Shown piece by piece: positions 1-64,000 of a stretch of 64,000 bases of DNA (positions are counted from its first letter, which is position 1; every line of letters starts with the position of its first letter). Source of the DNA: Nitrospira sp. Lineage in GTDB: Bacteria; Nitrospirota; Nitrospiria; Nitrospirales; UBA8639. The translations under genes were made by a program, and so were the position numbers. Below the pieces are notes generated by a model. It was not told the origin of the DNA, made no database searches, and saw only the letters and a program-made list of their open reading frames with translations. The stretch covers positions 1-64,000 of the forward strand of contig WTGX01000007.1 of NCBI GenBank assembly GCA_011523385.1. Reading direction: 5' to 3'.

Positions 1-2
1 CG

Positions 3-161
3 TATGGCTGGGCCCCGGCCAGCCGGGATCTGGCGCTTGGCTGGCGCCTGCTGCCCACTAGGACCACGGCGGTGAGTCTGGATCTGACGGCTACGCACCG
101 GGAGGCGGCCCGGACCACGCCCGTGCAGGGCGTTGCCCTGAGTCTGACCCGCACCTGGTAG
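3..161 (+). CDS. C-terminal fragment of a protein truncated by the window edge, probably an outer-membrane beta-barrel
   Basis: Open frame from the window edge: ...YGWAPASRDLALGWRLLPTRTTAVSLDLTATHREAARTTPVQGVALSLTRTW*; alternating strands and terminal aromatic residue. Confidence 0.5.
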   Translation, partial: YGWAPASRDLALGWRLLPTRTTAVSLDLTATHREAARTTPVQGVALSLTRTW

Positions 162-198
162 GGGGAGGTGAGACCGGGCTGGACTGTTTTCATACCAT

Positions 199-1119
199 CT
201 ATCGGCTTCCCACCTGCTCGCGGTACACCGACAGATACACGGCATCGGCTTTCTTCCTGCTCCACGGGAATCGGTATAACGTCCGGATCTGGCTGGAGTA
301 CTGACCGATATTGGCCCGCTGCCAGCGTCCTTTTTCAAAGTATCGCCTGCCCTCTTGATCCCTGAGAAAGCCCGCGATCCGCTCTTCCGCAAAAAAATCG
401 ACAGCCCAACTGTTCGTCCACGTCGGGCGGCACTGCCGGACGTAGTCATCGACCTGATAGAGCAAGGCTTGCAACTGTTCCAGGTCGGCCATGACGGATT
501 CATTGGTGAGGAGAAAGAGCAACTCATGGCCTTGAGGAACCTCGATGAAACCGATCGCGTCTTCCAAACGCCTGCAAGCCGGTTCATCCACGGCATAGAC
601 GTCCGGTTCGCCGGGATCGTCTTTCGGGATGAGCATGGTACGGGGAGCATCCCGTTTGCACACCAGGTGTAAAGAAGGATGGACACACGCCCATTCAAGC
701 CGGACACCGAATAGCCTGACGTCCTCCAACAGGGTCGGCATCCGCTGGTTCAAGACCAGCTTGCCTTGAACAGACTCGCCCGGGACCAGGCGGATGCCTT
801 GCGACCCGAACTTACCCGGAAACGAGTCCTGCTGAATAGGACTGTGCTGAGCGTCCATTCGAAACGCCGAAAGCCACCCGGCATCATTCGGGGGAAGCCA
901 GGGCAAGTCCCGGAGATTCACGGTTATGGGTTCCGGGTTGTTGTTGGTCAGATGAACATGAATTTCATAGATCCGTCCCGCGGGTTTCTTGAGAAACACG
1001 TCCATGGCCAGTGAAGTGCGGAATTCCCGTTCAGGCTCCACAGCCTGACCGGTCGAGACAGATAAACCACCCGGCAACCAGACACAGAATGCAAATAAAG
1101 CGCACAACATCCGTTTCAT
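199..1119 (-). CDS. Secreted hypothetical protein with signal peptide
   Basis: ORF 313 aa; likely start MKRMLCALFAFCVWLPGGLSVSTGQA. Confidence 0.6.
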   Translation of the reverse strand: MKRMLCALFAFCVWLPGGLSVSTGQAVEPEREFRTSLAMDVFLKKPAGRIYEIHVHLTNNNPEPITVNLRDLPWLPPNDAGWLSAFRMDAQHSPIQQDSFPGKFGSQGIRLVPGESVQGKLVLNQRMPTLLEDVRLFGVRLEWACVHPSLHLVCKRDAPRTMLIPKDDPGEPDVYAVDEPACRRLEDAIGFIEVPQGHELLFLLTNESVMADLEQLQALLYQVDDYVRQCRPTWTNSWAVDFFAEERIAGFLRDQEGRRYFEKGRWQRANIGQYSSQIRTLYRFPWSRKKADAVYLSVYREQVGSR

Positions 1120-1276
1120 GGTGAAAGACAACCCCCTCAATCCCCCTTATCAGGGGGACGACAGAACTCCTCGCCCCCCCCTCACCTCTTCTTTTCACGT
1201 TTCTTTTCGCTATGGTACATTAAATAGAGACGGCTCGTGCAAAAATCTTCGTCCTGCGTGGAGCAGGCTTTCTTTC

Positions 1277-3004
1277 ATGAATAAACGTTCTGTCACAAAA
1301 TCTTTCGAGTGCTGCCTCACGATCATGCTCTGTATCATGCTTCTCTGGGCTGCCACGACGCAGACGTTCGCCGCCGGGCAACGAGACGAAGCGATCGAAG
1401 AGATCGCTGAACTTGCTGAAGCCGAGTGGCTCGACGGCAACCCCAGCGAGGCGTTGCACATCCTGGGTCCCGGGCTTGAAACTCATCCGAACGCCGTCAG
1501 GTTGCAAAAATTGCGGGGCGACATTCTAGCCACGGCGTCCCGTCGCCACCAGGAAGCCGTCGAAGCCTATGATGTGATACTCGACGAACACCCGGAATCC
1601 TTGGAAGTCCGCTGGGCCAAATGGAGCGTGTTACTCCGGGCGGGACAACAGGATCAGGCCATAGCCGAATTTCAACGAATCGCGCAACTGGATGTGAAAA
1701 ATCCTATTGTCGCACTCAGGCTGGCGCAGGAACTCCGAAAAGTCGATCGCCTGGAGGAATCCCTGGAGTGGTATAAAAAAGCCGTGGCTATGATCCCGGA
1801 CATGGTGGGGTGGCGGTTGGCACTTGCCCGGGCCAAGCTGGACGTCCTGGAGGGCCGCGGGGCACGGGACGAAGTTGAACACGTGCTGCGAATCGTCGAA
1901 CCCGGTTCTCCCGAAGAAGCGGCCGCCCACAGCCTGAGAGAGGTGATCTATGGAGCCACCAAAGAGCGGGGCCGGCGCTTCGAGCCGGTCCTGAGCCCGG
2001 GAGGGTCCGCTGAAGAGCGCAAGGCATGGTCCGCCATTCGCGCGGACGCATGGAGGCTCTTCGACGCGGGTCGCTATGCGGAAGCCGAGCCGGTCTATCG
2101 GAAAATCCTGGCTCTCAAACCCGGCGATTACACCGCCGTCCATGAACTGGGGATGACCTTACTGGGTCTCGACCGGTGCGAAGAAGCCATCAAGGTCTTT
2201 GAAAGCATGTCGGGGATGGACCCATCTGACGAAGTCTACGCAGACGCGTTTTTCCGGATCGGCCGCTGCCTGATGAAGATGGAAAAATGGACGGAAGCCC
2301 TCGCCTATTTTGAAATCCTTTATGACGCCGCCCTCGAATTCGATGAACAGACCAAGGAGGTCCCGCCCAAGGCCGACCTCAGGGTGCTGAACACGAAAAC
2401 CATCGCCATGTGGCTCAAACGGGTGAAGGAACACATTCCCGCGGATGAGATACCGAAACAGAATCCGTTGCTTCCCGCCGTCGATCCCAACGCCCCGGTC
2501 CCGATGACCGAAGAAGAACTGTATCACAAGATAGCGACGGAACGGCTGAATCCCGCACAACAGATCTACGCGAGGGCATCCCTGATGGGACGAGATGCCG
2601 ATTTCAGCATGTTTCGCTACGTCATTCCGGCCAACCGCGTCATGCGTGACGATCGCCCCACCGGCACCCATGAGTTTATCCCGATTGAGCCGCACGACAC
2701 GTTTCCGAATACCCGGGAAGAAATTTATCTGATGTTCGGGCTCGTAACCGCCTCCTATGACGAGATGCCGCTCAGCGTGGAATGTTTTCTCGAGACGCCA
2801 AAATCGAACGCGAACCAGATACCGTTGGCCCGGGACCAGGTCATCATGAACATGGGCGACCAGACCGGATACTTCATCATCACCCAGCCTGAATCAGGAT
2901 GGACACCCGGACTCCACCGGTGCGGGTTATACGTCGGCAGTGAACTATCGGCCTACACGCATTCGGACGAAATCCGGTTCCGCATCATCCCCGGAACTTC
3001 GTGA
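1277..3004 (+). CDS. TPR-repeat periplasmic protein
   Basis: Signal-like MNKRSVTKSFECCLTIMLCIMLLWAATTQTFAA, then several TPR units (e.g. AEPVYRKILALKPGDYTAVHELGMTLLGLDRCEEAIKVFESM). Confidence 0.75.
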   Translation: MNKRSVTKSFECCLTIMLCIMLLWAATTQTFAAGQRDEAIEEIAELAEAEWLDGNPSEALHILGPGLETHPNAVRLQKLRGDILATASRRHQEAVEAYDVILDEHPESLEVRWAKWSVLLRAGQQDQAIAEFQRIAQLDVKNPIVALRLAQELRKVDRLEESLEWYKKAVAMIPDMVGWRLALARAKLDVLEGRGARDEVEHVLRIVEPGSPEEAAAHSLREVIYGATKERGRRFEPVLSPGGSAEERKAWSAIRADAWRLFDAGRYAEAEPVYRKILALKPGDYTAVHELGMTLLGLDRCEEAIKVFESMSGMDPSDEVYADAFFRIGRCLMKMEKWTEALAYFEILYDAALEFDEQTKEVPPKADLRVLNTKTIAMWLKRVKEHIPADEIPKQNPLLPAVDPNAPVPMTEEELYHKIATERLNPAQQIYARASLMGRDADFSMFRYVIPANRVMRDDRPTGTHEFIPIEPHDTFPNTREEIYLMFGLVTASYDEMPLSVECFLETPKSNANQIPLARDQVIMNMGDQTGYFIITQPESGWTPGLHRCGLYVGSELSAYTHSDEIRFRIIPGTS

Positions 3005-3136
3005 CCAAAACAGCCGCGTTTTTCTTCATGTGCGAGCTCGCATTCTTTCGCTTGCCGGGACAAAACGCAATCTGGTACTTCTTCGTTCGGCATTGATCTG
3101 GCCAAAACCGTTCAAACCGGCACCCAAAGACGCCCC

Positions 3137-3754
3137 ATGATTGATCTCTCAAGAAAGCCCCTGATAGGTGTCGTGGCATTCCTGGTCGTATGGGGATGCG
3201 GCGTCAACGCGTTCGCCGGCGAGGCAACCCACGTCGTCACCGAACTTCAGGAATCGATCATGACCATTATGAAAAAAGGACACGATCTCGGCTACACGGG
3301 CCGCTATCAAAGCATCTCTCCTGCGGTTGAAAAAACACACGACCTCGACACGATCGCCCGGCTGGTCGTCGGAAGACATTGGAAAGAGCTCGATGCAAAC
3401 CAACGTTCGGCCTTTATCGAGACCTTCAAAGACCTGAGCATCTCCATGTATGCGGGACGGTTCAAGGACTATGGCGGAGAGCAGTTCACCATTTTTTCAG
3501 AAACGTCCTTGAAAAGAGGAAATCGCAAACTGGTCACCAGCCACTTTGTGAAATCCGACGGCGAGAAAATCACCTTCAGCTATATCCTGCATCAGGTTCA
3601 CGACCAATGGAAAATCATCAGTGTCAGCGTCAACGGCGTCAGCGACATGGCCTTGAAACGCGCCGAATACGGGAGCATTCTGCGAAAAGACGGGTTCCCG
3701 ACCCTCATCGAACGCCTGAAAAACCAAATCGACAAGAACGCAAATGGACTCTAA
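3137..3754 (+). CDS. hpnM: MlaC/Ttg2D-family phospholipid-binding protein (HpnM-like)
   Basis: 205 aa with signal peptide; VVGRHWKELDANQRSAFIETFKDLSISMYAGRFKDYGGEQF is MlaC-like; next to mlaA and hpnN. Confidence 0.75.
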   Translation: MIDLSRKPLIGVVAFLVVWGCGVNAFAGEATHVVTELQESIMTIMKKGHDLGYTGRYQSISPAVEKTHDLDTIARLVVGRHWKELDANQRSAFIETFKDLSISMYAGRFKDYGGEQFTIFSETSLKRGNRKLVTSHFVKSDGEKITFSYILHQVHDQWKIISVSVNGVSDMALKRAEYGSILRKDGFPTLIERLKNQIDKNANGL

Positions 3755-3787
3755 GCGTCCCGAATCTCCGGCGGCTCAACGAGAAGC

Positions 3788-4576
3788 ATGACGAAGGCCA
3801 TCGACAAAACGCACGCGAATGCCGCCATACTGAGTGTGGCAGTCGGCTGGTTGGTATTCACCGTGCTGACGGGATGCGCGACCACGCCAACCGATACCGA
3901 GGCATCGGATTACGATCCGTTCGAGTCGGTGAATCGCCGAATACACGGGGTCAATGACATCGCCGATAGCTGGGTCGCCAAACCGGCGACCCAGGCTTAC
4001 GTTTCGTACACGCCACGGCCCATCCGGAACAGCGTCGCCAATTTCTTCGATAACGTGGTGTACCCCAACGTGATCCTGAATGATTTTCTTCAGGGCAAGG
4101 GGACCCAGGGAATCGAGGACTTGGGCCGGTTTCTCGTGAACACGACGTTCGGATTCCTGGGGATTTGGGACATGGCTACGCCTCTTGGGCTCGAAGCCCA
4201 CGAGGAAGACTTCGGGCAAACCCTTGCCGTGTGGGGGATGAAGGAGAGCACCTATCTGGTGCTACCGTTCATCGGGCCCAGCACCGTGAGAGATCTTCCG
4301 AATTTAGGCGTCACTGCCGTCACCAACATCCTGTTCTATGTGCCCAATCCATACGTGGTCCCCGTGGCCCTCCTGGGGTTCATCGACTATCGGGCGGGCG
4401 TGGACGAGGCCGTCACGTTTCGGGACGCAACCGCGGTCGAACCGTATCTCTTTACGCGCGAAGCATACCGGCACCATCGGAGATTCCTGATCTACGACGG
4501 CAATCCTCCCATCGATGAAAACTTCCTGATTGACGATCCCCTTGACTATCCTCAAATGGAAGAACCCCTACGTTAG
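3788..4576 (+). CDS. mlaA: MlaA/VacJ-family lipoprotein
   Basis: Lipobox-like LTGCATT; DYDPFESVNRRIHGVND, NFFDNVVYPNVILNDFLQGK, FLVNTTFGFLGIWDMA. Confidence 0.88.
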   Translation: MTKAIDKTHANAAILSVAVGWLVFTVLTGCATTPTDTEASDYDPFESVNRRIHGVNDIADSWVAKPATQAYVSYTPRPIRNSVANFFDNVVYPNVILNDFLQGKGTQGIEDLGRFLVNTTFGFLGIWDMATPLGLEAHEEDFGQTLAVWGMKESTYLVLPFIGPSTVRDLPNLGVTAVTNILFYVPNPYVVPVALLGFIDYRAGVDEAVTFRDATAVEPYLFTREAYRHHRRFLIYDGNPPIDENFLIDDPLDYPQMEEPLR

Positions 4577-7233
4577 TGGCCGGGGCCCGTACCCCACTGC
4601 TCGATTTCGGCCAGGAGCGCCGGAAGGATCACCAGGGCGCAGACCAGGGCCAGGATCAGCACCACCACCAGCAGGACACCAAGACTGGCCATGCCCGGAT
4701 GAGGCGAGAACCCGAGCGCGCCGAAGGACGCCATCGTGGTCAGGGCGCTGAAGAGCACGGCTTGGGACGTGCTGCTCCGCAGGACCCGAACGATGGAACG
4801 CGAGCCGGCTTCCCGTCTCCGCAGGATCAGGTAGATGCCGAAAGCGATCCCCAGCCCAAGCACCAGGGGCAGGGCGACCACGTTGGCCAAATTCAGGGGA
4901 ATGTCCAGCGCCAGGCACGTCGCTACCGTGAACAGCAGCGTCAGGAGCAGCGGCAAAAGGACGAAAAGGGTTTCGCCCAGTCGTCGCAAGACCACGAACA
5001 GCAGCAGGGCGGACAGCGCGACGGCCAGGACGGTCGCTTGCACGCAAGCGTCGATGACGGTTTGTCCGCCTTCCAGAATGCTCACGGGCGACCCGATCGC
5101 CCCGGGCGCGTGTTGCCGCACGCTGGTCACAAACCGGCTGAGCGCCCGGTTTCCCTCGACGTTCTCAGCGGGAAAGACCTCCACCCTGGTCCGGCCGTCT
5201 TGCGCCGAATAGTGACTCGTCAGACTTCGCGGCAACGTCGCCGGCGTGATCTCATCCGGCAACAGCAGTTTTCTCAATCGTTCGAGCCACTGCGGGAACT
5301 CGCCCAACAGCCGCGCGCGAAGGTCAGGTACGAAACGGGTCGATCCACGCGCGTCGTCCAACAGGCCGTCGATCGCCTGCCCGAGGGTCTCCAGGTTCCG
5401 GGCCAGTTCACCCTGCCGGTTAGCAGATGCCTGCGCGTCGAGGGCAGCGCGAAACTCCTGCATGGCCCGCACTTCTTCGTCGTCGCCGGGCGGCTCGATA
5501 GCTTGCTGCGGGATAAGGACGGGTTCCAGCACCAACGCCATTTCGTCGATAATAGCCAACTTTTCTTCCTGGTCGCCGGGCACGAAACTGGACAGCGTGA
5601 GGACCCGGTCGACTTCCGGCACCGTCCGGATTCGATTCGCCAAGGCATCGGCGGCCGGGAGATTCTCGGCCAACACCTGGATGACGTAGGGAGAGGTGTC
5701 CGGGTCTTCCAGTAATTCCTGAAAGGTGGACACGCTTTCGGTGGACGGATCCCGAAGGTGCAAGGCGTTGAAATCGAACGGCAACCGTGGCACCGCGGTG
5801 GCCGCGACGATCGTCGCGGGGACCAGAAGCCCGAGGATCACCCGCCGGTAGCGGATAACCGCACCCGGCACCGGATCTTCCCGTGGAGGCTCTTCCGTGA
5901 TTTTCGTGGGACTCTCAAGGCGGGATCGGGAAAGCGTGAATACGGTCAGTAGCGCCGGGAACAACGTGAGGTTCGCAAAGAGGGCGATAAACATGCCGAC
6001 CCCGGCAATGAGCCCCATTTCCGCAAACCCTCGATATGACGTGGGAAGGAAGGAGAAAAAACTCAGGGCCGCGGCCACCGCCGCGAGCGTCAGAGCCCCA
6101 CCGACCCCGGCGACCGCACGCCGTAGGGCTGCCTCGTGATCGCCGACGCGGTGAAGCTCTTCACGATACCGCAGCCCGAACTGGATCCCGAAATCCACCC
6201 CAAGCCCGATGAACAACACTGGCACGGATGCGGAAATGAAGTTCAGGGAGCCGATGGCTACGACCACGAAGAAGGCCGTCCACAATAAACCCGCCACCAG
6301 CGTACACAGCATCGCCCCCACGAGCCGCAGGGAGCGAAGCCCGGCAATCAATACGAACGACACCAGGACCAGCGACAACCCCGCGGCCAACCCGATGCCC
6401 CGGGCAACCGTCTCCCGCTCTTCCGCTTCGATCGGAATGGGACCCGTCAGCCGGATTCGGACGTCGAACCGCTCTTCAAGCTCGGCATCCTGCCGGCGAA
6501 GGAATTCCAGCGGACCATCGGCCGCTTCCAAGCTCGAATAGTCCAGCCGCGCTTTCGCCAGCAAAAACCCGCGCGACGGATCGCCTTTACCCGTCACGTC
6601 TTCGAGCATGGTCTGCTTCCAGGACGATGTTGGAGGCGCCCCGAGCCGTTGCGCGTCGATGGCTTCGCTCAAGAGGGTAAACGCATCGGCCAGGACCTTC
6701 TGCTGCTCGGGCGTGGGCTCCTCTTCCAATGCCAGGGTAAGGATGGAAAAGAATCCGCGCAGGCTGGGATCCTGCACAAGCGTCCCCAGGAACGGAGACC
6801 ATTCAGCAAGACGTTCATCCAATCTCCAGAGTTCCTCCACGTCGAAATACAGCAGACCGTACTTGTCGAAAAATTCGTCCTGTTGAGGTTGATACACCGA
6901 TTCGAACAATGAAGGGCGTTGTTCCAGAAGCCCGGCCAATTCATGAACCGCATCGCGCCTGCGCTCCGCGGAACCCTGGTCCACGACGACCAGGATCAGA
7001 TCGTCGAGTTGCGGAAACGCGGCGTAGAAGTCCCGTTGCAATTGCCTGAAGGGCAAGTTCGGATCCAATAAATGGACGGGGTCCGTATCAAGTGTCAGGT
7101 TCTTCGCAGTATACACGGCGGACAGGCCCGTGGCGGCGAGGACTCCGATCACGACCCACATGGCCGTCCGCCGGCAGGCATCCACCAACCGGACCAGGAA
7201 AGCCTGGTACCCGCGGCCTATCTGATCAAACAT
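4573..7233 (-). CDS. hpnN: HpnN-like RND/MMPL transporter
   Basis: 886 aa with repeated 12-TM RND architecture; neighbouring hpnM and mlaA; stop codon overlaps the mlaA stop. Confidence 0.8.
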   Translation of the reverse strand: MFDQIGRGYQAFLVRLVDACRRTAMWVVIGVLAATGLSAVYTAKNLTLDTDPVHLLDPNLPFRQLQRDFYAAFPQLDDLILVVVDQGSAERRRDAVHELAGLLEQRPSLFESVYQPQQDEFFDKYGLLYFDVEELWRLDERLAEWSPFLGTLVQDPSLRGFFSILTLALEEEPTPEQQKVLADAFTLLSEAIDAQRLGAPPTSSWKQTMLEDVTGKGDPSRGFLLAKARLDYSSLEAADGPLEFLRRQDAELEERFDVRIRLTGPIPIEAEERETVARGIGLAAGLSLVLVSFVLIAGLRSLRLVGAMLCTLVAGLLWTAFFVVVAIGSLNFISASVPVLFIGLGVDFGIQFGLRYREELHRVGDHEAALRRAVAGVGGALTLAAVAAALSFFSFLPTSYRGFAEMGLIAGVGMFIALFANLTLFPALLTVFTLSRSRLESPTKITEEPPREDPVPGAVIRYRRVILGLLVPATIVAATAVPRLPFDFNALHLRDPSTESVSTFQELLEDPDTSPYVIQVLAENLPAADALANRIRTVPEVDRVLTLSSFVPGDQEEKLAIIDEMALVLEPVLIPQQAIEPPGDDEEVRAMQEFRAALDAQASANRQGELARNLETLGQAIDGLLDDARGSTRFVPDLRARLLGEFPQWLERLRKLLLPDEITPATLPRSLTSHYSAQDGRTRVEVFPAENVEGNRALSRFVTSVRQHAPGAIGSPVSILEGGQTVIDACVQATVLAVALSALLLFVVLRRLGETLFVLLPLLLTLLFTVATCLALDIPLNLANVVALPLVLGLGIAFGIYLILRRREAGSRSIVRVLRSSTSQAVLFSALTTMASFGALGFSPHPGMASLGVLLVVVLILALVCALVILPALLAEIEQWGTGPGH

Positions 7234-7268
7234 GCACGCTCACGATGGAAATGACTCCAAGGGAATCG

Positions 7269-9644
7269 TTACAACCTCAATCGTCTGAGCCGTAACGCAT
7301 TGGCGATGACCGACACCGAACTGAACGTCATGGCGACGCTGGCGACGATGGGGCTCAGGAGAAGCCCAAAGAATGGATAGAGGACACCCGCGGCAATAGG
7401 CACCCCCAGCGAATTATAAACAAACGCGAAGAAAAGGTTTTGCCTGATATTCTTCATCATGGCCTTGCTGAGGGTCCGGGCACGGGCCACGCCCAGAAGG
7501 TCGCCTTTCACCAGGGTAATGCCCGCACTTTCCATCGCCACGTCAGTGCCCGTTCCCATGGCAATGCCCACGTCGGCCTCGGCAAGGGCCGGGGCATCGT
7601 TGATGCCGTCTCCGGCCATGGCCACCACGTGACCGTTCTTCTGGAAGCGTTTCACGATCTGGTGTTTGTGTTCGGGAAGGACCTCGGCCTGAACGTGTTG
7701 CAACCCGAGTTGCCGCCCCACGGCTTCGGCGGTCAGTCGATGATCGCCCGTGACCATGACGATGTTGAGACCTTCGCGTTTCAGGACGTCCACCGCCTTG
7801 GCCGTCGTGGGCTTGACCGGATCGACGACGCCGATGAGACCGGCCGGCTGCCCGTCGACCGCCACCAACACCACGGTTTGCCCTTCTTCACAAAGAGCCT
7901 CACCTTGTTTGTGAAGTTCCAGCAATTGTTTCGACGGCAGGCCCATGTCCCGTTCGAGAAATGATCGATTACCCAATGCCACGACCTTCCCATCCACCCG
8001 ACCTTCGACGCCTTCACCTGTCTGCGAACGAAATTCTTCAACCCCACTGAGCGCAAATCCCCGCGCCTGTGCCCCGGCCACGATGGCCGAGGCCAAGGGG
8101 TGTTCGCTGACTCGTTCGACGCTGGCCGCCAATTGGAGCAGCCCCGCCTCACTGAATCCCTGTGCAGGAACGACCGACCGCAGAACGGGCTTCCCTTCCG
8201 TCAACGTGCCGGTCTTGTCCACCACCAGCATGGTCACCTTGTTCAATCGTTCAAGGGCTTCGGCATTTTTAATGAGAACGCCCGCAATGGCGCCGCGTCC
8301 CATGCCGACCATAACGGACATGGGCGTGGCCAACCCGAGCGCACAGGGGCAGGCGATGATCAGCACGGCCACGGCGTTGATCAGGGCATACGCCAGGCTA
8401 GGCTCCGGCCCGATACTCGCCCACACGCCAAACGTCACGGCCGCCCCCAACACCACGACCGGGACAAAATACCCGGCCACGACGTCGGCCACCCGCTGGA
8501 TGGGTGCGCGACTGCGTTGCGCCTCGCTCACCATGCTGACGATCTGCGCCAGTATGGTTTCCTGGCCGACGCGTCCGGCTTCCATCAACACGGTGCCGGT
8601 TCCATTGATCGTGCCCCCGATCACCCAATCCCCCGGCCGCTTTTCAATCGGAATGGCTTCGCCCGTGACCATGGATTCATCCACCGAGGTTGAGCCTTCG
8701 AGGATCTCCCCATCCACGGCGACCTTTTCTCCGGGACGAACTCGCAGACGCTGACCGGCATGGACCTGGTCCAACGGAATCTCCTCTTCCCGGTTGTCGT
8801 TCCACACGACCCTTGCAGTCTTGGGCGCCAATCCGAGAAGGGCTTTGAGCGCCCCCGTGGTGCGACGCCGTGCCCGAAGTTCCAAAACCTGGCCCAAGGC
8901 CACCAGGACGATGATGATCGCTGCGGCTTCGAAGTACACGGGGACGTCACCGGCCGGGTTGCGGAAGGCTTCCGGGAACAGGCCGGGCACAATCGTTGCC
9001 GCGGCGCTCGAGAGATAGGCCGCTCCGGTGCCCATGGCGATGAGGGTAAACATGTTCAGGCGGCGATTGACGATGGAGGCCCACCCGCGCTGAAAGAACG
9101 GCCACCCCACCCAGCCCACCACGGGCGTGGCCAGGACAAACTGCAACCAATTGGACCATCGGGGAGCAAGGACGTCATGCAAGGGCTGGCCGGGAATCAC
9201 GTGAGCCATGGCCAGCACCAGCACGGGCAACGCCAGAACCAGCCCGGTCCAAAACCGGCGGGTCATGTCCACCAGTTCGGGATTGGCCTCGTCGTCTGCC
9301 GTCACCGTCCGCGGCTCAAGCGCCATGCCACAGAACGGGCAGGCTGCGGGTGTCTCCGACACCACGTCGGGACACATCGGGCAGATATAGTCGGTCCCCG
9401 GCGAGGCCGGCGCACCCTCCATGGCCTGCGTGTACTTGCCGCGCAGATACCCGTCCGAATCACTCCGAAACCGTTCCTCACACCGGGGATGGCAGAAATA
9501 ATACGTCGTTCCTGCGTAGTCGTACGTGCCCGCGGCGGACAGCGGATCCACCATCATTCCACACACCGGGTCCCGGACCGGGGGCACACTGGCCATCATG
9601 AGTTCGCGGCGTTTGGAATTTTTCAGGGATGGGTCGGGCGGCAC
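7269..9644 (-). CDS. Heavy-metal (copper-type) P-type ATPase with N-terminal YHS and heavy-metal-binding domains
   Basis: VCGMMVDP...[12 protein letters not shown] (YHS), [63 protein letters not shown]. Confidence 0.93.
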
Positions 9645-9741
9645 GCGATGATCCCCTCTGAACGGATAGATCGCTCCTGAGAGCCTTATAGTACGATCAT
9701 ACCGGTTCCCGAAATGTGTGTCATCCCTGCCTTCTCATTGA

Positions 9742-11829
9742 TTACGGGGACGATACCGTCAGGGGGGCTTTTGAGAGGACCGGAGACACCGTTCCCAGGT
9801 GGTAGTTGTGACACGTGAGACATGTGTCTTCCGCCCGTTCCGACGTATGACACGTCGTACAAACGGTTTTCTGCATGGCTCGGAAGCTGCTTGTAAACGT
9901 CAATGGATCGCCATCCTTGAATGATTCCATGACCTCGGCTTCAGGGTTAAGCGTATGACACGTGAGACAGCCTTTATCCTCCAGCAAACTGAAATGGACC
10001 TCATGGGTAAAGCGCGTCACCTTCCGTTCATGGGGAACCGGACGCGCTGCAGACCAATGAATCCGTTTCCGTTGACCGGCTTGTGCATCGACACTGTGAC
10101 ACTTCATGCACTGTCCGGGGGCTTTGGGATTTGCCAAGGTTGTGAAAATCGCCTCGGCTGAACGCCCATGTTTTGTTTCCGTTGATCGAGCGGTGAGATT
10201 CAACCATGCACACAGGAACGGATCGGCATGTCCGGATGGACGATAGAGCAAGACAAAATCCGAATCCTGACGATACCAGCCCCCGCTTACCATCTTCTTT
10301 TCACGTTCCCGGTCTATTCGGATCTCCTGTTCACCTTCATGCTCTTCAAGCCGCACCACCGTCTCTCCGGCTTCTGAACCGGACAACTCCATCGCTAAAT
10401 GGGGCAACCATTGTTGCTGTGCGGCATGAATGACCTCGGCCGGCAGTTGACCAACCAAGTCCGCAAATTTCCGGGTATCGAGGTCCGTTGTCGCCTGAAG
10501 CCGATTCACAATCTCCCGTTGCCCTTTCATCACCAAGTTGTAAACCAGTCTCTTCACGGCCCAGACCATTCTGCCTACGGCTGCGATTTCTTCATCCGTG
10601 GCATCCGACAAATCCGTGAAATCATCAAACCCTGACAGGATGGCCAGATCTTCTGTCAAGGCGGGATCCGTTCCCAGCAACAACTCCATGAAAGGCGTGA
10701 GCCCCTCTTCGACGTTGGCATCGGCCGGCCACTCGCCAACGGAGACGCCATGTTCTTGTAGCGCCTCCAGGTCCAATCCCGGTAACCGCAAGAACGCAAG
10801 CCCCTTTGCGCCCGAGCGACCGATGCCAACGATCTGCCCTGCGTGACAGCTTGCACAAGCCGTCTCAAAGGTGCCCGTTCGCATGGTTTGACCGTCATCA
10901 TCAGGACTATGACAAGCGGTACACGTTATCGGAGCATCTTTCTTGAATTCGCCAAGAAAATGTTTCCCGATATGGGAAGCGTGATCAAAGGCTATCCGTG
11001 TACGCCGCTTGTATGGGTAGCCCGAAAACGGCGGGTGCCCATTGGCCAAATCCGAGAATGCCCTCGTATGACAGGTTTGGCACTGTTGCACGTCCATCGC
11101 GACCAGGTCGAAATCTTTCCCTCGATGCTCCCCGTGACACGTTGCGCAAGCCAATCGCTCTTTTCCCGTTTCCATTAAATCCGGCATCCAGGACGAAAGA
11201 ACTCGAAACAACGGCACGTCAGTGGACGGAGGAGTCCGGTTCAAACGTTCCGTGACGGCAGACAATTCCTTGGGGGGACGACCGTGAGCCTCCAACGCAT
11301 GGTCTCCGAGATAATGACACGTCAGACACAACTTGCTGTTCTCCTGTCCCGTTCCCGACGCACCCAACGCAAACACCAGGTCCACAAGGCCTCCATGCGG
11401 GGCAGCATGACAGTCCGCACAAGCTCCGGCTGAGGCTCCATGTCCGAACGTCAGTTCTCCGGGAGAAAAGAAGGCCGATCCTTTTGGACCGGAGAGAAAG
11501 AGCAGCGAGAGACCAACCATGACCATGGAAAGCCAAAACGTGATCCTGCGTCGCACGGCCAGGAGGCTGAGAATCGGCTGGCACGCGGGAACGGACCGGC
11601 AACAGGTTCCGTCCGGCAAGGGACCATCTTCACATGGTCCACCTGGGATTCGAGAACAATGCCACCGTGCTCCTTCCCGCACCGGGACGCATTCCATCGT
11701 CACCCTGCAGCGTCCCTTCTCGTCGGGTCCGTTCGAACAGGCCAGCTCTTCCGTCGCCCGTCCACACACCCAATTCCCGGTGGGCCGGGCAACGTGCCCC
11801 TCACGGAATCCATCGTCCTGCAAGCGCAT
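9742..11829 (-). CDS. Decaheme c-type cytochrome with Cys-rich N-terminus and one TM segment
   Basis: 10 CXXCH motifs (CADCH, CLTCH, CATCH, CQTCH, CTACH, CASCH, CMKCH, CLTCH, CTTCH, CLTCH). Confidence 0.88.
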   Translation of the reverse strand: MRLQDDGFREGHVARPTGNWVCGRATEELACSNGPDEKGRCRVTMECVPVREGARWHCSRIPGGPCEDGPLPDGTCCRSVPACQPILSLLAVRRRITFWLSMVMVGLSLLFLSGPKGSAFFSPGELTFGHGASAGACADCHAAPHGGLVDLVFALGASGTGQENSKLCLTCHYLGDHALEAHGRPPKELSAVTERLNRTPPSTDVPLFRVLSSWMPDLMETGKERLACATCHGEHRGKDFDLVAMDVQQCQTCHTRAFSDLANGHPPFSGYPYKRRTRIAFDHASHIGKHFLGEFKKDAPITCTACHSPDDDGQTMRTGTFETACASCHAGQIVGIGRSGAKGLAFLRLPGLDLEALQEHGVSVGEWPADANVEEGLTPFMELLLGTDPALTEDLAILSGFDDFTDLSDATDEEIAAVGRMVWAVKRLVYNLVMKGQREIVNRLQATTDLDTRKFADLVGQLPAEVIHAAQQQWLPHLAMELSGSEAGETVVRLEEHEGEQEIRIDREREKKMVSGGWYRQDSDFVLLYRPSGHADPFLCAWLNLTARSTETKHGRSAEAIFTTLANPKAPGQCMKCHSVDAQAGQRKRIHWSAARPVPHERKVTRFTHEVHFSLLEDKGCLTCHTLNPEAEVMESFKDGDPLTFTSSFRAMQKTVCTTCHTSERAEDTCLTCHNYHLGTVSPVLSKAPLTVSSP

Positions 11830-11832
11830 AGG

Positions 11833-12651
11833 CTATCCCGTTGTATAAACCGATATCACGATCGCGTGAACGAACGAGAGAATCAGGAGGCTATAGGCCA
11901 CGGGGACGTGGATAAACAACCAGTATTTGAGCGTTCCCTGGAGTGTTTGCTGATAGTCAAGGTCATCCTTGACGTGGATCAGGACTCGTAACTCTTCTGC
12001 TCTTTCCCGTTCCTTCTCCCCTAAGTCGCGATCCAAAGCCCCAAGATCGGTGAGCAGCGCACGACCGGAACTGGCGGCACCGAAGAGATGGCTCCAATAG
12101 TTCCGTGGTCCGTCGAGAAAAGAAGCCAGTTGCCGCTCATGGAAATCCGCAAAAACCGTCGAATGGTCTTCTGAAACGGTACGCTCAACGACGTCTTCAA
12201 TTTTCTCACGAAGACGCTCTCGCATGATGGGAATTCGTTCAAAGCTCACCGCCTCTCCACCCATCGCGAGCCGCCGGGACAGCACGTATAACAGGATGAG
12301 CCCAACGATCCCGCTGACGGCACACGCCGCATACAACAGCGTCAGCGTCACTTCCAAAAGACCATTGGGAACGCGCAGTCCAATATGCAGGACAAAAAGC
12401 ACAAAGGTCAGCAGACCGGCAGACACGTGAAGCTGGAACCAATCAATGGACGCTCCCAACCTGAAAAAAGGGGGTCGATTGCGAAGGTTGTACATGATCA
12501 GGACGAGGAAGAAGACAAAGAGGAGCCATCCCGAGAGAAACGTGGTCCGGTAGGGTGAAACAACTGATGCGGTGTAGAGGCAGGCGAGGAGAAGGATAAG
12601 TACGCTCCAGGCCGCGATGGCGACCCAATGTCGTGACACAAACGTCATCAC
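11833..12651 (-). CDS. Polytopic membrane protein, cytochrome-b-like
   Basis: 272 aa with about 5 TM segments carrying His (FQLHVSAGLLTFVLFVLHIGL; FIHVPVAYSLLILSFVHAIVI); sits between cytochrome genes. Confidence 0.65.
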   Translation of the reverse strand: MMTFVSRHWVAIAAWSVLILLLACLYTASVVSPYRTTFLSGWLLFVFFLVLIMYNLRNRPPFFRLGASIDWFQLHVSAGLLTFVLFVLHIGLRVPNGLLEVTLTLLYAACAVSGIVGLILLYVLSRRLAMGGEAVSFERIPIMRERLREKIEDVVERTVSEDHSTVFADFHERQLASFLDGPRNYWSHLFGAASSGRALLTDLGALDRDLGEKERERAEELRVLIHVKDDLDYQQTLQGTLKYWLFIHVPVAYSLLILSFVHAIVISVYTTG

Positions 12652-13739
12652 CGGTTCAGCCGACCGACAAGGGACAAAAGATCGTGCCCGGCCACCTGTT
12701 CCGGCGGTCCTCCGGGTTTGCCTTTGTATTGCTCCGCCTGTGGGATGATTCGATCCAGGGCACTCAATTGGCTGCCGTCACGGGTGCCGGCAAGCCTTTG
12801 AGTCGTCACGGCAACCGCGTTGGCTGCCGCCAAGAGAACTTCCTTGCGATGCTTCCGATCGATGCCCCGGATGATTTTCAGAATTTTCTTGACTTCCGGG
12901 ATAGGACTCAACCGATAGATCGCCAGAAGTTTATTCACGACGCGTTGGACGCGCGTCATCGTCGCGGTTGCATACTTCCCTTTTTTCGTCACCTTGGCAA
13001 GGGCACGAAGACCGTACTCCAGATCGAGAGCTTTCCCCACAACGTAGAGCATCCGTTGACGCTCCCGGGACACTTCTTCATTCTTTTTCCCTTCAGAACG
13101 GAGAAATTTGTGGCGGACTTCACCCAGGGACCACGACACCAGTTCAAAGTCGTCATCCCCGGGTCCATGCCCTCCAACGTTCACCAATTTTTCGTTGGAC
13201 ACGACGTGACATTGATAGCAGTTTGCCGCAAGACGATACAGATTCCCGGGACGAATCATGCCGGCGTCCCTGATTGCGGCAAGACGCCCGGCCTTATGCT
13301 TGGGCGTCTCCTGTTCACGGGTCACGTTCTTTCCGCCGTAATCACCATGGACCTTGAGCCAGGCCTTTGCCGGACCATGGCAGGACTCGCAGGAGATACC
13401 GGCAATGGCTTTCACCTTGTTCTTTCTATAGCCGGACGTGAAATGACAGGTCACACAGGCTTCGGCCTTTTTCACGCGTTTGATTCCCATGTTACCGGCA
13501 ATCTCCTTGGCCCGCTTCTTGCGCGTGAGGATGTTAAAGGTTTGGGAGTGCATGGTTTCTCTCCAGACGTGCACCTCCGCTTTGTGACATTCGCCACATT
13601 CATCCGGTCCCACAATGTTCAGAAGATCGTTCCCGGAAAGCTCTTTGGCCTCAAGCTCACCATTGGAGAAAACCACGAATCCCGGCATGAGACTGAACCA
13701 CACCACAACCAACCCGATCGCGGTATTGACGCGGTTCAT
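12648..13739 (-). CDS. Tetraheme c-type cytochrome (cytochrome c554-like)
   Basis: CGECHK, CVTCHF, CESCHG, CYQCHV; signal peptide MNRVNTAIGLVVVWFSLMPGFVVFS. Confidence 0.85.
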   Translation of the reverse strand: MNRVNTAIGLVVVWFSLMPGFVVFSNGELEAKELSGNDLLNIVGPDECGECHKAEVHVWRETMHSQTFNILTRKKRAKEIAGNMGIKRVKKAEACVTCHFTSGYRKNKVKAIAGISCESCHGPAKAWLKVHGDYGGKNVTREQETPKHKAGRLAAIRDAGMIRPGNLYRLAANCYQCHVVSNEKLVNVGGHGPGDDDFELVSWSLGEVRHKFLRSEGKKNEEVSRERQRMLYVVGKALDLEYGLRALAKVTKKGKYATATMTRVQRVVNKLLAIYRLSPIPEVKKILKIIRGIDRKHRKEVLLAAANAVAVTTQRLAGTRDGSQLSALDRIIPQAEQYKGKPGGPPEQVAGHDLLSLVGRLNR

Positions 13740-13810
13740 CAATCCACCAGTTCTTGAAATGATTCTGCAAGGGCATTCACGTTCACTCCCGTGAATGCAC
13801 GCAACAATGA

Positions 13811-14278
13811 CTACGCATCCAGAATCAGCGTGCCGGTTGGAATGGAAGAGCACAGTACGCACCAGCCGGACGCCGGTCTATTCTGAAAGGACGTCACATA
13901 TGAGACGGCTCCGGACTTGATGGCCGTCAGACATCTCCCACACTTGCCGGCGCGACATCCAACGGGCACATGGACATTATTTCTTTTTGCCAGTTCCAAT
14001 AATGAGCCCATGCTCGGGTCCCACGTGCACGTCTTGCCCGACCTGACAAAGACGACTTCAATACCTGAACCCGCAGGCGTGACGGCTGACTCTGTACGCT
14101 TGCGGTCCAGATGCCGAGACTTCGCCGTCTGCACGCGACGGCAGAACGCTTCACGGGCAAAGCAACGCTGCTGCTTTCTGTACCGGATCCGGCGCCATAC
14201 CCCGGCGAGCAACCAGGCGAGGCGAAACAGGCCCGCCGCGACGATGCCGCTCCCGATTCCCTGTATCACCCACTCCAT
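13811..14278 (-). CDS. Membrane-anchored [2Fe-2S] ferredoxin
   Basis: N-terminal TM (GIGSGIVAAGLFRLAWLLAGVW) and VGCRAGKCGRCLTAIKSG...CVLC plant-type ferredoxin cysteine pattern. Confidence 0.8.
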   Translation of the reverse strand: MEWVIQGIGSGIVAAGLFRLAWLLAGVWRRIRYRKQQRCFAREAFCRRVQTAKSRHLDRKRTESAVTPAGSGIEVVFVRSGKTCTWDPSMGSLLELAKRNNVHVPVGCRAGKCGRCLTAIKSGAVSYVTSFQNRPASGWCVLCSSIPTGTLILDA

Positions 14279-14386
14279 CCTTCCCCTCCCGGATCAGTCT
14301 TTGCCCCTATCGACGACGAGACGTCGATAGCCCGTCACAAGCGTACCGGCAACCCGTGCCCGCTCCCAGCAACACTTCCATCATCC

Positions 14387-15808
14387 TCAAAATTTCGTGA
14401 GCCATTCGAGACGCGCGCCATAGGACGGATCGCGTCCTTCCTCCACCGCTCCAAAGGCATCGACCTGGGCCACAACATGACGACCGATGGCGTGTTGATA
14501 CCGAAGCCCGGCGGCATAGGCGCCCCCGTTGTCGGCCTGATTGTTCGTATTCTTCCGACCTCCCAACTCAACAATAAGCTGTTGGCGAGTCCGGTTGAAA
14601 AATGCCTGATACCCGAGACTGCCTCCGGCGGCATTGTCGGCCTGATTACCCAGTGCGGCCCCATACCGGCCCAATCCCACAGCGGCAAACAAAATCCCTG
14701 TTCGCCCGAGCGGGCCACCGGTTTCAGGCCCACGAATAGCCGAGGAAAATTCTCCGATTCCCCAAAACGTATTGAGGTAGAGGAAGTCCTGGGTGTGCGG
14801 CGGGGTCCAGGAAATTTCATTGAATACCAAAGTGCCGCGGCTGGTTTTCGGCGTTTCGCGCGTTGTTGGAAACGAGGCATTGAGGGTCAACGTGGTATTG
14901 AAAGGCCCAATACGCTGAACGCCTCGGAGCCCGGCAAACAAGGCATCGCCCGTGTCCGCCCCCGCTTCGAGGTAGACAAGGTCCAGATCGACCGTCGTCA
15001 CGGGAAAGTCCGTTTCCGTAAACAGGCCGAAGAGTTGGGCATCCCGGTCGAGTTGGTTATCGTCCCGGTACACGTTGTCCCACGCATAGAAGGCACTGAT
15101 CCGTACGTTCGACGTACCCGGCAGTTGCAGGTTGTTCCGGACCAGCGAAACGGCGTCAGGATTGCCCAGCCCCCCGCTATTGATCAGGATGCCATCCTGA
15201 AAAAGCACCGCTTGCCGGCCGATCGAAAACCCAACGTCGAGCATCCCGGTCTCCTCACGATCAAGAGCCGGAACAATCTCTCCCAGGTCTCCTTCAAAGA
15301 ATGCCGTCCTGACCACCGCGTTGAATTCGTCCTGAAAGTCTCCATCAGGCTCGAACGACACGCCGGTAAAACGGTTCTCACGATCCAGGGGGCGCAATCC
15401 GATCAACAGGCGCTCCGAGGCCGACAATTTGAGATTGGCGAACAGATCGAGACGGTGTGCCCATTCAGAAATGCGCGTCGCGCCGTCATCGACGGTCTGC
15501 ACGGCCATCCGGTGCGTCCCGAATACCCAGAGGGCCGGGCGCCACACCGCGCCGGTGGGTAGTTCGACTTCCGGACCAAACGACCCGGTTCCAAGAAACG
15601 GTTCCCCCAATTCCAGAAGAAGCGTTGGACGTTCCGGCACGTCTTCCACTTGAAGCGGAAGAGGAATATCAGACAACCGGCTTTCTGATTCCATCTCCAC
15701 GAATCGTTCTCCTGCCTCGCCTTGCCCTTCTGAGCCGGCCCATACAGGTGAAAACCCCATCAGCAACGCCAGGACCATGCCGGTGGAAAAACTGAATCTT
15801 CTCATCAT
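14387..15808 (-). CDS. Outer-membrane beta-barrel/porin-like protein
   Basis: 473 aa with signal peptide MMRRFSFSTGMVLALLMGFSPVWAG, amphipathic strands, terminal ...RLEWLTKF. Confidence 0.65.
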   Translation of the reverse strand: MMRRFSFSTGMVLALLMGFSPVWAGSEGQGEAGERFVEMESESRLSDIPLPLQVEDVPERPTLLLELGEPFLGTGSFGPEVELPTGAVWRPALWVFGTHRMAVQTVDDGATRISEWAHRLDLFANLKLSASERLLIGLRPLDRENRFTGVSFEPDGDFQDEFNAVVRTAFFEGDLGEIVPALDREETGMLDVGFSIGRQAVLFQDGILINSGGLGNPDAVSLVRNNLQLPGTSNVRISAFYAWDNVYRDDNQLDRDAQLFGLFTETDFPVTTVDLDLVYLEAGADTGDALFAGLRGVQRIGPFNTTLTLNASFPTTRETPKTSRGTLVFNEISWTPPHTQDFLYLNTFWGIGEFSSAIRGPETGGPLGRTGILFAAVGLGRYGAALGNQADNAAGGSLGYQAFFNRTRQQLIVELGGRKNTNNQADNGGAYAAGLRYQHAIGRHVVAQVDAFGAVEEGRDPSYGARLEWLTKF

Positions 15809-17601
15809 TGGCCGGGTGTACGATCCTTTGAGGAAACGTCAAAGACCACGTCGCGCTCCCATAACGTCACGTGTCCCTCCAACACCCCCTCGGCCACGTC
15901 ACGGGGACTCATTCCATAATCGAACCCAACCTCCTTGATATCATCGATCAGATTGACCGGCACCATACCGAGAATCAGCTTGATCGTGGCGACATAGGGT
16001 CCTCTACCCGTTAATTGGGTACCCGGTATCTCATACAACGCCCACCGACTCCCGTTCGGTTCAATGCTGCTCCTGTGTTTTCTCACGTTCACCGGACGTC
16101 CCAGCAGAACGCTTGACTGCGTGAGCGGACGTATAAACGGCAACGGATCAAATGAAGGATTGACCGGAATGACCCGTTCGCTCTCACTGCCACGGAAGTT
16201 CCGGATGACAAATTTCGATTGCAGGTTGAACAGGTACGGGTCCAACGGCAGTTCACCATTGTGAACGTACAGTGAATGCGAATCACGAAGATCGCCGTTG
16301 GGGTCCACGTCGCCGGACTTGAAGATGACCGTTCCATCGCGGTCCGCCACCGTCACCTGCAAGTAGACGACGCGCTCTGCGTCAAAACCGGTTGGCACGC
16401 CATGGCCGGTGGTGCCACTCCGCACCTGCACCTGAAACCGGATTCCTTGTTCATCGGCTCGTTCGGTCACGACTTCGCCGAGCGTAAATCCTGTCTGCAG
16501 CAACCGTTTTCGCTGAGCCAGATATTCGTCCAATAAGGCAAATTGTTGGTCCAGAATTTCACGAGCTTCATATCGTTCATCAACGGAATTCCATCGCTCG
16601 GGGAACACCGCGTTGTCAGGAACCGCGTCTTCAAACTCATTCGTCCCCCACCCGGCCTCATAATCAAACGTCAGCCACTCCCGAATGGTAGCGGCCTTCG
16701 CAGCATCCGGGTTGTGCGGAAAGATCCCCGGATGGACCACCGAATGATCCGGCCCGGGGAACATATGATTGGTGCGTTTTCGCGGCTTGGTCTCGGCGTC
16801 TCCGATCCGGGCGGCAGGCGCCACGGCGTAGCCGGACGGTCGCCCTGGCTCCGTCCCCATGTGACAATCCTGGCAGGTGACGCCTTCCTTCGCAGACGGC
16901 GACGTCTTATACTCACTGAAGGCTTCCTCCAGACGGAATCCATTGAGCAAATTGACGTCGTGGCACACGCCACAGAACCCAGGGGTCACGAATCGGAAAA
17001 ATTTCTTCACGTCGGTATGGATGGCCCGGCCCGGTTTGCCCCGTTCGGTGTTGACCTGGTATTCGCCACTTTCGATCACGCGACGGAGTTCCTTGTTCCC
17101 CGTCGGGCCGTAAACCGGTTCGAACAGGTCGCCTTCCACTATCTTCATCCGGCCACTTTCTTTCCCATACGCTTGATTGATCCGGTGACAGACAATACAG
17201 GTCACACCCTCTCGAGAAACCGGATGCCGGTCAACGTTGCTCATGAATAAAGGCTCTCTACGGTTCATCCCCACTTGGGTGTGGCAACGAATACAAAAAT
17301 CCCCATTGGTTCCATTGGTTCGCTTGAGGATGGTGCCCTGCATGGCATTGAACACGGGACTCATCTGAGCATAGGCGTGCGGGGATACCGACCATTCACG
17401 GTAATGATCCTCATGACATGTTTTACAGGTGGCGGCAGAGGGAAACCGGTTGCCCTCCCCCAATGCCCCGTGCGCAGATTCGGAAGTAATTTCCTGCTCG
17501 CCGGTTGACTGTTCTGTCGCACCGGGCAGAACCGATGACACGCCCATTGCAATCAACAGCAATGGAAACATCAGGTGGTTCGTTTTAAACTTTGATGTCA
17601 T
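15805..17601 (-). CDS. Pentaheme c-type cytochrome
   Basis: CKTCHEDHYREW, CIRCHTQ, CIVCHRI, CGVCHDV, CQDCHMG; signal-like TSKFKTNHLMFPLLLIAMGVSSVLPG. Confidence 0.85.
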   Translation of the reverse strand: MTSKFKTNHLMFPLLLIAMGVSSVLPGATEQSTGEQEITSESAHGALGEGNRFPSAATCKTCHEDHYREWSVSPHAYAQMSPVFNAMQGTILKRTNGTNGDFCIRCHTQVGMNRREPLFMSNVDRHPVSREGVTCIVCHRINQAYGKESGRMKIVEGDLFEPVYGPTGNKELRRVIESGEYQVNTERGKPGRAIHTDVKKFFRFVTPGFCGVCHDVNLLNGFRLEEAFSEYKTSPSAKEGVTCQDCHMGTEPGRPSGYAVAPAARIGDAETKPRKRTNHMFPGPDHSVVHPGIFPHNPDAAKAATIREWLTFDYEAGWGTNEFEDAVPDNAVFPERWNSVDERYEAREILDQQFALLDEYLAQRKRLLQTGFTLGEVVTERADEQGIRFQVQVRSGTTGHGVPTGFDAERVVYLQVTVADRDGTVIFKSGDVDPNGDLRDSHSLYVHNGELPLDPYLFNLQSKFVIRNFRGSESERVIPVNPSFDPLPFIRPLTQSSVLLGRPVNVRKHRSSIEPNGSRWALYEIPGTQLTGRGPYVATIKLILGMVPVNLIDDIKEVGFDYGMSPRDVAEGVLEGHVTLWERDVVFDVSSKDRTPGQ

Positions 17602-18075
17602 TGCCACCACAAACGATACTACCCATTGGCGCACAAGGATTCTTCGCCCTGACATCCTTCCAAACGACACCGAATTTCATGAACGCAGGATTCAAATATT
17701 TCAATTTCGTTGTTGTATGGGAACTCTATCGACAGCCAAGTCGTTACCATGTATGCCGGTAACGGGCAAAATTTCGGGAAAGTATAAGCAATTTCAAGTA
17801 ATTGTCAATTCCTGGAATTGAAACGGATGGTTCAAATCGAAATGGAACAATCATTCCGGATTTGCATAGGAACAGACCGGCCAGTTGGCCAGGAAGTGCC
17901 GAAGAAGAACGGGCGGAAATGCCCCTTTATTGATTGGCAACTTTTCTCATTTCGCAGTACAATATGTTTATTCTTTTTGTCGGATAAGAGCCGCTGTGGG
18001 CACCTGAAACAGGGCCTCCGACGCTTGTTCCCCGACGCTTTTAATCGGGGAGCTCACCGGGGAAAGGAGTCGCTC

Positions 18076-18681
18076 ATGAAACGATATTTCCTTCTCACCT
18101 TGCTGACCGGCTACGCGGCCGGAGTCCTGTTGATCCTCACGTTCGGAGCCTGTAACCCAGGGTACTCGGCCGAAACCTCCACCGGTGGCGATGCCACGGC
18201 TCCCGTGTATGCTTTCACGTTGAACGATATTGACGGGAAGCCCCTTGCCCTGAACACTTTTACAGGGAAAGTCCTGCTCCTGGTCAATACCGCCAGTATG
18301 TGCGGCAATACGCCTCAATATGAAGGCTTGCAAACGTTGTATGAACAGTATCGGGAACAGGGGCTGGAAATTCTGGCGTTTCCGGCGAATAATTTCGGGA
18401 AACAGGAACCCGGCACCAACGAGGAGATCAAATCCTTTTGTTACACCAAATACGCTTTGGAGTTTCCCTTATTCAGTAAAATCAGTGTCAAGGGGGAGGA
18501 TATGCACCCCCTCTACCACTACCTGACCAGGCAAAGCCCGTTCCCCGGCGAGATCGAGTGGAACTTTCAGAAATTTCTGGTGAATCGACAAGGAGAGGTG
18601 ATTGCCCGTTATCGACCGGGCCTGAAGCCATTGTCAGCCCAAATCGTTCAGGATATTGAACAGGCACTCGACAAGAGTTGA
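18076..18681 (+). CDS. Exported glutathione peroxidase-family protein
   Basis: LLLVNTASMCGNTPQYEGLQTLYEQYREQGLEILAFPANNFGKQEPGTNEEI; N-terminal signal peptide. Confidence 0.9.
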   Translation: MKRYFLLTLLTGYAAGVLLILTFGACNPGYSAETSTGGDATAPVYAFTLNDIDGKPLALNTFTGKVLLLVNTASMCGNTPQYEGLQTLYEQYREQGLEILAFPANNFGKQEPGTNEEIKSFCYTKYALEFPLFSKISVKGEDMHPLYHYLTRQSPFPGEIEWNFQKFLVNRQGEVIARYRPGLKPLSAQIVQDIEQALDKS

Positions 18682-18687
18682 AAGAAA

Positions 18688-19026
18688 TCAGGTTTCAAAC
18701 TGCACGACCATTTCCTGTTCGATCATCCAATCCTGCAGCATCAGGCCAAGCCCGTCCAGGCTGCCTCCCGTGACTTGCCGGTAGTAAAACTCGACAAGGC
18801 CTTGAAATACCTGAAGGTTCAACGGCCCGTCGTAGCCCCGCGGGGACGTCACGCAGAGCGCCGCGTCCCCTTCCGTGTTCACCCGCACGTCCGCATACAC
18901 GTCGATAAATTCTCGTCCTTCGATATTCAGATCAAAAAAGATTCGTGAACCGGCGTGACCTTCATCACTCCTGGCTTCGTGAATATTCACGAGGCAACGT
19001 CGAAACGTCACTGTAGCGATAGCCAT
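18688..19026 (-). CDS. Hypothetical protein
   Basis: 112-aa ORF filling the intergenic space; no family recognised. Confidence 0.5.
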   Translation of the reverse strand: MAIATVTFRRCLVNIHEARSDEGHAGSRIFFDLNIEGREFIDVYADVRVNTEGDAALCVTSPRGYDGPLNLQVFQGLVEFYYRQVTGGSLDGLGLMLQDWMIEQEMVVQFET

Positions 19027-19066
19027 AAGAAGGCTCTCCGGGGCCGGGGCAAAGGATTCAGTTTCT

Positions 19067-19627
19067 TCAGCAGGCCGGGGGCGAACTCATACCGAGTTTT
19101 TTCCATAACTCATCCCAGCCGGACACCCTGGTTATGCCAGGAGGCGAAAACGTTCGGTTCCAGGGTTGATCCATCAGAAAGACGCGGACGCCCTGTTCCA
19201 AATAATCATTCACGTGCTCGGGATGATCGTCCACGGCCAGGACAATGCCTTCCGCCACTTCAGGCTTGTCCTTCGCGTGATGGAGTTCATCAAACGGGAT
19301 GCCGTGTTCTTCCAGCCAGGCCAGGGTTTGCGGCCGCGCCGTTGGTCGTCGCGCCGTGATCAGGACGATCCGATACTCTTCCTGGAGTTGCTGCAACACG
19401 CGTCGGGCACCCGGAACCAACGGAAGCGTTGGGATGCTGTGCTCATGAAAGTAATCGAAAATCCGTTCGATCAGGTCCGGAGCCAGATTACTCGTATCGA
19501 GCCCGCCGGCACTGGCATACGTTTCGGAAGGCCACGCCTTGCCGGTCAATTCATGAAAAATACGCTGAACTTCCTGTTCGGCCTGAGCCACGACGTTATC
19601 GATATCAACGGCAAAACCCGGTCGCAT
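19067..19627 (-). CDS. HAD-superfamily 5'(3')-deoxyribonucleotidase-like
   Basis: AVDIDNVV motif I, VLITARRP motif II, VLAVDDHPEHV. Confidence 0.65.
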   Translation of the reverse strand: MRPGFAVDIDNVVAQAEQEVQRIFHELTGKAWPSETYASAGGLDTSNLAPDLIERIFDYFHEHSIPTLPLVPGARRVLQQLQEEYRIVLITARRPTARPQTLAWLEEHGIPFDELHHAKDKPEVAEGIVLAVDDHPEHVNDYLEQGVRVFLMDQPWNRTFSPPGITRVSGWDELWKKLGMSSPPAC

Positions 19628-19792
19628 ACGTGATCACTTCCTATCACTGATATGAAAAAATACTGGCGCTCGGGTGACGCTGCACTCACCAGACCTACCC
19701 TTCTCACTACATACCGTGACGCACGCGTTTGGCGCAACATCCAAGTCGGCCGGATACCTTCGTCTCATATCAGCCAGTGCAAAATAGGCATT

Positions 19793-20233
19793 TCAACCGA
19801 AATCGAACGCTTCAATTTCATTAACAATGGCAAGCAAATTCGGCTTAGCAAATTGCAGGTAGTCAACGGGAATACGATTGTGTTTGATGTCAGGCGGAAC
19901 GTGCTTGTGGTGAGGAAAAGTAGTTGCAAGTGAGGATTCATCGGGATGAGGAAAATCATCGTACCAATACAGGCGTTCTGTTCCTCGATACACTTCGTAG
20001 CCATACGACGTAATCAGACCATCTGCAAAATCCAATTCTTCCCGCATCCGAAGGCGAAGCCCATTGGAGAAAGTTGCCTCTCCCTCGGCGGTTCCCGTGT
20101 AAGGGCTGGTCGACCAAACGCGAATCGTTGATTGGAGAATGGAAGGACGATTCAGGGTTTCAGTAACGAAATGACTATACTCGGCAAGAGACCCGAGAGA
20201 ATTTTCGGCCATCTCAATAAGCAGGTTGGACAC
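19793..20233 (-). CDS. TumE-like (DUF6516) toxin
   Basis: [39 protein letters not shown]...[17 protein letters not shown]; paired with 20214..20483. Confidence 0.7.
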
Positions 20234-20483
20234 GCAAAGCGTCTGCCGGATCGCCTTGTTGGATTTGCTCGCTATAGGCTGTCTTGCGGCGATGCCACGT
20301 TTCGTAAATGCCTTTCCAGCGGCTGAAGTCCATTCGGGTTTCGTCGAACTCGTCGTATTGCGATAGTCTCCCTGCCCTTAAGAGATCGTAAAAGTCCTGG
20401 CTGAGAATGCCGTATTTTTCTTCGTAGAGCGTGAGTCGCCGTTCAAGCTGCTTCATTTCAAGAACGAGTTCGTGAAGTTCCAC
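20214..20483 (-). CDS. TumA-like antitoxin
   Basis: 89 aa: [28 protein letters not shown]...[12 protein letters not shown]; overlaps the toxin ORF by 20 nt. Confidence 0.65.
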
Positions 20484-20590
20484 CGTCTTTCTCCTTTATT
20501 GAATAGAGCGTAAGGCAAACCAACAAACAACGTCAAGATAACGAAATATAGGGATATTACATGAAATCGAGGAAGTGAAAAATAAGGAAG

Positions 20591-22360
20591 TCAGGCTCTT
20601 GGAAAACGGCGCTCCTCTTCCCTGATCCGAAGCGCGCGCAGCCGGTTCAGGGCCGCGGCGATTTCAAAGGCTCGAGGCCTGGCAAAATTGCCGGGGTGTC
20701 GTTCGCCCTGGTGATAGGGATCGAGTCCGTCCAAACCGGCGTCGTCAAAGAGTTCGGCCAGACCTTGGACGACCGCCTGCAAGCCCCCCTTCATCGAACG
20801 GCGGGACGCGAGATGCAGCGCATACCCTATCGCCCGGGTTTGGCTGAGGTCCACGAGTTGTTCCACGCCGCTCACATCAATCACCTCATGCCCATAGGCA
20901 ATGGCATCCACGGACCTGGCCTCGATTTTTACCTCGCGTTTTCCGCGGGAAGAATCGAGACTCTCCCACAGGGGAACCCTGGGCGTAACTCCGGATAACG
21001 GCGACGTTGTTTCGATTTCCCGTTTGGTCAGGAATTCCCGCGCGATTCGTTGGGCTTCTTTCGTTACGTCGAGCGGCTGATAGTCCTGCATCGCGACAAC
21101 GGTGTCGGCCACGTCGAAATAATCGCCACAGCCTCCCATCACCAATACCGTGGAAACCCCATGCCGTTCATATAATTCACGAACGCGGTCCACGAAGGGC
21201 GTGATAGGCTCACGCTCTTTGTGAACCAATGCCTGCATGCGGGCGTCCCTGACCATGAAATTCGTCGCGGAGGTATCCTCGTCCAACAACAGCGCGGTGG
21301 CCCCGACTTCGACGGCCTCGATAATCGAGGCGGCCTGACTGGTGCTCCCGCTTGCATTGTCCGTTGAAAATTTTGCGGTATCCTGTCCATAAGGAAGATT
21401 TTTGATAAACCTGCTGATGTCCACCCGTTCGACGTGGCGTCCATCCTCGGCGCGAATTTTGACGGCCCGTTCCGTTGTCACCACGTACTCCCGTCCATCT
21501 TCCGGCACGTGAGGATACACCCCGCGCTCCAAAGCTCGCAGGACCGTAGACTTGCCGTGATATCCGCCTCCTGCGATCAACGTGACGCCTTTGGGAATTC
21601 CGAAACCCGTCAACGAGCGCGTGAGTCTGCCGTCCCGAAAAACCGGATGCAGGATGGGAATCGACACATGTAATGAAGCGGGAGCGAGAAACGGTTGGGC
21701 CCGTTCACGTGAAAGCGGACGATCGGACGCCCCACTGCTCCTCGGCAGAATCGCCCCGTCAGCGATGAAGGCCACCAATCCCAAATCGTCCAATCGGGCG
21801 CGGATCGATTCCTGATTGTCCACGCAATCGACAAAAGTGCGTGCGCGTTCCTGATCCACGGACATCCACTTCAAGGCCCGTTCTGAAATTTCCGGCAATT
21901 CCTGACAGAGCATGGCTTCGGCTTGCCGGCCCAGGATGGTGCGGCCGTGCGCCGGCAGGCCGAGCGACAAGCGAGCTTCGACCCACTGTGGCGTCACCAC
22001 CAACGCCGTCCGCTCCAACACTTCCTGGCCGCCCACGTCGATCGCCATAAGCCCGCTTTTCCCGATCCCCCGGTTGCCCCGACACACTTGACGAATCGCA
22101 TGATCGACTTGCCGGATCAAAAAATCCTGCAACGCCACTCGTCGAACGCGACTGGAAAAAAGACCGGGCGGGAGCTTGGCGATGGTAGCGGGGACCCGAA
22201 CTCGAATCCTGGAAGGGGACGCAAAAGGGTCGCCTTGTACGTGGTCGATGAATAACGTGAACCAGGGATACGCGTAGGCCCCCTGCAAGTCCTTGTAGGC
22301 CTTGTAGCCCCGGCCATCGATCCGGGCGAGGATCTTTTTGAGATCATCAACGGTGTGCAT
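20591..22360 (-). CDS. ABC-class ATPase
   Basis: GVTLIAGGGYHGKSTVLRALERGVYPHVPEDGREYVVT and LLLDEDTSATNFMVRDARMQ, characteristic of the 'predicted ATPase of the ABC class' family. Confidence 0.85.
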   Translation of the reverse strand: MHTVDDLKKILARIDGRGYKAYKDLQGAYAYPWFTLFIDHVQGDPFASPSRIRVRVPATIAKLPPGLFSSRVRRVALQDFLIRQVDHAIRQVCRGNRGIGKSGLMAIDVGGQEVLERTALVVTPQWVEARLSLGLPAHGRTILGRQAEAMLCQELPEISERALKWMSVDQERARTFVDCVDNQESIRARLDDLGLVAFIADGAILPRSSGASDRPLSRERAQPFLAPASLHVSIPILHPVFRDGRLTRSLTGFGIPKGVTLIAGGGYHGKSTVLRALERGVYPHVPEDGREYVVTTERAVKIRAEDGRHVERVDISRFIKNLPYGQDTAKFSTDNASGSTSQAASIIEAVEVGATALLLDEDTSATNFMVRDARMQALVHKEREPITPFVDRVRELYERHGVSTVLVMGGCGDYFDVADTVVAMQDYQPLDVTKEAQRIAREFLTKREIETTSPLSGVTPRVPLWESLDSSRGKREVKIEARSVDAIAYGHEVIDVSGVEQLVDLSQTRAIGYALHLASRRSMKGGLQAVVQGLAELFDDAGLDGLDPYHQGERHPGNFARPRAFEIAAALNRLRALRIREEERRFPRA

Positions 22361-22373
22361 CGGAAAGAGGGTG

Positions 22374-23309
22374 CTATTGATAAAACTTGGCCGGTGTTGC
22401 GCTCACGCGCACGTTCGACAATTCCTCCAATGCCACCATCAAGGCATGCGTGCCGGAGCGTCCGTGCCCATGCGCCTGAACGGCAAGATAGAGTTGATGG
22501 ATCAATGCAAGTCCGGGCAGGACCAGCCCCATGCGCCTGCTTTCCTCCAGAGCCATGCCCATATCCTTCACGAAATGTTCGACGAAAAACCCGGGGGCGA
22601 AGTTTCGAGCCAGGATTCGGGGGGCCAGGTTGTCCAACGTCCAACACGCCGCGGCACCGCCCCGGATGGATTGCAGCATGGTTTCCAGATCCAACCCCGC
22701 GCGGTAGCCGTACAACAACGACTCGCAGACCCCGATCATCGTTCCCGCGATCGTAATCTGATTGCAGAGCTTGGCGTGCTGGCCGGCACCCGTCTCACCC
22801 TGATGCACGATCGTCCGGCCCAAGCATTCAAACAGCGGCCTGACCATTTCCATGACGCGGGCTTCTCCGCCCACCATGATGGACAACGAGGCGTTGCGTG
22901 CCCCCGTATCCCCGCCCGAAACCGGAGCATCCAGAAAATGCGCGCCACGGGCCGTGACGGTTTCGGCTATGGTTCCGGCCAGACTCGGAGGCGCGGTCGT
23001 CATATCCACAAACACCATTCCGGTTCGAGCCTGATGCACGAGGCCTGATTCGCCCAGGTAGACGTCGGACACGTCCCGGGGAAACCCCACCATCGTGAAG
23101 ACTGCGTCGGACTCATCGGCTACTCGTGCGGGCGAATCCGCCCATCGCGCCCCTCGTTGAAGCAGTTCTTCGGCTTTCGATCTCGTTCGTGAAAAAATGG
23201 TGAGCGCATGGCCCTGGGCCAGCAGATGCCCGGCCATGGCCGTTCCCATGACACCCGTCCCGATCCATCCGAGGCGAAGCGGAGACGGCAGTGTGAATGG
23301 TTCAGACAT
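22374..23309 (-). CDS. 3-hydroxyisobutyrate dehydrogenase-family NAD(P)-dependent oxidoreductase
   Basis: LRLGWIGTGVMGTAMAGHLLAQGH; FLDAPVSGGDTGARN. Confidence 0.88.
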   Translation of the reverse strand: MSEPFTLPSPLRLGWIGTGVMGTAMAGHLLAQGHALTIFSRTRSKAEELLQRGARWADSPARVADESDAVFTMVGFPRDVSDVYLGESGLVHQARTGMVFVDMTTAPPSLAGTIAETVTARGAHFLDAPVSGGDTGARNASLSIMVGGEARVMEMVRPLFECLGRTIVHQGETGAGQHAKLCNQITIAGTMIGVCESLLYGYRAGLDLETMLQSIRGGAAACWTLDNLAPRILARNFAPGFFVEHFVKDMGMALEESRRMGLVLPGLALIHQLYLAVQAHGHGRSGTHALMVALEELSNVRVSATPAKFYQ

Positions 23310-23326
23310 GGCGAAGAGAAAACTGT

Positions 23327-24472
23327 TTACCCTGTGGGCAAGGCTGGTTGTTGCCGAGTCAGACAATGCAACGTCCCGAACCCCCACGCCAGATCGACCG
23401 CGTGGATCCCGACAACCTGGCGATCCTGAAACAGTTCGTTCAAAATGCCCAGGGCTATCCGGTCATTGGGATCGTTGAACGTGGGGACCAGGATTGCCGT
23501 ATTCGCAATATAAAAATTGGCGTAGCTGGCGGGAAGCCGCCGGCCGTGAAAGGACAGCGGGGCCGGCATGGGTAACGGCACCACCTCGATTTTTGTTCCA
23601 TTCTCCAACGTCGCGTTTTCCAGGCGCTCCCGGTTTTCAGCCAACCCGCGGTGATTGGCGTCACGGACGTCCCGTTCCTGACACAACACCACCGTCGTCG
23701 GATTCACGAAACGACACACGTCATCCACGTGCCCATGGGTATCGTCCCCGGCAATGCCTTTGTTCAACCAGACCACGTTGGTGACACCCAGAGATTGTTT
23801 GAACACCGCCTCATAGTCCGCAGCCAGAAACCCCGGGTTACGCACCTGAACGGCGCGGTCCAGCAGACATTCCTCGGTGGTCAACAGGGTCCCGGTCCCG
23901 TTCACGTCGATGCTGCCCCCTTCAAGAACCACGTTCCGCCCATTGTGCATGACGGGAAACAAGCGGCATTTCAACCGGGAAGCCAGCTTCCCCGGCACCC
24001 GATCGTCCTTTTTCCAATCAGGATAACGAGCCCACGCGGTGAAGCGGAACCGTGCGATAGCCATTTCCGAAACCGGCCGGTCCCGCGTCACAAACATCGG
24101 ACCGAAGTCGCGAGTCCACCCGCGATCCGTTGCAATCCGAAAAAACTCGATAGCGGAAAGACCGGCTCCGGCCCGTGTCAACACGCTCCGCGCACGATCC
24201 TCATGAGTCCGGGACTGCACGAGAATACGGACCCGTTCTCCTTCCGCCAACTTCCGAACGATCTCCCCATAGACCCAGTGAATGGCGGCCAGTTTCCCTG
24301 GCCAATCCGAGACGTTATGGGGCCACCCCAGCCACGTTGCCTCATGCGGCTCCCATTCCGCGGGCATGCGAAACCCTGCTTGAGCAGGGGCGTGATTCGC
24401 TGCCTTCTTTTCGGAAGGGAGAGGACTACGGGGTGAGAGGTCCGGAGGATTTTTTCTAACACTCGCCATCAT
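23327..24472 (-). CDS. aguA: Agmatine deiminase
   Basis: MPAEWEPHEATWLGWPHNVSDWPGK; VVLEGGSIDVNGTGTLLTTEECLL; GDDTHGHVDDVCRFV. Confidence 0.92.
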   Translation of the reverse strand: MMASVRKNPPDLSPRSPLPSEKKAANHAPAQAGFRMPAEWEPHEATWLGWPHNVSDWPGKLAAIHWVYGEIVRKLAEGERVRILVQSRTHEDRARSVLTRAGAGLSAIEFFRIATDRGWTRDFGPMFVTRDRPVSEMAIARFRFTAWARYPDWKKDDRVPGKLASRLKCRLFPVMHNGRNVVLEGGSIDVNGTGTLLTTEECLLDRAVQVRNPGFLAADYEAVFKQSLGVTNVVWLNKGIAGDDTHGHVDDVCRFVNPTTVVLCQERDVRDANHRGLAENRERLENATLENGTKIEVVPLPMPAPLSFHGRRLPASYANFYIANTAILVPTFNDPNDRIALGILNELFQDRQVVGIHAVDLAWGFGTLHCLTRQQPALPTG

Positions 24473-25367
24473 CGCTCTGGTCAAAGAACCTCTTCGTGAG
24501 GCCGCCATACGCATCGACCCGGCGGTCCCGGAGAAACGGCCAATTGCGCCGGACTTCCTCAACCCGGCTGACGTTCACTTCGGCGAGAAGAATCTCTTCC
24601 TTGTCGATCGACGCCTCAGCCATGACCGTGCCGAACGGGTCGCACAGGAACGAACTCCCCCAAAATTCGATGCCGTCTCCGCCTGCATCTGGTTTCTCAT
24701 GCCCCACGCGGTTCACCGCGGCGACAAACACGCCGTTCGCAATCGCGTGACTGCGTTGAATGGTCTGCCAGGCACTCCGTTGTAACTCGCCTTCCTGTGC
24801 TTTTTCCGATGGATGCCACCCGATGGCAGTGGGGTAGAACAACATCTCTGCCCCCTGCAACGTCGTGAGCCGCGCGGCTTCGGGATACCATTGGTCCCAA
24901 CAGATGAGGGTGCCAATTTTACCCGCACTCGTTTGAATCGCCTGAAAGCCCCTGTCTCCAGGAGTGAAATAAAACTTCTCGTAGTACGCCGGATCATCGG
25001 GAATATGCATCTTGCGGTACAGGCCGGCAATGGATCCGTCGCCGTCAACCACAACCACCGAATTGTGATAGATCCCGGCCGTCCGTCGTTCAAAAACCGG
25101 CACGATAATCACCACGTTGAACTGACCCGCCACCTCACCCAACGCCTCGGTCGAAGGCCCGGGAACCGACTCGGCCAAATCAAACAACGCCGCATCTTCC
25201 GTTTGGCAAAAATATTGCGAACGAAACAGTTCCGGCAAACAGACAACCTTGGCCCCACGCCGTGCGGCTTCTTCGACTTTCGCAACGGTCGAGCCAAGGT
25301 TCTCCTGGGGAACAGCCCCACAAGACATCTGGACCAAGGCTATCGTCAGTTTGTTTCCAAGGTTCAT
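24456..25367 (-). CDS. aguB: N-carbamoylputrescine amidase (carbon-nitrogen hydrolase)
   Basis: KVVCLPELFRSQYFCQTED; GTLICWDQWYPEAARL; adjacent aguA. Confidence 0.92.
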   Translation of the reverse strand: MNLGNKLTIALVQMSCGAVPQENLGSTVAKVEEAARRGAKVVCLPELFRSQYFCQTEDAALFDLAESVPGPSTEALGEVAGQFNVVIIVPVFERRTAGIYHNSVVVVDGDGSIAGLYRKMHIPDDPAYYEKFYFTPGDRGFQAIQTSAGKIGTLICWDQWYPEAARLTTLQGAEMLFYPTAIGWHPSEKAQEGELQRSAWQTIQRSHAIANGVFVAAVNRVGHEKPDAGGDGIEFWGSSFLCDPFGTVMAEASIDKEEILLAEVNVSRVEEVRRNWPFLRDRRVDAYGGLTKRFFDQSDDGEC

Positions 25368-25461
25368 GAGATGAGCCTACCGAAACCTCCGTCATCGTAA
25401 AATGTTTCTCTCCAACACTTGATTGAAGTAACCAATATCACGCAGCCAGCCAGTTGACTTG

Positions 25462-26364
25462 TTATTTGAATACCTTATCCTCAAATAACGCATAGTCATG
25501 AAGGAAAGCTTCGATCAACTTAGAGTTGGCGGCTTTCTCCGGATTATCTGCGATAGCCTTTTCAATTTTATCTATATGCTCTTGTGGCATATTGTTAAAG
25601 CTATGATTAACTGTGTCAGCTTGTTCGAGTACATATTTCGCAAAGCCGCTTGGCCACCAATATTTCCTAGGGCTGATCGTTCCAGATTTAAGCGCAATGC
25701 GACTTGACCGCATTTTCGGGAGATCTTTGGCCTTGATACAACCCAATATTATGAATGAAGGGACTTTTGTATATACAAATAAATCAGTTAGATCAGTAAA
25801 ATCTCCAATGACTCCCATTTGCAATGTTCTTAAGAAATATCTGTTGATATTAGGAGGAAGTCCATCATACGTAGTGGAGTCTATTTCCGGTAATGGAAAG
25901 ACATGTTGTTCATATTGATTGAGATTATCGATTTTTCCGAGGACATAATTAGCGAGATGTTTTTCAGCAGAATTAAGGGCTTCATAATACTCCTTGGATC
26001 TACCTTCATTTAGTTTTTGGCTTCTAGTATATGTCAGAGTCCGCCATGAAATGGACGCACAAAATTTAGACATCCACTCGCCATAATTCGCTACCGACTC
26101 CCCCTTTTCTACAAATGGGAAAAAAATCTCATTAGCAAACTTAGTTTCCCATCCCGAAAAAAGATCCTCGCAGTCACCGCATAACCAATATTCCTTTGCA
26201 GTGTCCTGAACACGCTTGGACATATCATCTAAATTCCTGAGAAAACTTGTGATAGAGGTTTTTTTGACCCACTTTCCAATAAACTTTGGAATAAAGTGGC
26301 TTTCCTCTAATTGAGAATAATTTTTGCAAAGCTCGCAAAAACCCTGCATGAAACCCTCCAACAT
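25462..26364 (-). CDS. HNH-like/zinc-finger hypothetical protein
   Basis: FCELCKNYSQLEESHFIPKFIGKW...YWLCGDCEDLFSGWE: two CXXC plus SHxIPK pattern. Confidence 0.5.
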   Translation of the reverse strand: MLEGFMQGFCELCKNYSQLEESHFIPKFIGKWVKKTSITSFLRNLDDMSKRVQDTAKEYWLCGDCEDLFSGWETKFANEIFFPFVEKGESVANYGEWMSKFCASISWRTLTYTRSQKLNEGRSKEYYEALNSAEKHLANYVLGKIDNLNQYEQHVFPLPEIDSTTYDGLPPNINRYFLRTLQMGVIGDFTDLTDLFVYTKVPSFIILGCIKAKDLPKMRSSRIALKSGTISPRKYWWPSGFAKYVLEQADTVNHSFNNMPQEHIDKIEKAIADNPEKAANSKLIEAFLHDYALFEDKVFK

Positions 26365-26430
26365 TCAGATAACGACCAAATTCACCGACAACGATGAAGC
26401 ACAGCAGAATTTCTCTCTGAACACAGCACG

Positions 26431-27840
26431 CTATGATATTTGTCTTTCTTTGGTTTCATTTTCCAGCCACCCACTGGCCGTTTTCTCGTCTTGTTCGATA
26501 GCCACTTCCACGGCTCGTTTGGCGCGCTCTAGCAGGTATTTCGATTGCTTGCGCAGGTTAAAGGATTCTATGACTTTTTCCTGAATTTGAGTTTGTTTCT
26601 TTGTAGAGATAATTGGCAGGAAAATCTTACCAAACTCATCCTTGTTTATGGCCGTGAGAATTGTTCCACTGCACCCATTTTTTAGTTGCAGTTGTCCAAC
26701 AACGCTCTTGAGCAATACCAACAGGGTTTCTGAACTATAGTTTTTTGAATTGATGACATGAAAGCCCGTTGAACAAAGCGCGTGGTTATATTCCTTGTCA
26801 ATCAAAGCGATACTGGATAACGATCCCTCGATTGACGAAACAATCAGATCCCCAGTTTTTACTTTACGCCTTGCTCTACTCGGCAGGTTTTGTCCTTCTT
26901 CCACCATGCAATCAGCAATCTCTCCGTTGCCGGTGATATTTGCGAGTTCGATATATTTATATTGCCGTTTGTCCTTAGGTTTATAATTTTTGTCGCTCAA
27001 AGCAACCAGATTCCCCAGCGTATCCCAACCACCTTTGTAGGCTTTAATGGTGTTGGCGATTTCCTCATATTTCGGCTGAAAGTATTCTGCGTCAATGCGT
27101 TCGGCTTGTTCCGTATCGGAATAATTCTTGACAAAGGTTAGCTGGCGCTTGGGTTGCCAATCAGTCAAGCCGAGTTCGGAGAGAAGGATGTTTTGGGCAT
27201 TGCCATAAACGCGCTTCGATTCCATAGCCTTTGAGTGCCCATAAAATGATACGTCATTTATTCTCGATTCAAAGTCACTCGATAATCGTGCAATTCTAAG
27301 CTGGCGTATATCAGGCAATATTAAGCCGGTCTGCCCCCCGCCTCTTATTGACCGCAAGATTTGATGCTGACCATATCGACCAATGAGAAATGCGTATAGA
27401 TAACCAGGGATTATTTTGCTTATTTCTACTCTTGCAATACCCAGTTTACAATTCGCTACCAGTTTTTCGGACGGCTCATACACCAGCCCGACGAGACCGG
27501 TATTCGCACCAACGATTGTAATAAGTATGTCATCCTTAAAAATGTGTGACCGCTTTAAAGCTTTAAAACAGGATTCTGGTATGTGCACGATGTTTCGATC
27601 ATGGAGCATCATGTCAGTGCCTAAATCCTGCCCCCGCAAATACCTTATACCCTCCGAGTCATCAAAATTTTCTGCTATTTTTACGTGGTTTCCGTCCGTG
27701 ACATGAGCAATGTCAGACAACATTGAATATGGGGCATTGGCAACTGTATTAAAACTATCTACAAACTCAGGCAGAAAAAATTGCGAGTCAATTCGCTCGT
27801 TCTTATTAGCTTCTGAAAGATGTGCAATGGTGACCTGCAT
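26431..27840 (-). CDS. hsdS: Type I-style specificity subunit S
   Basis: Two TRD-like halves (e.g. TDGNHVKIAENFDDSEGIRYLRGQDLG; ILRSIRGGGQTGLILPDIRQLRI; SIEGSLSSIALIDKEYNHALCSTGFHVI). Confidence 0.85.
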   Translation of the reverse strand: MQVTIAHLSEANKNERIDSQFFLPEFVDSFNTVANAPYSMLSDIAHVTDGNHVKIAENFDDSEGIRYLRGQDLGTDMMLHDRNIVHIPESCFKALKRSHIFKDDILITIVGANTGLVGLVYEPSEKLVANCKLGIARVEISKIIPGYLYAFLIGRYGQHQILRSIRGGGQTGLILPDIRQLRIARLSSDFESRINDVSFYGHSKAMESKRVYGNAQNILLSELGLTDWQPKRQLTFVKNYSDTEQAERIDAEYFQPKYEEIANTIKAYKGGWDTLGNLVALSDKNYKPKDKRQYKYIELANITGNGEIADCMVEEGQNLPSRARRKVKTGDLIVSSIEGSLSSIALIDKEYNHALCSTGFHVINSKNYSSETLLVLLKSVVGQLQLKNGCSGTILTAINKDEFGKIFLPIISTKKQTQIQEKVIESFNLRKQSKYLLERAKRAVEVAIEQDEKTASGWLENETKERQIS

Positions 27841-27873
27841 CCTCACTCCTTCAACGGACCAGCGCAATATCTC

Positions 27874-28080
27874 CTACTGAACAGTTTTCCATGCCTCGTC
27901 TTCTTCTGATTTATTCCAATCTTCCGCCAGACTGTCTTCGCTGAGCAAAGCACATTCGCTGGCATTTAATAATTCCCGTTGATGTTCGATACGCTGCTTC
28001 ATGAACAGAAAGAAATCATAGACTTCCTGACGCGCCCATTCCGGCAAGACAGATACATCAATTGATTTTATTGATTGCAT
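27874..28080 (-). CDS. Small DUF2281/antitoxin-like protein
   Basis: 68 aa: LPEWARQEVYDFFLFMKQR...LLSEDSLAEDWNKSEEDEAW; embedded between methylase and specificity genes. Confidence 0.6.
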   Translation of the reverse strand: MQSIKSIDVSVLPEWARQEVYDFFLFMKQRIEHQRELLNASECALLSEDSLAEDWNKSEEDEAWKTVQ

Positions 28081-30176
28081 GGTTCATCCCTCCAAAAGCT
28101 CAAATTTTCACCCTTCGCCCATTCTATGAAGGCTTCCGCGATGCCGTCCGGTAATTCACCTACGTGGTTGTGTAAATCATGGTCAACGATCAGATGCCCG
28201 TTTGCATCCAATTTGTCTTGACCATTGTCGTTTTTCAGATAGACGTAATCGCCGGAATTGTCTTTGCCTCCTTTTTGGGAGACAGCAAAGAAGATCGGGT
28301 AGTCACTGACTTTGGGACAAAGCTTCTCATCCCACTTCTGCACAAACAAGACACTGGTTTTGGTACCGGTGTGGGGTTTGAAGGTGTTACCGTGCAACCC
28401 GACCACCGCAAGGATACGGCCCCGCCCTGCGATAAATTCGCGTATATGCTTGTCGGATGTGTTGTTGAAGCGCCCTTGCGGCAGCACGATTGCCATGCGT
28501 CCACCAGGCTTTAGAAAATCCAGATTTCGCTCGATAAATAAAATATCACGCCCGACCTTGCTTTGTGCCTTTTTGCCATCAGCTTTGAAGCCAAGTTCGT
28601 ATTGATGCAAGATGCGGCTTTCCTTGATGTCTCCAGCAAAAGGCGGATTGGCCATCAGCACGTCAAAGTTGAACTTCTTGTTTTGACCTTTTTCGGCTCT
28701 CAGCTTTTCCAGCCTTTGAAAGCCATTGCCATAGGTGTTGATCCACTTTTTGTCTTTATCAGTTTTGTCGCCCCATCGGTCATAATCCAGCGTGTTCAAA
28801 TGCAGCACATTGGTTTCCCCATCTCCGGCAATCAGGTTCAAGGTGCGGGCCACCCTGACCGTCTTTTCGTCGAAGTCAATGCCGAACACCTTGAGAACAT
28901 TCTGTTTGTCATCTTTCGAGATTTCTTCATTGGTGAATAAATGGCCCGTCAGTTTGAAAATGGTATGCACGGGAAATCCGCAACTGCCGGAGGCCGTATC
29001 AATCATATATTCGCCGGATTTGGGATTCAGCATTTGCACACACATATCAATGATGTGACGCGGCGTGAAATATTGCCCTTTTTCTCCCTTGGCGGATTTG
29101 TTGACCAGATATTCAAATGCTTCATCCACGACCAGCAGATTGGAGTTAAACAACTTCACGTCTTGCAAGCTGGAGACGCAAACGGCCAAATGACTGTCAG
29201 AAAGCTCGAAGGTTGAGCTTTCGGGAAATACTCCCTTCCATTGTTCTTTGGCTTGATTGAACAAGTCTTGAATCTTGTTTTTCAGTTCGGTGTCTGTTTG
29301 TCCGGTATTTCTGAATTCCATGACTCTAAAATCATGATCGCCAATACTGCTGACAGCCTCCTTGAGCGCCCCATAATCCGAACCGCCGAGATAACTAGGG
29401 GGCGCAGGTTCATGTACGGCGGTCTTGGTAACCTGTTTCAGGAAGTAGTTGAGAAGGTTTTTGTCATCACGGCTTAGATATTCATCATAGAGCTTGGTAA
29501 AGATAAGTTTGAAAACTTCCTCGAATACATCAACGCCGGCGTTTGCCAGTACTTCATCTTCCATTTCCAGGATGATGTCTTTCAGAGATTTTCGCTCATT
29601 GGCGAGTTTGTCCTTGATAACCAGTTCTTTCAGTGTAAACCGTTCGCTGAGTATGTCCTTGAGGCCTTGCGTTACCTTGGGAACGGCGGTGATGTCTTCG
29701 AAATAGTTCGGGGCTTTGCGGTGGTAATGGGAGATCTTCTCACCGTTCGTCCATACACCAATGGGAGCGCCGGTAGCATTGCAATAGGAACGAAGTTGAT
29801 TTTTCCCGTCTTTGAGTTTGGGTTTCTTTAGCTCGACGATGATATAGGCGGTGTCCGAACGGTCTTTATCGAAAATGACAATATCCGCACTTTTCTTCTC
29901 CCTGCCGAAATTCACTGGATATTCAAAGGCAAGCCGTTTCTTGGGATATCCGTACTTCTTGATAAGCCGTGCAGCATAAAGCTGCCGAACGATTTCTTCC
30001 GGTTTTAACTGAATCTCCTTATCCCGAACGATGCAGGTCACAAAAGCGGTTTCCTTGCCCCTGGTGGTTTTGATAGAGAGTCTCTTCTGTAAGGATGCAA
30101 TTTCATCAGGAAAGAACAGGTCGAGATGATAATTGCTGTCTTTGAGTATCGACTGGATAATATCCGGCTGTGTCAT
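28068..30176 (-). CDS. Restriction enzyme: N-terminal HsdR_N-like nuclease fused to N6-adenine methyltransferase
   Basis: FEYPVNFGREKKSADIVIFDKDRSDTAYIIVELKKPK (PD-(D/E)XK-like) then GQYFTPRHIIDMCVQMLNP...DTASGSCGFPVH...DVLMANPPFAG. Confidence 0.85.
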   Translation of the reverse strand: MTQPDIIQSILKDSNYHLDLFFPDEIASLQKRLSIKTTRGKETAFVTCIVRDKEIQLKPEEIVRQLYAARLIKKYGYPKKRLAFEYPVNFGREKKSADIVIFDKDRSDTAYIIVELKKPKLKDGKNQLRSYCNATGAPIGVWTNGEKISHYHRKAPNYFEDITAVPKVTQGLKDILSERFTLKELVIKDKLANERKSLKDIILEMEDEVLANAGVDVFEEVFKLIFTKLYDEYLSRDDKNLLNYFLKQVTKTAVHEPAPPSYLGGSDYGALKEAVSSIGDHDFRVMEFRNTGQTDTELKNKIQDLFNQAKEQWKGVFPESSTFELSDSHLAVCVSSLQDVKLFNSNLLVVDEAFEYLVNKSAKGEKGQYFTPRHIIDMCVQMLNPKSGEYMIDTASGSCGFPVHTIFKLTGHLFTNEEISKDDKQNVLKVFGIDFDEKTVRVARTLNLIAGDGETNVLHLNTLDYDRWGDKTDKDKKWINTYGNGFQRLEKLRAEKGQNKKFNFDVLMANPPFAGDIKESRILHQYELGFKADGKKAQSKVGRDILFIERNLDFLKPGGRMAIVLPQGRFNNTSDKHIREFIAGRGRILAVVGLHGNTFKPHTGTKTSVLFVQKWDEKLCPKVSDYPIFFAVSQKGGKDNSGDYVYLKNDNGQDKLDANGHLIVDHDLHNHVGELPDGIAEAFIEWAKGENLSFWRDEPCNQ

Positions 30177-30192
30177 CTATTTTCCGTTTACT

Positions 30193-33100
30193 CTAAAATT
30201 CACGCTCTTCCCGAATTTGTGCATCCTCAATCAGACCATTTAAATGATCTATATATTTCCCTAACCACAATTGGATCTTCACTGATGAAATTTCTTTCAA
30301 CCATTGCCTTGCGGCATCACGTTTTCTTGAAAGGTAATTGCTTTCAGGTCCGGTCCATCCACCCGAATAAAAATGTCCAAATAGACTGTATGCTACACGG
30401 TCGTCATCACAAAATTTTTCGATAAATAAACACGTCAGCTTGCCACCGGCTTCTTGGTCCAGGGTTTTGGGTAAGATTTCCAGAATCAGCCATTGCCGCT
30501 TCTCCGGATCTTCCTTGAGCCATCTCAACACCTTTTCCGCCGGCAGGTAATTGGCTGCACTTGGTTTTGGCATGTCTTCGAAACCGGTATCAGCAAGCCA
30601 GTGAATCACTGTACGACGGTCATCTGGTTTTGATACTAGAATCTCCGATATAACCTTCCATGCTTCGCACGGACAATCAAACACGATCTTATCCGCGATT
30701 TCTGCAACAAAACTTGTGTCACCATGATGAGAAATTCGTCTCATATTTCTCAATATTTCGTTCAGCAAATCCACGCTTCGCGTTGGATGTTTTTTTATGA
30801 ACCCTTTCGCTATCTCATTCCCGTAATACATAGCCATGAGGTCAGCAGTTTCGGAAAGTATAGTGAGAACTTCAAACACCAACTCTTCGGGAAAATCATC
30901 AGAAGCCTCTTCGACAAAGTAAAAATTATATATAAGCTGTGTGCAGACGTTAGCAGAAGTCTTATCAGGACGTCGCAGCAGTGTGGCAATGATCTCCTGA
31001 AACAAGTGATCCGATATCTTGTCCCTGTCTTGTCTGAATGCAAAGTCGTCAAAAGCCGTTGAATCAATTTCTCCTTCCTTTAACAGGATCAACATCTCGC
31101 GCAACAAAGATTCGGTAAAATCTGAGCGCCCAATACAAGCAATGGCGATTTTCCGGGTCACGTGATTATGTAATAAATGGTGCAATAACGTTTCCCACCG
31201 CTTGCCATCCCGACGACGCAGACCACCGAAGTACCCACTCACGAAGGACGCATTGATATCGGCATGACCCGATTCGATATGTTTCAATAATTCCTCATCG
31301 AATTTAGATTCTGCCAGTTTTCCACATTCGACTCCCAACTCCGGCAGTCGATACCCTGATGCTCTAGCCAGTTTTGGTAGATGTTCGGAAAATACCGTAA
31401 AGTCTCTCATGTATTCCCCGGCCAAGTCCCGTACTCGTTTATCGGGCAATTTTGATTCCTTACTTTCTCCTCCATGAAACCTCCGATCCTCTTGCCAAGT
31501 GCTATACAGGACGTAACGTTCGGTTCGCTCCCAGAGTGACGTGCCAGTCAACACCTTATCCAATTGCCGGATTCTGCCAAGTATGGTATTTGTATTATCC
31601 GAGTTATCACTATTTCGCCAGAGGGCTCGAATGACAAACCGGATAAGCGATTTTCGATTGACCTCCTTATCTTCAGCAAGTTCAAACAGTATATCCATAA
31701 TTTCATCGGCCATCGCCTCGATTCGCATAAAATGCACAATATCCTGGGCAGCGGTGATAAATACTTCAGCGGCCCGATCCCGATCGGCTGTACTGAACCC
31801 TTTCATTTCAACACGCAGAAAGCGTAAAACCTTCCGCCAATAATCAAAGACCTCACCGTATGTCTTCGGACGCCAGAATTCGATAGTTGGTTTCAGACCC
31901 TGATATTCTGCGCCAACTATCCTGAAGGCACCCTCGGTTTTCAGCCATTGTTGACACATTTCCAATCCAAGGACGCGGCGACCGACATCGTTGCTCCTGA
32001 CCAGATCTTTCAGGATAGGAAGCCGTTTGGATGGCGCCGCCTGGGTCGCTGCCCACCCCAGCCCGACATTGAACAAGCTGAGCAAGAGCCCTTTGGAGTT
32101 ATTCGAATACCCTGCATTCTCCGCCAGCGCCATTGGGATTAACACGCTTACCGCCCGCGCAAAGGACTCATCCCACGCGGCTATCTTTTCCAAAGCCCCG
32201 ACAACATCCTGGCGACCCGCATGCCATGCATAAAGTTGTTCATGCGACCATGTTTTGACGGTGCGTTCCAGCAACGCCAATGTACCCGCCGGATCTGCCT
32301 CCGATAGATAGTTCAGAAATCGCAATCCGGTTTCCGATACAAGAAAATTATGATCGGAGAAGGGACCCGTCGTGGATAATATTTTGTCAACCACATCTTG
32401 CGCTGGCCGTACCCCATGTGCGTAAATAAACAATTGCAAAAACCAGCGTTTCATGCCGGGTGGGATTCGTTCCATGAATGCCTGAAATGGAAATCCTCGG
32501 CCGTAGTTATTCCAAAAATCCACCCACAGATACACGTGCAAGGCCTTTGGCACAATAAATAACGTATGGCTACCCTGTAATATCCGTTTAGCCCGGTAAT
32601 GTTGAACAATCTCTTGAAATCTGCCCCAAGTCATCGTTGAGTCGGTTTCGTTAACGAGACTGCATATAAATTCACCTTCTTCACTGACCGGCGATTCAAA
32701 ACCGAAGCGGTGAAAAAGGGCGATGTAGCGTAAGACGATCCGATGTTGCTCGGCCTCCCGGCTATCCATTTCTTTATGTCCGACGATAAAACGATCCCAG
32801 ATGGGAACGTCAGCAGGGGATTTCAGGACATGGTCAGGATTACTTTTCAGATTTTCGCCAACGAGATGGGCGACTCGTGGAGAGCCGCTGCACCACTCTG
32901 CCCAATTATGCAGATCGGCATTTTGTTGAAGATAGCCGAATAGGATATTTTTGATTTGCTCTTCTGCAAGTGGTGGGCAATGATACACCCGCATGGCGTT
33001 ATCATGGGTTTCATCAGGACCATGATCGATCGTGATTAATTTAATCCTGTTACGACCCTTCAGGACCGACCAGATGGAAGTTCTGTCACCATCTTCACAG

Positions 33101-34290
33101 TCATCAATCACCAATATAATGGAATAGTATCTGTCAGGTTTGAGCAGTTCCTTAAACAGTTTACTTTTTTGGAATTCTTCCCCGCGTGGCACGTAGACGA
33201 CCGAGGGGGCGATATGATCATCAGACACCGCTTCAAGTACGAGACGGGTCTTTCCGATACCCGGTTCACCGATGACGCGGATGTGTTGAACAGCATTTTC
33301 GTGGAGAGCCGCTCTTATTTCCTTGATTAATTTCTCCTGTTCACTGCCGAGTTGCAGTGCAACTCGCATTTGGGCGTCATTTTTCCTCCATCCCTCGACC
33401 GACTGAAAACCGCCGTCGTCAAGTCCAATCAGATCAAGGCAAAGAGAAGGATATTTGTCCAATTCGCCAGCTACCTGGCCTTGCCCATACACGGCGACTT
33501 TTGGCTGGACATAACCGCAGGCCTGAAATAATTCGGTCAATCGAGTGACTGCCACATCGTGTTGATGGGGCAGCAAATCATGACCCAAGGTGACGAAGGC
33601 ATACGTTCCATCCTGCTCAAGACAGATTTTTATTGCATGACCCAGGCGTTCCCTTGACGGGGCGGCATTCGATTTGCCGAATAATTCTTTTTTCAAGTCG
33701 CCGGTTTGCCAGGGCTTGAACCCTGATCCTGTTTTGATCTGATAATAGGTACTGCCTTTGGCTAATAAGGCATTGGACTTCGGTGAATTGTCTACCTTTG
33801 CATCGATGCCGCCGTCCGGTGCGTTGGTATTTGATGACAACACCACGTCTTTGTGGCTAAGCCCGTTGGCGATGGCCTCACATCGCAATAACCTCAGGAG
33901 CAGGCTCGTGCCTTGCTCAGAATTCAACTGGCCCAGTTCGCTCGGTTGAGGGGCAAACGTCGAGGGTACGGTAGTAAGACGCCGATTTATTGAGCTTGGT
34001 TTCGGCAGGACCTGCACGGGCTGTATGTTCACGTTTACACGCAGACCGGCTTTTTGGGCCAGTAACACAAGGGCATCGAGGCTGAATTTTTCGACTCGAC
34101 TCTTAAGCAAGTCGTTCAGACGAGGCTGGGTGATGCCAAGTACGTCAGCTTTTTCGGCCTGTGTGCCGGTACGTTGTTGTATGTGCTCCCGCAAGGCCGT
34201 CATCAGCGCAACCCGTTCCCTGATATCAGCGGATGATTTACGCCTCGTTTCGGCTTGACGTTGTTTTTTTATGGTTGTCTTTTTTTCCAT
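30193..34290 (-). CDS. XRE HTH - PD-(D/E)XK-like nuclease - STAND-type P-loop NTPase fusion, candidate antiviral protein
   Basis: HTH: TGTQAEKADVLGITQPRLNDLLKSRVEKFSLDALVLLAQKAGL; nuclease-like: APDGGIDAKVDN...STYYQIKTG; Walker A GEPGIGKTRLVLEAV; Walker B YYSIILVIDDCEDGD; long helical C-terminal region. Confidence 0.75.
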   Translation of the reverse strand: MEKKTTIKKQRQAETRRKSSADIRERVALMTALREHIQQRTGTQAEKADVLGITQPRLNDLLKSRVEKFSLDALVLLAQKAGLRVNVNIQPVQVLPKPSSINRRLTTVPSTFAPQPSELGQLNSEQGTSLLLRLLRCEAIANGLSHKDVVLSSNTNAPDGGIDAKVDNSPKSNALLAKGSTYYQIKTGSGFKPWQTGDLKKELFGKSNAAPSRERLGHAIKICLEQDGTYAFVTLGHDLLPHQHDVAVTRLTELFQACGYVQPKVAVYGQGQVAGELDKYPSLCLDLIGLDDGGFQSVEGWRKNDAQMRVALQLGSEQEKLIKEIRAALHENAVQHIRVIGEPGIGKTRLVLEAVSDDHIAPSVVYVPRGEEFQKSKLFKELLKPDRYYSIILVIDDCEDGDRTSIWSVLKGRNRIKLITIDHGPDETHDNAMRVYHCPPLAEEQIKNILFGYLQQNADLHNWAEWCSGSPRVAHLVGENLKSNPDHVLKSPADVPIWDRFIVGHKEMDSREAEQHRIVLRYIALFHRFGFESPVSEEGEFICSLVNETDSTMTWGRFQEIVQHYRAKRILQGSHTLFIVPKALHVYLWVDFWNNYGRGFPFQAFMERIPPGMKRWFLQLFIYAHGVRPAQDVVDKILSTTGPFSDHNFLVSETGLRFLNYLSEADPAGTLALLERTVKTWSHEQLYAWHAGRQDVVGALEKIAAWDESFARAVSVLIPMALAENAGYSNNSKGLLLSLFNVGLGWAATQAAPSKRLPILKDLVRSNDVGRRVLGLEMCQQWLKTEGAFRIVGAEYQGLKPTIEFWRPKTYGEVFDYWRKVLRFLRVEMKGFSTADRDRAAEVFITAAQDIVHFMRIEAMADEIMDILFELAEDKEVNRKSLIRFVIRALWRNSDNSDNTNTILGRIRQLDKVLTGTSLWERTERYVLYSTWQEDRRFHGGESKESKLPDKRVRDLAGEYMRDFTVFSEHLPKLARASGYRLPELGVECGKLAESKFDEELLKHIESGHADINASFVSGYFGGLRRRDGKRWETLLHHLLHNHVTRKIAIACIGRSDFTESLLREMLILLKEGEIDSTAFDDFAFRQDRDKISDHLFQEIIATLLRRPDKTSANVCTQLIYNFYFVEEASDDFPEELVFEVLTILSETADLMAMYYGNEIAKGFIKKHPTRSVDLLNEILRNMRRISHHGDTSFVAEIADKIVFDCPCEAWKVISEILVSKPDDRRTVIHWLADTGFEDMPKPSAANYLPAEKVLRWLKEDPEKRQWLILEILPKTLDQEAGGKLTCLFIEKFCDDDRVAYSLFGHFYSGGWTGPESNYLSRKRDAARQWLKEISSVKIQLWLGKYIDHLNGLIEDAQIREEREF

Positions 34291-34493
34291 TTTCGCTATT
34301 TATATTAGTATTGATATAATTATTGCAAATAATTTCACTGACGAAAACTATTGTTCATCATCTTGGATTTTAGTATATTATTTCAAATATAAACAACAAG
34401 TTATAATTATATACCACCAAAACATGGGGTGTTCTTACATCATAATTTCACTGATAATGATACTTTCAACATTTGTTGAATATAGGTATTACA

Positions 34494-35552
34494 ATGATAA
34501 AAGAACAAATAAGAATTGAAGAAGCGAGAAAGGCCGTTTTGTCGGTCTTACAGCGAATCCCGGAGTTGGCGGATATTCAGGTCCATGCGGAACCCTTGAC
34601 GGAAAAATCCAGAGCCGACCTCCTTGTCTCGTTCCGAAAGCAGAACGATAGAAAGACCTTATTGGTTGAAGTCGGTTCGTCCGGCCAGCCACGTCTAGCA
34701 CGTGCTGCAGTGCATTCATTAATTGCACTTCGGTTAAACCGGCCCGGTACCTATGGCGTATTTGTCGCGCCGTATATCTCCGATGCCTCAGCAACAATCT
34801 GTAAGGAAAGCGGAATCGGTTATATCGATTTTGTTGGCAATTGCTGGCTGCCCTTCGATTCGATCTTTATGGAAATAAAGGGAAATCCCAATCGTTTTCG
34901 TGGGAAAAGCGAACTGAAATCGTTGTTCAAACCCAAAGCCGAGCGAATCCTGCGTGCCTTATTAGATAAACCGGAACGCCAATGGTCGACAGCGGATCTC
35001 GCTGAAACGGTGAAGGTCAGCCTCGGCCAAGTTTCCAATGTTCGCAAGCTCCTTCTGGAGCGTGAATGGATACAGGATCAAAAACGAGGGATCAAATTGA
35101 CCTCTCCCCTGCAACTGCTTGATTCCTGGCTGGCCAACTACCAGCCGAATCGGAGTACCGTATATGAATTTTATGACATGAGATCCGTAGGCGAGATTGA
35201 AGCAACGATCGCGGACTTTTGCAGTCAAAGGCAGATCCTATATGCCTTCACCGGTTTTTCAGGTGCGTCGCGTTATGCTCCGGTTACCACGTACAAAACG
35301 GTCATGGTTTACATGGATAACGTGAAGACAAGCAATCTCGGGGACTTGCCTTTTAAATCCGTGACTTCCGGTGCGAACGTCAAAATTATTTCTCCTTACG
35401 ACGAAGGGGTTTATTATGGAACGCGCACCATGGAAGGACAAACCGTCGCGTCGGCCATACAGTGTTATTTTGACCTGAAAGATGAAAAGGCAAGAGGTGA
35501 AGAAGCAGCCGGGGCCTTGTTGGATCAGGTGATAAAACCTTCATGGCAGTGA
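34494..35552 (+). CDS. AbiEi-like (type IV TA) transcriptional regulator/antitoxin
   Basis: Winged-helix segment AERILRALLDKPERQWSTADLAETVKVSLGQVSNVRKLLLEREWI; next gene overlaps and is a nucleotidyltransferase. Confidence 0.65.
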   Translation: MIKEQIRIEEARKAVLSVLQRIPELADIQVHAEPLTEKSRADLLVSFRKQNDRKTLLVEVGSSGQPRLARAAVHSLIALRLNRPGTYGVFVAPYISDASATICKESGIGYIDFVGNCWLPFDSIFMEIKGNPNRFRGKSELKSLFKPKAERILRALLDKPERQWSTADLAETVKVSLGQVSNVRKLLLEREWIQDQKRGIKLTSPLQLLDSWLANYQPNRSTVYEFYDMRSVGEIEATIADFCSQRQILYAFTGFSGASRYAPVTTYKTVMVYMDNVKTSNLGDLPFKSVTSGANVKIISPYDEGVYYGTRTMEGQTVASAIQCYFDLKDEKARGEEAAGALLDQVIKPSWQ

Positions 35553-36370
35553 CAAAAGTTGATTATCCGAAATTTGCGGTGAAGGCAGCCGAATCGGTGC
35601 TGTTGGAACTCATTCATATCCTCGGGGAATATCGCGATAGCATCGTCGTCATCGGAGGAATGGTACCAAGATATCTGATCAAAGAGACGGAGGAACCCCA
35701 CGTCGGAACAACCGACGTTGATCTGGCTTTGGATCATCGCCGGTTCGATGAACCAAGCTATCAAACGTTACACACTTTGCTGACCAGTCACCATTATCAA
35801 AGAGATAGGGAGCAGCCATTCATTTATCGGCGAGAAATTATGATGGATGGCAAGAACGTCTCCGTCCAAGTGGATTTGCTCTCAGGTGAATACGGCGGTA
35901 CGGGTAAAGAACGCAGAACGCAAAAGATACAGGATATCCGTCCCCGTAAAGCACGGGGTGCCGACCTTGCTTTTGATGAACCCGTTCGCGTCACGATAAC
36001 GGGAACGTTGCCCAATGGTGCAATAGATGAAGTGACTATTCCCATTGCCGCGATTGTGCCTTTCATCGTGATGAAGGCCATGGCCATGCGCGATCGCCTG
36101 AAACCGAAAGATCCTTATGACATCTATTATTGCCTGCGATATTTCCCTGGTGGGATCAAGAAAATTGTGGAACAAATGCAATTGTTAAAGGGAAACAAGC
36201 TCGTGCAAGAGGCATTGGACATTCTCAAAGAAAAATTTGCCTCTCCGGAACACGTGGGGCCTTCGCATATCGCCGAGTTTCAGGAGCTTTCAGACCCAGA
36301 TGAGGCCGACCGGACAAAACGGGACTCGTACGAAAGGGTACTGTACCTAGTGGAGAGTAGTAATAATTAA
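35543..36370 (+). CDS. AbiEii-like nucleotidyltransferase
   Basis: VVIGGMVPRYLI...HVGTTDVDLALDHRRF (NTase G..., DxD) ; VPFIVMKAMAMRDRLKPKDPYDIYYCLR. Confidence 0.72.
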   Translation: MAVTKVDYPKFAVKAAESVLLELIHILGEYRDSIVVIGGMVPRYLIKETEEPHVGTTDVDLALDHRRFDEPSYQTLHTLLTSHHYQRDREQPFIYRREIMMDGKNVSVQVDLLSGEYGGTGKERRTQKIQDIRPRKARGADLAFDEPVRVTITGTLPNGAIDEVTIPIAAIVPFIVMKAMAMRDRLKPKDPYDIYYCLRYFPGGIKKIVEQMQLLKGNKLVQEALDILKEKFASPEHVGPSHIAEFQELSDPDEADRTKRDSYERVLYLVESSNN

Positions 36371-36380
36371 ATGCCAGCCG

Positions 36381-37904
36381 TCACGAGACGGGCTGATTTA
36401 CGAAGACGGAAGACGGTTCGGGAGAAAGCAGGTCGGCGGGTTCTTCGGCGGCAAGCCTCGCGAGCGTCACACCGGCCAGGGCCTTACGGACGGCTTGATC
36501 ACGTTGGCGCAGAAGCGCGCCGATGGGATCGTGGCCTTCCTGTGGCTCGTCGGCCGGTTCTTGATGGGCGACGAGTTGAAGGACTTCCAACACGGTGACG
36601 TGTTCAGGCGGTCGGCCCAACGTCATGCCTTTGGGCTCAGCCGTTCGATAGAGCAAACTGTGATTCACGAAGTTTTCGACAAGAGCTTCCAGCGCGGAAA
36701 GAGGCACCCCTAATTTCGCCGCCAGTTCCGGGGTCTGGTAGGGTGGCGCACCGGCCATGTACTGGCGCGTGACGTGGACCAGCATGGTGAGGGCCAGATG
36801 TTCCTGGAAGGCGGCGGTGTGTTGCTTCCATCGGAGGCGCGTCAGGTAGGCGGTCGGGTGTTGATGATAATAGGCCACTTGCGCGCCGACCAGGACAATG
36901 AGCCAGCCCACGTAGAGCCACAGAAGGAACAAAATCAGGATGGCAAAGCTGGAATAGATGGCACTGTAACGCGCCGCTCCGGCGACGAAGGACGCAAACA
37001 GCATCCCGACGATTTTCCATAAAATCCCACCCGTCACTCCACCCACCAGGGCTGACGCGACCTTCACTTGCGTATGAGGAACGAACTTGTACAAGAACGT
37101 AAACCCGAGACAGATCAGCACAAACGGCATGAGGGCCGTCATCCAGAGCACGGCGACCCCCACGGGTTCGATTCGCAATATCGTTTGCACGAGCCAGTGG
37201 CTTTGAGCCGAGGCAATGGTGGCGACGGCCGTGAACACGAGCACGGGTCCCACCAGCACCACACTCAGGTAGTCGGTAAATTTTCTTGTCAGGGGTCGCG
37301 CGTCGCGTACGCGCCAGATGTAATTGAGGGCTTCTTCGATTTTGTCGATCAGCGAAAACGTGGTATAAAACAACCCTGCGAGGCCGACCGCCCCCAAGGC
37401 GCCGACTTTGAGGTTATTGACGAATTCGACGATGTGACCGGCAATCTCCGAGCCTTTTTCCCCCAATGGTTCCAGGCCCTGGACGAGCAGCGGTTCGAAT
37501 TGTTGATGCACGCCAAAGGCTTTCAACACGGAAAACGTCACCGCCAGGAACGGGACGAGGGACAGGAGCGTGGTCGAGACCAGACTCGTTGCCCGGATGC
37601 TGAGCACGCCATCCTGAAAATCCGAGATCGCCACCACAATCAACCGCAGGGGTTTGATGTACAACGCAGCCACCCCCTGGAGGGTTGCGGAGTCCTGAAG
37701 CCACAAATCCCGGCGAAAAAATCTCTCGATTCGATGCAAGAAGTTCACGGGTTTTCCAGTCAAATAATCAACCAGCTCGGTTTCCCAAGACCTTGATACT
37801 ACGTAGGCTACCGTGGATGTTTCCAAAAGTCCAGACCGGCTCTCTTCTTCACGAGGCCCTCGACCGGTGTGGGCGGCCTCGGTCGGAGCCATGGACCCGC
37901 GCAT
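36381..37904 (-). CDS. YihY/BrkB-family membrane protein (start uncertain)
   Basis: DGVLSIRATSLVSTTLLSLVPFLAVTFSVLKAFG; FTFLYKFVPHTQVKVASALVGGVTGGILW; ILFLLWLYVGWLIVLVGAQVAYYHQH. Confidence 0.88.
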   Translation of the reverse strand: MRGSMAPTEAAHTGRGPREEESRSGLLETSTVAYVVSRSWETELVDYLTGKPVNFLHRIERFFRRDLWLQDSATLQGVAALYIKPLRLIVVAISDFQDGVLSIRATSLVSTTLLSLVPFLAVTFSVLKAFGVHQQFEPLLVQGLEPLGEKGSEIAGHIVEFVNNLKVGALGAVGLAGLFYTTFSLIDKIEEALNYIWRVRDARPLTRKFTDYLSVVLVGPVLVFTAVATIASAQSHWLVQTILRIEPVGVAVLWMTALMPFVLICLGFTFLYKFVPHTQVKVASALVGGVTGGILWKIVGMLFASFVAGAARYSAIYSSFAILILFLLWLYVGWLIVLVGAQVAYYHQHPTAYLTRLRWKQHTAAFQEHLALTMLVHVTRQYMAGAPPYQTPELAAKLGVPLSALEALVENFVNHSLLYRTAEPKGMTLGRPPEHVTVLEVLQLVAHQEPADEPQEGHDPIGALLRQRDQAVRKALAGVTLARLAAEEPADLLSPEPSSVFVNQPVS

Positions 37905-38136
37905 GGCCATCAGCTTAAGCAGCCTGGCTTCGGTCTTTGAATCCAGGAAAGAATATACAAAGGCCCTCCCTCTGGTTGAACAGGCGCTCAAAATCAGAGA
38001 GAAGGCCTTTGGCGTTGATCATCCCCTGCTCGTTCCCGTTCTGGAACAGTATGCCGCCTTGCTCAGGCTTTTACATCGCACCGAAGAAGCAGAACGGGTA
38101 GACAGGAGAAAGTACCGTCTTCATGATTCTAGTTGA
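37900..38136 (+). pseudogene. Remnant of a kinesin-light-chain-type TPR protein
   Basis: LASVFESRKEYTKALPLVEQALKIREKAFGVDHPLLVPVLEQYAALLRLLHRTEEAERV: about two repeats, no proper N-terminus, antisense overlap with BrkB 5' end. Confidence 0.5.
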
Positions 38137-38965
38137 GTGAAACTGTATTCACCTCCATGGAAAAATGTGCTCGGCGGTTGGATTGGAAACACGCTGCACT
38201 AAACGCGTAGCAGAGAGGTTGATCTTTTCCAAAGGAAACCACGGCCATTTGATGTGACGGAACCCCCAACTGGGATAAATACCATTGGGCCGTCTCAGCC
38301 CGTCTTTGGCCGAGGATGTAATTATAGGCCTGCGTTCCGCGCTGATCGCAATGCCCCTCAATGGTAATGCGGGCATGAGGGTGTGCTTTGAGCCACTTGG
38401 CATTGGATTCCAGGATCTGATGAGACTGCCTGGAAAGTTGCCAACTGTCATAGGCGAAAAAGATATCCCTGAGATCCTGTAAAACAGGCGTGTCTTTTCT
38501 CTGGCCGTCATCATGGGCGGCAGAAGTACCGGACGAGGGGCCTGATGCCGCCAATTGATCCCTGGCCGGAGCCTGTGACGTGCTTTTGCTGTTTGGCATC
38601 TCAACACCACTCGAAGAAGGTTCCCGGGCCGCCTTGCTCATCGAGGCAGAGAGACCGGATGAAGATTCGCTTCCCGGCTTGCCTGCCTCTCCGGCCAAAC
38701 CCGTTCCCTCTTTATTCGCAGAAAAATCATCGCGTGGCAATGCTGCGGTTGCCCAACCGTCCTCTCCCAAGGATTCCTCTTCAAACTGAACCACAGGCTC
38801 CCCGAAAACATCTTTCTCATCCTGATGACCTGCAACCTTAGGTCCATCGCCTGAAGAAATATCTTCTATTCCACTGACACTACGAACCGCTTTGTTTTCA
38901 CAAGCCAACGTCAACATAAGCAACCACGACAACGCGATCATGGTGATTGGTTGATGTGTTTTCAT
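38129..38965 (-). CDS. pal: Pal/OmpA-family lipoprotein
   Basis: Lipobox LMLTLACEN; FFAYDSWQLSRQSHQILESNAKWLKAHPHARITIEGHCDQRGTQAYNYILGQRRAETAQWYL. Confidence 0.85.
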   Translation of the reverse strand: MKTHQPITMIALSWLLMLTLACENKAVRSVSGIEDISSGDGPKVAGHQDEKDVFGEPVVQFEEESLGEDGWATAALPRDDFSANKEGTGLAGEAGKPGSESSSGLSASMSKAAREPSSSGVEMPNSKSTSQAPARDQLAASGPSSGTSAAHDDGQRKDTPVLQDLRDIFFAYDSWQLSRQSHQILESNAKWLKAHPHARITIEGHCDQRGTQAYNYILGQRRAETAQWYLSQLGVPSHQMAVVSFGKDQPLCYAFSAACFQSNRRAHFSMEVNTVSLN

Positions 38966-39279
38966 GGTGTATCCTCCTGGACCCTGGTTGTTCCCTATCC
39001 GTGCATAACAATGTGCTTGTTCCGTTCCAAAGACGAGGGTTCTGCCTCACCTGCAAGAGACCTGCAAGAACCGGGCCAATTCACTAAATTGCAGGGTGGA
39101 TCGTTGCTTCAAAAAACGTCGGACGAACCGGCCATCAATGACGAAAAGGCTTGCCAGTATTGGCCAAAAGCATTTTCAAGATGAAAATTTGACCGAATGA
39201 CAAAAAACTTCGAAGAAACAGGTCGAGCACATTCGAGGCGGGTTGGTTGATGTTTTTTTTCAACAAACGTGGCTTTTTG

Positions 39280-40365
39280 TCAACGCTTTGAATCACGGCC
39301 CTTTTCCAACGTAAGCCGTTCCGGCACCTGCACGTTCATTTCCAGGGACACGAATTGATAGCCCTGTCCGCCTTTCTTTTTGGCGCCGTACATCGCCCGG
39401 TCAGCTTGCGCAATCAACACATCAGGCTCGGTGGCATCGACAGGATACAACGCAATGCCCACACTGGCCGTGATTGGAATTGTCCGATCACCCACGATTG
39501 CCGGTCGGCCGACAGCATTCAGGACCTTCTGCGCCACGTACCCGGCATCCTGCCCTTGAGCCAGATCAGACAATACCATGGCAAACTCATCGCCGCTGAG
39601 CCGGGCGATGGTGTCCGTGCTACGCACGCAACGCACCAGACGGTCCGCCACGATTTTGAGCAACGCGTCCCCCGTCTCATGACCCAGAGAATCATTAATG
39701 GTTTTAAAATGGTCCAGGTCTACGAAGAGAACCCCGACTCCCCGGCCATAACGTTTCGCCCGTGCCAATGCCTGCTTGAGTCGATCGGCGAACAGAATCC
39801 GGTTGGGTAAATCAGTCAGAGGATCGTGATGGGCCAAGTGAAATATCCGCGCTGCAGTCTCTTTGCGAACCATGGCCAAGGACAAGATGATTGAGACGTG
39901 CCTCGCAAGGATTTCGACCCATTGAATCGTAGACGTATCGAACGTGTTCCGATGTGCACCATAGAGAGCCAGGACACCGACCACCAGATCCCGCGTGCGG
40001 AGCGGAATCACGAGTTGCGCCGGGTAGAGTCTCCCTCCCACGCGACAAGGCGTCTCGCCTGTTCGGTCACGCTCCACTTGAAGGTGAAGCGTCCTTTGCG
40101 TATTCAGGACGGAGTCCACGCAATGCCGTTCTTCGTCAGTCAAACAAGACGAATCCGGGTTCAAGCCGGGATCAGCGGCCTGCGTATACACCGAGATGTC
40201 TCCACCAGACTCTCGTATCGCCACCCACACCAGGGGATACCCGAAACGTTGAGTCATTTGACCACAAAGGCGCGAGACGCATTGCGAAAAAGGGGTCCCT
40301 TCCAGAACCTGTTCACCCAGATCCTGAAGCAGTGGCAGAAGCTCTTCCGGGATCAACGTCTTCAT
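39280..40365 (-). CDS. GAF-GGDEF diguanylate cyclase
   Basis: HDPLTDLPNRILFADRLKQALARAKRYGRGVGVLFVDLDHFKTINDSLGHETGDALL...IARLSGDEFAMVL (SGDEF variant). Confidence 0.92.
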   Translation of the reverse strand: MKTLIPEELLPLLQDLGEQVLEGTPFSQCVSRLCGQMTQRFGYPLVWVAIRESGGDISVYTQAADPGLNPDSSCLTDEERHCVDSVLNTQRTLHLQVERDRTGETPCRVGGRLYPAQLVIPLRTRDLVVGVLALYGAHRNTFDTSTIQWVEILARHVSIILSLAMVRKETAARIFHLAHHDPLTDLPNRILFADRLKQALARAKRYGRGVGVLFVDLDHFKTINDSLGHETGDALLKIVADRLVRCVRSTDTIARLSGDEFAMVLSDLAQGQDAGYVAQKVLNAVGRPAIVGDRTIPITASVGIALYPVDATEPDVLIAQADRAMYGAKKKGGQGYQFVSLEMNVQVPERLTLEKGRDSKR

Positions 40366-40374
40366 CTCCGGTTC

Positions 40375-41109
40375 TCATGCGGGAACGTTGATGATGCCCG
40401 CCTCGACGTCACGTTGAACCTGCGCATAGCGTTCGGGTGTCCCGACGTCTGACCAGTAACCGGAAAACACGTGCCCGGCGACCGTGGCTCCCCGTTGCAG
40501 CCACCACACATAGGCATCAATGATTGAAGAGAACCTTCCTTGCGGAACGTGACGCAGCATAAACGGGTCGAGCACGTGGATCCCGGCAAACATGCGGCGG
40601 CACGGGGAGCCATCGTCTTCTTGAGCCGCACGTCCTTTTCCCTGAATGCGCAAGACCCGATCCCCCTCACCGGTCTCGATCACGCCCCAACGCTCGACGT
40701 CGGGATCATCGCGGACCGCCATGGTGGCGATCGCCTCTTCTTTTTGATGACGCGCAACCAGTTCGGACAAATCCAGATCCGCAATCGTGTCCCCGTTCAC
40801 CACGAGAAACGGACCGTCTTCAAAAAACTCTTCGACTTGTTTGATGCCGCCACCTGTTCCCAGCAACACCGGTTCCTCCGAATACGAAAGCTGCATGCGC
40901 CATTGCGAACCATCGCCCAATGTTTGCCTGATCTGCTCGCCGAGGTAGTGGAGATTGATCATCACGTGCTCGACGCCATGGCGACGCAGCAACAGGAGAT
41001 TCCACACGAGAAGGGGATAGGGGCCCAAGGGCAAGAGCGGTTTCGGTACGGACTCCGTCAACGGACGGAGCCGGATGCCGAGACCCGCTGCCAGGACCAT
41101 GGCTTTCAT
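40375..41109 (-). CDS. murU: Sugar-1-phosphate nucleotidyltransferase, MurU-like
   Basis: MKAMVLAAGLGIRLRPLTESVPKPLLPLG; paired with AmgK-like kinase. Confidence 0.8.
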   Translation of the reverse strand: MKAMVLAAGLGIRLRPLTESVPKPLLPLGPYPLLVWNLLLLRRHGVEHVMINLHYLGEQIRQTLGDGSQWRMQLSYSEEPVLLGTGGGIKQVEEFFEDGPFLVVNGDTIADLDLSELVARHQKEEAIATMAVRDDPDVERWGVIETGEGDRVLRIQGKGRAAQEDDGSPCRRMFAGIHVLDPFMLRHVPQGRFSSIIDAYVWWLQRGATVAGHVFSGYWSDVGTPERYAQVQRDVEAGIINVPA

Positions 41110-41119
41110 GGTATCGCCG

Positions 41120-42235
41120 TCACCGCCATTCAGGAATATAGGGCGAGAGGTGCAGAAGAAGCGGTTGCAACTCGGGATATTTTTCCAGGTTCCGTCGCAC
41201 GTAGCCCAACGTCCGGGGAATATCCGCCAAGAATTTGGGGTTCCCTTTGACCCGGTCAATATACACGAACCGCCCCGCGGCTTTCAGATTGCGTTGAATG
41301 CTCGTAAAGTCGAAAAGCCGCCGAAACGCCGCCCGATCCGTCAACAACAGACGCTCCTGCCCGTCATAATCGAGTTCCGCACGCATCCCGGTGACGTATC
41401 GATCGATCATCTCATCGACAAACGCTTCATCCAACGCCACATAGGAATCCCGGAGCAGCGAGGCCAGATCATAGGTCGCAGGTCCCAGTAAGGCATCCTG
41501 AAAATCAATGACGCCCAGTCGATCACCGTCCACCATCAAATTCCGCGAGTGATAATCACGATGAGTAAACACCCGTGGTTGACCGGCCAGCCATTCGGCG
41601 ATGAAAGAAAACCCCTTGCGAATCACCTTTTCGTCATCCGCACGCATCGGTTTCCTGTCGCGCCTGGTCCAAATGCCGTATTCCAGAAAATGCTCGAACT
41701 CCCACATCAACAGCGGCTCATCGAACGAGCGGGAGAAGGCCTGACAGTCATCGGTGCTGCATGCCGCCAGGCGAAGGTGGATCAGAACCAACGTATCGAT
41801 GGCCAATGGATAATATTTTCGAACGGCCGATTCCCCGTCCCTGCTACACGCGTGAAACAAGGTCAGGTCACCGAAATCTTCGAGATACAGGAGACCGGCG
41901 GCCTCATCATAATAATGAAGCGCGGGAACCGGGATCCCGGACCGGGCCAATGGCCGCAGGATATTCACAAATGGAAGTTCCCGGATATCCGTGGCTGCCC
42001 CGCTCACGGCTTCCTCAGAGATCTTGACCCCTTCCGGGTCCGCCAACTGCATCAGGATCAGCGAGGGGATGGGGGCATCTTTCAACTCAAGCCGATAATA
42101 CCGCCGATTCGACGCGTCGCCACACAACGGCACGACGTTGACCAATCCGGCTCGAAAGGGCAGACGGGTGCGAAGCGTCGTCCCCAACAACGCCGGGTCC
42201 GGTTGCGGAGGTGAAGAAACGGCTTTAGACCCCAT
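41120..42235 (-). CDS. amgK: Aminoglycoside-phosphotransferase-fold sugar kinase, AmgK-like
   Basis: LCGDASNRRYYRLEL; RVFTHRDYHSRNLMVDGDRLGVIDFQDALLGPATYDLASLLRDSYV. Confidence 0.82.
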   Translation of the reverse strand: MGSKAVSSPPQPDPALLGTTLRTRLPFRAGLVNVVPLCGDASNRRYYRLELKDAPIPSLILMQLADPEGVKISEEAVSGAATDIRELPFVNILRPLARSGIPVPALHYYDEAAGLLYLEDFGDLTLFHACSRDGESAVRKYYPLAIDTLVLIHLRLAACSTDDCQAFSRSFDEPLLMWEFEHFLEYGIWTRRDRKPMRADDEKVIRKGFSFIAEWLAGQPRVFTHRDYHSRNLMVDGDRLGVIDFQDALLGPATYDLASLLRDSYVALDEAFVDEMIDRYVTGMRAELDYDGQERLLLTDRAAFRRLFDFTSIQRNLKAAGRFVYIDRVKGNPKFLADIPRTLGYVRRNLEKYPELQPLLLHLSPYIPEWR

Positions 42236-42382
42236 ACCGTGAAATTATAAGGCGTCTCACCTGCCCTGTCACTTTGCAATATCAGGATACCCAAATGTAA
42301 GCTATAGTCCAGTTCGCAACGGGCCATTGTCCCCTCATACATCCCTGAAAAACACATTGACACGTTAAGGAAGGGACCACAC

Positions 42383-43282
42383 ATGGAAATCGGATTTATC
42401 GGACTCGGCAAAATGGGCATGAACATGGTGACGCGGCTTCGGCAGGGCGATCATCGGGTGCTGGTCTTCGACCGGGCGCAGGACCTGATTACGCAGGCTG
42501 AGGGAACCGGCGCGGTCGGATCTTCTTCGCTCCAAGACCTCGTGTCAAAACTGGTCAAGCCGCGCGCCGTCTGGATGATGGTCCCTTCCGGCGCGCCCAC
42601 GGAAGAGACCGTTCAGGCCCTGGCCGACCTGTTGGAACCCGGTGACGTGATCATCGATGGTGGAAATACCAACTTCCACGATGACGTCCGCCGGGCCGCG
42701 GCATTGAAGACCAAGGAGATTCATTACATCGACGCCGGAACCAGCGGAGGGATTTGGGGACTCGAGATCGGCTATTGCCTGATGATCGGCGGTGAAGAAA
42801 CGCTCGTCCAGCGGCTTGCGCCGGTTTTTACGACCTTGGCCCCAAAAGATGGATGGGCGCACGTCGGCGGCCATGGGGCCGGCCATTACGTCAAAATGGT
42901 TCATAACGGCATTGAATACAGTATCATGCAAGGCTATGCCGAAGGATTCGAATTGATGTCGAAAAGCGATTACCATCTTGATTTGCCCAAGATTGCCGAC
43001 CTGTGGATGCATGGAAGCGTCGTGCGTTCATGGCTGTTGGAACTCGGGGCCACGGCCCTCAAAGACGATCCCACCCTCGCCGGGTTGGAAGGATACGTTC
43101 AGGATTCGGGGGAAGGCCGATGGATGCTGATGGAAGCGATGGACAAGGACGTGCCGGTTCCCACCCTGTCCGCTGCGCTCTTCACCCGCTTCCGGTCCAG
43201 GCAGAAAGCATCGTTTTCGGAGAAGATGCTGGCGGCGCTTCGCCGTGCATTCGGCGGCCATAAGGTGAAATCCTCAACGTGA
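42383..43282 (+). CDS. gnd: 6-phosphogluconate dehydrogenase, decarboxylating (short form)
   Basis: MEIGFIGLGKMGMNMVTRL; GDVIIDGGNTNFHDDVRRA; HYIDAGTSGGIWGLEIGYCLMIGG; GAGHYVKMVHNGIEY. Confidence 0.93.
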   Translation: MEIGFIGLGKMGMNMVTRLRQGDHRVLVFDRAQDLITQAEGTGAVGSSSLQDLVSKLVKPRAVWMMVPSGAPTEETVQALADLLEPGDVIIDGGNTNFHDDVRRAAALKTKEIHYIDAGTSGGIWGLEIGYCLMIGGEETLVQRLAPVFTTLAPKDGWAHVGGHGAGHYVKMVHNGIEYSIMQGYAEGFELMSKSDYHLDLPKIADLWMHGSVVRSWLLELGATALKDDPTLAGLEGYVQDSGEGRWMLMEAMDKDVPVPTLSAALFTRFRSRQKASFSEKMLAALRRAFGGHKVKSST

Positions 43283-43292
43283 GAAAGATGGC

Positions 43293-44807
43293 ATGACCAG
43301 GACCAACTCCGGCACCCAAGTCGAACCCTGTACCCTCGTTATTTTCGGGGGATCCGGGGATCTCACAAAGCGCAAGCTCCTGCCGGCTCTTTATAATCTG
43401 GGGCTGGACGGGTTGCTTCCCGCGGACTATGCCGTGGTCGGAATCGGACGCAGGCCCTGGAACAACGATGAATTCCGTAAGGTGGCATACGGCGGTGTCA
43501 AGCAATTCTCCCGCCAGTCGCTCCAACAGGACGCATGGCACGACTTTGAGCGACGATTGTATTATTTTTCCGGAGCCAGTGAAGATCTCACGATGTATGA
43601 ACGGCTCAGCGGACGAATCGAAGAAATCGAGACCCAATTCAATTTACCGGGCAACCGCGTCTTCTACCTGGCGATTCCACCTGCCTCTTTCGGGCCCTCA
43701 TGTGAAGGGTTACGACATGCAGGGCTGGTCTATCCGGCCAACCTGCCGAACCGTGTCTCCCGGGTCATCGTTGAAAAACCCATTGGTCACGATCTGGAAT
43801 CGGCAAAGGCCATCAATACGACGATTGGCGAGGTATTCGAAGAATCCCAAATCTATCGCATCGATCATTATCTCGGAAAAGAAACGGTGCAGAATATCAT
43901 GGTGCTCCGGTTCGCCAACAGCATTTTCGAGCCCATCTGGAATCATAAATACATCGACCACGTGCAAATTACCGTGAGTGAAGAGGAGGGCTTGGGCACC
44001 AGGGCCAGTTATTACGAACACGCCGGAGCGCTCCGGGACATGATGCAAAACCACATCCTCCAACTCCTTTGCCTGATTGCCATGGAACCGCCCTATTCGT
44101 TGGAGACGAACGTCGTGCGCAATGCGCGCATGGAGGTTTTGCGTTCCCTTCGCCCGATCCGTGGCACGGACGTGGAGCGTGTCACGGTCCGCGCGCAATA
44201 CGCCCCGGGCACCGTCAAAGGCCAAGCCGTTCCCGGGTACCGCCAGGAGACAGGCGTCCGGTCGGATTCGACCACGGAGACGTACGTGGCGCTGAAGTGT
44301 TACGTAGAAAATTGGCGATGGTCGGGCGTGCCCTTTTATCTGCGAACAGGCAAAGCCATGCCGCGTCGAGCTTCGGAAATCGCCGTGCAATTCAAACACA
44401 TTCCGGAAATTCTCTTCAACGCCTCGCCTCAAACGCGACAAGCCCCCAACGTCCTGACGTTTCGCATTCAACCCCATGAAGGAATGGCGTTGAGGATTAT
44501 GTCCAAAATTCCGGGAAGCCGAACCGCAACCCATCCCGTGGACATGAACTTCAGCTACGGCGATGCCTTTTCTGCTCCATCGCCTGAAGCCTATGAACGG
44601 TTGCTGTTGGACGTGATGGCCGGAGATACTTCGCTGTTCATGCGGCGGGACGCCGTGGAAGCCTCATGGGCCTGGATTACCGACATTCTCGACGGCTGGA
44701 ACGCCCAAGGCAGCCGATGGCTGTCCGAATACCCCGCAGGCACCTGGGGTCCCGTTGAAGCCGACAAGCTCATCGCCACCGAAGGCCAACAATGGCGGTT
44801 GGTGTAA
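43293..44807 (+). CDS. zwf: Glucose-6-phosphate 1-dehydrogenase
   Basis: LVIFGGSGDLTKRKLLPALYNL; RIDHYLGKETVQNIMVLRFAN; FYLRTGKAMPRRASEI. Confidence 0.96.
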   Translation: MTRTNSGTQVEPCTLVIFGGSGDLTKRKLLPALYNLGLDGLLPADYAVVGIGRRPWNNDEFRKVAYGGVKQFSRQSLQQDAWHDFERRLYYFSGASEDLTMYERLSGRIEEIETQFNLPGNRVFYLAIPPASFGPSCEGLRHAGLVYPANLPNRVSRVIVEKPIGHDLESAKAINTTIGEVFEESQIYRIDHYLGKETVQNIMVLRFANSIFEPIWNHKYIDHVQITVSEEEGLGTRASYYEHAGALRDMMQNHILQLLCLIAMEPPYSLETNVVRNARMEVLRSLRPIRGTDVERVTVRAQYAPGTVKGQAVPGYRQETGVRSDSTTETYVALKCYVENWRWSGVPFYLRTGKAMPRRASEIAVQFKHIPEILFNASPQTRQAPNVLTFRIQPHEGMALRIMSKIPGSRTATHPVDMNFSYGDAFSAPSPEAYERLLLDVMAGDTSLFMRRDAVEASWAWITDILDGWNAQGSRWLSEYPAGTWGPVEADKLIATEGQQWRLV

Positions 44808-44854
44808 AGCCGGCTCCGGCTGGGATAAATTTGACTCATTCAGGAGATTATCGA

Positions 44855-44995
44855 ATGCATGACCTGCACGAATTTCGGGAAGCTACGAAACTCGACCTGA
44901 AAGAGCTAGAGCTTCGCTTGATGATAAAGCTTGGGGCTGTAATGGTGGGAGGTTTAGTGGTCGCAATGGTTTTCTTGAAACTCAAAATCCTTTAG
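44855..44995 (+). CDS. Small coiled-coil/TM protein
   Basis: MHDLHEFREATKLDLKELELRLMIKLGAVMVGGLVVAMVFLKLKIL. Confidence 0.5.
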   Translation: MHDLHEFREATKLDLKELELRLMIKLGAVMVGGLVVAMVFLKLKIL

Positions 44996-45040
44996 GTTCC
45001 CTTCTTTGCCCCCTCCTTATCCTTCCACTGCCTTCAGGAG

Positions 45041-45138
45041 TCGCCTGAGGCCGGCTTCAACGTCGCAGCCGAGGTGAATCCGGATCACTCGCCGGTTGCG
45101 CGTGGAAAGACTTTTCATGTCCCCCAAGGCCTGCGCCG
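45041..45138 (-). repeat. Duplicated 3' tail of pgi (copy 1)
   Basis: About 95% identical by eye to 45730..45827 (offset 689); translates ...TLAAAQALGDMKSLSTRNRRVIRIHLGCDVEAGLRRLLKAVEG*. Confidence 0.85.
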
Positions 45139-45147
45139 CGGCGAGGG

Positions 45148-45444
45148 TCAGCCTCCCTTGGGTGCCACGGTGAGTTGGACGCCCAGCGCGTCCAGCACCT
45201 TCATCACCGTGTCAATCCGGGGATTTCGTTCCCCGGACAACGCTTTGTACAGGTTTTGGCGACCCAAGTGGGTTTCGTGCGCAATCGCGGTCATGCCGGT
45301 GGCCCGCGCCACAGTTCCAACGGCCTTCACAAACAATTCGGGCTCGTTTGCTTCCAGCGCCGCCTTCAAATATTCAACGATGGTCTCTTCATCGTCGAGC
45401 AGTTCCGCACTATCCCATGGGGTGTAGGTTTCTTTGCCCATCAT
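45148..45444 (-). CDS. HI1420-type XRE antitoxin (HigA-like)
   Basis: DDEETIVEYLKAALEANEPELFVKAVGTVARATGMTAIAHETHLGRQNLYKALSGERNPRIDTVMKVLDALGVQLTV. Confidence 0.85.
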   Translation of the reverse strand: MMGKETYTPWDSAELLDDEETIVEYLKAALEANEPELFVKAVGTVARATGMTAIAHETHLGRQNLYKALSGERNPRIDTVMKVLDALGVQLTVAPKGG

Positions 45445-45450
45445 GCCTCC

Positions 45451-45537
45451 TTAGAGTGTGCGCGCCAAGGCTCGCGGGTCCCGCACGCTCTTCAGCCAAC
45501 GCAGAAAGGTGTCGCTCTTGACCACCCTGTAGGTCAT
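45451..45537 (-). pseudogene. Truncated HI1419/HigB-like toxin
   Basis: 28 aa MTYRVVKSDTFLRWLKSVRDPRALARTL* directly upstream of the antitoxin; only the N-terminal part of the family remains. Confidence 0.65.
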
Positions 45538-45693
45538 CCGCGCGATTGTCTCCAATTAAAGACATTCTGTCAAGAAGAATAGACCACGTCTGACTGTAAT
45601 GTCTTGGAGAATGGGCGCGGCGACTCCAGTTTCGAGGCAACCCAGAAGTTCTTGTGAGCCTTCTACTGAAGAGTCTCAAAGAAGACAGGTTCT

Positions 45694-47454
45694 TTATGAA
45701 AGCAACGCCGCCTTCACTGCTTTTTGCATTCGCCTGAGGCCGGCTTCAACGTCGCAGCCGAGATGAATCCTGATTACTCGCCGGTTGCGCGTGCAAAGAC
45801 TTTTCATGTCCCCCAATGCCTGCGCCGCCACCAACGTCCCGAAGGAATAGGGCTCCCCGGGAATATCCAGATCCTCGCTTTGATCCGCAGTGACCTGAAG
45901 AAACACGCCGGAAGCGGGACCGCCCTTATGGAGTTGGCCGGTTGAATGCAGGAAGCGGGGACCATACCCCAACGTCGTCGCCACTCGTCTCGTGTCACGA
46001 ATGAGGCCGCGAATACGCTGGAGCGCCTCATGAACCGCCGGTGTCCGTTCCAGGTACGCATTGATTGCCACGTAGTCGCCGGTCCGTACCTGAGAGAGAT
46101 GTGCGACCATTGCTTGGGCCAGCGAAGACGCGCCTTTCAACGCTTGATGATTCGCGTCATCGGTGAAAAGACGAACGTCGCCATCCGTGATGATAGGTGA
46201 ATCCTCCGGCAAGCGTCCATTCTTTTTGAATTCCTCGAGATAGAACTTGGTAAACTCTTTGCTTTCCTGGACGTTGGGTTGATCGAACGCATTGACGCCC
46301 AACAGGGACCCTGCTGTGGCAGTCGCCATTTCCCACCGGAAAAACTCCTGACCGAGATTCATCAGACTCGTGCAATCAATGCGCACGACCGGATGCCCGG
46401 CCGATTGCAAGGCATCGACGGTCGCTTCCTGCTCCGGAACGGTCCCGTCCGCGTACCGGATATAGATGAACACGCGATCGTTGCCGTAGACGTGCGCATC
46501 TCCCAACGGTTCGTCATCAACCGGGATGAGGCCTTTTCCTTCTTTCCCCGTACTTTCGGCAATCAACTGTTCCAACCAGGCCCCCAGATCACTGATGGCG
46601 GGAGAGGTGATGAACGTCACCTTGTCACGGCCGGCTTTGGCCAACGTCGCCAAAACCGTCCCCAACGTGATCGCGGGATTGTCCGTAGCGGGCACGGTCG
46701 CCTCGCATTGTTGTCGCATGCGTTCGGCCTGGCGCAGCAGAACCTCCACGTTCACACCCATCGCCGCGGCCGGCACCATGCCGAAGTTGGACAAGGCTGC
46801 ATAGCGTCCTCCAATGTCTGGAACACCTGGGAAAATCGCGCGAAACCCGAGTTCACGGACCAAGCCCTCCAGTTGCGAACCCGGATCAGTAATCGCGATA
46901 AAATTTTCTCCCGCTCGGTCACCCCTGATCCGTCGCATTCGTTCAAAGAAATATTTCTGGAACACCAGCGGTTCGGTAGTCGAACCGGACTTGCTCGCCA
47001 CGATACACAGCGTCCGTTCGAGATCGACTCTTTCTTCAAAACTCCTCACTTGCGAAGGAACGGTACTATCCAGCACGTGCAGTTCAGGAAAGCCAGGGAT
47101 GACGCCATAGGTCATCCGGAACACTTCAGGACAAAGGCTGCTGCCGCCCATGCCCAACAGGAGGATATGAGTGAACCCGGCGGTTTTGACTTCATTGGCA
47201 AACGCCTGCAATTGCGGGACGTAACGGATCTGATGCTCGGAAACGGTCAGCCAACCGAGGGCGTTTCGAATGACGGCTTGATGCGCGGGGGCCTCATGCC
47301 ACAGTGCGGGATCCTTGGCCCAGAGCCTGCGGACAAAGTCCTTGGCTTGCAAATCATCCAACGCGGCACGCACGGCCTCGTCGCATGATCCCACCGAGAA
47401 GGTCTGGTGGTTCATGTCCGGGTCCCGTGGCCGTTCCTGACCGTTTTCACTCAT
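45694..47454 (-). CDS. pgi: Glucose-6-phosphate isomerase
   Basis: ILLLGMGGSSLCPEVFRMT; IVASKSGSTTEPLVFQKYF; TGQLHKGGPASGVFLQVT. Confidence 0.9.
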   Translation of the reverse strand: MSENGQERPRDPDMNHQTFSVGSCDEAVRAALDDLQAKDFVRRLWAKDPALWHEAPAHQAVIRNALGWLTVSEHQIRYVPQLQAFANEVKTAGFTHILLLGMGGSSLCPEVFRMTYGVIPGFPELHVLDSTVPSQVRSFEERVDLERTLCIVASKSGSTTEPLVFQKYFFERMRRIRGDRAGENFIAITDPGSQLEGLVRELGFRAIFPGVPDIGGRYAALSNFGMVPAAAMGVNVEVLLRQAERMRQQCEATVPATDNPAITLGTVLATLAKAGRDKVTFITSPAISDLGAWLEQLIAESTGKEGKGLIPVDDEPLGDAHVYGNDRVFIYIRYADGTVPEQEATVDALQSAGHPVVRIDCTSLMNLGQEFFRWEMATATAGSLLGVNAFDQPNVQESKEFTKFYLEEFKKNGRLPEDSPIITDGDVRLFTDDANHQALKGASSLAQAMVAHLSQVRTGDYVAINAYLERTPAVHEALQRIRGLIRDTRRVATTLGYGPRFLHSTGQLHKGGPASGVFLQVTADQSEDLDIPGEPYSFGTLVAAQALGDMKSLCTRNRRVIRIHLGCDVEAGLRRMQKAVKAALLS

Positions 47455-47507
47455 GGGTTGGATTCAACAAAAAACCGCGGCCTCGGCGTAAAGATACTCC
47501 GATTCCG

Positions 47508-48518
47508 TCATTCCCGCGCACGCGGGGAGGTGGATTCACATTTGAAGTGCAACAGATGGTTTCTAAAAACCTCGGCGGGTGTCTGATAGCCGAGACATTT
47601 GCGTGGCGTATTATTATAGGCCTGCACCAGTTGTGTAAAGTGTTCATCCGAGAGCGCCGCCAAATCGGTCTTGCGGGGTAGGGTCCGGCGCAAGCGGCCG
47701 ATGGCGTTTTCGACGCCGCCTTTTTGCCACGGCGCATGGGGCTGGCAAAAGAAGGTCTCGAGGCCAAGGGCATGGAGGTGGTAATGCCGGGCGAACTCCG
47801 TGCCGTTGTCGAAGGAGACGGTTTGCCGCCAGGTAGGGGGCAAGGGAGCCAGGAGGCGGGCCATGGCCTGGGCGATAGGAGCGGCCGCCTTGCCGGGGGG
47901 CCGGGCGGCCAGCAGGAGGCGGGAGTGGCGTTCATGGAGGGTGAGGATAGCTTGGCCGTAGATTCGGAACAACATCAGATCGGCCTCCCAGTGGCCAGGT
48001 GTCCGCCGGTCCGCGACGGGGGCGGGCCGCTCAGCCAGCGGGCGGCGCAGGGCGATGAAGGAGGCCGGGCTCCGGCCTTTATAGCGGCGGCGCCCCCGTT
48101 TCGCTTTCGCCTGGGGGAGATAGTGGCGCCAGGTGTACTCTTTTTTGCGGGCGATCTGGGCATAGATGAAGCGGTAGATGGTTTCGTGAGAGATAACCGG
48201 CCGGTGCTGGTCCACGGCGAGGCGGCCGGCCACCTGTTGGGGCGACCAGCCGCGTTGGAGGTGCGCCAGGACGGTGGTGCGGAGCGTGGGGTCGCGGTCC
48301 AGCTTGGAGCCCTGCCAGCGGCGCGCCCGGGCTTGTTGGTTGGCATAGCCGGGTTGATAGTCCTGGGTCGCGGAGCCATTGCGCTTCAGTTCCCGAGCCA
48401 CGGTCGATGGCGCGCGATCCAGAGTTGCCGCAATTTGGCGGATCGAGTATCCCGTGGTGTGTAAACGGGCCATTTCACAGCGGTCTTCAAGGGTGAGGTG
48501 TGTGTAGTGGTATCCCAT
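47508..48518 (-). CDS. IS30-family transposase
   Basis: HLTLEDRCEMARLHTTGYSIRQIAATLDRAPSTVARELKRN; HWEADLM; VSFDNGTEFARH; WQKGGVENAIGRLRRTLPRKTDL. Confidence 0.93.
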   Translation of the reverse strand: MGYHYTHLTLEDRCEMARLHTTGYSIRQIAATLDRAPSTVARELKRNGSATQDYQPGYANQQARARRWQGSKLDRDPTLRTTVLAHLQRGWSPQQVAGRLAVDQHRPVISHETIYRFIYAQIARKKEYTWRHYLPQAKAKRGRRRYKGRSPASFIALRRPLAERPAPVADRRTPGHWEADLMLFRIYGQAILTLHERHSRLLLAARPPGKAAAPIAQAMARLLAPLPPTWRQTVSFDNGTEFARHYHLHALGLETFFCQPHAPWQKGGVENAIGRLRRTLPRKTDLAALSDEHFTQLVQAYNNTPRKCLGYQTPAEVFRNHLLHFKCESTSPRARE

Positions 48519-48560
48519 GGCAACACCTTAACAAGGTGTTGCACTTCGTTTGTGAATTTA
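47531..48560 (-). mobile_element. IS30-family insertion sequence
   Basis: IS30 transposase bounded by imperfect inverted repeats: tggattcacatttgaagtgcaaca (47531-47554) vs tgttgcacttcgtttgtgaattta (48537-48560), about 19/24 matches. Confidence 0.85.
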
Positions 48561-48625
48561 GGGAATCCAGGGTCGTTTCCTTCACGGACGAAGAAAAAAG
48601 CAAAGACCCTGGATCCCCGATCAGG
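48561..48625. repeat. Dispersed palindromic repeat, right half, split by the IS30 element
   Basis: gggaatccagggtc...gaagaaaaaagcaaagaccctggatcccc; same organisation at 52263-52346. Confidence 0.65.
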
Positions 48626-48748
48626 GCCTGTCCTCGACCCCCGATTACAAACGTCGAGGGCAGGCTGTTAGTAATCGGGGATCGGGGATCGGGGATGACA
48701 AGAGGAGGTTTTGATATGTTTGTCACGACACGCTTGTGACGAATGTGG

Positions 48749-50845
48749 TCACCGAACTTCCGCGTTGACGGCCGTCTCCAACTGTTGTTTGGCCGCAGCT
48801 ACGATCCGGTCCACGGTAAATCCGAAATGTTGAAGTAAATCCTTATACGGTGCCGATGCTCCATAGGTGTCGATGCCGAGACTCGCACCATTCGGCCCCA
48901 CGTACTTGCTCCAACCGAACGTCGTGGCTTGCTCGCAGGAAACCCTGGCCGTCACCTCTGGAGGAAGGACGCTGTTCTGATATTCCCGGCTTTGCTGCTC
49001 GAAGAGTCCCCAGGACGGCATGCTCACGACTCGCGCATGAATGCCCTGCCCTTTGAGTTCTTCATACGCTTGTACACAGAGCGACACTTCACTCCCGGAA
49101 GCCAACAGCAGCACCTCTGGTTTGCCGTTCTCGGCATCCGCCAGGACATACGCGCCTTTGGCAAGGCCGCTGGCCGGCGCAAATCGCGTCCGGTCCAACG
49201 TCGGAATGGCCTGCCGCGTCAGAACCAATATTGCGGGTTGCCGTTGGAGTTGCATGATGGTCCGCCATGCTTCCACGACTTCATTGGCATCCCCGGGCCT
49301 GATCAGCACGAGATTGGGAATGGCCCGTAACGACGCCAGGTGCTCGATGGGTTGATGCGTGGGTCCGTCCTCGCCAAGACTGATCGAATCATGCGTGAAC
49401 ACGTAAATCACGGGAAGGTTCATCATGGCCGCGAGACGGATGGCCGGTCGTCCGTAATCGCTGAAGATCAGAAACCCCGCGCCGTAGGGACGAACTTTCG
49501 AGAGCGCCATCCCGCTCAGGATCGAACCCATGGCGTGTTCCCGAACGCCGAAGTGCAAATTGCGCCCGCCCTCGGATCCGGCTTGAAAATCCCCGGTTCC
49601 CTCGAAGGTCAGGAGCGTCTTGGTGGAGGGAGCCAGATCCGCGGAACCGCCGATCAACCAAGGCACTTCCCTGGCTATGGCATTGAGGACTTTTCCGGAA
49701 GCCGCCCTGCTTGCCAGGCCCTTGGGGTCCGCGGGGAATTCCGGTAATTCCTTGTCCCAACTTTCGGGCAGTTGCCGGCTTTCCATTTTCGACAACTGAT
49801 CCGCCAGTTCAGGATGTTTCTCCCGGTACGCCTGAAACATGGTGGTCCAAGCCTCTCGCGCAGCCTTGCCCCGCGCTCCTATACCGGAGCGAAAATGCGT
49901 CAGGACTTCCCCGGGCACCAAAAATTTCGCCTCTTCAGGCCATCCGTAGTTTTGCTTCGTCAGGCGAATTTCTTCTTCGCCCAACGGTTCGCCGTGTGCT
50001 CCATGCGTATCCTGTTTATTGGGCGCGCCGAACGCGATGTGACTGTCCACGATAATGAGACTCGGGCCTCCGGTTTCGTGCTTGAACGAATCGAACGCCT
50101 TGGTCAACGCTTCCAGATCATTGGCGTCGTTCACGTGCGACACGTTCCATCCATAGGCTCGAAATCTTGCCGCCACGTCTTCACTGAAGGCCAATGCGGT
50201 TTTGCCCTCGATGGTGATACGGTTGTTGTCGTACACCCAACAGAGATTCGACAACTTGAGATGGCCCGCGAGCGAGGCGGCTTCGCTGGAAACGCCTTCC
50301 ATCAAACACCCGTCTCCACAAAAAGAAAACACGTCGTAATCGATGACGTCGAAACCGGGGCGATTGAAATACCTGGCCATCCACTGTTGGGCAATGGCCA
50401 TGCCGACGCTGTTCGCCAATCCCTGTCCCAGGGGGCCGGTGGTGGTTTCCACGCCGGTCGTACAATGCTGTTCGGGATGACCCGGACATTTGCTGCCCAA
50501 TTGCCGAAACCGTTTAATGTCGTCCAAAGACACAGCAAGCCGGTTGCCTGGAGCCTCTCCGGCGGCGGACTCCTTGACTTCGCACAGATGCAGGATGGCA
50601 TACAACAGCATGGAGGCATGGCCCACGGAAAGAACGAAGCGATCTCGATTGGGCCAACCGGGCTCACCGGGATCAAAACGCAAAAAGCGATTCCATAAAC
50701 AATAGGCCACCGGTGCCAGGGCCATGGGGGCTCCGGGATGACCGGAGTTTGCGGCTTGGACCGCGTCCATGGCTAACGTCCGAATGGTGTTGATACTGAG
50801 ATGCTCTACGGATTGCTGCCCTGACATAGCCATCATCCCTTTCAT
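48749..50845 (-). CDS. tkt: Transketolase
   Basis: AANSGHPGAPMALAPVAYCLW; GPLGQGLANSVGMA; SFCGDGCLMEGVSSEAASLAGHL; VFTHDSISLGEDGPTHQPIEHLASLRAIPN. Confidence 0.96.
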   Translation of the reverse strand: MKGMMAMSGQQSVEHLSINTIRTLAMDAVQAANSGHPGAPMALAPVAYCLWNRFLRFDPGEPGWPNRDRFVLSVGHASMLLYAILHLCEVKESAAGEAPGNRLAVSLDDIKRFRQLGSKCPGHPEQHCTTGVETTTGPLGQGLANSVGMAIAQQWMARYFNRPGFDVIDYDVFSFCGDGCLMEGVSSEAASLAGHLKLSNLCWVYDNNRITIEGKTALAFSEDVAARFRAYGWNVSHVNDANDLEALTKAFDSFKHETGGPSLIIVDSHIAFGAPNKQDTHGAHGEPLGEEEIRLTKQNYGWPEEAKFLVPGEVLTHFRSGIGARGKAAREAWTTMFQAYREKHPELADQLSKMESRQLPESWDKELPEFPADPKGLASRAASGKVLNAIAREVPWLIGGSADLAPSTKTLLTFEGTGDFQAGSEGGRNLHFGVREHAMGSILSGMALSKVRPYGAGFLIFSDYGRPAIRLAAMMNLPVIYVFTHDSISLGEDGPTHQPIEHLASLRAIPNLVLIRPGDANEVVEAWRTIMQLQRQPAILVLTRQAIPTLDRTRFAPASGLAKGAYVLADAENGKPEVLLLASGSEVSLCVQAYEELKGQGIHARVVSMPSWGLFEQQSREYQNSVLPPEVTARVSCEQATTFGWSKYVGPNGASLGIDTYGASAPYKDLLQHFGFTVDRIVAAAKQQLETAVNAEVR

Positions 50846-51037
50846 GCTATCCTTACGTGGTTACGGTTCATGGAGATATACGTAAATTTACCACGTCATT
50901 CGATTATTCAAGGCGAACGTGACGTCAATGGGAGAATACCCTTTTGAAGAAGGTCTTGCCAAATGAGGGCAGTGAGCAGCGGAAGTTCACCAGTTCATTG
51001 CAAACCGGCTTCTCACGGCCTTATGATACAACCTGCG

Positions 51038-51232
51038 ATGAAAGTCCTCGTGACCAATCCGCATCAGGAGCTTGAAGTGCCGGGACCTACCAGGGTTCAA
51101 CAACTCCTGAAACGGCTCGACCTGACGCCCGAGGCCTATCTGGTCATCCGCGGGGACGAGTTAGTCACGGAGGACACGGTGCTTCAGGATTCGGACTCGA
51201 TTGAAATCCGATCGGTCATCTCCGGGGGATAA
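51038..51232 (+). CDS. ThiS/MoaD-like sulfur carrier (TtuB-like)
   Basis: MKVLVTNPHQELEVPGPTRVQQLLKRLDLTPEAYLVIRGDELVTEDTVLQDSDSIEIRSVISGG*: beta-grasp pattern with C-terminal GG. Confidence 0.8.
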   Translation: MKVLVTNPHQELEVPGPTRVQQLLKRLDLTPEAYLVIRGDELVTEDTVLQDSDSIEIRSVISGG

Positions 51233-51239
51233 CCGCTCC

Positions 51240-52172
51240 ATGCGTTGTCGAAAATGCACTTATCCCGCGGTCATCAAAATGCCCAGGCACAATACCTCGT
51301 TGTGCAAAGCCTGCTTTACCGAATTCGTGCATAACCAGGTCCGCCGCGCCGTCAAGGCCCACCGGATGTTCACTGCCGACGACCGCATCCTGGTCGCCGT
51401 CTCCGGGGGCAAGGACAGTCTTACCCTCTGGGCCATCCTGCTGAAACTCGGCTACCGGGCCGACGCCCTGTACGTGGATCTGGGCATCGGTGATTACTCG
51501 ATCCTATCCCGGCAAAAGATCCAACGTTTCGCCGACGCCGTGGCCGCCACCTACCAAACGAACCTCCACGTTCATACAGTGGAGCAGGAGCAGGGCGCCG
51601 GCATCCGCGAGTTGGCGACCCTGGTCCACCGGCCGACCTGCGCCACCTGCGGAACCATGAAACGCTACCAGTTCAACCGCGTGGCCGTCGAACAGGACTA
51701 CGACGTCATGGCAACCGGTCACAACCTGGACGATGAAGCGGCCAGGCTCCTGGGCAACGTCCTGCATTGGCAGACGGATTACCTGGACAAACAAACACCG
51801 GCGTTGCCTGCTTCACTCGGCGGATTCGCCAGGAAGGTCAAGCCCCTGTATCGCCTGACCGAGCGGGAAATCGCGGCCTATGCGGTCATCCATCACATCG
51901 ATTACATCGTGGATGAATGCCCCATGGCCAAAGGCTCCAAGATGTTGGCTTACAAACACGCATTGAATCGCTTGGAAGCCGAATCGCCTGGAACCAAGCA
52001 TGCCTTTTACCTGACCTTTCTGGATCGTCAAGCCAAACAGCAGGAAACGAACGGGAAAATTGCCGAACGGGATCAAGAACGCCTCCATCCCTGTACGACC
52101 TGCGGGCAACCCACCTCCACGGAAGTCTGCTCCTACTGCCAAATGATGGCCAAAGCCAGGGCCCACGTCTGA
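51240..52172 (+). CDS. ttuA: TtuA-like tRNA 2-thiolation adenylase
   Basis: MRCRKCTYPAVIKMPRHNTSLCKACF; ILVAVSGGKDSLTLWAIL; TCATCGTMKRY; ATGHNLDDEA; C-terminal CTTCGQPTSTEVCSYC. Confidence 0.85.
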   Translation: MRCRKCTYPAVIKMPRHNTSLCKACFTEFVHNQVRRAVKAHRMFTADDRILVAVSGGKDSLTLWAILLKLGYRADALYVDLGIGDYSILSRQKIQRFADAVAATYQTNLHVHTVEQEQGAGIRELATLVHRPTCATCGTMKRYQFNRVAVEQDYDVMATGHNLDDEAARLLGNVLHWQTDYLDKQTPALPASLGGFARKVKPLYRLTEREIAAYAVIHHIDYIVDECPMAKGSKMLAYKHALNRLEAESPGTKHAFYLTFLDRQAKQQETNGKIAERDQERLHPCTTCGQPTSTEVCSYCQMMAKARAHV

Positions 52173-52262
52173 CAATCCAGGAGATAAGAGACGGTTACAT
52201 AGACCGCACGCCACATGCGTTCTTCTTTTCAGCTATCGTATAACGTCGAGGATGACGGCAAG

Positions 52263-52346
52263 ATGCGTGAGACGTCATTCCTGCGGAAGCAGGAATCCAG
52301 CGTCTTTCTGCGTTGAACAAGAAAAAAGCAAAGACACTGGATTCCC
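52263..52346. repeat. Dispersed palindromic repeat (second copy, uninterrupted)
   Basis: cgtcattcctgcggaagcaggaatccagcgtc...caagaaaaaagcaaagacactggattcccc. Confidence 0.65.
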
Positions 52347-52635
52347 CTTTTTTAACATTTATCTCATTTTATAAATATTTTACATTTTGTAAACTTTATT
52401 ACATTTATTTATTTTTGTAACATTTGTAAACATTTTAAATTTTCTTTCATTTTTTAAAGTTTACAATCTTCATTTCAGAAAGACCCACCTGTCATTTTGG
52501 CTTCCGGCGAGACGCCCACGAATTGACCGGACCGATTCCACTATGCCACATTCGGTTTTCGTGTATCGGATTGCATAGGGACGGCACAGGGGCCGTCCCC
52601 TACAAAAAAGGATAAAGAGATAGTCGGAGGGTTTT

Positions 52636-54306
52636 ATGGCTTCGGATCTGAAACACAAGAGTCGTGAGTTGACCGATGGACCCGGACGGGCGCCGGCCCG
52701 GGCCATGTTGCGGGCCGTGGGGCTTCGGGATGAGGATTTTGATAAACCGCTCGTGGCCGTGGCGAATACCTGGTCAGAGGTGACGCCCTGCAATTTCCAT
52801 TTGCGCGACATTGCGGACAAGGTCAAGGCGGGTATCCGCGAGGCCGGCGGGGTGCCCCTCGAGTTCAACAGCATCGTGATATCGGACGGTATCAGTATGG
52901 GTACCGAGGGCATGAAGACCTCCCTGATCAGCCGTGAAGTCGTGGCCGATTCCATCGAATTGGTGGTGCGCGGGCATTTGTTCGACGCCGTGGTGGCGAT
53001 CTCCGGGTGCGATAAAACCATTCCCGGCACCGTCATGGCCCTGGCCCGGCTCAATCTCCCGTCGCTGATGCTGTACGGCGGCTCCATCATGCCCGGCCGC
53101 TTCCAGGACCGGAACGTCTCGATCCAGGAAGTTTTCGAGGCCGTGGGCGCCCACGCACGCGGGACCATGTCGGATGCCGACCTGCACGATCTCGAGAGTC
53201 ATGCCTGCCCGGGAGCAGGCTCCTGCGGCGGGCAGTTTACCGCCAATACCATGTCGATTGCCTTCGAGTTCCTGGGCATCTCCCCGATGGGATTCAACGG
53301 CGTTCCCGCTTTGGATCCCCACAAGGAATCCGTCTCAGCCCAATGCGGGCATCTCGTGATGAACCTGTTGAAACGCGACCTTCGGCCCAAGGACATTCTC
53401 ACGCGGGACGCCCTGGAAAACGCGATTGCCGCGGTGGCGTCCACCGGCGGCTCCACGAACGCGGTGCTGCACCTCTTGGCCGTGGCCCATGAAATCGGCG
53501 TGGCCCTGGACATCGACGATTTCGATGCCGTCAACCAACGGATACCCCTGATCGCGGATTTGAAACCGGGCGGCCGGTACATGGCCGCGGACTTGTATCA
53601 AGCCGGAGGTACCCGTCTCGTGGCCAAACGCTTGATCGAGGCCGGCCTGCTCAAAGGCGAGTGTGTGACCGTTACGGGACGCACCATCAAGGAAGAAACC
53701 GAAACCGCCTCGGAAACACCGGGGCAAGAAGTCCTCTATCGCCCGGAGGAGCCGATCAAGACCACGGGCGGCCTCGTGATCCTGCACGGCAACCTGGCAC
53801 CAGACGGGTGCGTAGTCAAAGTCGCGGGCCACAGCAAACTGACTCATACCGGTCCGGCCAAGGTGTTTGAATGCGAAGAAGACGCTTTCGCCGCGGTGCA
53901 GAATAGAGAGATCGTGGACAACGACGTGGTCGTGATCCGGTATGAAGGTCCTCAAGGGGGACCGGGTATGCGGGAAATGCTGGGAGTGACCAGTGCCATT
54001 GTCGGCGCCGGCCTTGGTGAAACCGTGGCCCTGCTTACGGACGGCCGGTTTTCCGGTGCCACGCACGGCATGATGGCCGGCCACGTAACACCTGAAGCCA
54101 CCAAAGGCGGTCCCATTGCCGTGGTTCGCAATGGCGACACGATTACGTTCGACGTGCCCAACCGGCGCCTTGACGTGCAGCTTTCCCCCGATGAAATGGC
54201 CGGCCGGTTGCAGCAATGGACCGCGCCGCCGCCGAGGTACACGAGCGGAGTTCTCGCCAAGTACGCCCGTACCGTTTCATCGGCGTCCAAGGGCGCGGTG
54301 ACCTGA
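52636..54306 (+). CDS. ilvD: Dihydroxy-acid dehydratase
   Basis: [49 protein letters not shown]-type motif; [30 protein letters not shown]. Confidence 0.96.
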
Positions 54307-54425
54307 CGAGGTTCCGGGTGGACGCCGCATGAGAGTGAAGTGCGGCCCTTACATTCTCCCCCTCACCCCAGCCCCCGGATCAAGGGGCAGGCCCTTTCCC
54401 GCCAAGGGAGAGGGAGTTGGTGGGG

Positions 54426-55676
54426 TTATCCTGCGGTTTTCTTGAATTCTTTCAGGAGAATATTTTCCTTAAAGCGAATGATTTGGACGGGCTTGAATGC
54501 TCGATCTTTCTTCCCCAGGGCGGCCCGCTGTTCGACTTCCTTCACGAACGCGTCAGGCCCGTAAATGGGGGCGTAGGTCATGGTGACGATCACGTCCATG
54601 GACGGGGCGTTCCTGGGAGTCGGGAAGGTAAAGGTTTCGACCCGTTGCTCTTCGGGCTTGAGAACGCTGTCTTTCAATACCTTGGCGGCTTCGAAGTCGA
54701 AGACGGTGGATTTCCCGTCTTTGGTTCCAAACACCCGTTCATAGTAGCGTTTTTCCCCGTAGGCTTTCCGCAGATTTTTCCCCAGGATCGTCAGATCGAG
54801 TTCCACGCGGGACCACCCCGGATGGGGTAACGGCAGGTTATGCGGGACCAGGCTCTGGACCGTGACCTTGACTTCTGACTCTTCACCTTTGACTTCGGTC
54901 TCGACCTTCACTTTCACGGCATCGGCACGTACCTTGCCAAACCGGCCGGGGAAACTGTGGTTCGAAATTTTCCGATTCCGTTCTCCGTTGGCCGACTCGC
55001 CGAAGGCTTCGGGCATATGGCAGGACTGGCAATTTTTTCCAGACTTTTGGGTTTCGGTCTTCTGCCAGGGACCCAGTAAGTCCGGCAGTTTTTCATGGCC
55101 CGGCAAGTTTTCGTGACAGGTTACGCAGTATTGTGATTGGCTGTAGAGTTCCGTGGGAACGGATTGATGCGCCAGATTTTCGACCGGTTTTTTATAGCTG
55201 CCGAAGACGGTCCGTTCCAGTTGATAGGCCGGGTGCGGCGGATGCCGTTCCGGGTCCACGTCCTTGATCAGGTGGCATTGCGAACATCCCACCCCGTCCA
55301 ACCGGGGATCGCCGGATTCTATTTCCTTGATATAGACGCGCGCATGCTCCGGATACTCCAACACGCTCGGCGCGTGGCACCGAAAACACATTTTGCCTTC
55401 TTCGTCACCGGAACTCGACGTGTACCGTTCCAGCGAGACACGAAAAGGTGAACTCAAAATCGACCGGGATTGGGCGGAAGCCTCCCATTCCTCAAACACG
55501 CGCAGGTGGCACCGCTTGCATTTCCGGGAATGCGGGAACGCCTTTGCCATCGGTTTCTTCGCGCTTTTCTCAGCGGCCGCTGTTTGGGACACGGGGACAT
55601 CAACGGCAAACGTGAGCACGGTGACCGCCATAAACGTGCCGGTAGCCCAACTCAGTGCATGGATAAATTTTTGCAT
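54426..55676 (-). CDS. Pentaheme c-type cytochrome
   Basis: CKRCHLRVFEEW, CFRCHAPS, CSQCHLIK, CVTCHENL, CQSCHMPE; signal peptide. Confidence 0.88.
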   Translation of the reverse strand: MQKFIHALSWATGTFMAVTVLTFAVDVPVSQTAAAEKSAKKPMAKAFPHSRKCKRCHLRVFEEWEASAQSRSILSSPFRVSLERYTSSSGDEEGKMCFRCHAPSVLEYPEHARVYIKEIESGDPRLDGVGCSQCHLIKDVDPERHPPHPAYQLERTVFGSYKKPVENLAHQSVPTELYSQSQYCVTCHENLPGHEKLPDLLGPWQKTETQKSGKNCQSCHMPEAFGESANGERNRKISNHSFPGRFGKVRADAVKVKVETEVKGEESEVKVTVQSLVPHNLPLPHPGWSRVELDLTILGKNLRKAYGEKRYYERVFGTKDGKSTVFDFEAAKVLKDSVLKPEEQRVETFTFPTPRNAPSMDVIVTMTYAPIYGPDAFVKEVEQRAALGKKDRAFKPVQIIRFKENILLKEFKKTAG

Positions 55677-55726
55677 GAAGTTGCCCTCAATCGATCAAGT
55701 TGGCATACGTGAAACGATAAGGCCAC

Positions 55727-57073
55727 TTATAAGGATTTCGTCCGGAACGTCAGGAGTCGTTGCGATGAGTAATCCTTGATGATCTCCGCGGCTTTCTTTT
55801 TCTCCCGTTCGTTTTTCAGGGTCCCCAGATACTGGTCAAGCAATGCCTGGCCCGGTTCGGGAATCAACGCATAATTTAAGGAGGCCTCCACGTAACTCGG
55901 CACGGAACCCTCCCTGACCTGTATGGAGAACGGGACTTTCCGCGTGGTTCCTCCGTTGACGAGGGGGTTGGGAATCGGCCCGCGAAGAATTTTGTCAAAC
56001 GGCAAACCGAATCGTTCCTGCTTGGTCCCGAGTACGTGCCCTTCGGCGTCCTTGACCGTGATGGTCACGAAAAACTGCTTCAACACGGGGTCACCGCCGG
56101 GAAACACGTGAGGAAGACTCCCGTTCCTGACCAATACCCTGCCCTCCACACCATTCGCCGACTGCTTGACCTCAAGATCCACGCGCGGAAACCATTCGGC
56201 TTGCAGGTTTCGATTGCTGAGCATGATGCCCGGGATTACGATCCCTTGAAACCAATGCCGTCCGATGGGCCGCGTGAGCGAGCCGCGTTGCGAGGTGGAA
56301 CTCCCCGTGGACCGCTCCATGTGGCAATCCTGACAAATCGTTCCTTTCAGGATTTGTCCGGGTAGTTCGGCCTTGCTCACGTCTTTGACTTTACTGAAAT
56401 GACAAGACGCACAAAATTGAGCGCCCTTATACACCTGAGCCTGTTTCGAGGGATGCACCAAATTTTCTTCGGCATCGGCATAGGGGCCGAAAAAGGTGTT
56501 TCCCGGATTGATCTTGAATGCCGGAACCTCCCCGTTATTTTCCTTGACCGAATCGATCAGATGACAGGACGAACAACTGATCCCTTCCGCGCCATGGGTC
56601 TTCTTCGCCCGCCTGCCCCGTCTTTTCGGCTTTTCCGACAGGACCTGGGTGATGAACTTTTCCGTATGTTGCGGGAACACCGTTACGGCCGGCGCATGAC
56701 ACGAGAGACACCGGGTTTTTTCTTCCACGGTCGGTCCCGTTTGCAGCCACAGGCCGAGGACGGTTTGAAACACGGGAGACGTGAGCGCGGTCCCGTGCAA
56801 CAGGGCCCCATCCACCCGCCCGAACGTTTTGAGGTCGGGAGTTTGCTCGCGCATCCCTTTCCATTCCTCGTAGTGACGATCATGACATTGTTTGCAATGA
56901 TCTGACGGCAGAAAGATTTCCTCGATTTCCTTGATCCACTTGTGGGTTTCAGGAACCTTGGGTGCTTCCTGCGCCATTGCGCAAGGCACCGGAATCCACA
57001 GGATGCCGGCCAGTACGATCAGCAAACAGCTATTCACGTGTCTTTTGGTCAGGCTGTTTCGAAAAGACGGCAT
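55727..57073 (-). CDS. Pentaheme c-type cytochrome
   Basis: CKQCHDRHYEEW, CLSCHAPA, CSSCHLID, CASCHFSK, CQDCHMER; signal peptide. Confidence 0.88.
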   Translation of the reverse strand: MPSFRNSLTKRHVNSCLLIVLAGILWIPVPCAMAQEAPKVPETHKWIKEIEEIFLPSDHCKQCHDRHYEEWKGMREQTPDLKTFGRVDGALLHGTALTSPVFQTVLGLWLQTGPTVEEKTRCLSCHAPAVTVFPQHTEKFITQVLSEKPKRRGRRAKKTHGAEGISCSSCHLIDSVKENNGEVPAFKINPGNTFFGPYADAEENLVHPSKQAQVYKGAQFCASCHFSKVKDVSKAELPGQILKGTICQDCHMERSTGSSTSQRGSLTRPIGRHWFQGIVIPGIMLSNRNLQAEWFPRVDLEVKQSANGVEGRVLVRNGSLPHVFPGGDPVLKQFFVTITVKDAEGHVLGTKQERFGLPFDKILRGPIPNPLVNGGTTRKVPFSIQVREGSVPSYVEASLNYALIPEPGQALLDQYLGTLKNEREKKKAAEIIKDYSSQRLLTFRTKSL

Positions 57074-57075
57074 GG

Positions 57076-57501
57076 TTAATCTTTCTCAACGCGTACGAAG
57101 TGGAAGTTCAGCCCGCCACCGACACCCTGATCGTCGATGCCGGCCGGTTCAAACGTCGCCACGGAGAAATTCTGAGTCGGCATCGCTTTTTCGAGCGCCT
57201 TTCCCAAATCCAGCATGTTCCGGATGTCCTTTCCGTCCACTTCCTTGATGACGGCCTTGACCTTTATGCCGGCACGATCCGCCGGCGAGCTTCCGATCAC
57301 GCCAAAGACCACCACGCCTTCGGCCTTGGTCAGGCCGAGAACTTCCTTGATTTCTTCATCGACTTCGCCAACGTCGAGGCCGAATTCTTCCGCCAAGACA
57401 TACGCGCGGTCCTCCGTCATGTCTTCCGCCGACGAGAGGACCGGCGCCCACACGAAGCCACTGATGCAAATCGCCAGGATGGCACTGCGGCCGATCATCA
57501 C
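57076..57501 (-). CDS. Exported PDZ-domain protein
   Basis: GVVVFGVIGSSPADRAGIKVKAVIKEVDGKDIRNMLDLGKALEKA. Confidence 0.82.
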   Translation of the reverse strand: MMIGRSAILAICISGFVWAPVLSSAEDMTEDRAYVLAEEFGLDVGEVDEEIKEVLGLTKAEGVVVFGVIGSSPADRAGIKVKAVIKEVDGKDIRNMLDLGKALEKAMPTQNFSVATFEPAGIDDQGVGGGLNFHFVRVEKD

Positions 57502-57532
57502 CTTTCGCCCGCCAAGGCCCCTTTTTCATCCG

Positions 57533-58420
57533 TCATGATTTCTTCGAAGCCACGCCGACCGGATCGACCAGCAGTTGAAGCCAGGACGCCACGGCCTTTT
57601 GTCCGTTTCTTTCTTTATTCTCGCCGTTCCAGACGGCAAAGGCCACGGCTTGCATGCGGCCGGGGACCAGGAGAGCTTCATTTTCCGTGTCATCCCCGTC
57701 TTTGGTCAATGGACGCTTCATCACCACTCGCCAGAACCCTTTGTCCCATTCTGCTTCGCCTTTGACCTTGCCTTGCCGGTTCTTGCTCGTCAACGTACTG
57801 AACCCGCCACCGATGAGATCTTCGACCGAAGAGGGACGTCGAGGAATCACTTCGAACTTGCGAATCCCTCTCTTCTTGCGTCCACGTTCCTTGGCCCTGG
57901 CCTTTCTACGATCCACGTCGCTTTGCCAATCCGCTTTCCAATGCCAGATGTTGACGTAGTGATCCAATTGGCCCATACAGAAAAACGCCGGCGCGTTCCC
58001 CAAGGGAAGGGCTAACGCCGCCCCGTCACGAAAGACGCCGGGGGTCAGTTGTTCATTTTTGGTCGCATCCTGCCATTCCACCAAAAATGCGATGTCTTTG
58101 CCATCATGAACCGATCGCACCGAGATGACCTTGGCGCTGGGTTCCGGCCAAACCGGTCGGGTAATGATCTGGCCGCTAAGGGGAATGGGAATAGGCGCGA
58201 TGGTCTCCCACGCCGCATCGTCAGGCTTCGTGGGCAGCGGACCGTCCGTAAAATGGGACCGGATCATGATCCCTTGAGAACTCACCGCGGGGATCCCGAA
58301 CCAACCAAGCGCCATGGCCAGGCACACAATGCCCGATCCCGTCAAGATCAGCGAACGGGGAAGCCTTCGTTTTGATTTCACGGGACCGTATCCATTGCTT
58401 GATGCAACCGCTTCACTCAT
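57533..58420 (-). CDS. Ethylbenzene dehydrogenase-related heme-b subunit (NxrC/EbdC-like), membrane anchored
   Basis: N-terminal TM; GQIITRPVWPEPSAKVISVRSVHDGKDIAFLVEWQDATKNEQ; DGAALALPLG...FFCMGQLDHYVNIWHWKADWQSD; MQAVAFAVWNGENKERNGQKAVASWLQLLVD. Confidence 0.85.
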   Translation of the reverse strand: MSEAVASSNGYGPVKSKRRLPRSLILTGSGIVCLAMALGWFGIPAVSSQGIMIRSHFTDGPLPTKPDDAAWETIAPIPIPLSGQIITRPVWPEPSAKVISVRSVHDGKDIAFLVEWQDATKNEQLTPGVFRDGAALALPLGNAPAFFCMGQLDHYVNIWHWKADWQSDVDRRKARAKERGRKKRGIRKFEVIPRRPSSVEDLIGGGFSTLTSKNRQGKVKGEAEWDKGFWRVVMKRPLTKDGDDTENEALLVPGRMQAVAFAVWNGENKERNGQKAVASWLQLLVDPVGVASKKS

Positions 58421-58429
58421 CTGTCATCC

Positions 58430-59683
58430 CTACCAAAGTTTGACGCGCCGGACTTTATTTTCGTTGCGTTCGCAAATATAGAGATGGCCTTGACCGTCAA
58501 GGGCCAAGCCCGACGGGGCATTTACCACCGCATCCACGGCGAGGTTTCCGTCCCCATGTTTCAGCATCCCCGCGTCTTCCTTGGCTACAAAACGCGCGGC
58601 GCCGCAGCCGCCCATGTTTTTATCCTCGTACCCGCTGTCTCCGTTCCCTGCAATGGTCTCGATCATGCCCGTGGCGGGATTCACTTTACGGATGCGATGA
58701 TTCATCGAATCGGCAATATAAACGTTGAATTCTTCGTCGACAATGGCCGCCTCAGGCACGTTCAACATGGACATCACCGCGGGCTTCCCATCGCCGTCAT
58801 ACCCGAAACGGCACACCCCGGCTACGGTCGAAACCGTATCCGTTTGCGCGTCAATCTTGCGAATACGATTGCTGGCCTTATCCGTCATGTACACGTTTCC
58901 GTGCCGGTCCACGTCAATCGCCACCACGTCCCAGAGCTTCGCTTCCAGAGCCGGACGGCCGTCGTCCAGGTAAGGCGACAGGTCCAAATTATCCGAACAT
59001 TGCGGGCGAAGCCAGCCTTGATCGTCGCTGAAGTCGATGCCGATCGCGTCACCGGACAACACGACCAGGTTTTGTGCGGTCAAAGGGCTGATCCAGTCTT
59101 CATCTTCCCTGGACCAGGTCCCGGCAATCGTGGTCACCATGCCCGTTCGAGGATCGTATTTACGAATACGGTGGGCCTGGGTATCCGCGATATACAGGTT
59201 GTCTTCCGCATCGAAGGCAATGGCCCCGGGATAGGTCAGGTTGACTTCCAACGCCGGACCGTCGCCGTTAAAGCCGGAGTCTCCGGAACCCACGACCGTC
59301 GTTATGATGTCAGTCTCGTGATCAACTTTGCGTATACGGTTACTGCCGGAATCACAGATATACAGATCGTTATTCGAGTCAATCGCCACGCTCAAGGGCA
59401 GATACAGTCCGGCTTCGCTGCAGGGGCCGTAATCTCCGCTGTAACAGGTCTCTCCGATGCCCGCATAGTTATGAATGGTCCCGGCTTCCAAATCAACCCG
59501 CCGCACCCGGTCCGACCCGTTTTCCGCGATGTAGAGCCAGCGCCCTTCCTTGTCGACGCAGATGTGATTGGGTAAGGGAATGCCGGCTTTCTTCGCACGT
59601 TTCCCGTCACCCGTACTCCGGGACTTGCCGTTTCCCGCAAACGTTTCAATTTTTCCGACCGGGGACTCTACGCTCGTTTCCAT
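58430..59683 (-). CDS. NHL-repeat protein
   Basis: Repeated IETFAGNG/VTTIAGT ... LYIADTQAHRIRKYD, VYIADSMNHRIRKVNPATGMIETIAGNGDSGY. Confidence 0.9.
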   Translation of the reverse strand: METSVESPVGKIETFAGNGKSRSTGDGKRAKKAGIPLPNHICVDKEGRWLYIAENGSDRVRRVDLEAGTIHNYAGIGETCYSGDYGPCSEAGLYLPLSVAIDSNNDLYICDSGSNRIRKVDHETDIITTVVGSGDSGFNGDGPALEVNLTYPGAIAFDAEDNLYIADTQAHRIRKYDPRTGMVTTIAGTWSREDEDWISPLTAQNLVVLSGDAIGIDFSDDQGWLRPQCSDNLDLSPYLDDGRPALEAKLWDVVAIDVDRHGNVYMTDKASNRIRKIDAQTDTVSTVAGVCRFGYDGDGKPAVMSMLNVPEAAIVDEEFNVYIADSMNHRIRKVNPATGMIETIAGNGDSGYEDKNMGGCGAARFVAKEDAGMLKHGDGNLAVDAVVNAPSGLALDGQGHLYICERNENKVRRVKLW

Positions 59684-59725
59684 ACCACGCTCCTGTATGT
59701 GTGCTCGCGCCGGAACCGCAAGCTA

Positions 59726-60037
59726 TTAACTCTTCGGCGTCTCCGCCGGTTCCGGTTGAGTGGCTTGTACCGGAGAAACCGTTTGATCGCCTTGCGGGGC
59801 CGTGGCCGCCGGTGGTGCCGCGTCCGCACCTTGCGGACTCACCCGGGCCTGAGCTTGTTGGTCTGCTATATTCTGCGCCTCAAGATCAACGGCTTCCGCT
59901 TCATTCACGGATTTCTTGAAGCCTTTAATCGCCTTTCCGACCCCCTCACCGAGTTGGGGCAATTTCCCGGCGCCGAATATGATCAGCACAATGAACAATA
60001 TCAGAATCAACTCGGTAAACCCTAAACTCCCGAACAT
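59726..60037 (-). CDS. tatA: Sec-independent translocase TatA/B-type protein
   Basis: [48 protein letters not shown]. Confidence 0.92.
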
Positions 60038-60069
60038 GATCGTATTCTCCTTTTGAGACAGGAATGCCG

Positions 60070-60891
60070 CTATTCACGGGTTCGTTTTGCAAACCGCTGC
60101 TTTAACCGTTGACGCGCTTCTTCGGCCTGCTCAAACATTTTACACTTTTCATAGGTATTGATGAGATTGTAGTACGCCAACGGCTCATCCGGGCTGTGCT
60201 CAACGGCTTCTTCCATGATTTTTACAGCCATGTCTGATTTTTTCAACGTAAAAGCAATGTCCATGAGTTTAAAACTGGACTCCAAATGTTTGGGATCGAA
60301 TTCCAAGACCTTCATATACGCCTGCACGGCCATATCCAGAGTGTTGTAATCCGATATCTGCGGATTATCCAACTCTTCATAGACACCTGCCAGATTATAC
60401 CAGGCAATCGGATCTTCCGGGGTAATTTCGATTAATCGCTCGAAATACTCCTTGGCCTGCATGTATTCATTTTTGTCGTTATGGAGCCTTCCCAAATTGA
60501 ACAGGGCCAGCACGTCATATCCGTTCAACTCCAAGGCCCGTTCGTATTGGGGACGGGCATCGTCCATCATCCCCTTGGTGCCGTAGATCGTACCCAAGTT
60601 GGAATAATACATGGCCAAAGATCGATCCATTTCCGTTCTCAACACCTCGGCCATTTCGATGGCCTTCTTGACTTCGGTCAGGGCCTCTTCCAGCTTCCCT
60701 TTCCCAAAATACAACTCGCCCAACCGGCAACGGGCCTGAAAATCGTCCGGCTCTTCACTGAGCAACTTTTCAAGTTCCGCAATCTCTTCATCCGGCGTCA
60801 ACTGCTGCTCTTGGGCCTGCGGCTCGGCCACCCCACCCTCTTCCTGTGTTGCAACACGTTCTGCTTCCATGATCGTTACATATCCTCTCAA
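60070..60891 (-). CDS. TPR-repeat protein
   Basis: Multiple TPRs ([82 protein letters not shown]). Confidence 0.85.
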
Positions 60892-61997
60892 CGTATTTGA
60901 CTGAATGCAGGCGTCACCGGGGTATAAGCCACGGTTCCTGCTTTATTGCGTAATTTGCTCAGCGTGCCCCGCTTGTCGAGCGTCATCAGGATGAGCCCGA
61001 CGACGACCATTAACGTCAAATGCGACAATTGCAAGGCATATCCCGCCATGAACATCAATCCCAGGCCATACCCTGCCAGACGACCGATCAACACCAGTTT
61101 GATGACGGTATACGCCCAGCAGGTAAACCCTGCCATATAAAGAGCAAAGGGCAAATAAAACGTATACCCCATGCCCATTTGAAATACCCAGCCGATTCCC
61201 TGCCCGGCCTTTCTCGCGTCTTCGGCAAGCACGGGGCTATAGAGCGACAGGAAAAAATCGATGTAGAGCAACACGAAAAAAGTCGCGCCCCCGCTCAGCA
61301 GCAGTGTGATGGCCCACTTCCGTTGAGTCTTGTTCTTGGTAAAGAGCGACGTGCTGCCGTACGACCACAACACCAGAATACTCGCCAGGACCATGAGGGC
61401 CTCGCCTCCCCGGCTGATTTCATGCACGAGTGGCGGCGCAGAGACAATGCCCATTAAACCATACGTGGTGGACACCGTCTGGTAGTAAATCCAGCCCATG
61501 ATGCCGAATAAAAAACACCCTACGGTGATACGTTGTGCCCACAGATGATGCGTTGCCAGAAATTCCGCCATCAGGACCGCCAGGATCGCGAGGGACACGA
61601 CATTATAGACAACCGACCCCAACATGGCGGGCGGAAACAGAAGATAGACAACGGTCAACACGACGAGCAGGGAGACGGCCGGGACCAGGAACCCGTCAAA
61701 CTGCCCTGTCCATACCGATTGCCGTACTTTCTGAATCAGCAGAATGAACAAGACCAGAAACAGCAGGATGGAGGTGACGTTAAGAAGAATAAACCCCAGA
61801 GAGGAGAGCGTCTGAAATGTCAACCTGACGGCTTCGGATTTTTCGGCCAGCTTGGCCATGTGCATGCCCAGCCGGGAAGCCAAGCGATACAGCACAAGCT
61901 CCAAAAACGCCGATAGCAGAAGAAACTTGAGCGCATATTCAAACAGGATACCGGAGTTCGTCCCGCTTTCGTGACCCGCTGTCGACGCTGCCGTCAT
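60888..61997 (-). CDS. Polytopic membrane protein
   Basis: 369 aa, about 8-10 hydrophobic segments; overlaps TPR gene by 4 nt. Confidence 0.75.
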   Translation of the reverse strand: MTAASTAGHESGTNSGILFEYALKFLLLSAFLELVLYRLASRLGMHMAKLAEKSEAVRLTFQTLSSLGFILLNVTSILLFLVLFILLIQKVRQSVWTGQFDGFLVPAVSLLVVLTVVYLLFPPAMLGSVVYNVVSLAILAVLMAEFLATHHLWAQRITVGCFLFGIMGWIYYQTVSTTYGLMGIVSAPPLVHEISRGGEALMVLASILVLWSYGSTSLFTKNKTQRKWAITLLLSGGATFFVLLYIDFFLSLYSPVLAEDARKAGQGIGWVFQMGMGYTFYLPFALYMAGFTCWAYTVIKLVLIGRLAGYGLGLMFMAGYALQLSHLTLMVVVGLILMTLDKRGTLSKLRNKAGTVAYTPVTPAFSQIR

Positions 61998-62065
61998 ATC
62001 CGTTCCGCCTTTTCTTCTCTTTCCGGTCAGATCAACACTGAGAATACACGGACGGCTCTTCGCGA

Positions 62066-63841
62066 TTAAGAAACGGCAGTGAATGCCGGAGCATGTTGTC
62101 GTTTATGTCGAGCGATGTACAACAGGCCATCGGCCATGGAATAATTAAACGGCAATTCGACGACCACCTCGCTGATTTTTTCGTATACGTGCTGATACAG
62201 CTTTTCAGCCTGTTCGGGCGTCATGCCTTCCTTGACTTCATAGAAGAAGCCCAAGCTCAAATCTTCGGCAGCGGGTCGCATAATGCGTTGAATTCCGTAG
62301 CCTCCCGGATCGTTCATAATGGGGGCTTCTTTTTCAAGATCGAAGAGACAGGGCTGGCATGAAAACCCATACGACGAATTCAGCTTTGTATTGTCCAATA
62401 CGAAATTCATGGTTTCCCGGGCTTCGTCTTCCGTTTCGGTGGGGAAACCGACGATGACGTAGCAATGGACCCCGATGCCCAAGTCAACGCAGTCCGCACA
62501 AATCCGGTCGACGTTCTCCTGGGTAATGCCCTTTTGCATAAAGTCCATCATACGCTTGTTGTAGGTCTCCAACCCGAATACGATCTTGTGGCACCCGGCA
62601 TCCCGCATGAGGGCCAGCAATTCTCTCGAGAGATTCTTCTCAAAACGCAGTTCGGCCGTCCACTGAAAGTCGCATTGTCGTTTCAGGATTTCTTTACAGA
62701 GCCGTCGCGTTGGCGAGAGGGCCAGGCATTCATCGGTAAAGAAGAAAAACGGCGTGTCGTATTTTTGAGAAAGCGCTTCGAGCTCGTCCACGACCTTGAT
62801 GGGATCTTTTTGGCGGAAATTCTGATGATCCAACGTCAGGGCGCAGAAGGCGCAGTCCTTATAATAACACCCTCGTGAAAACTGCACCGGCAACACCGTC
62901 TTGGGAGCCAGATACCGGTCGAGCGGGAATCCATCGTAATTGGGAGCCGGGTGTTCAGCCAGATTTTCCGAATAGAACGGCTGATTCACGATGACTTTTC
63001 CGTTTTCCCGATAGATGAGATTGGGAACCTTGGCAAAATTCTTTTTCCCTTCCAATTGATTCACCAACTCCAATAACGCCTTTTCTCCCTCAAACACGAT
63101 AAAATCGTCCGTTACCTGGAACAGCCGGTCACATCGACGAAGATTATCCACCAACCTGGTGAAGATACTTCCACCCACGGTCACGTGTATGTCGGGATTC
63201 GCTTCCTTGATGAGCCGGCACAGGGTCAGGCCGGGAATGATCTGAGACGTGGCGGTGATCGATACGCCGATCAACCCAGGATTTTCATCGATAATGGAAG
63301 AGAGAAAATGTTTTCGGTACAGGTCGAGGTAGGGATTCTGCTCTTCGTCGTGAATCGCCTTGAGAATGTCCCGGGAGGAATAGATGGAATAGGAAAACTG
63401 GTTGTCGACCACGGTGATTCTGGTTGGGAAATACACCGAAGACACCACCTCCAACCAGCGATCGATTAAAAACAGGCATTCCCTATACCGTTCAATGTCA
63501 TAAAACTCTTCCCCGTGAAGCGAGGCTTTGGCCGGTTCAATCTGGTCGATCAAATGGGGAAATCGATCCAAGGCTTCCACAATTCGACCGTAATGTTCAT
63601 CGCTCCCCGGTCCCGTCTCACCTTCACGCGAATCTTCCAATTGCCTCAGTTTTTCAACCAGTTTTTCATAGACTTCCAGACCATACGTTCTTGAGAGAAT
63701 CGTATCGAGAAGTTCTATGTTCAAATCCCGTTGACTCTTGTCGGTAATACCGGCTTGGTCAAGAAAAGCCGTTAGGCACGGAAGACTCAGATAGGGTTGC
63801 GAGGGATGCCAACTGGGAGGAAATAGTAAAGAGATTTTCAC
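62066..63841 (-). CDS. B12-binding-domain radical SAM protein
   Basis: MKISLLFPPSWHPSQPYLSLPCLTAFL N-terminus; VSITATSQIIPGLTLCRLIKEANPDIHVTVGGS; QFSRGCYYKDCAFCALT; YVIVGFPTETEDEARETM. Confidence 0.88.
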   Translation of the reverse strand: MKISLLFPPSWHPSQPYLSLPCLTAFLDQAGITDKSQRDLNIELLDTILSRTYGLEVYEKLVEKLRQLEDSREGETGPGSDEHYGRIVEALDRFPHLIDQIEPAKASLHGEEFYDIERYRECLFLIDRWLEVVSSVYFPTRITVVDNQFSYSIYSSRDILKAIHDEEQNPYLDLYRKHFLSSIIDENPGLIGVSITATSQIIPGLTLCRLIKEANPDIHVTVGGSIFTRLVDNLRRCDRLFQVTDDFIVFEGEKALLELVNQLEGKKNFAKVPNLIYRENGKVIVNQPFYSENLAEHPAPNYDGFPLDRYLAPKTVLPVQFSRGCYYKDCAFCALTLDHQNFRQKDPIKVVDELEALSQKYDTPFFFFTDECLALSPTRRLCKEILKRQCDFQWTAELRFEKNLSRELLALMRDAGCHKIVFGLETYNKRMMDFMQKGITQENVDRICADCVDLGIGVHCYVIVGFPTETEDEARETMNFVLDNTKLNSSYGFSCQPCLFDLEKEAPIMNDPGGYGIQRIMRPAAEDLSLGFFYEVKEGMTPEQAEKLYQHVYEKISEVVVELPFNYSMADGLLYIARHKRQHAPAFTAVS

Positions 63842-64000
63842 ATTGCCTCCTTACATGAAGTTGTCTCGTGTCCCATGAAGATACATCTTCCGGTCATCAG
63901 CGTCGTTGGTCAATTCACGCACTGAAGGGTCAGTAATTCTTATACACGGCTTCCGGTTTCTTATGCAACTCTACGAAAGGACTGATACTTTCAGACAACC

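Follow-up and report, generated by a model that had tools for sequence, protein, structure and literature searches.

The cluster described here raises the question of whether electrons cross the cell envelope of a nitrite-oxidising Nitrospirota bacterium and, if so, in which direction. The window, the whole 64,000-nucleotide stretch of DNA that was analysed, is the start of a contig in a 2.5-Mb genome, and six contiguous genes for a set of multiheme cytochromes, a porin, a ferredoxin and a cytochrome b occupy positions 9742-17670 of its minus strand. The host genus, GTDB bin75 or 'Ca. Nitrosymbion', comprises nitrite-oxidising, mainly sponge-associated Nitrospirales (PMC11812461). The genus description found neither hydrogenase nor formate dehydrogenase in these bacteria, and its section on genomic potential does not mention such a conduit (PMC11812461). 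Nitrite oxidoreductase-like A and B genes, assigned by sequence and length rather than by family scan, were located on another contig of the host genome.

The genes are transcribed in the order pentaheme cytochrome, porin, [2Fe-2S] ferredoxin, tetraheme cytochrome, cytochrome b and decaheme cytochrome. A sequence-only reading of this DNA had proposed six contiguous minus-strand genes with about 19 hemes c; the positions were confirmed and the CXXCH count is exactly 19, with 5 in the pentaheme ORF (15805-17670), 4 in the tetraheme ORF (12648-13862) and 10 in the decaheme gene (9742-11829). The corresponding DNA pattern matched the window 30 times against 3.5 expected from shuffles, and 0 of 100 shuffles reached 30. 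The pentaheme and porin genes share 4 nt, the tetraheme and cytochrome b genes overlap, and a gap of 3 nt separates the cytochrome b and decaheme genes. A sigma-70-like promoter candidate (TTGACA-16-TATACT, 11/12) lies 5' of the pentaheme gene at 17781..17808 on the minus strand; promoter-like sites as a whole are no more numerous than expected by chance, and this one is suggestive by position only. Terminator-like sites inside the cluster likewise did not exceed the chance count. The repeats detected were short two-copy matches without evident meaning.

The pentaheme c-type cytochrome (15805..17598, minus strand) carries a signal peptide, five CXXCH motifs and a C-terminal GHxVPTG (Ig-like) region. 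Its ORF extends to 17670, and a start near 17598 is more likely; the longer start was excluded because a relative (L010) has an in-frame stop there. Profile searches matched it to the T. tepidum cytochrome c552 (5ze8; E 8.7e-16, PTG region included) and to MccSep (E 1e-3), both matches covering parts of the heme and PTG regions. By sequence, the protein belongs with the PHC family, which includes T. tepidum c552 and Geobacter ExtKL. Like those cytochromes and Gsu2801 (PMC11976967), it has an Ig-like region after its five hemes and shows detectable sequence similarity; unlike them, it is longer than c552 and contains neither selenocysteine nor a truncated haemoglobin domain. Its conservation relative to the counterpart in a relative from another family (L015) is 73%, and its dN/dS is ~0.2. 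Its predicted structure is of low confidence (pLDDT 42.6).

The neighbouring gene (14387..15808, minus strand) encodes a predicted outer-membrane porin with a signal peptide and an invariant C-terminal Phe. No Pfam or NCBIfam family matched this protein, and PDB sequence searches with it, as with the cytochrome b, gave nothing useful. The AlphaFold2 model is a barrel of ~18 strands, with a mean pLDDT of only 55.6. Foldseek comparison of this model with the PDB gave 217 fold matches at E<=0.001, of which the best 50 are outer-membrane beta-barrels, mostly porins; matches to MOMP, OccK and AlgE reached E values down to 6e-12. The barrel that had been proposed for this gene is thus upheld, at low-to-moderate model confidence, together with its outer-membrane fold relatives. 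Its size, however, sets it apart from the Mtr and Pio conduits that served as the analogy: with ~18 predicted strands it would be much narrower than MtrB or PioB. MtrB-type barrels have ~26 strands. The computed backbone radius is ~17 A for an 18-strand barrel and ~25 A for 26 strands, and MtrB was not among the best 50 of the 217 fold matches, given the limited confidence of the model. The predicted porin is OprD/MOMP/AlgE-like, may be too small for an MtrAB-style sheath, and would have room for no more than a thin cytochrome.

Three further proteins would link this pair to the inner membrane. The tetraheme gene (12648..13739, minus strand) encodes a c554-like, putatively periplasmic cytochrome (Cytochrome_C554, E 1.7e-15); its ORF extends to 13862, 13739 being the more likely start, and its four CXXCH motifs align in all relatives. 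The PCC4-type inner-membrane protein (11833..12651, minus strand) is a five-helix diheme b-type cytochrome with hydropathy peaks for all five helices and without a cytochrome bc1-b Pfam match. WX3HX13H motifs at 70 and 243 and SGXXG at 112 (alignment numbering) occur in 13 of 13 homologues, the histidines being invariant, and by these motifs the protein carries predicted ligands for two stacked b hemes. The decaheme c-type cytochrome (9742..11829, minus strand) consists of a Cys-rich N-terminal domain assigned to the cytoplasm, one TM helix (96-114) and a decaheme part that is predicted to lie in the periplasm from positive-inside charges, RRR preceding the helix. Ten CXXCH motifs and nine other conserved His (one exception allowed) across 10 relatives are consistent with mostly bis-histidine, electron-transferring hemes. 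The N-terminal domain is replaced by FHA in some relatives and is missing in L012.

The remaining gene (13811..14278, minus strand) encodes a membrane-anchored [2Fe-2S] ferredoxin with a TM helix at 7-25 and a Fer2 domain at 80-147 (E 4.5e-9). Its cluster motif, CX4CX2CX26C, is intact, and the cluster cysteines are invariant among relatives. Seven K/R just after the helix and none before it predict, by the positive-inside rule, that the ferredoxin domain faces the cytoplasm. Its orthologue in L015 is an FAD/NAD(P)H reductase, to which it corresponds at both ends only, the reductase domain in between being missing: the FNR domain is absent in the window ferredoxin and present in the L015 protein (10262-11569). 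A search of the host genome for a homologue of the L015 reductase found only the Fer2 piece, and no cytosolic reductase is encoded within or beside the cluster.

This gene content matches that of PCC4 (putative porin-cytochrome complex 4; He et al. 2017, PMC5566968), a published set comprising a porin, 4-, 5- and 10-heme cytochromes, an inner-membrane protein and a redox gene that precedes the one for the tetraheme cytochrome. The PCC4 inner-membrane protein has 5 TM helices, of which TM4 carries SGXXG and TM3 and TM5 carry WX3HX13H (PMC5566968). The window cluster has in common with it an outer-membrane porin gene (by predicted fold), three cytochromes bearing 4, 5 and 10 hemes, and a cytochrome b with five helices, SGXXG and two WX3HX13H motifs. 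The redox gene of PCC4 is described with a shared set of domains (PMC5566968); the window gene immediately preceding that of the tetraheme cytochrome encodes Fer2 only, the L015 counterpart comprising FAD, NAD and Fer2 domains. An Fe-S gene (pfam13247) upstream of the inner-membrane protein gene occurs in PCC4 Subgroup II only and is absent in Subgroup I (PMC5566968); the window cluster and its host genome are without it, as in Subgroup I, and L015 has one. The match is one of gene content and cytochrome-b motifs, as given in the published description. The ferredoxin/cytochrome-b module had been held to be foreign to the canonical systems; it is not without precedent, the PCC4 arrangement having been published earlier (PMC5566968). 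The window host is a Nitrospirota nitrite oxidiser, and the text of the PCC4 paper names Proteobacteria and Planctomycetes (PMC5566968).

Comparison with other systems set limits on the analogy. MtrAB, MtoAB and PioAB share with the window cluster the idea of a porin joined to a periplasmic multiheme cytochrome; unlike them, the cluster has no MtrA/DmsE-family decaheme cytochrome and no MtrB-size barrel, and its own decaheme cytochrome is inner-membrane anchored. An MtrA/MtoA identity of the latter was rejected at 34 bits against a curated cut-off of 192.2 for the DmsE/MtrA model. The Geobacter ext cluster (extHIJKLMNOPQS; PMC5877670) offers parallels in the small porin ExtI, the pentaheme ExtKL, the decaheme ExtN, the tetraheme ExtS, the cytochrome b ExtP and the Fe-S protein ExtO. 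It differs in having a Rieske protein instead of plant-type Fer2, a cytochrome bc-like b subunit, and dodecaheme, rhodanese and selenoprotein genes.

Synteny had been named beforehand as a refuting test, and it holds: the same six genes occur in the same order in L010, L011 and L012, and L015 retains this order with insertions. Within the genus, 6 of 14 genomes carry both porin and cytochrome b and 8 carry neither (Fisher P 3.3e-4). In four of the eight non-carriers (L088, L089, L090 and L092) the site is empty, the flanking genes for a glutathione-peroxidase-like protein (GPx) and a copper ATPase (CopA) adjoining with ~0.1-0.6 kb between matches; the contigs of two others were too short or rearranged to display both flanks. 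Because these flanks adjoin without the cluster in four genomes, the cassette can be defined as the six genes, which the empty sites show to be a unit. GPx, CopA and MMPL were considered as pathway partners and ruled out, since they stay together without the cluster. The flanking-gene tree mixes carriers with non-carriers (L011 with L089, L010 with L091 and L012 with L088), which implies repeated loss of the cassette, or its repeated replacement at that site. This patchy presence among close relatives shows that the pathway is dispensable. Between several species, dN/dS values of 0.17-0.54 across all six genes indicate purifying selection. Barrel and cytochrome b are also associated at genus level across 169 Nitrospirota genera (P 4e-4) and adjacent in 3 of 3 shared genera; one genome (G015) has the pentaheme/porin pair without any cytochrome b of the PCC4-type family.

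Related loci indicate where electrons might enter. L015 encodes the ferredoxin as the C-terminal part of a membrane-anchored protein, an FAD/NAD(P)H reductase (FNR-Fer2 fusion), and a protein with cyclic-nucleotide-binding (cNMP) and 4Fe-4S dicluster domains is encoded between the tetraheme cytochrome and cytochrome b. In a third lineage (L053), the pentaheme/porin pair is accompanied by a neighbouring cNMP/4Fe-4S/cytochrome-b fusion, a decaheme cytochrome and a Pyr_redox-FHA-Fer2 protein, and Pyr_redox-cNMP-Fer4 fusions were found in L057 and in Sphingobium (L094). The cNMP/4Fe-4S protein adjoins cytochrome b in all loci from L054 to L060. A plasmid search with the L060 cytochrome b gave matches on Sphingobium plasmids, which carry the same inner-membrane module; searches with the porin, cytochrome b and decaheme cytochrome of the window gave no plasmid match. 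The Sphingobium plasmid module adjoins a metallophosphoesterase gene, annotated as cAMP phosphodiesterase in one record. Judged by domain content, the fusions in L015, L053, L057 and L094 show a pyridine-nucleotide port. The cNMP/4Fe-4S protein was not found in the window genome, where the sole match was the NxrB-like subunit, and the bare ferredoxin appears to be the only visible electron port of the window cluster. Because the bin75 genus is without both the reductase domain and the cNMP/4Fe-4S protein, the ferredoxin would depend for its reduction on an enzyme encoded outside the cluster.

Electron export from a cytosolic ferredoxin to the outer membrane is the most likely function suggested by these genes. 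Electrons would enter from a cytosolic reductant via the cytoplasm-facing ferredoxin and be carried across the inner membrane by cytochrome b. The decaheme and then the tetraheme cytochrome would relay them to the outer membrane, where the pentaheme/porin pair would yield them to an oxidant, either external or let in by the porin. In relatives the cytosolic ports are of the NAD(P)H/ferredoxin type, which favours outward flow. Against this reading, there is no clear extracellular cytochrome. The trans-envelope redox chain proposed at the outset stands in part: entry through a cytoplasmic ferredoxin is its best-supported reading, while the MtrAB-type analogy fails on the decaheme score and the predicted barrel size. 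On balance, and with modest confidence, the six genes are regarded as one operon-like unit for an outward-running porin-cytochrome pathway of the PCC4 type in the cell envelope.

The same chain could instead operate in the inward direction. Electrons from an extracellular donor, Fe(II) or Mn(II) for example, would pass through the porin/pentaheme, tetraheme and decaheme cytochromes, and from there through cytochrome b to the quinone pool. He et al. proposed this direction for PCC4, on gene content alone and with electron flow drawn to the quinone pool, and the habitats of PCC4 carriers are consistent with Fe(II) oxidation (PMC5566968); diheme b cytochromes of such shape can also be quinone-active. 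In the relatives, however, cytochrome b is coupled to cytosolic partners, namely flavoproteins of the NAD(P)H type, Fer2 and 4Fe-4S proteins, and a high-potential donor would need energy input to reduce them, which argues against inward flow. Symbionts of the sponge mesohyl are, moreover, not obvious Fe(II) oxidisers, and we regard this direction as unlikely. Decay is a further explanation: loss of the reductase domain and of the FeS/cNMP gene would have left a non-functional remnant in a symbiont. Both cytosolic partners are indeed missing, presence in the genus is patchy, and the decaheme N-terminal domain is missing within bin75 itself. All ORFs are nevertheless intact, all heme and cluster ligands are kept, the ferredoxin cysteines do not vary, and dN/dS is well below 1 in all six genes, making such a remnant highly improbable.

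The predicted porin radius of ~17 A casts doubt on outer-membrane transit itself and makes a porin-fed periplasmic reductase a serious rival. A soluble oxidant (an oxyanion, NOx or an Fe(III) chelate) would then enter through the porin and be reduced in the periplasm by the pentaheme cytochrome, which would draw its electrons from the inner-membrane chain. The porin has the predicted size and fold of substrate porins such as Occ/OprD and MOMP. The pentaheme cytochrome is the best conserved of the six proteins and a relative of the PHC cytochromes, which are classed among those with five-coordinate, potentially catalytic hemes (PMC11976967). ExtI, the porin beside ExtKL, provides a precedent, having been implicated in selenite and tellurite reduction while being dispensable for Fe(III) citrate reduction (PMC5877670). 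Against this, He et al. read the pairing of porin and cytochrome genes as a porin-cytochrome conduit (PMC5566968), and a reductase without outer-membrane electron transit is considered somewhat unlikely. Outward transfer to the pentaheme/porin pair is retained as the preferred reading.

As PCC4 had such a module, the ferredoxin/cytochrome-b part does not represent a new kind. What is new is the occurrence of PCC4-type clusters in Nitrospirota, a nitrite oxidiser included, the predicted porin of ~18 strands in a cluster of this type, and the fact that two companions of PCC4-type cytochrome b in relatives, the NAD(P)H-reductase domain and the cNMP/4Fe-4S subunit, have been lost. In the Nitrospirota loci the PCC4 cytochrome b travels with cytosolic pyridine-nucleotide and ferredoxin modules subject to exchange, fusion or loss, and this makes an input other than the quinone pool likely for PCC4. 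For nitrite-oxidising sponge symbionts, the cluster adds a putative envelope electron pathway. A speculative and rather improbable extension is that the chain, stripped of its NAD(P)H reductase and 4Fe-4S subunit, is a ferredoxin-wired electron valve with a direct connection to the pool of low-potential ferredoxin used in the reductive TCA cycle. If so, these symbionts would be able to dump electrons outside the cell under low oxygen, or to draw low-potential electrons in for CO2 fixation.

The decaheme cytochrome of the PCC4-type cluster, encoded at positions 9742–11829 of the window on the minus strand, contains a conserved Cys-rich cytoplasmic domain (residues 1–95) that precedes the membrane helix. 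An FHA domain stands in its place in some relatives, and the decaheme protein of L012, a relative locus of the same genus, is devoid of the Cys-rich domain.

Apart from the PCC4-type set, a second multiheme cluster was observed in the window (54426–59683, minus strand). Two of its genes encode pentaheme cytochromes, distant relatives of ExtKL; the others code for a PDZ protein, an NHL-repeat protein and a heme-b subunit of the ethylbenzene-dehydrogenase/NxrC type. At 28068–34290, an N6-methylase is linked to a type I restriction R-type N-terminus; the protein that comes next has 1365 aa, and an HTH was the sole domain recognised in it.

The module of cNMP/4Fe-4S protein, cytochrome b and FHA-decaheme cytochrome was also identified in L057, L058 and L094 (a Sphingobium plasmid). 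At these loci it is adjoined by GlcG-like heme-binding proteins and by another, larger type of porin candidate (612–730 aa); L058 and L094 additionally encode a 10-heme cytochrome (1255–1329 aa) with LVIVD repeats. This gene set looks like an additional porin-cytochrome type. A metallophosphoesterase adjoins the cNMP-binding redox module in L094 (14666–15514) and in locus L095 (14644–15492), and the L095 copy is annotated as a CpdA-like cAMP phosphodiesterase; given this adjacency, the electron chain is possibly under nucleotide control.
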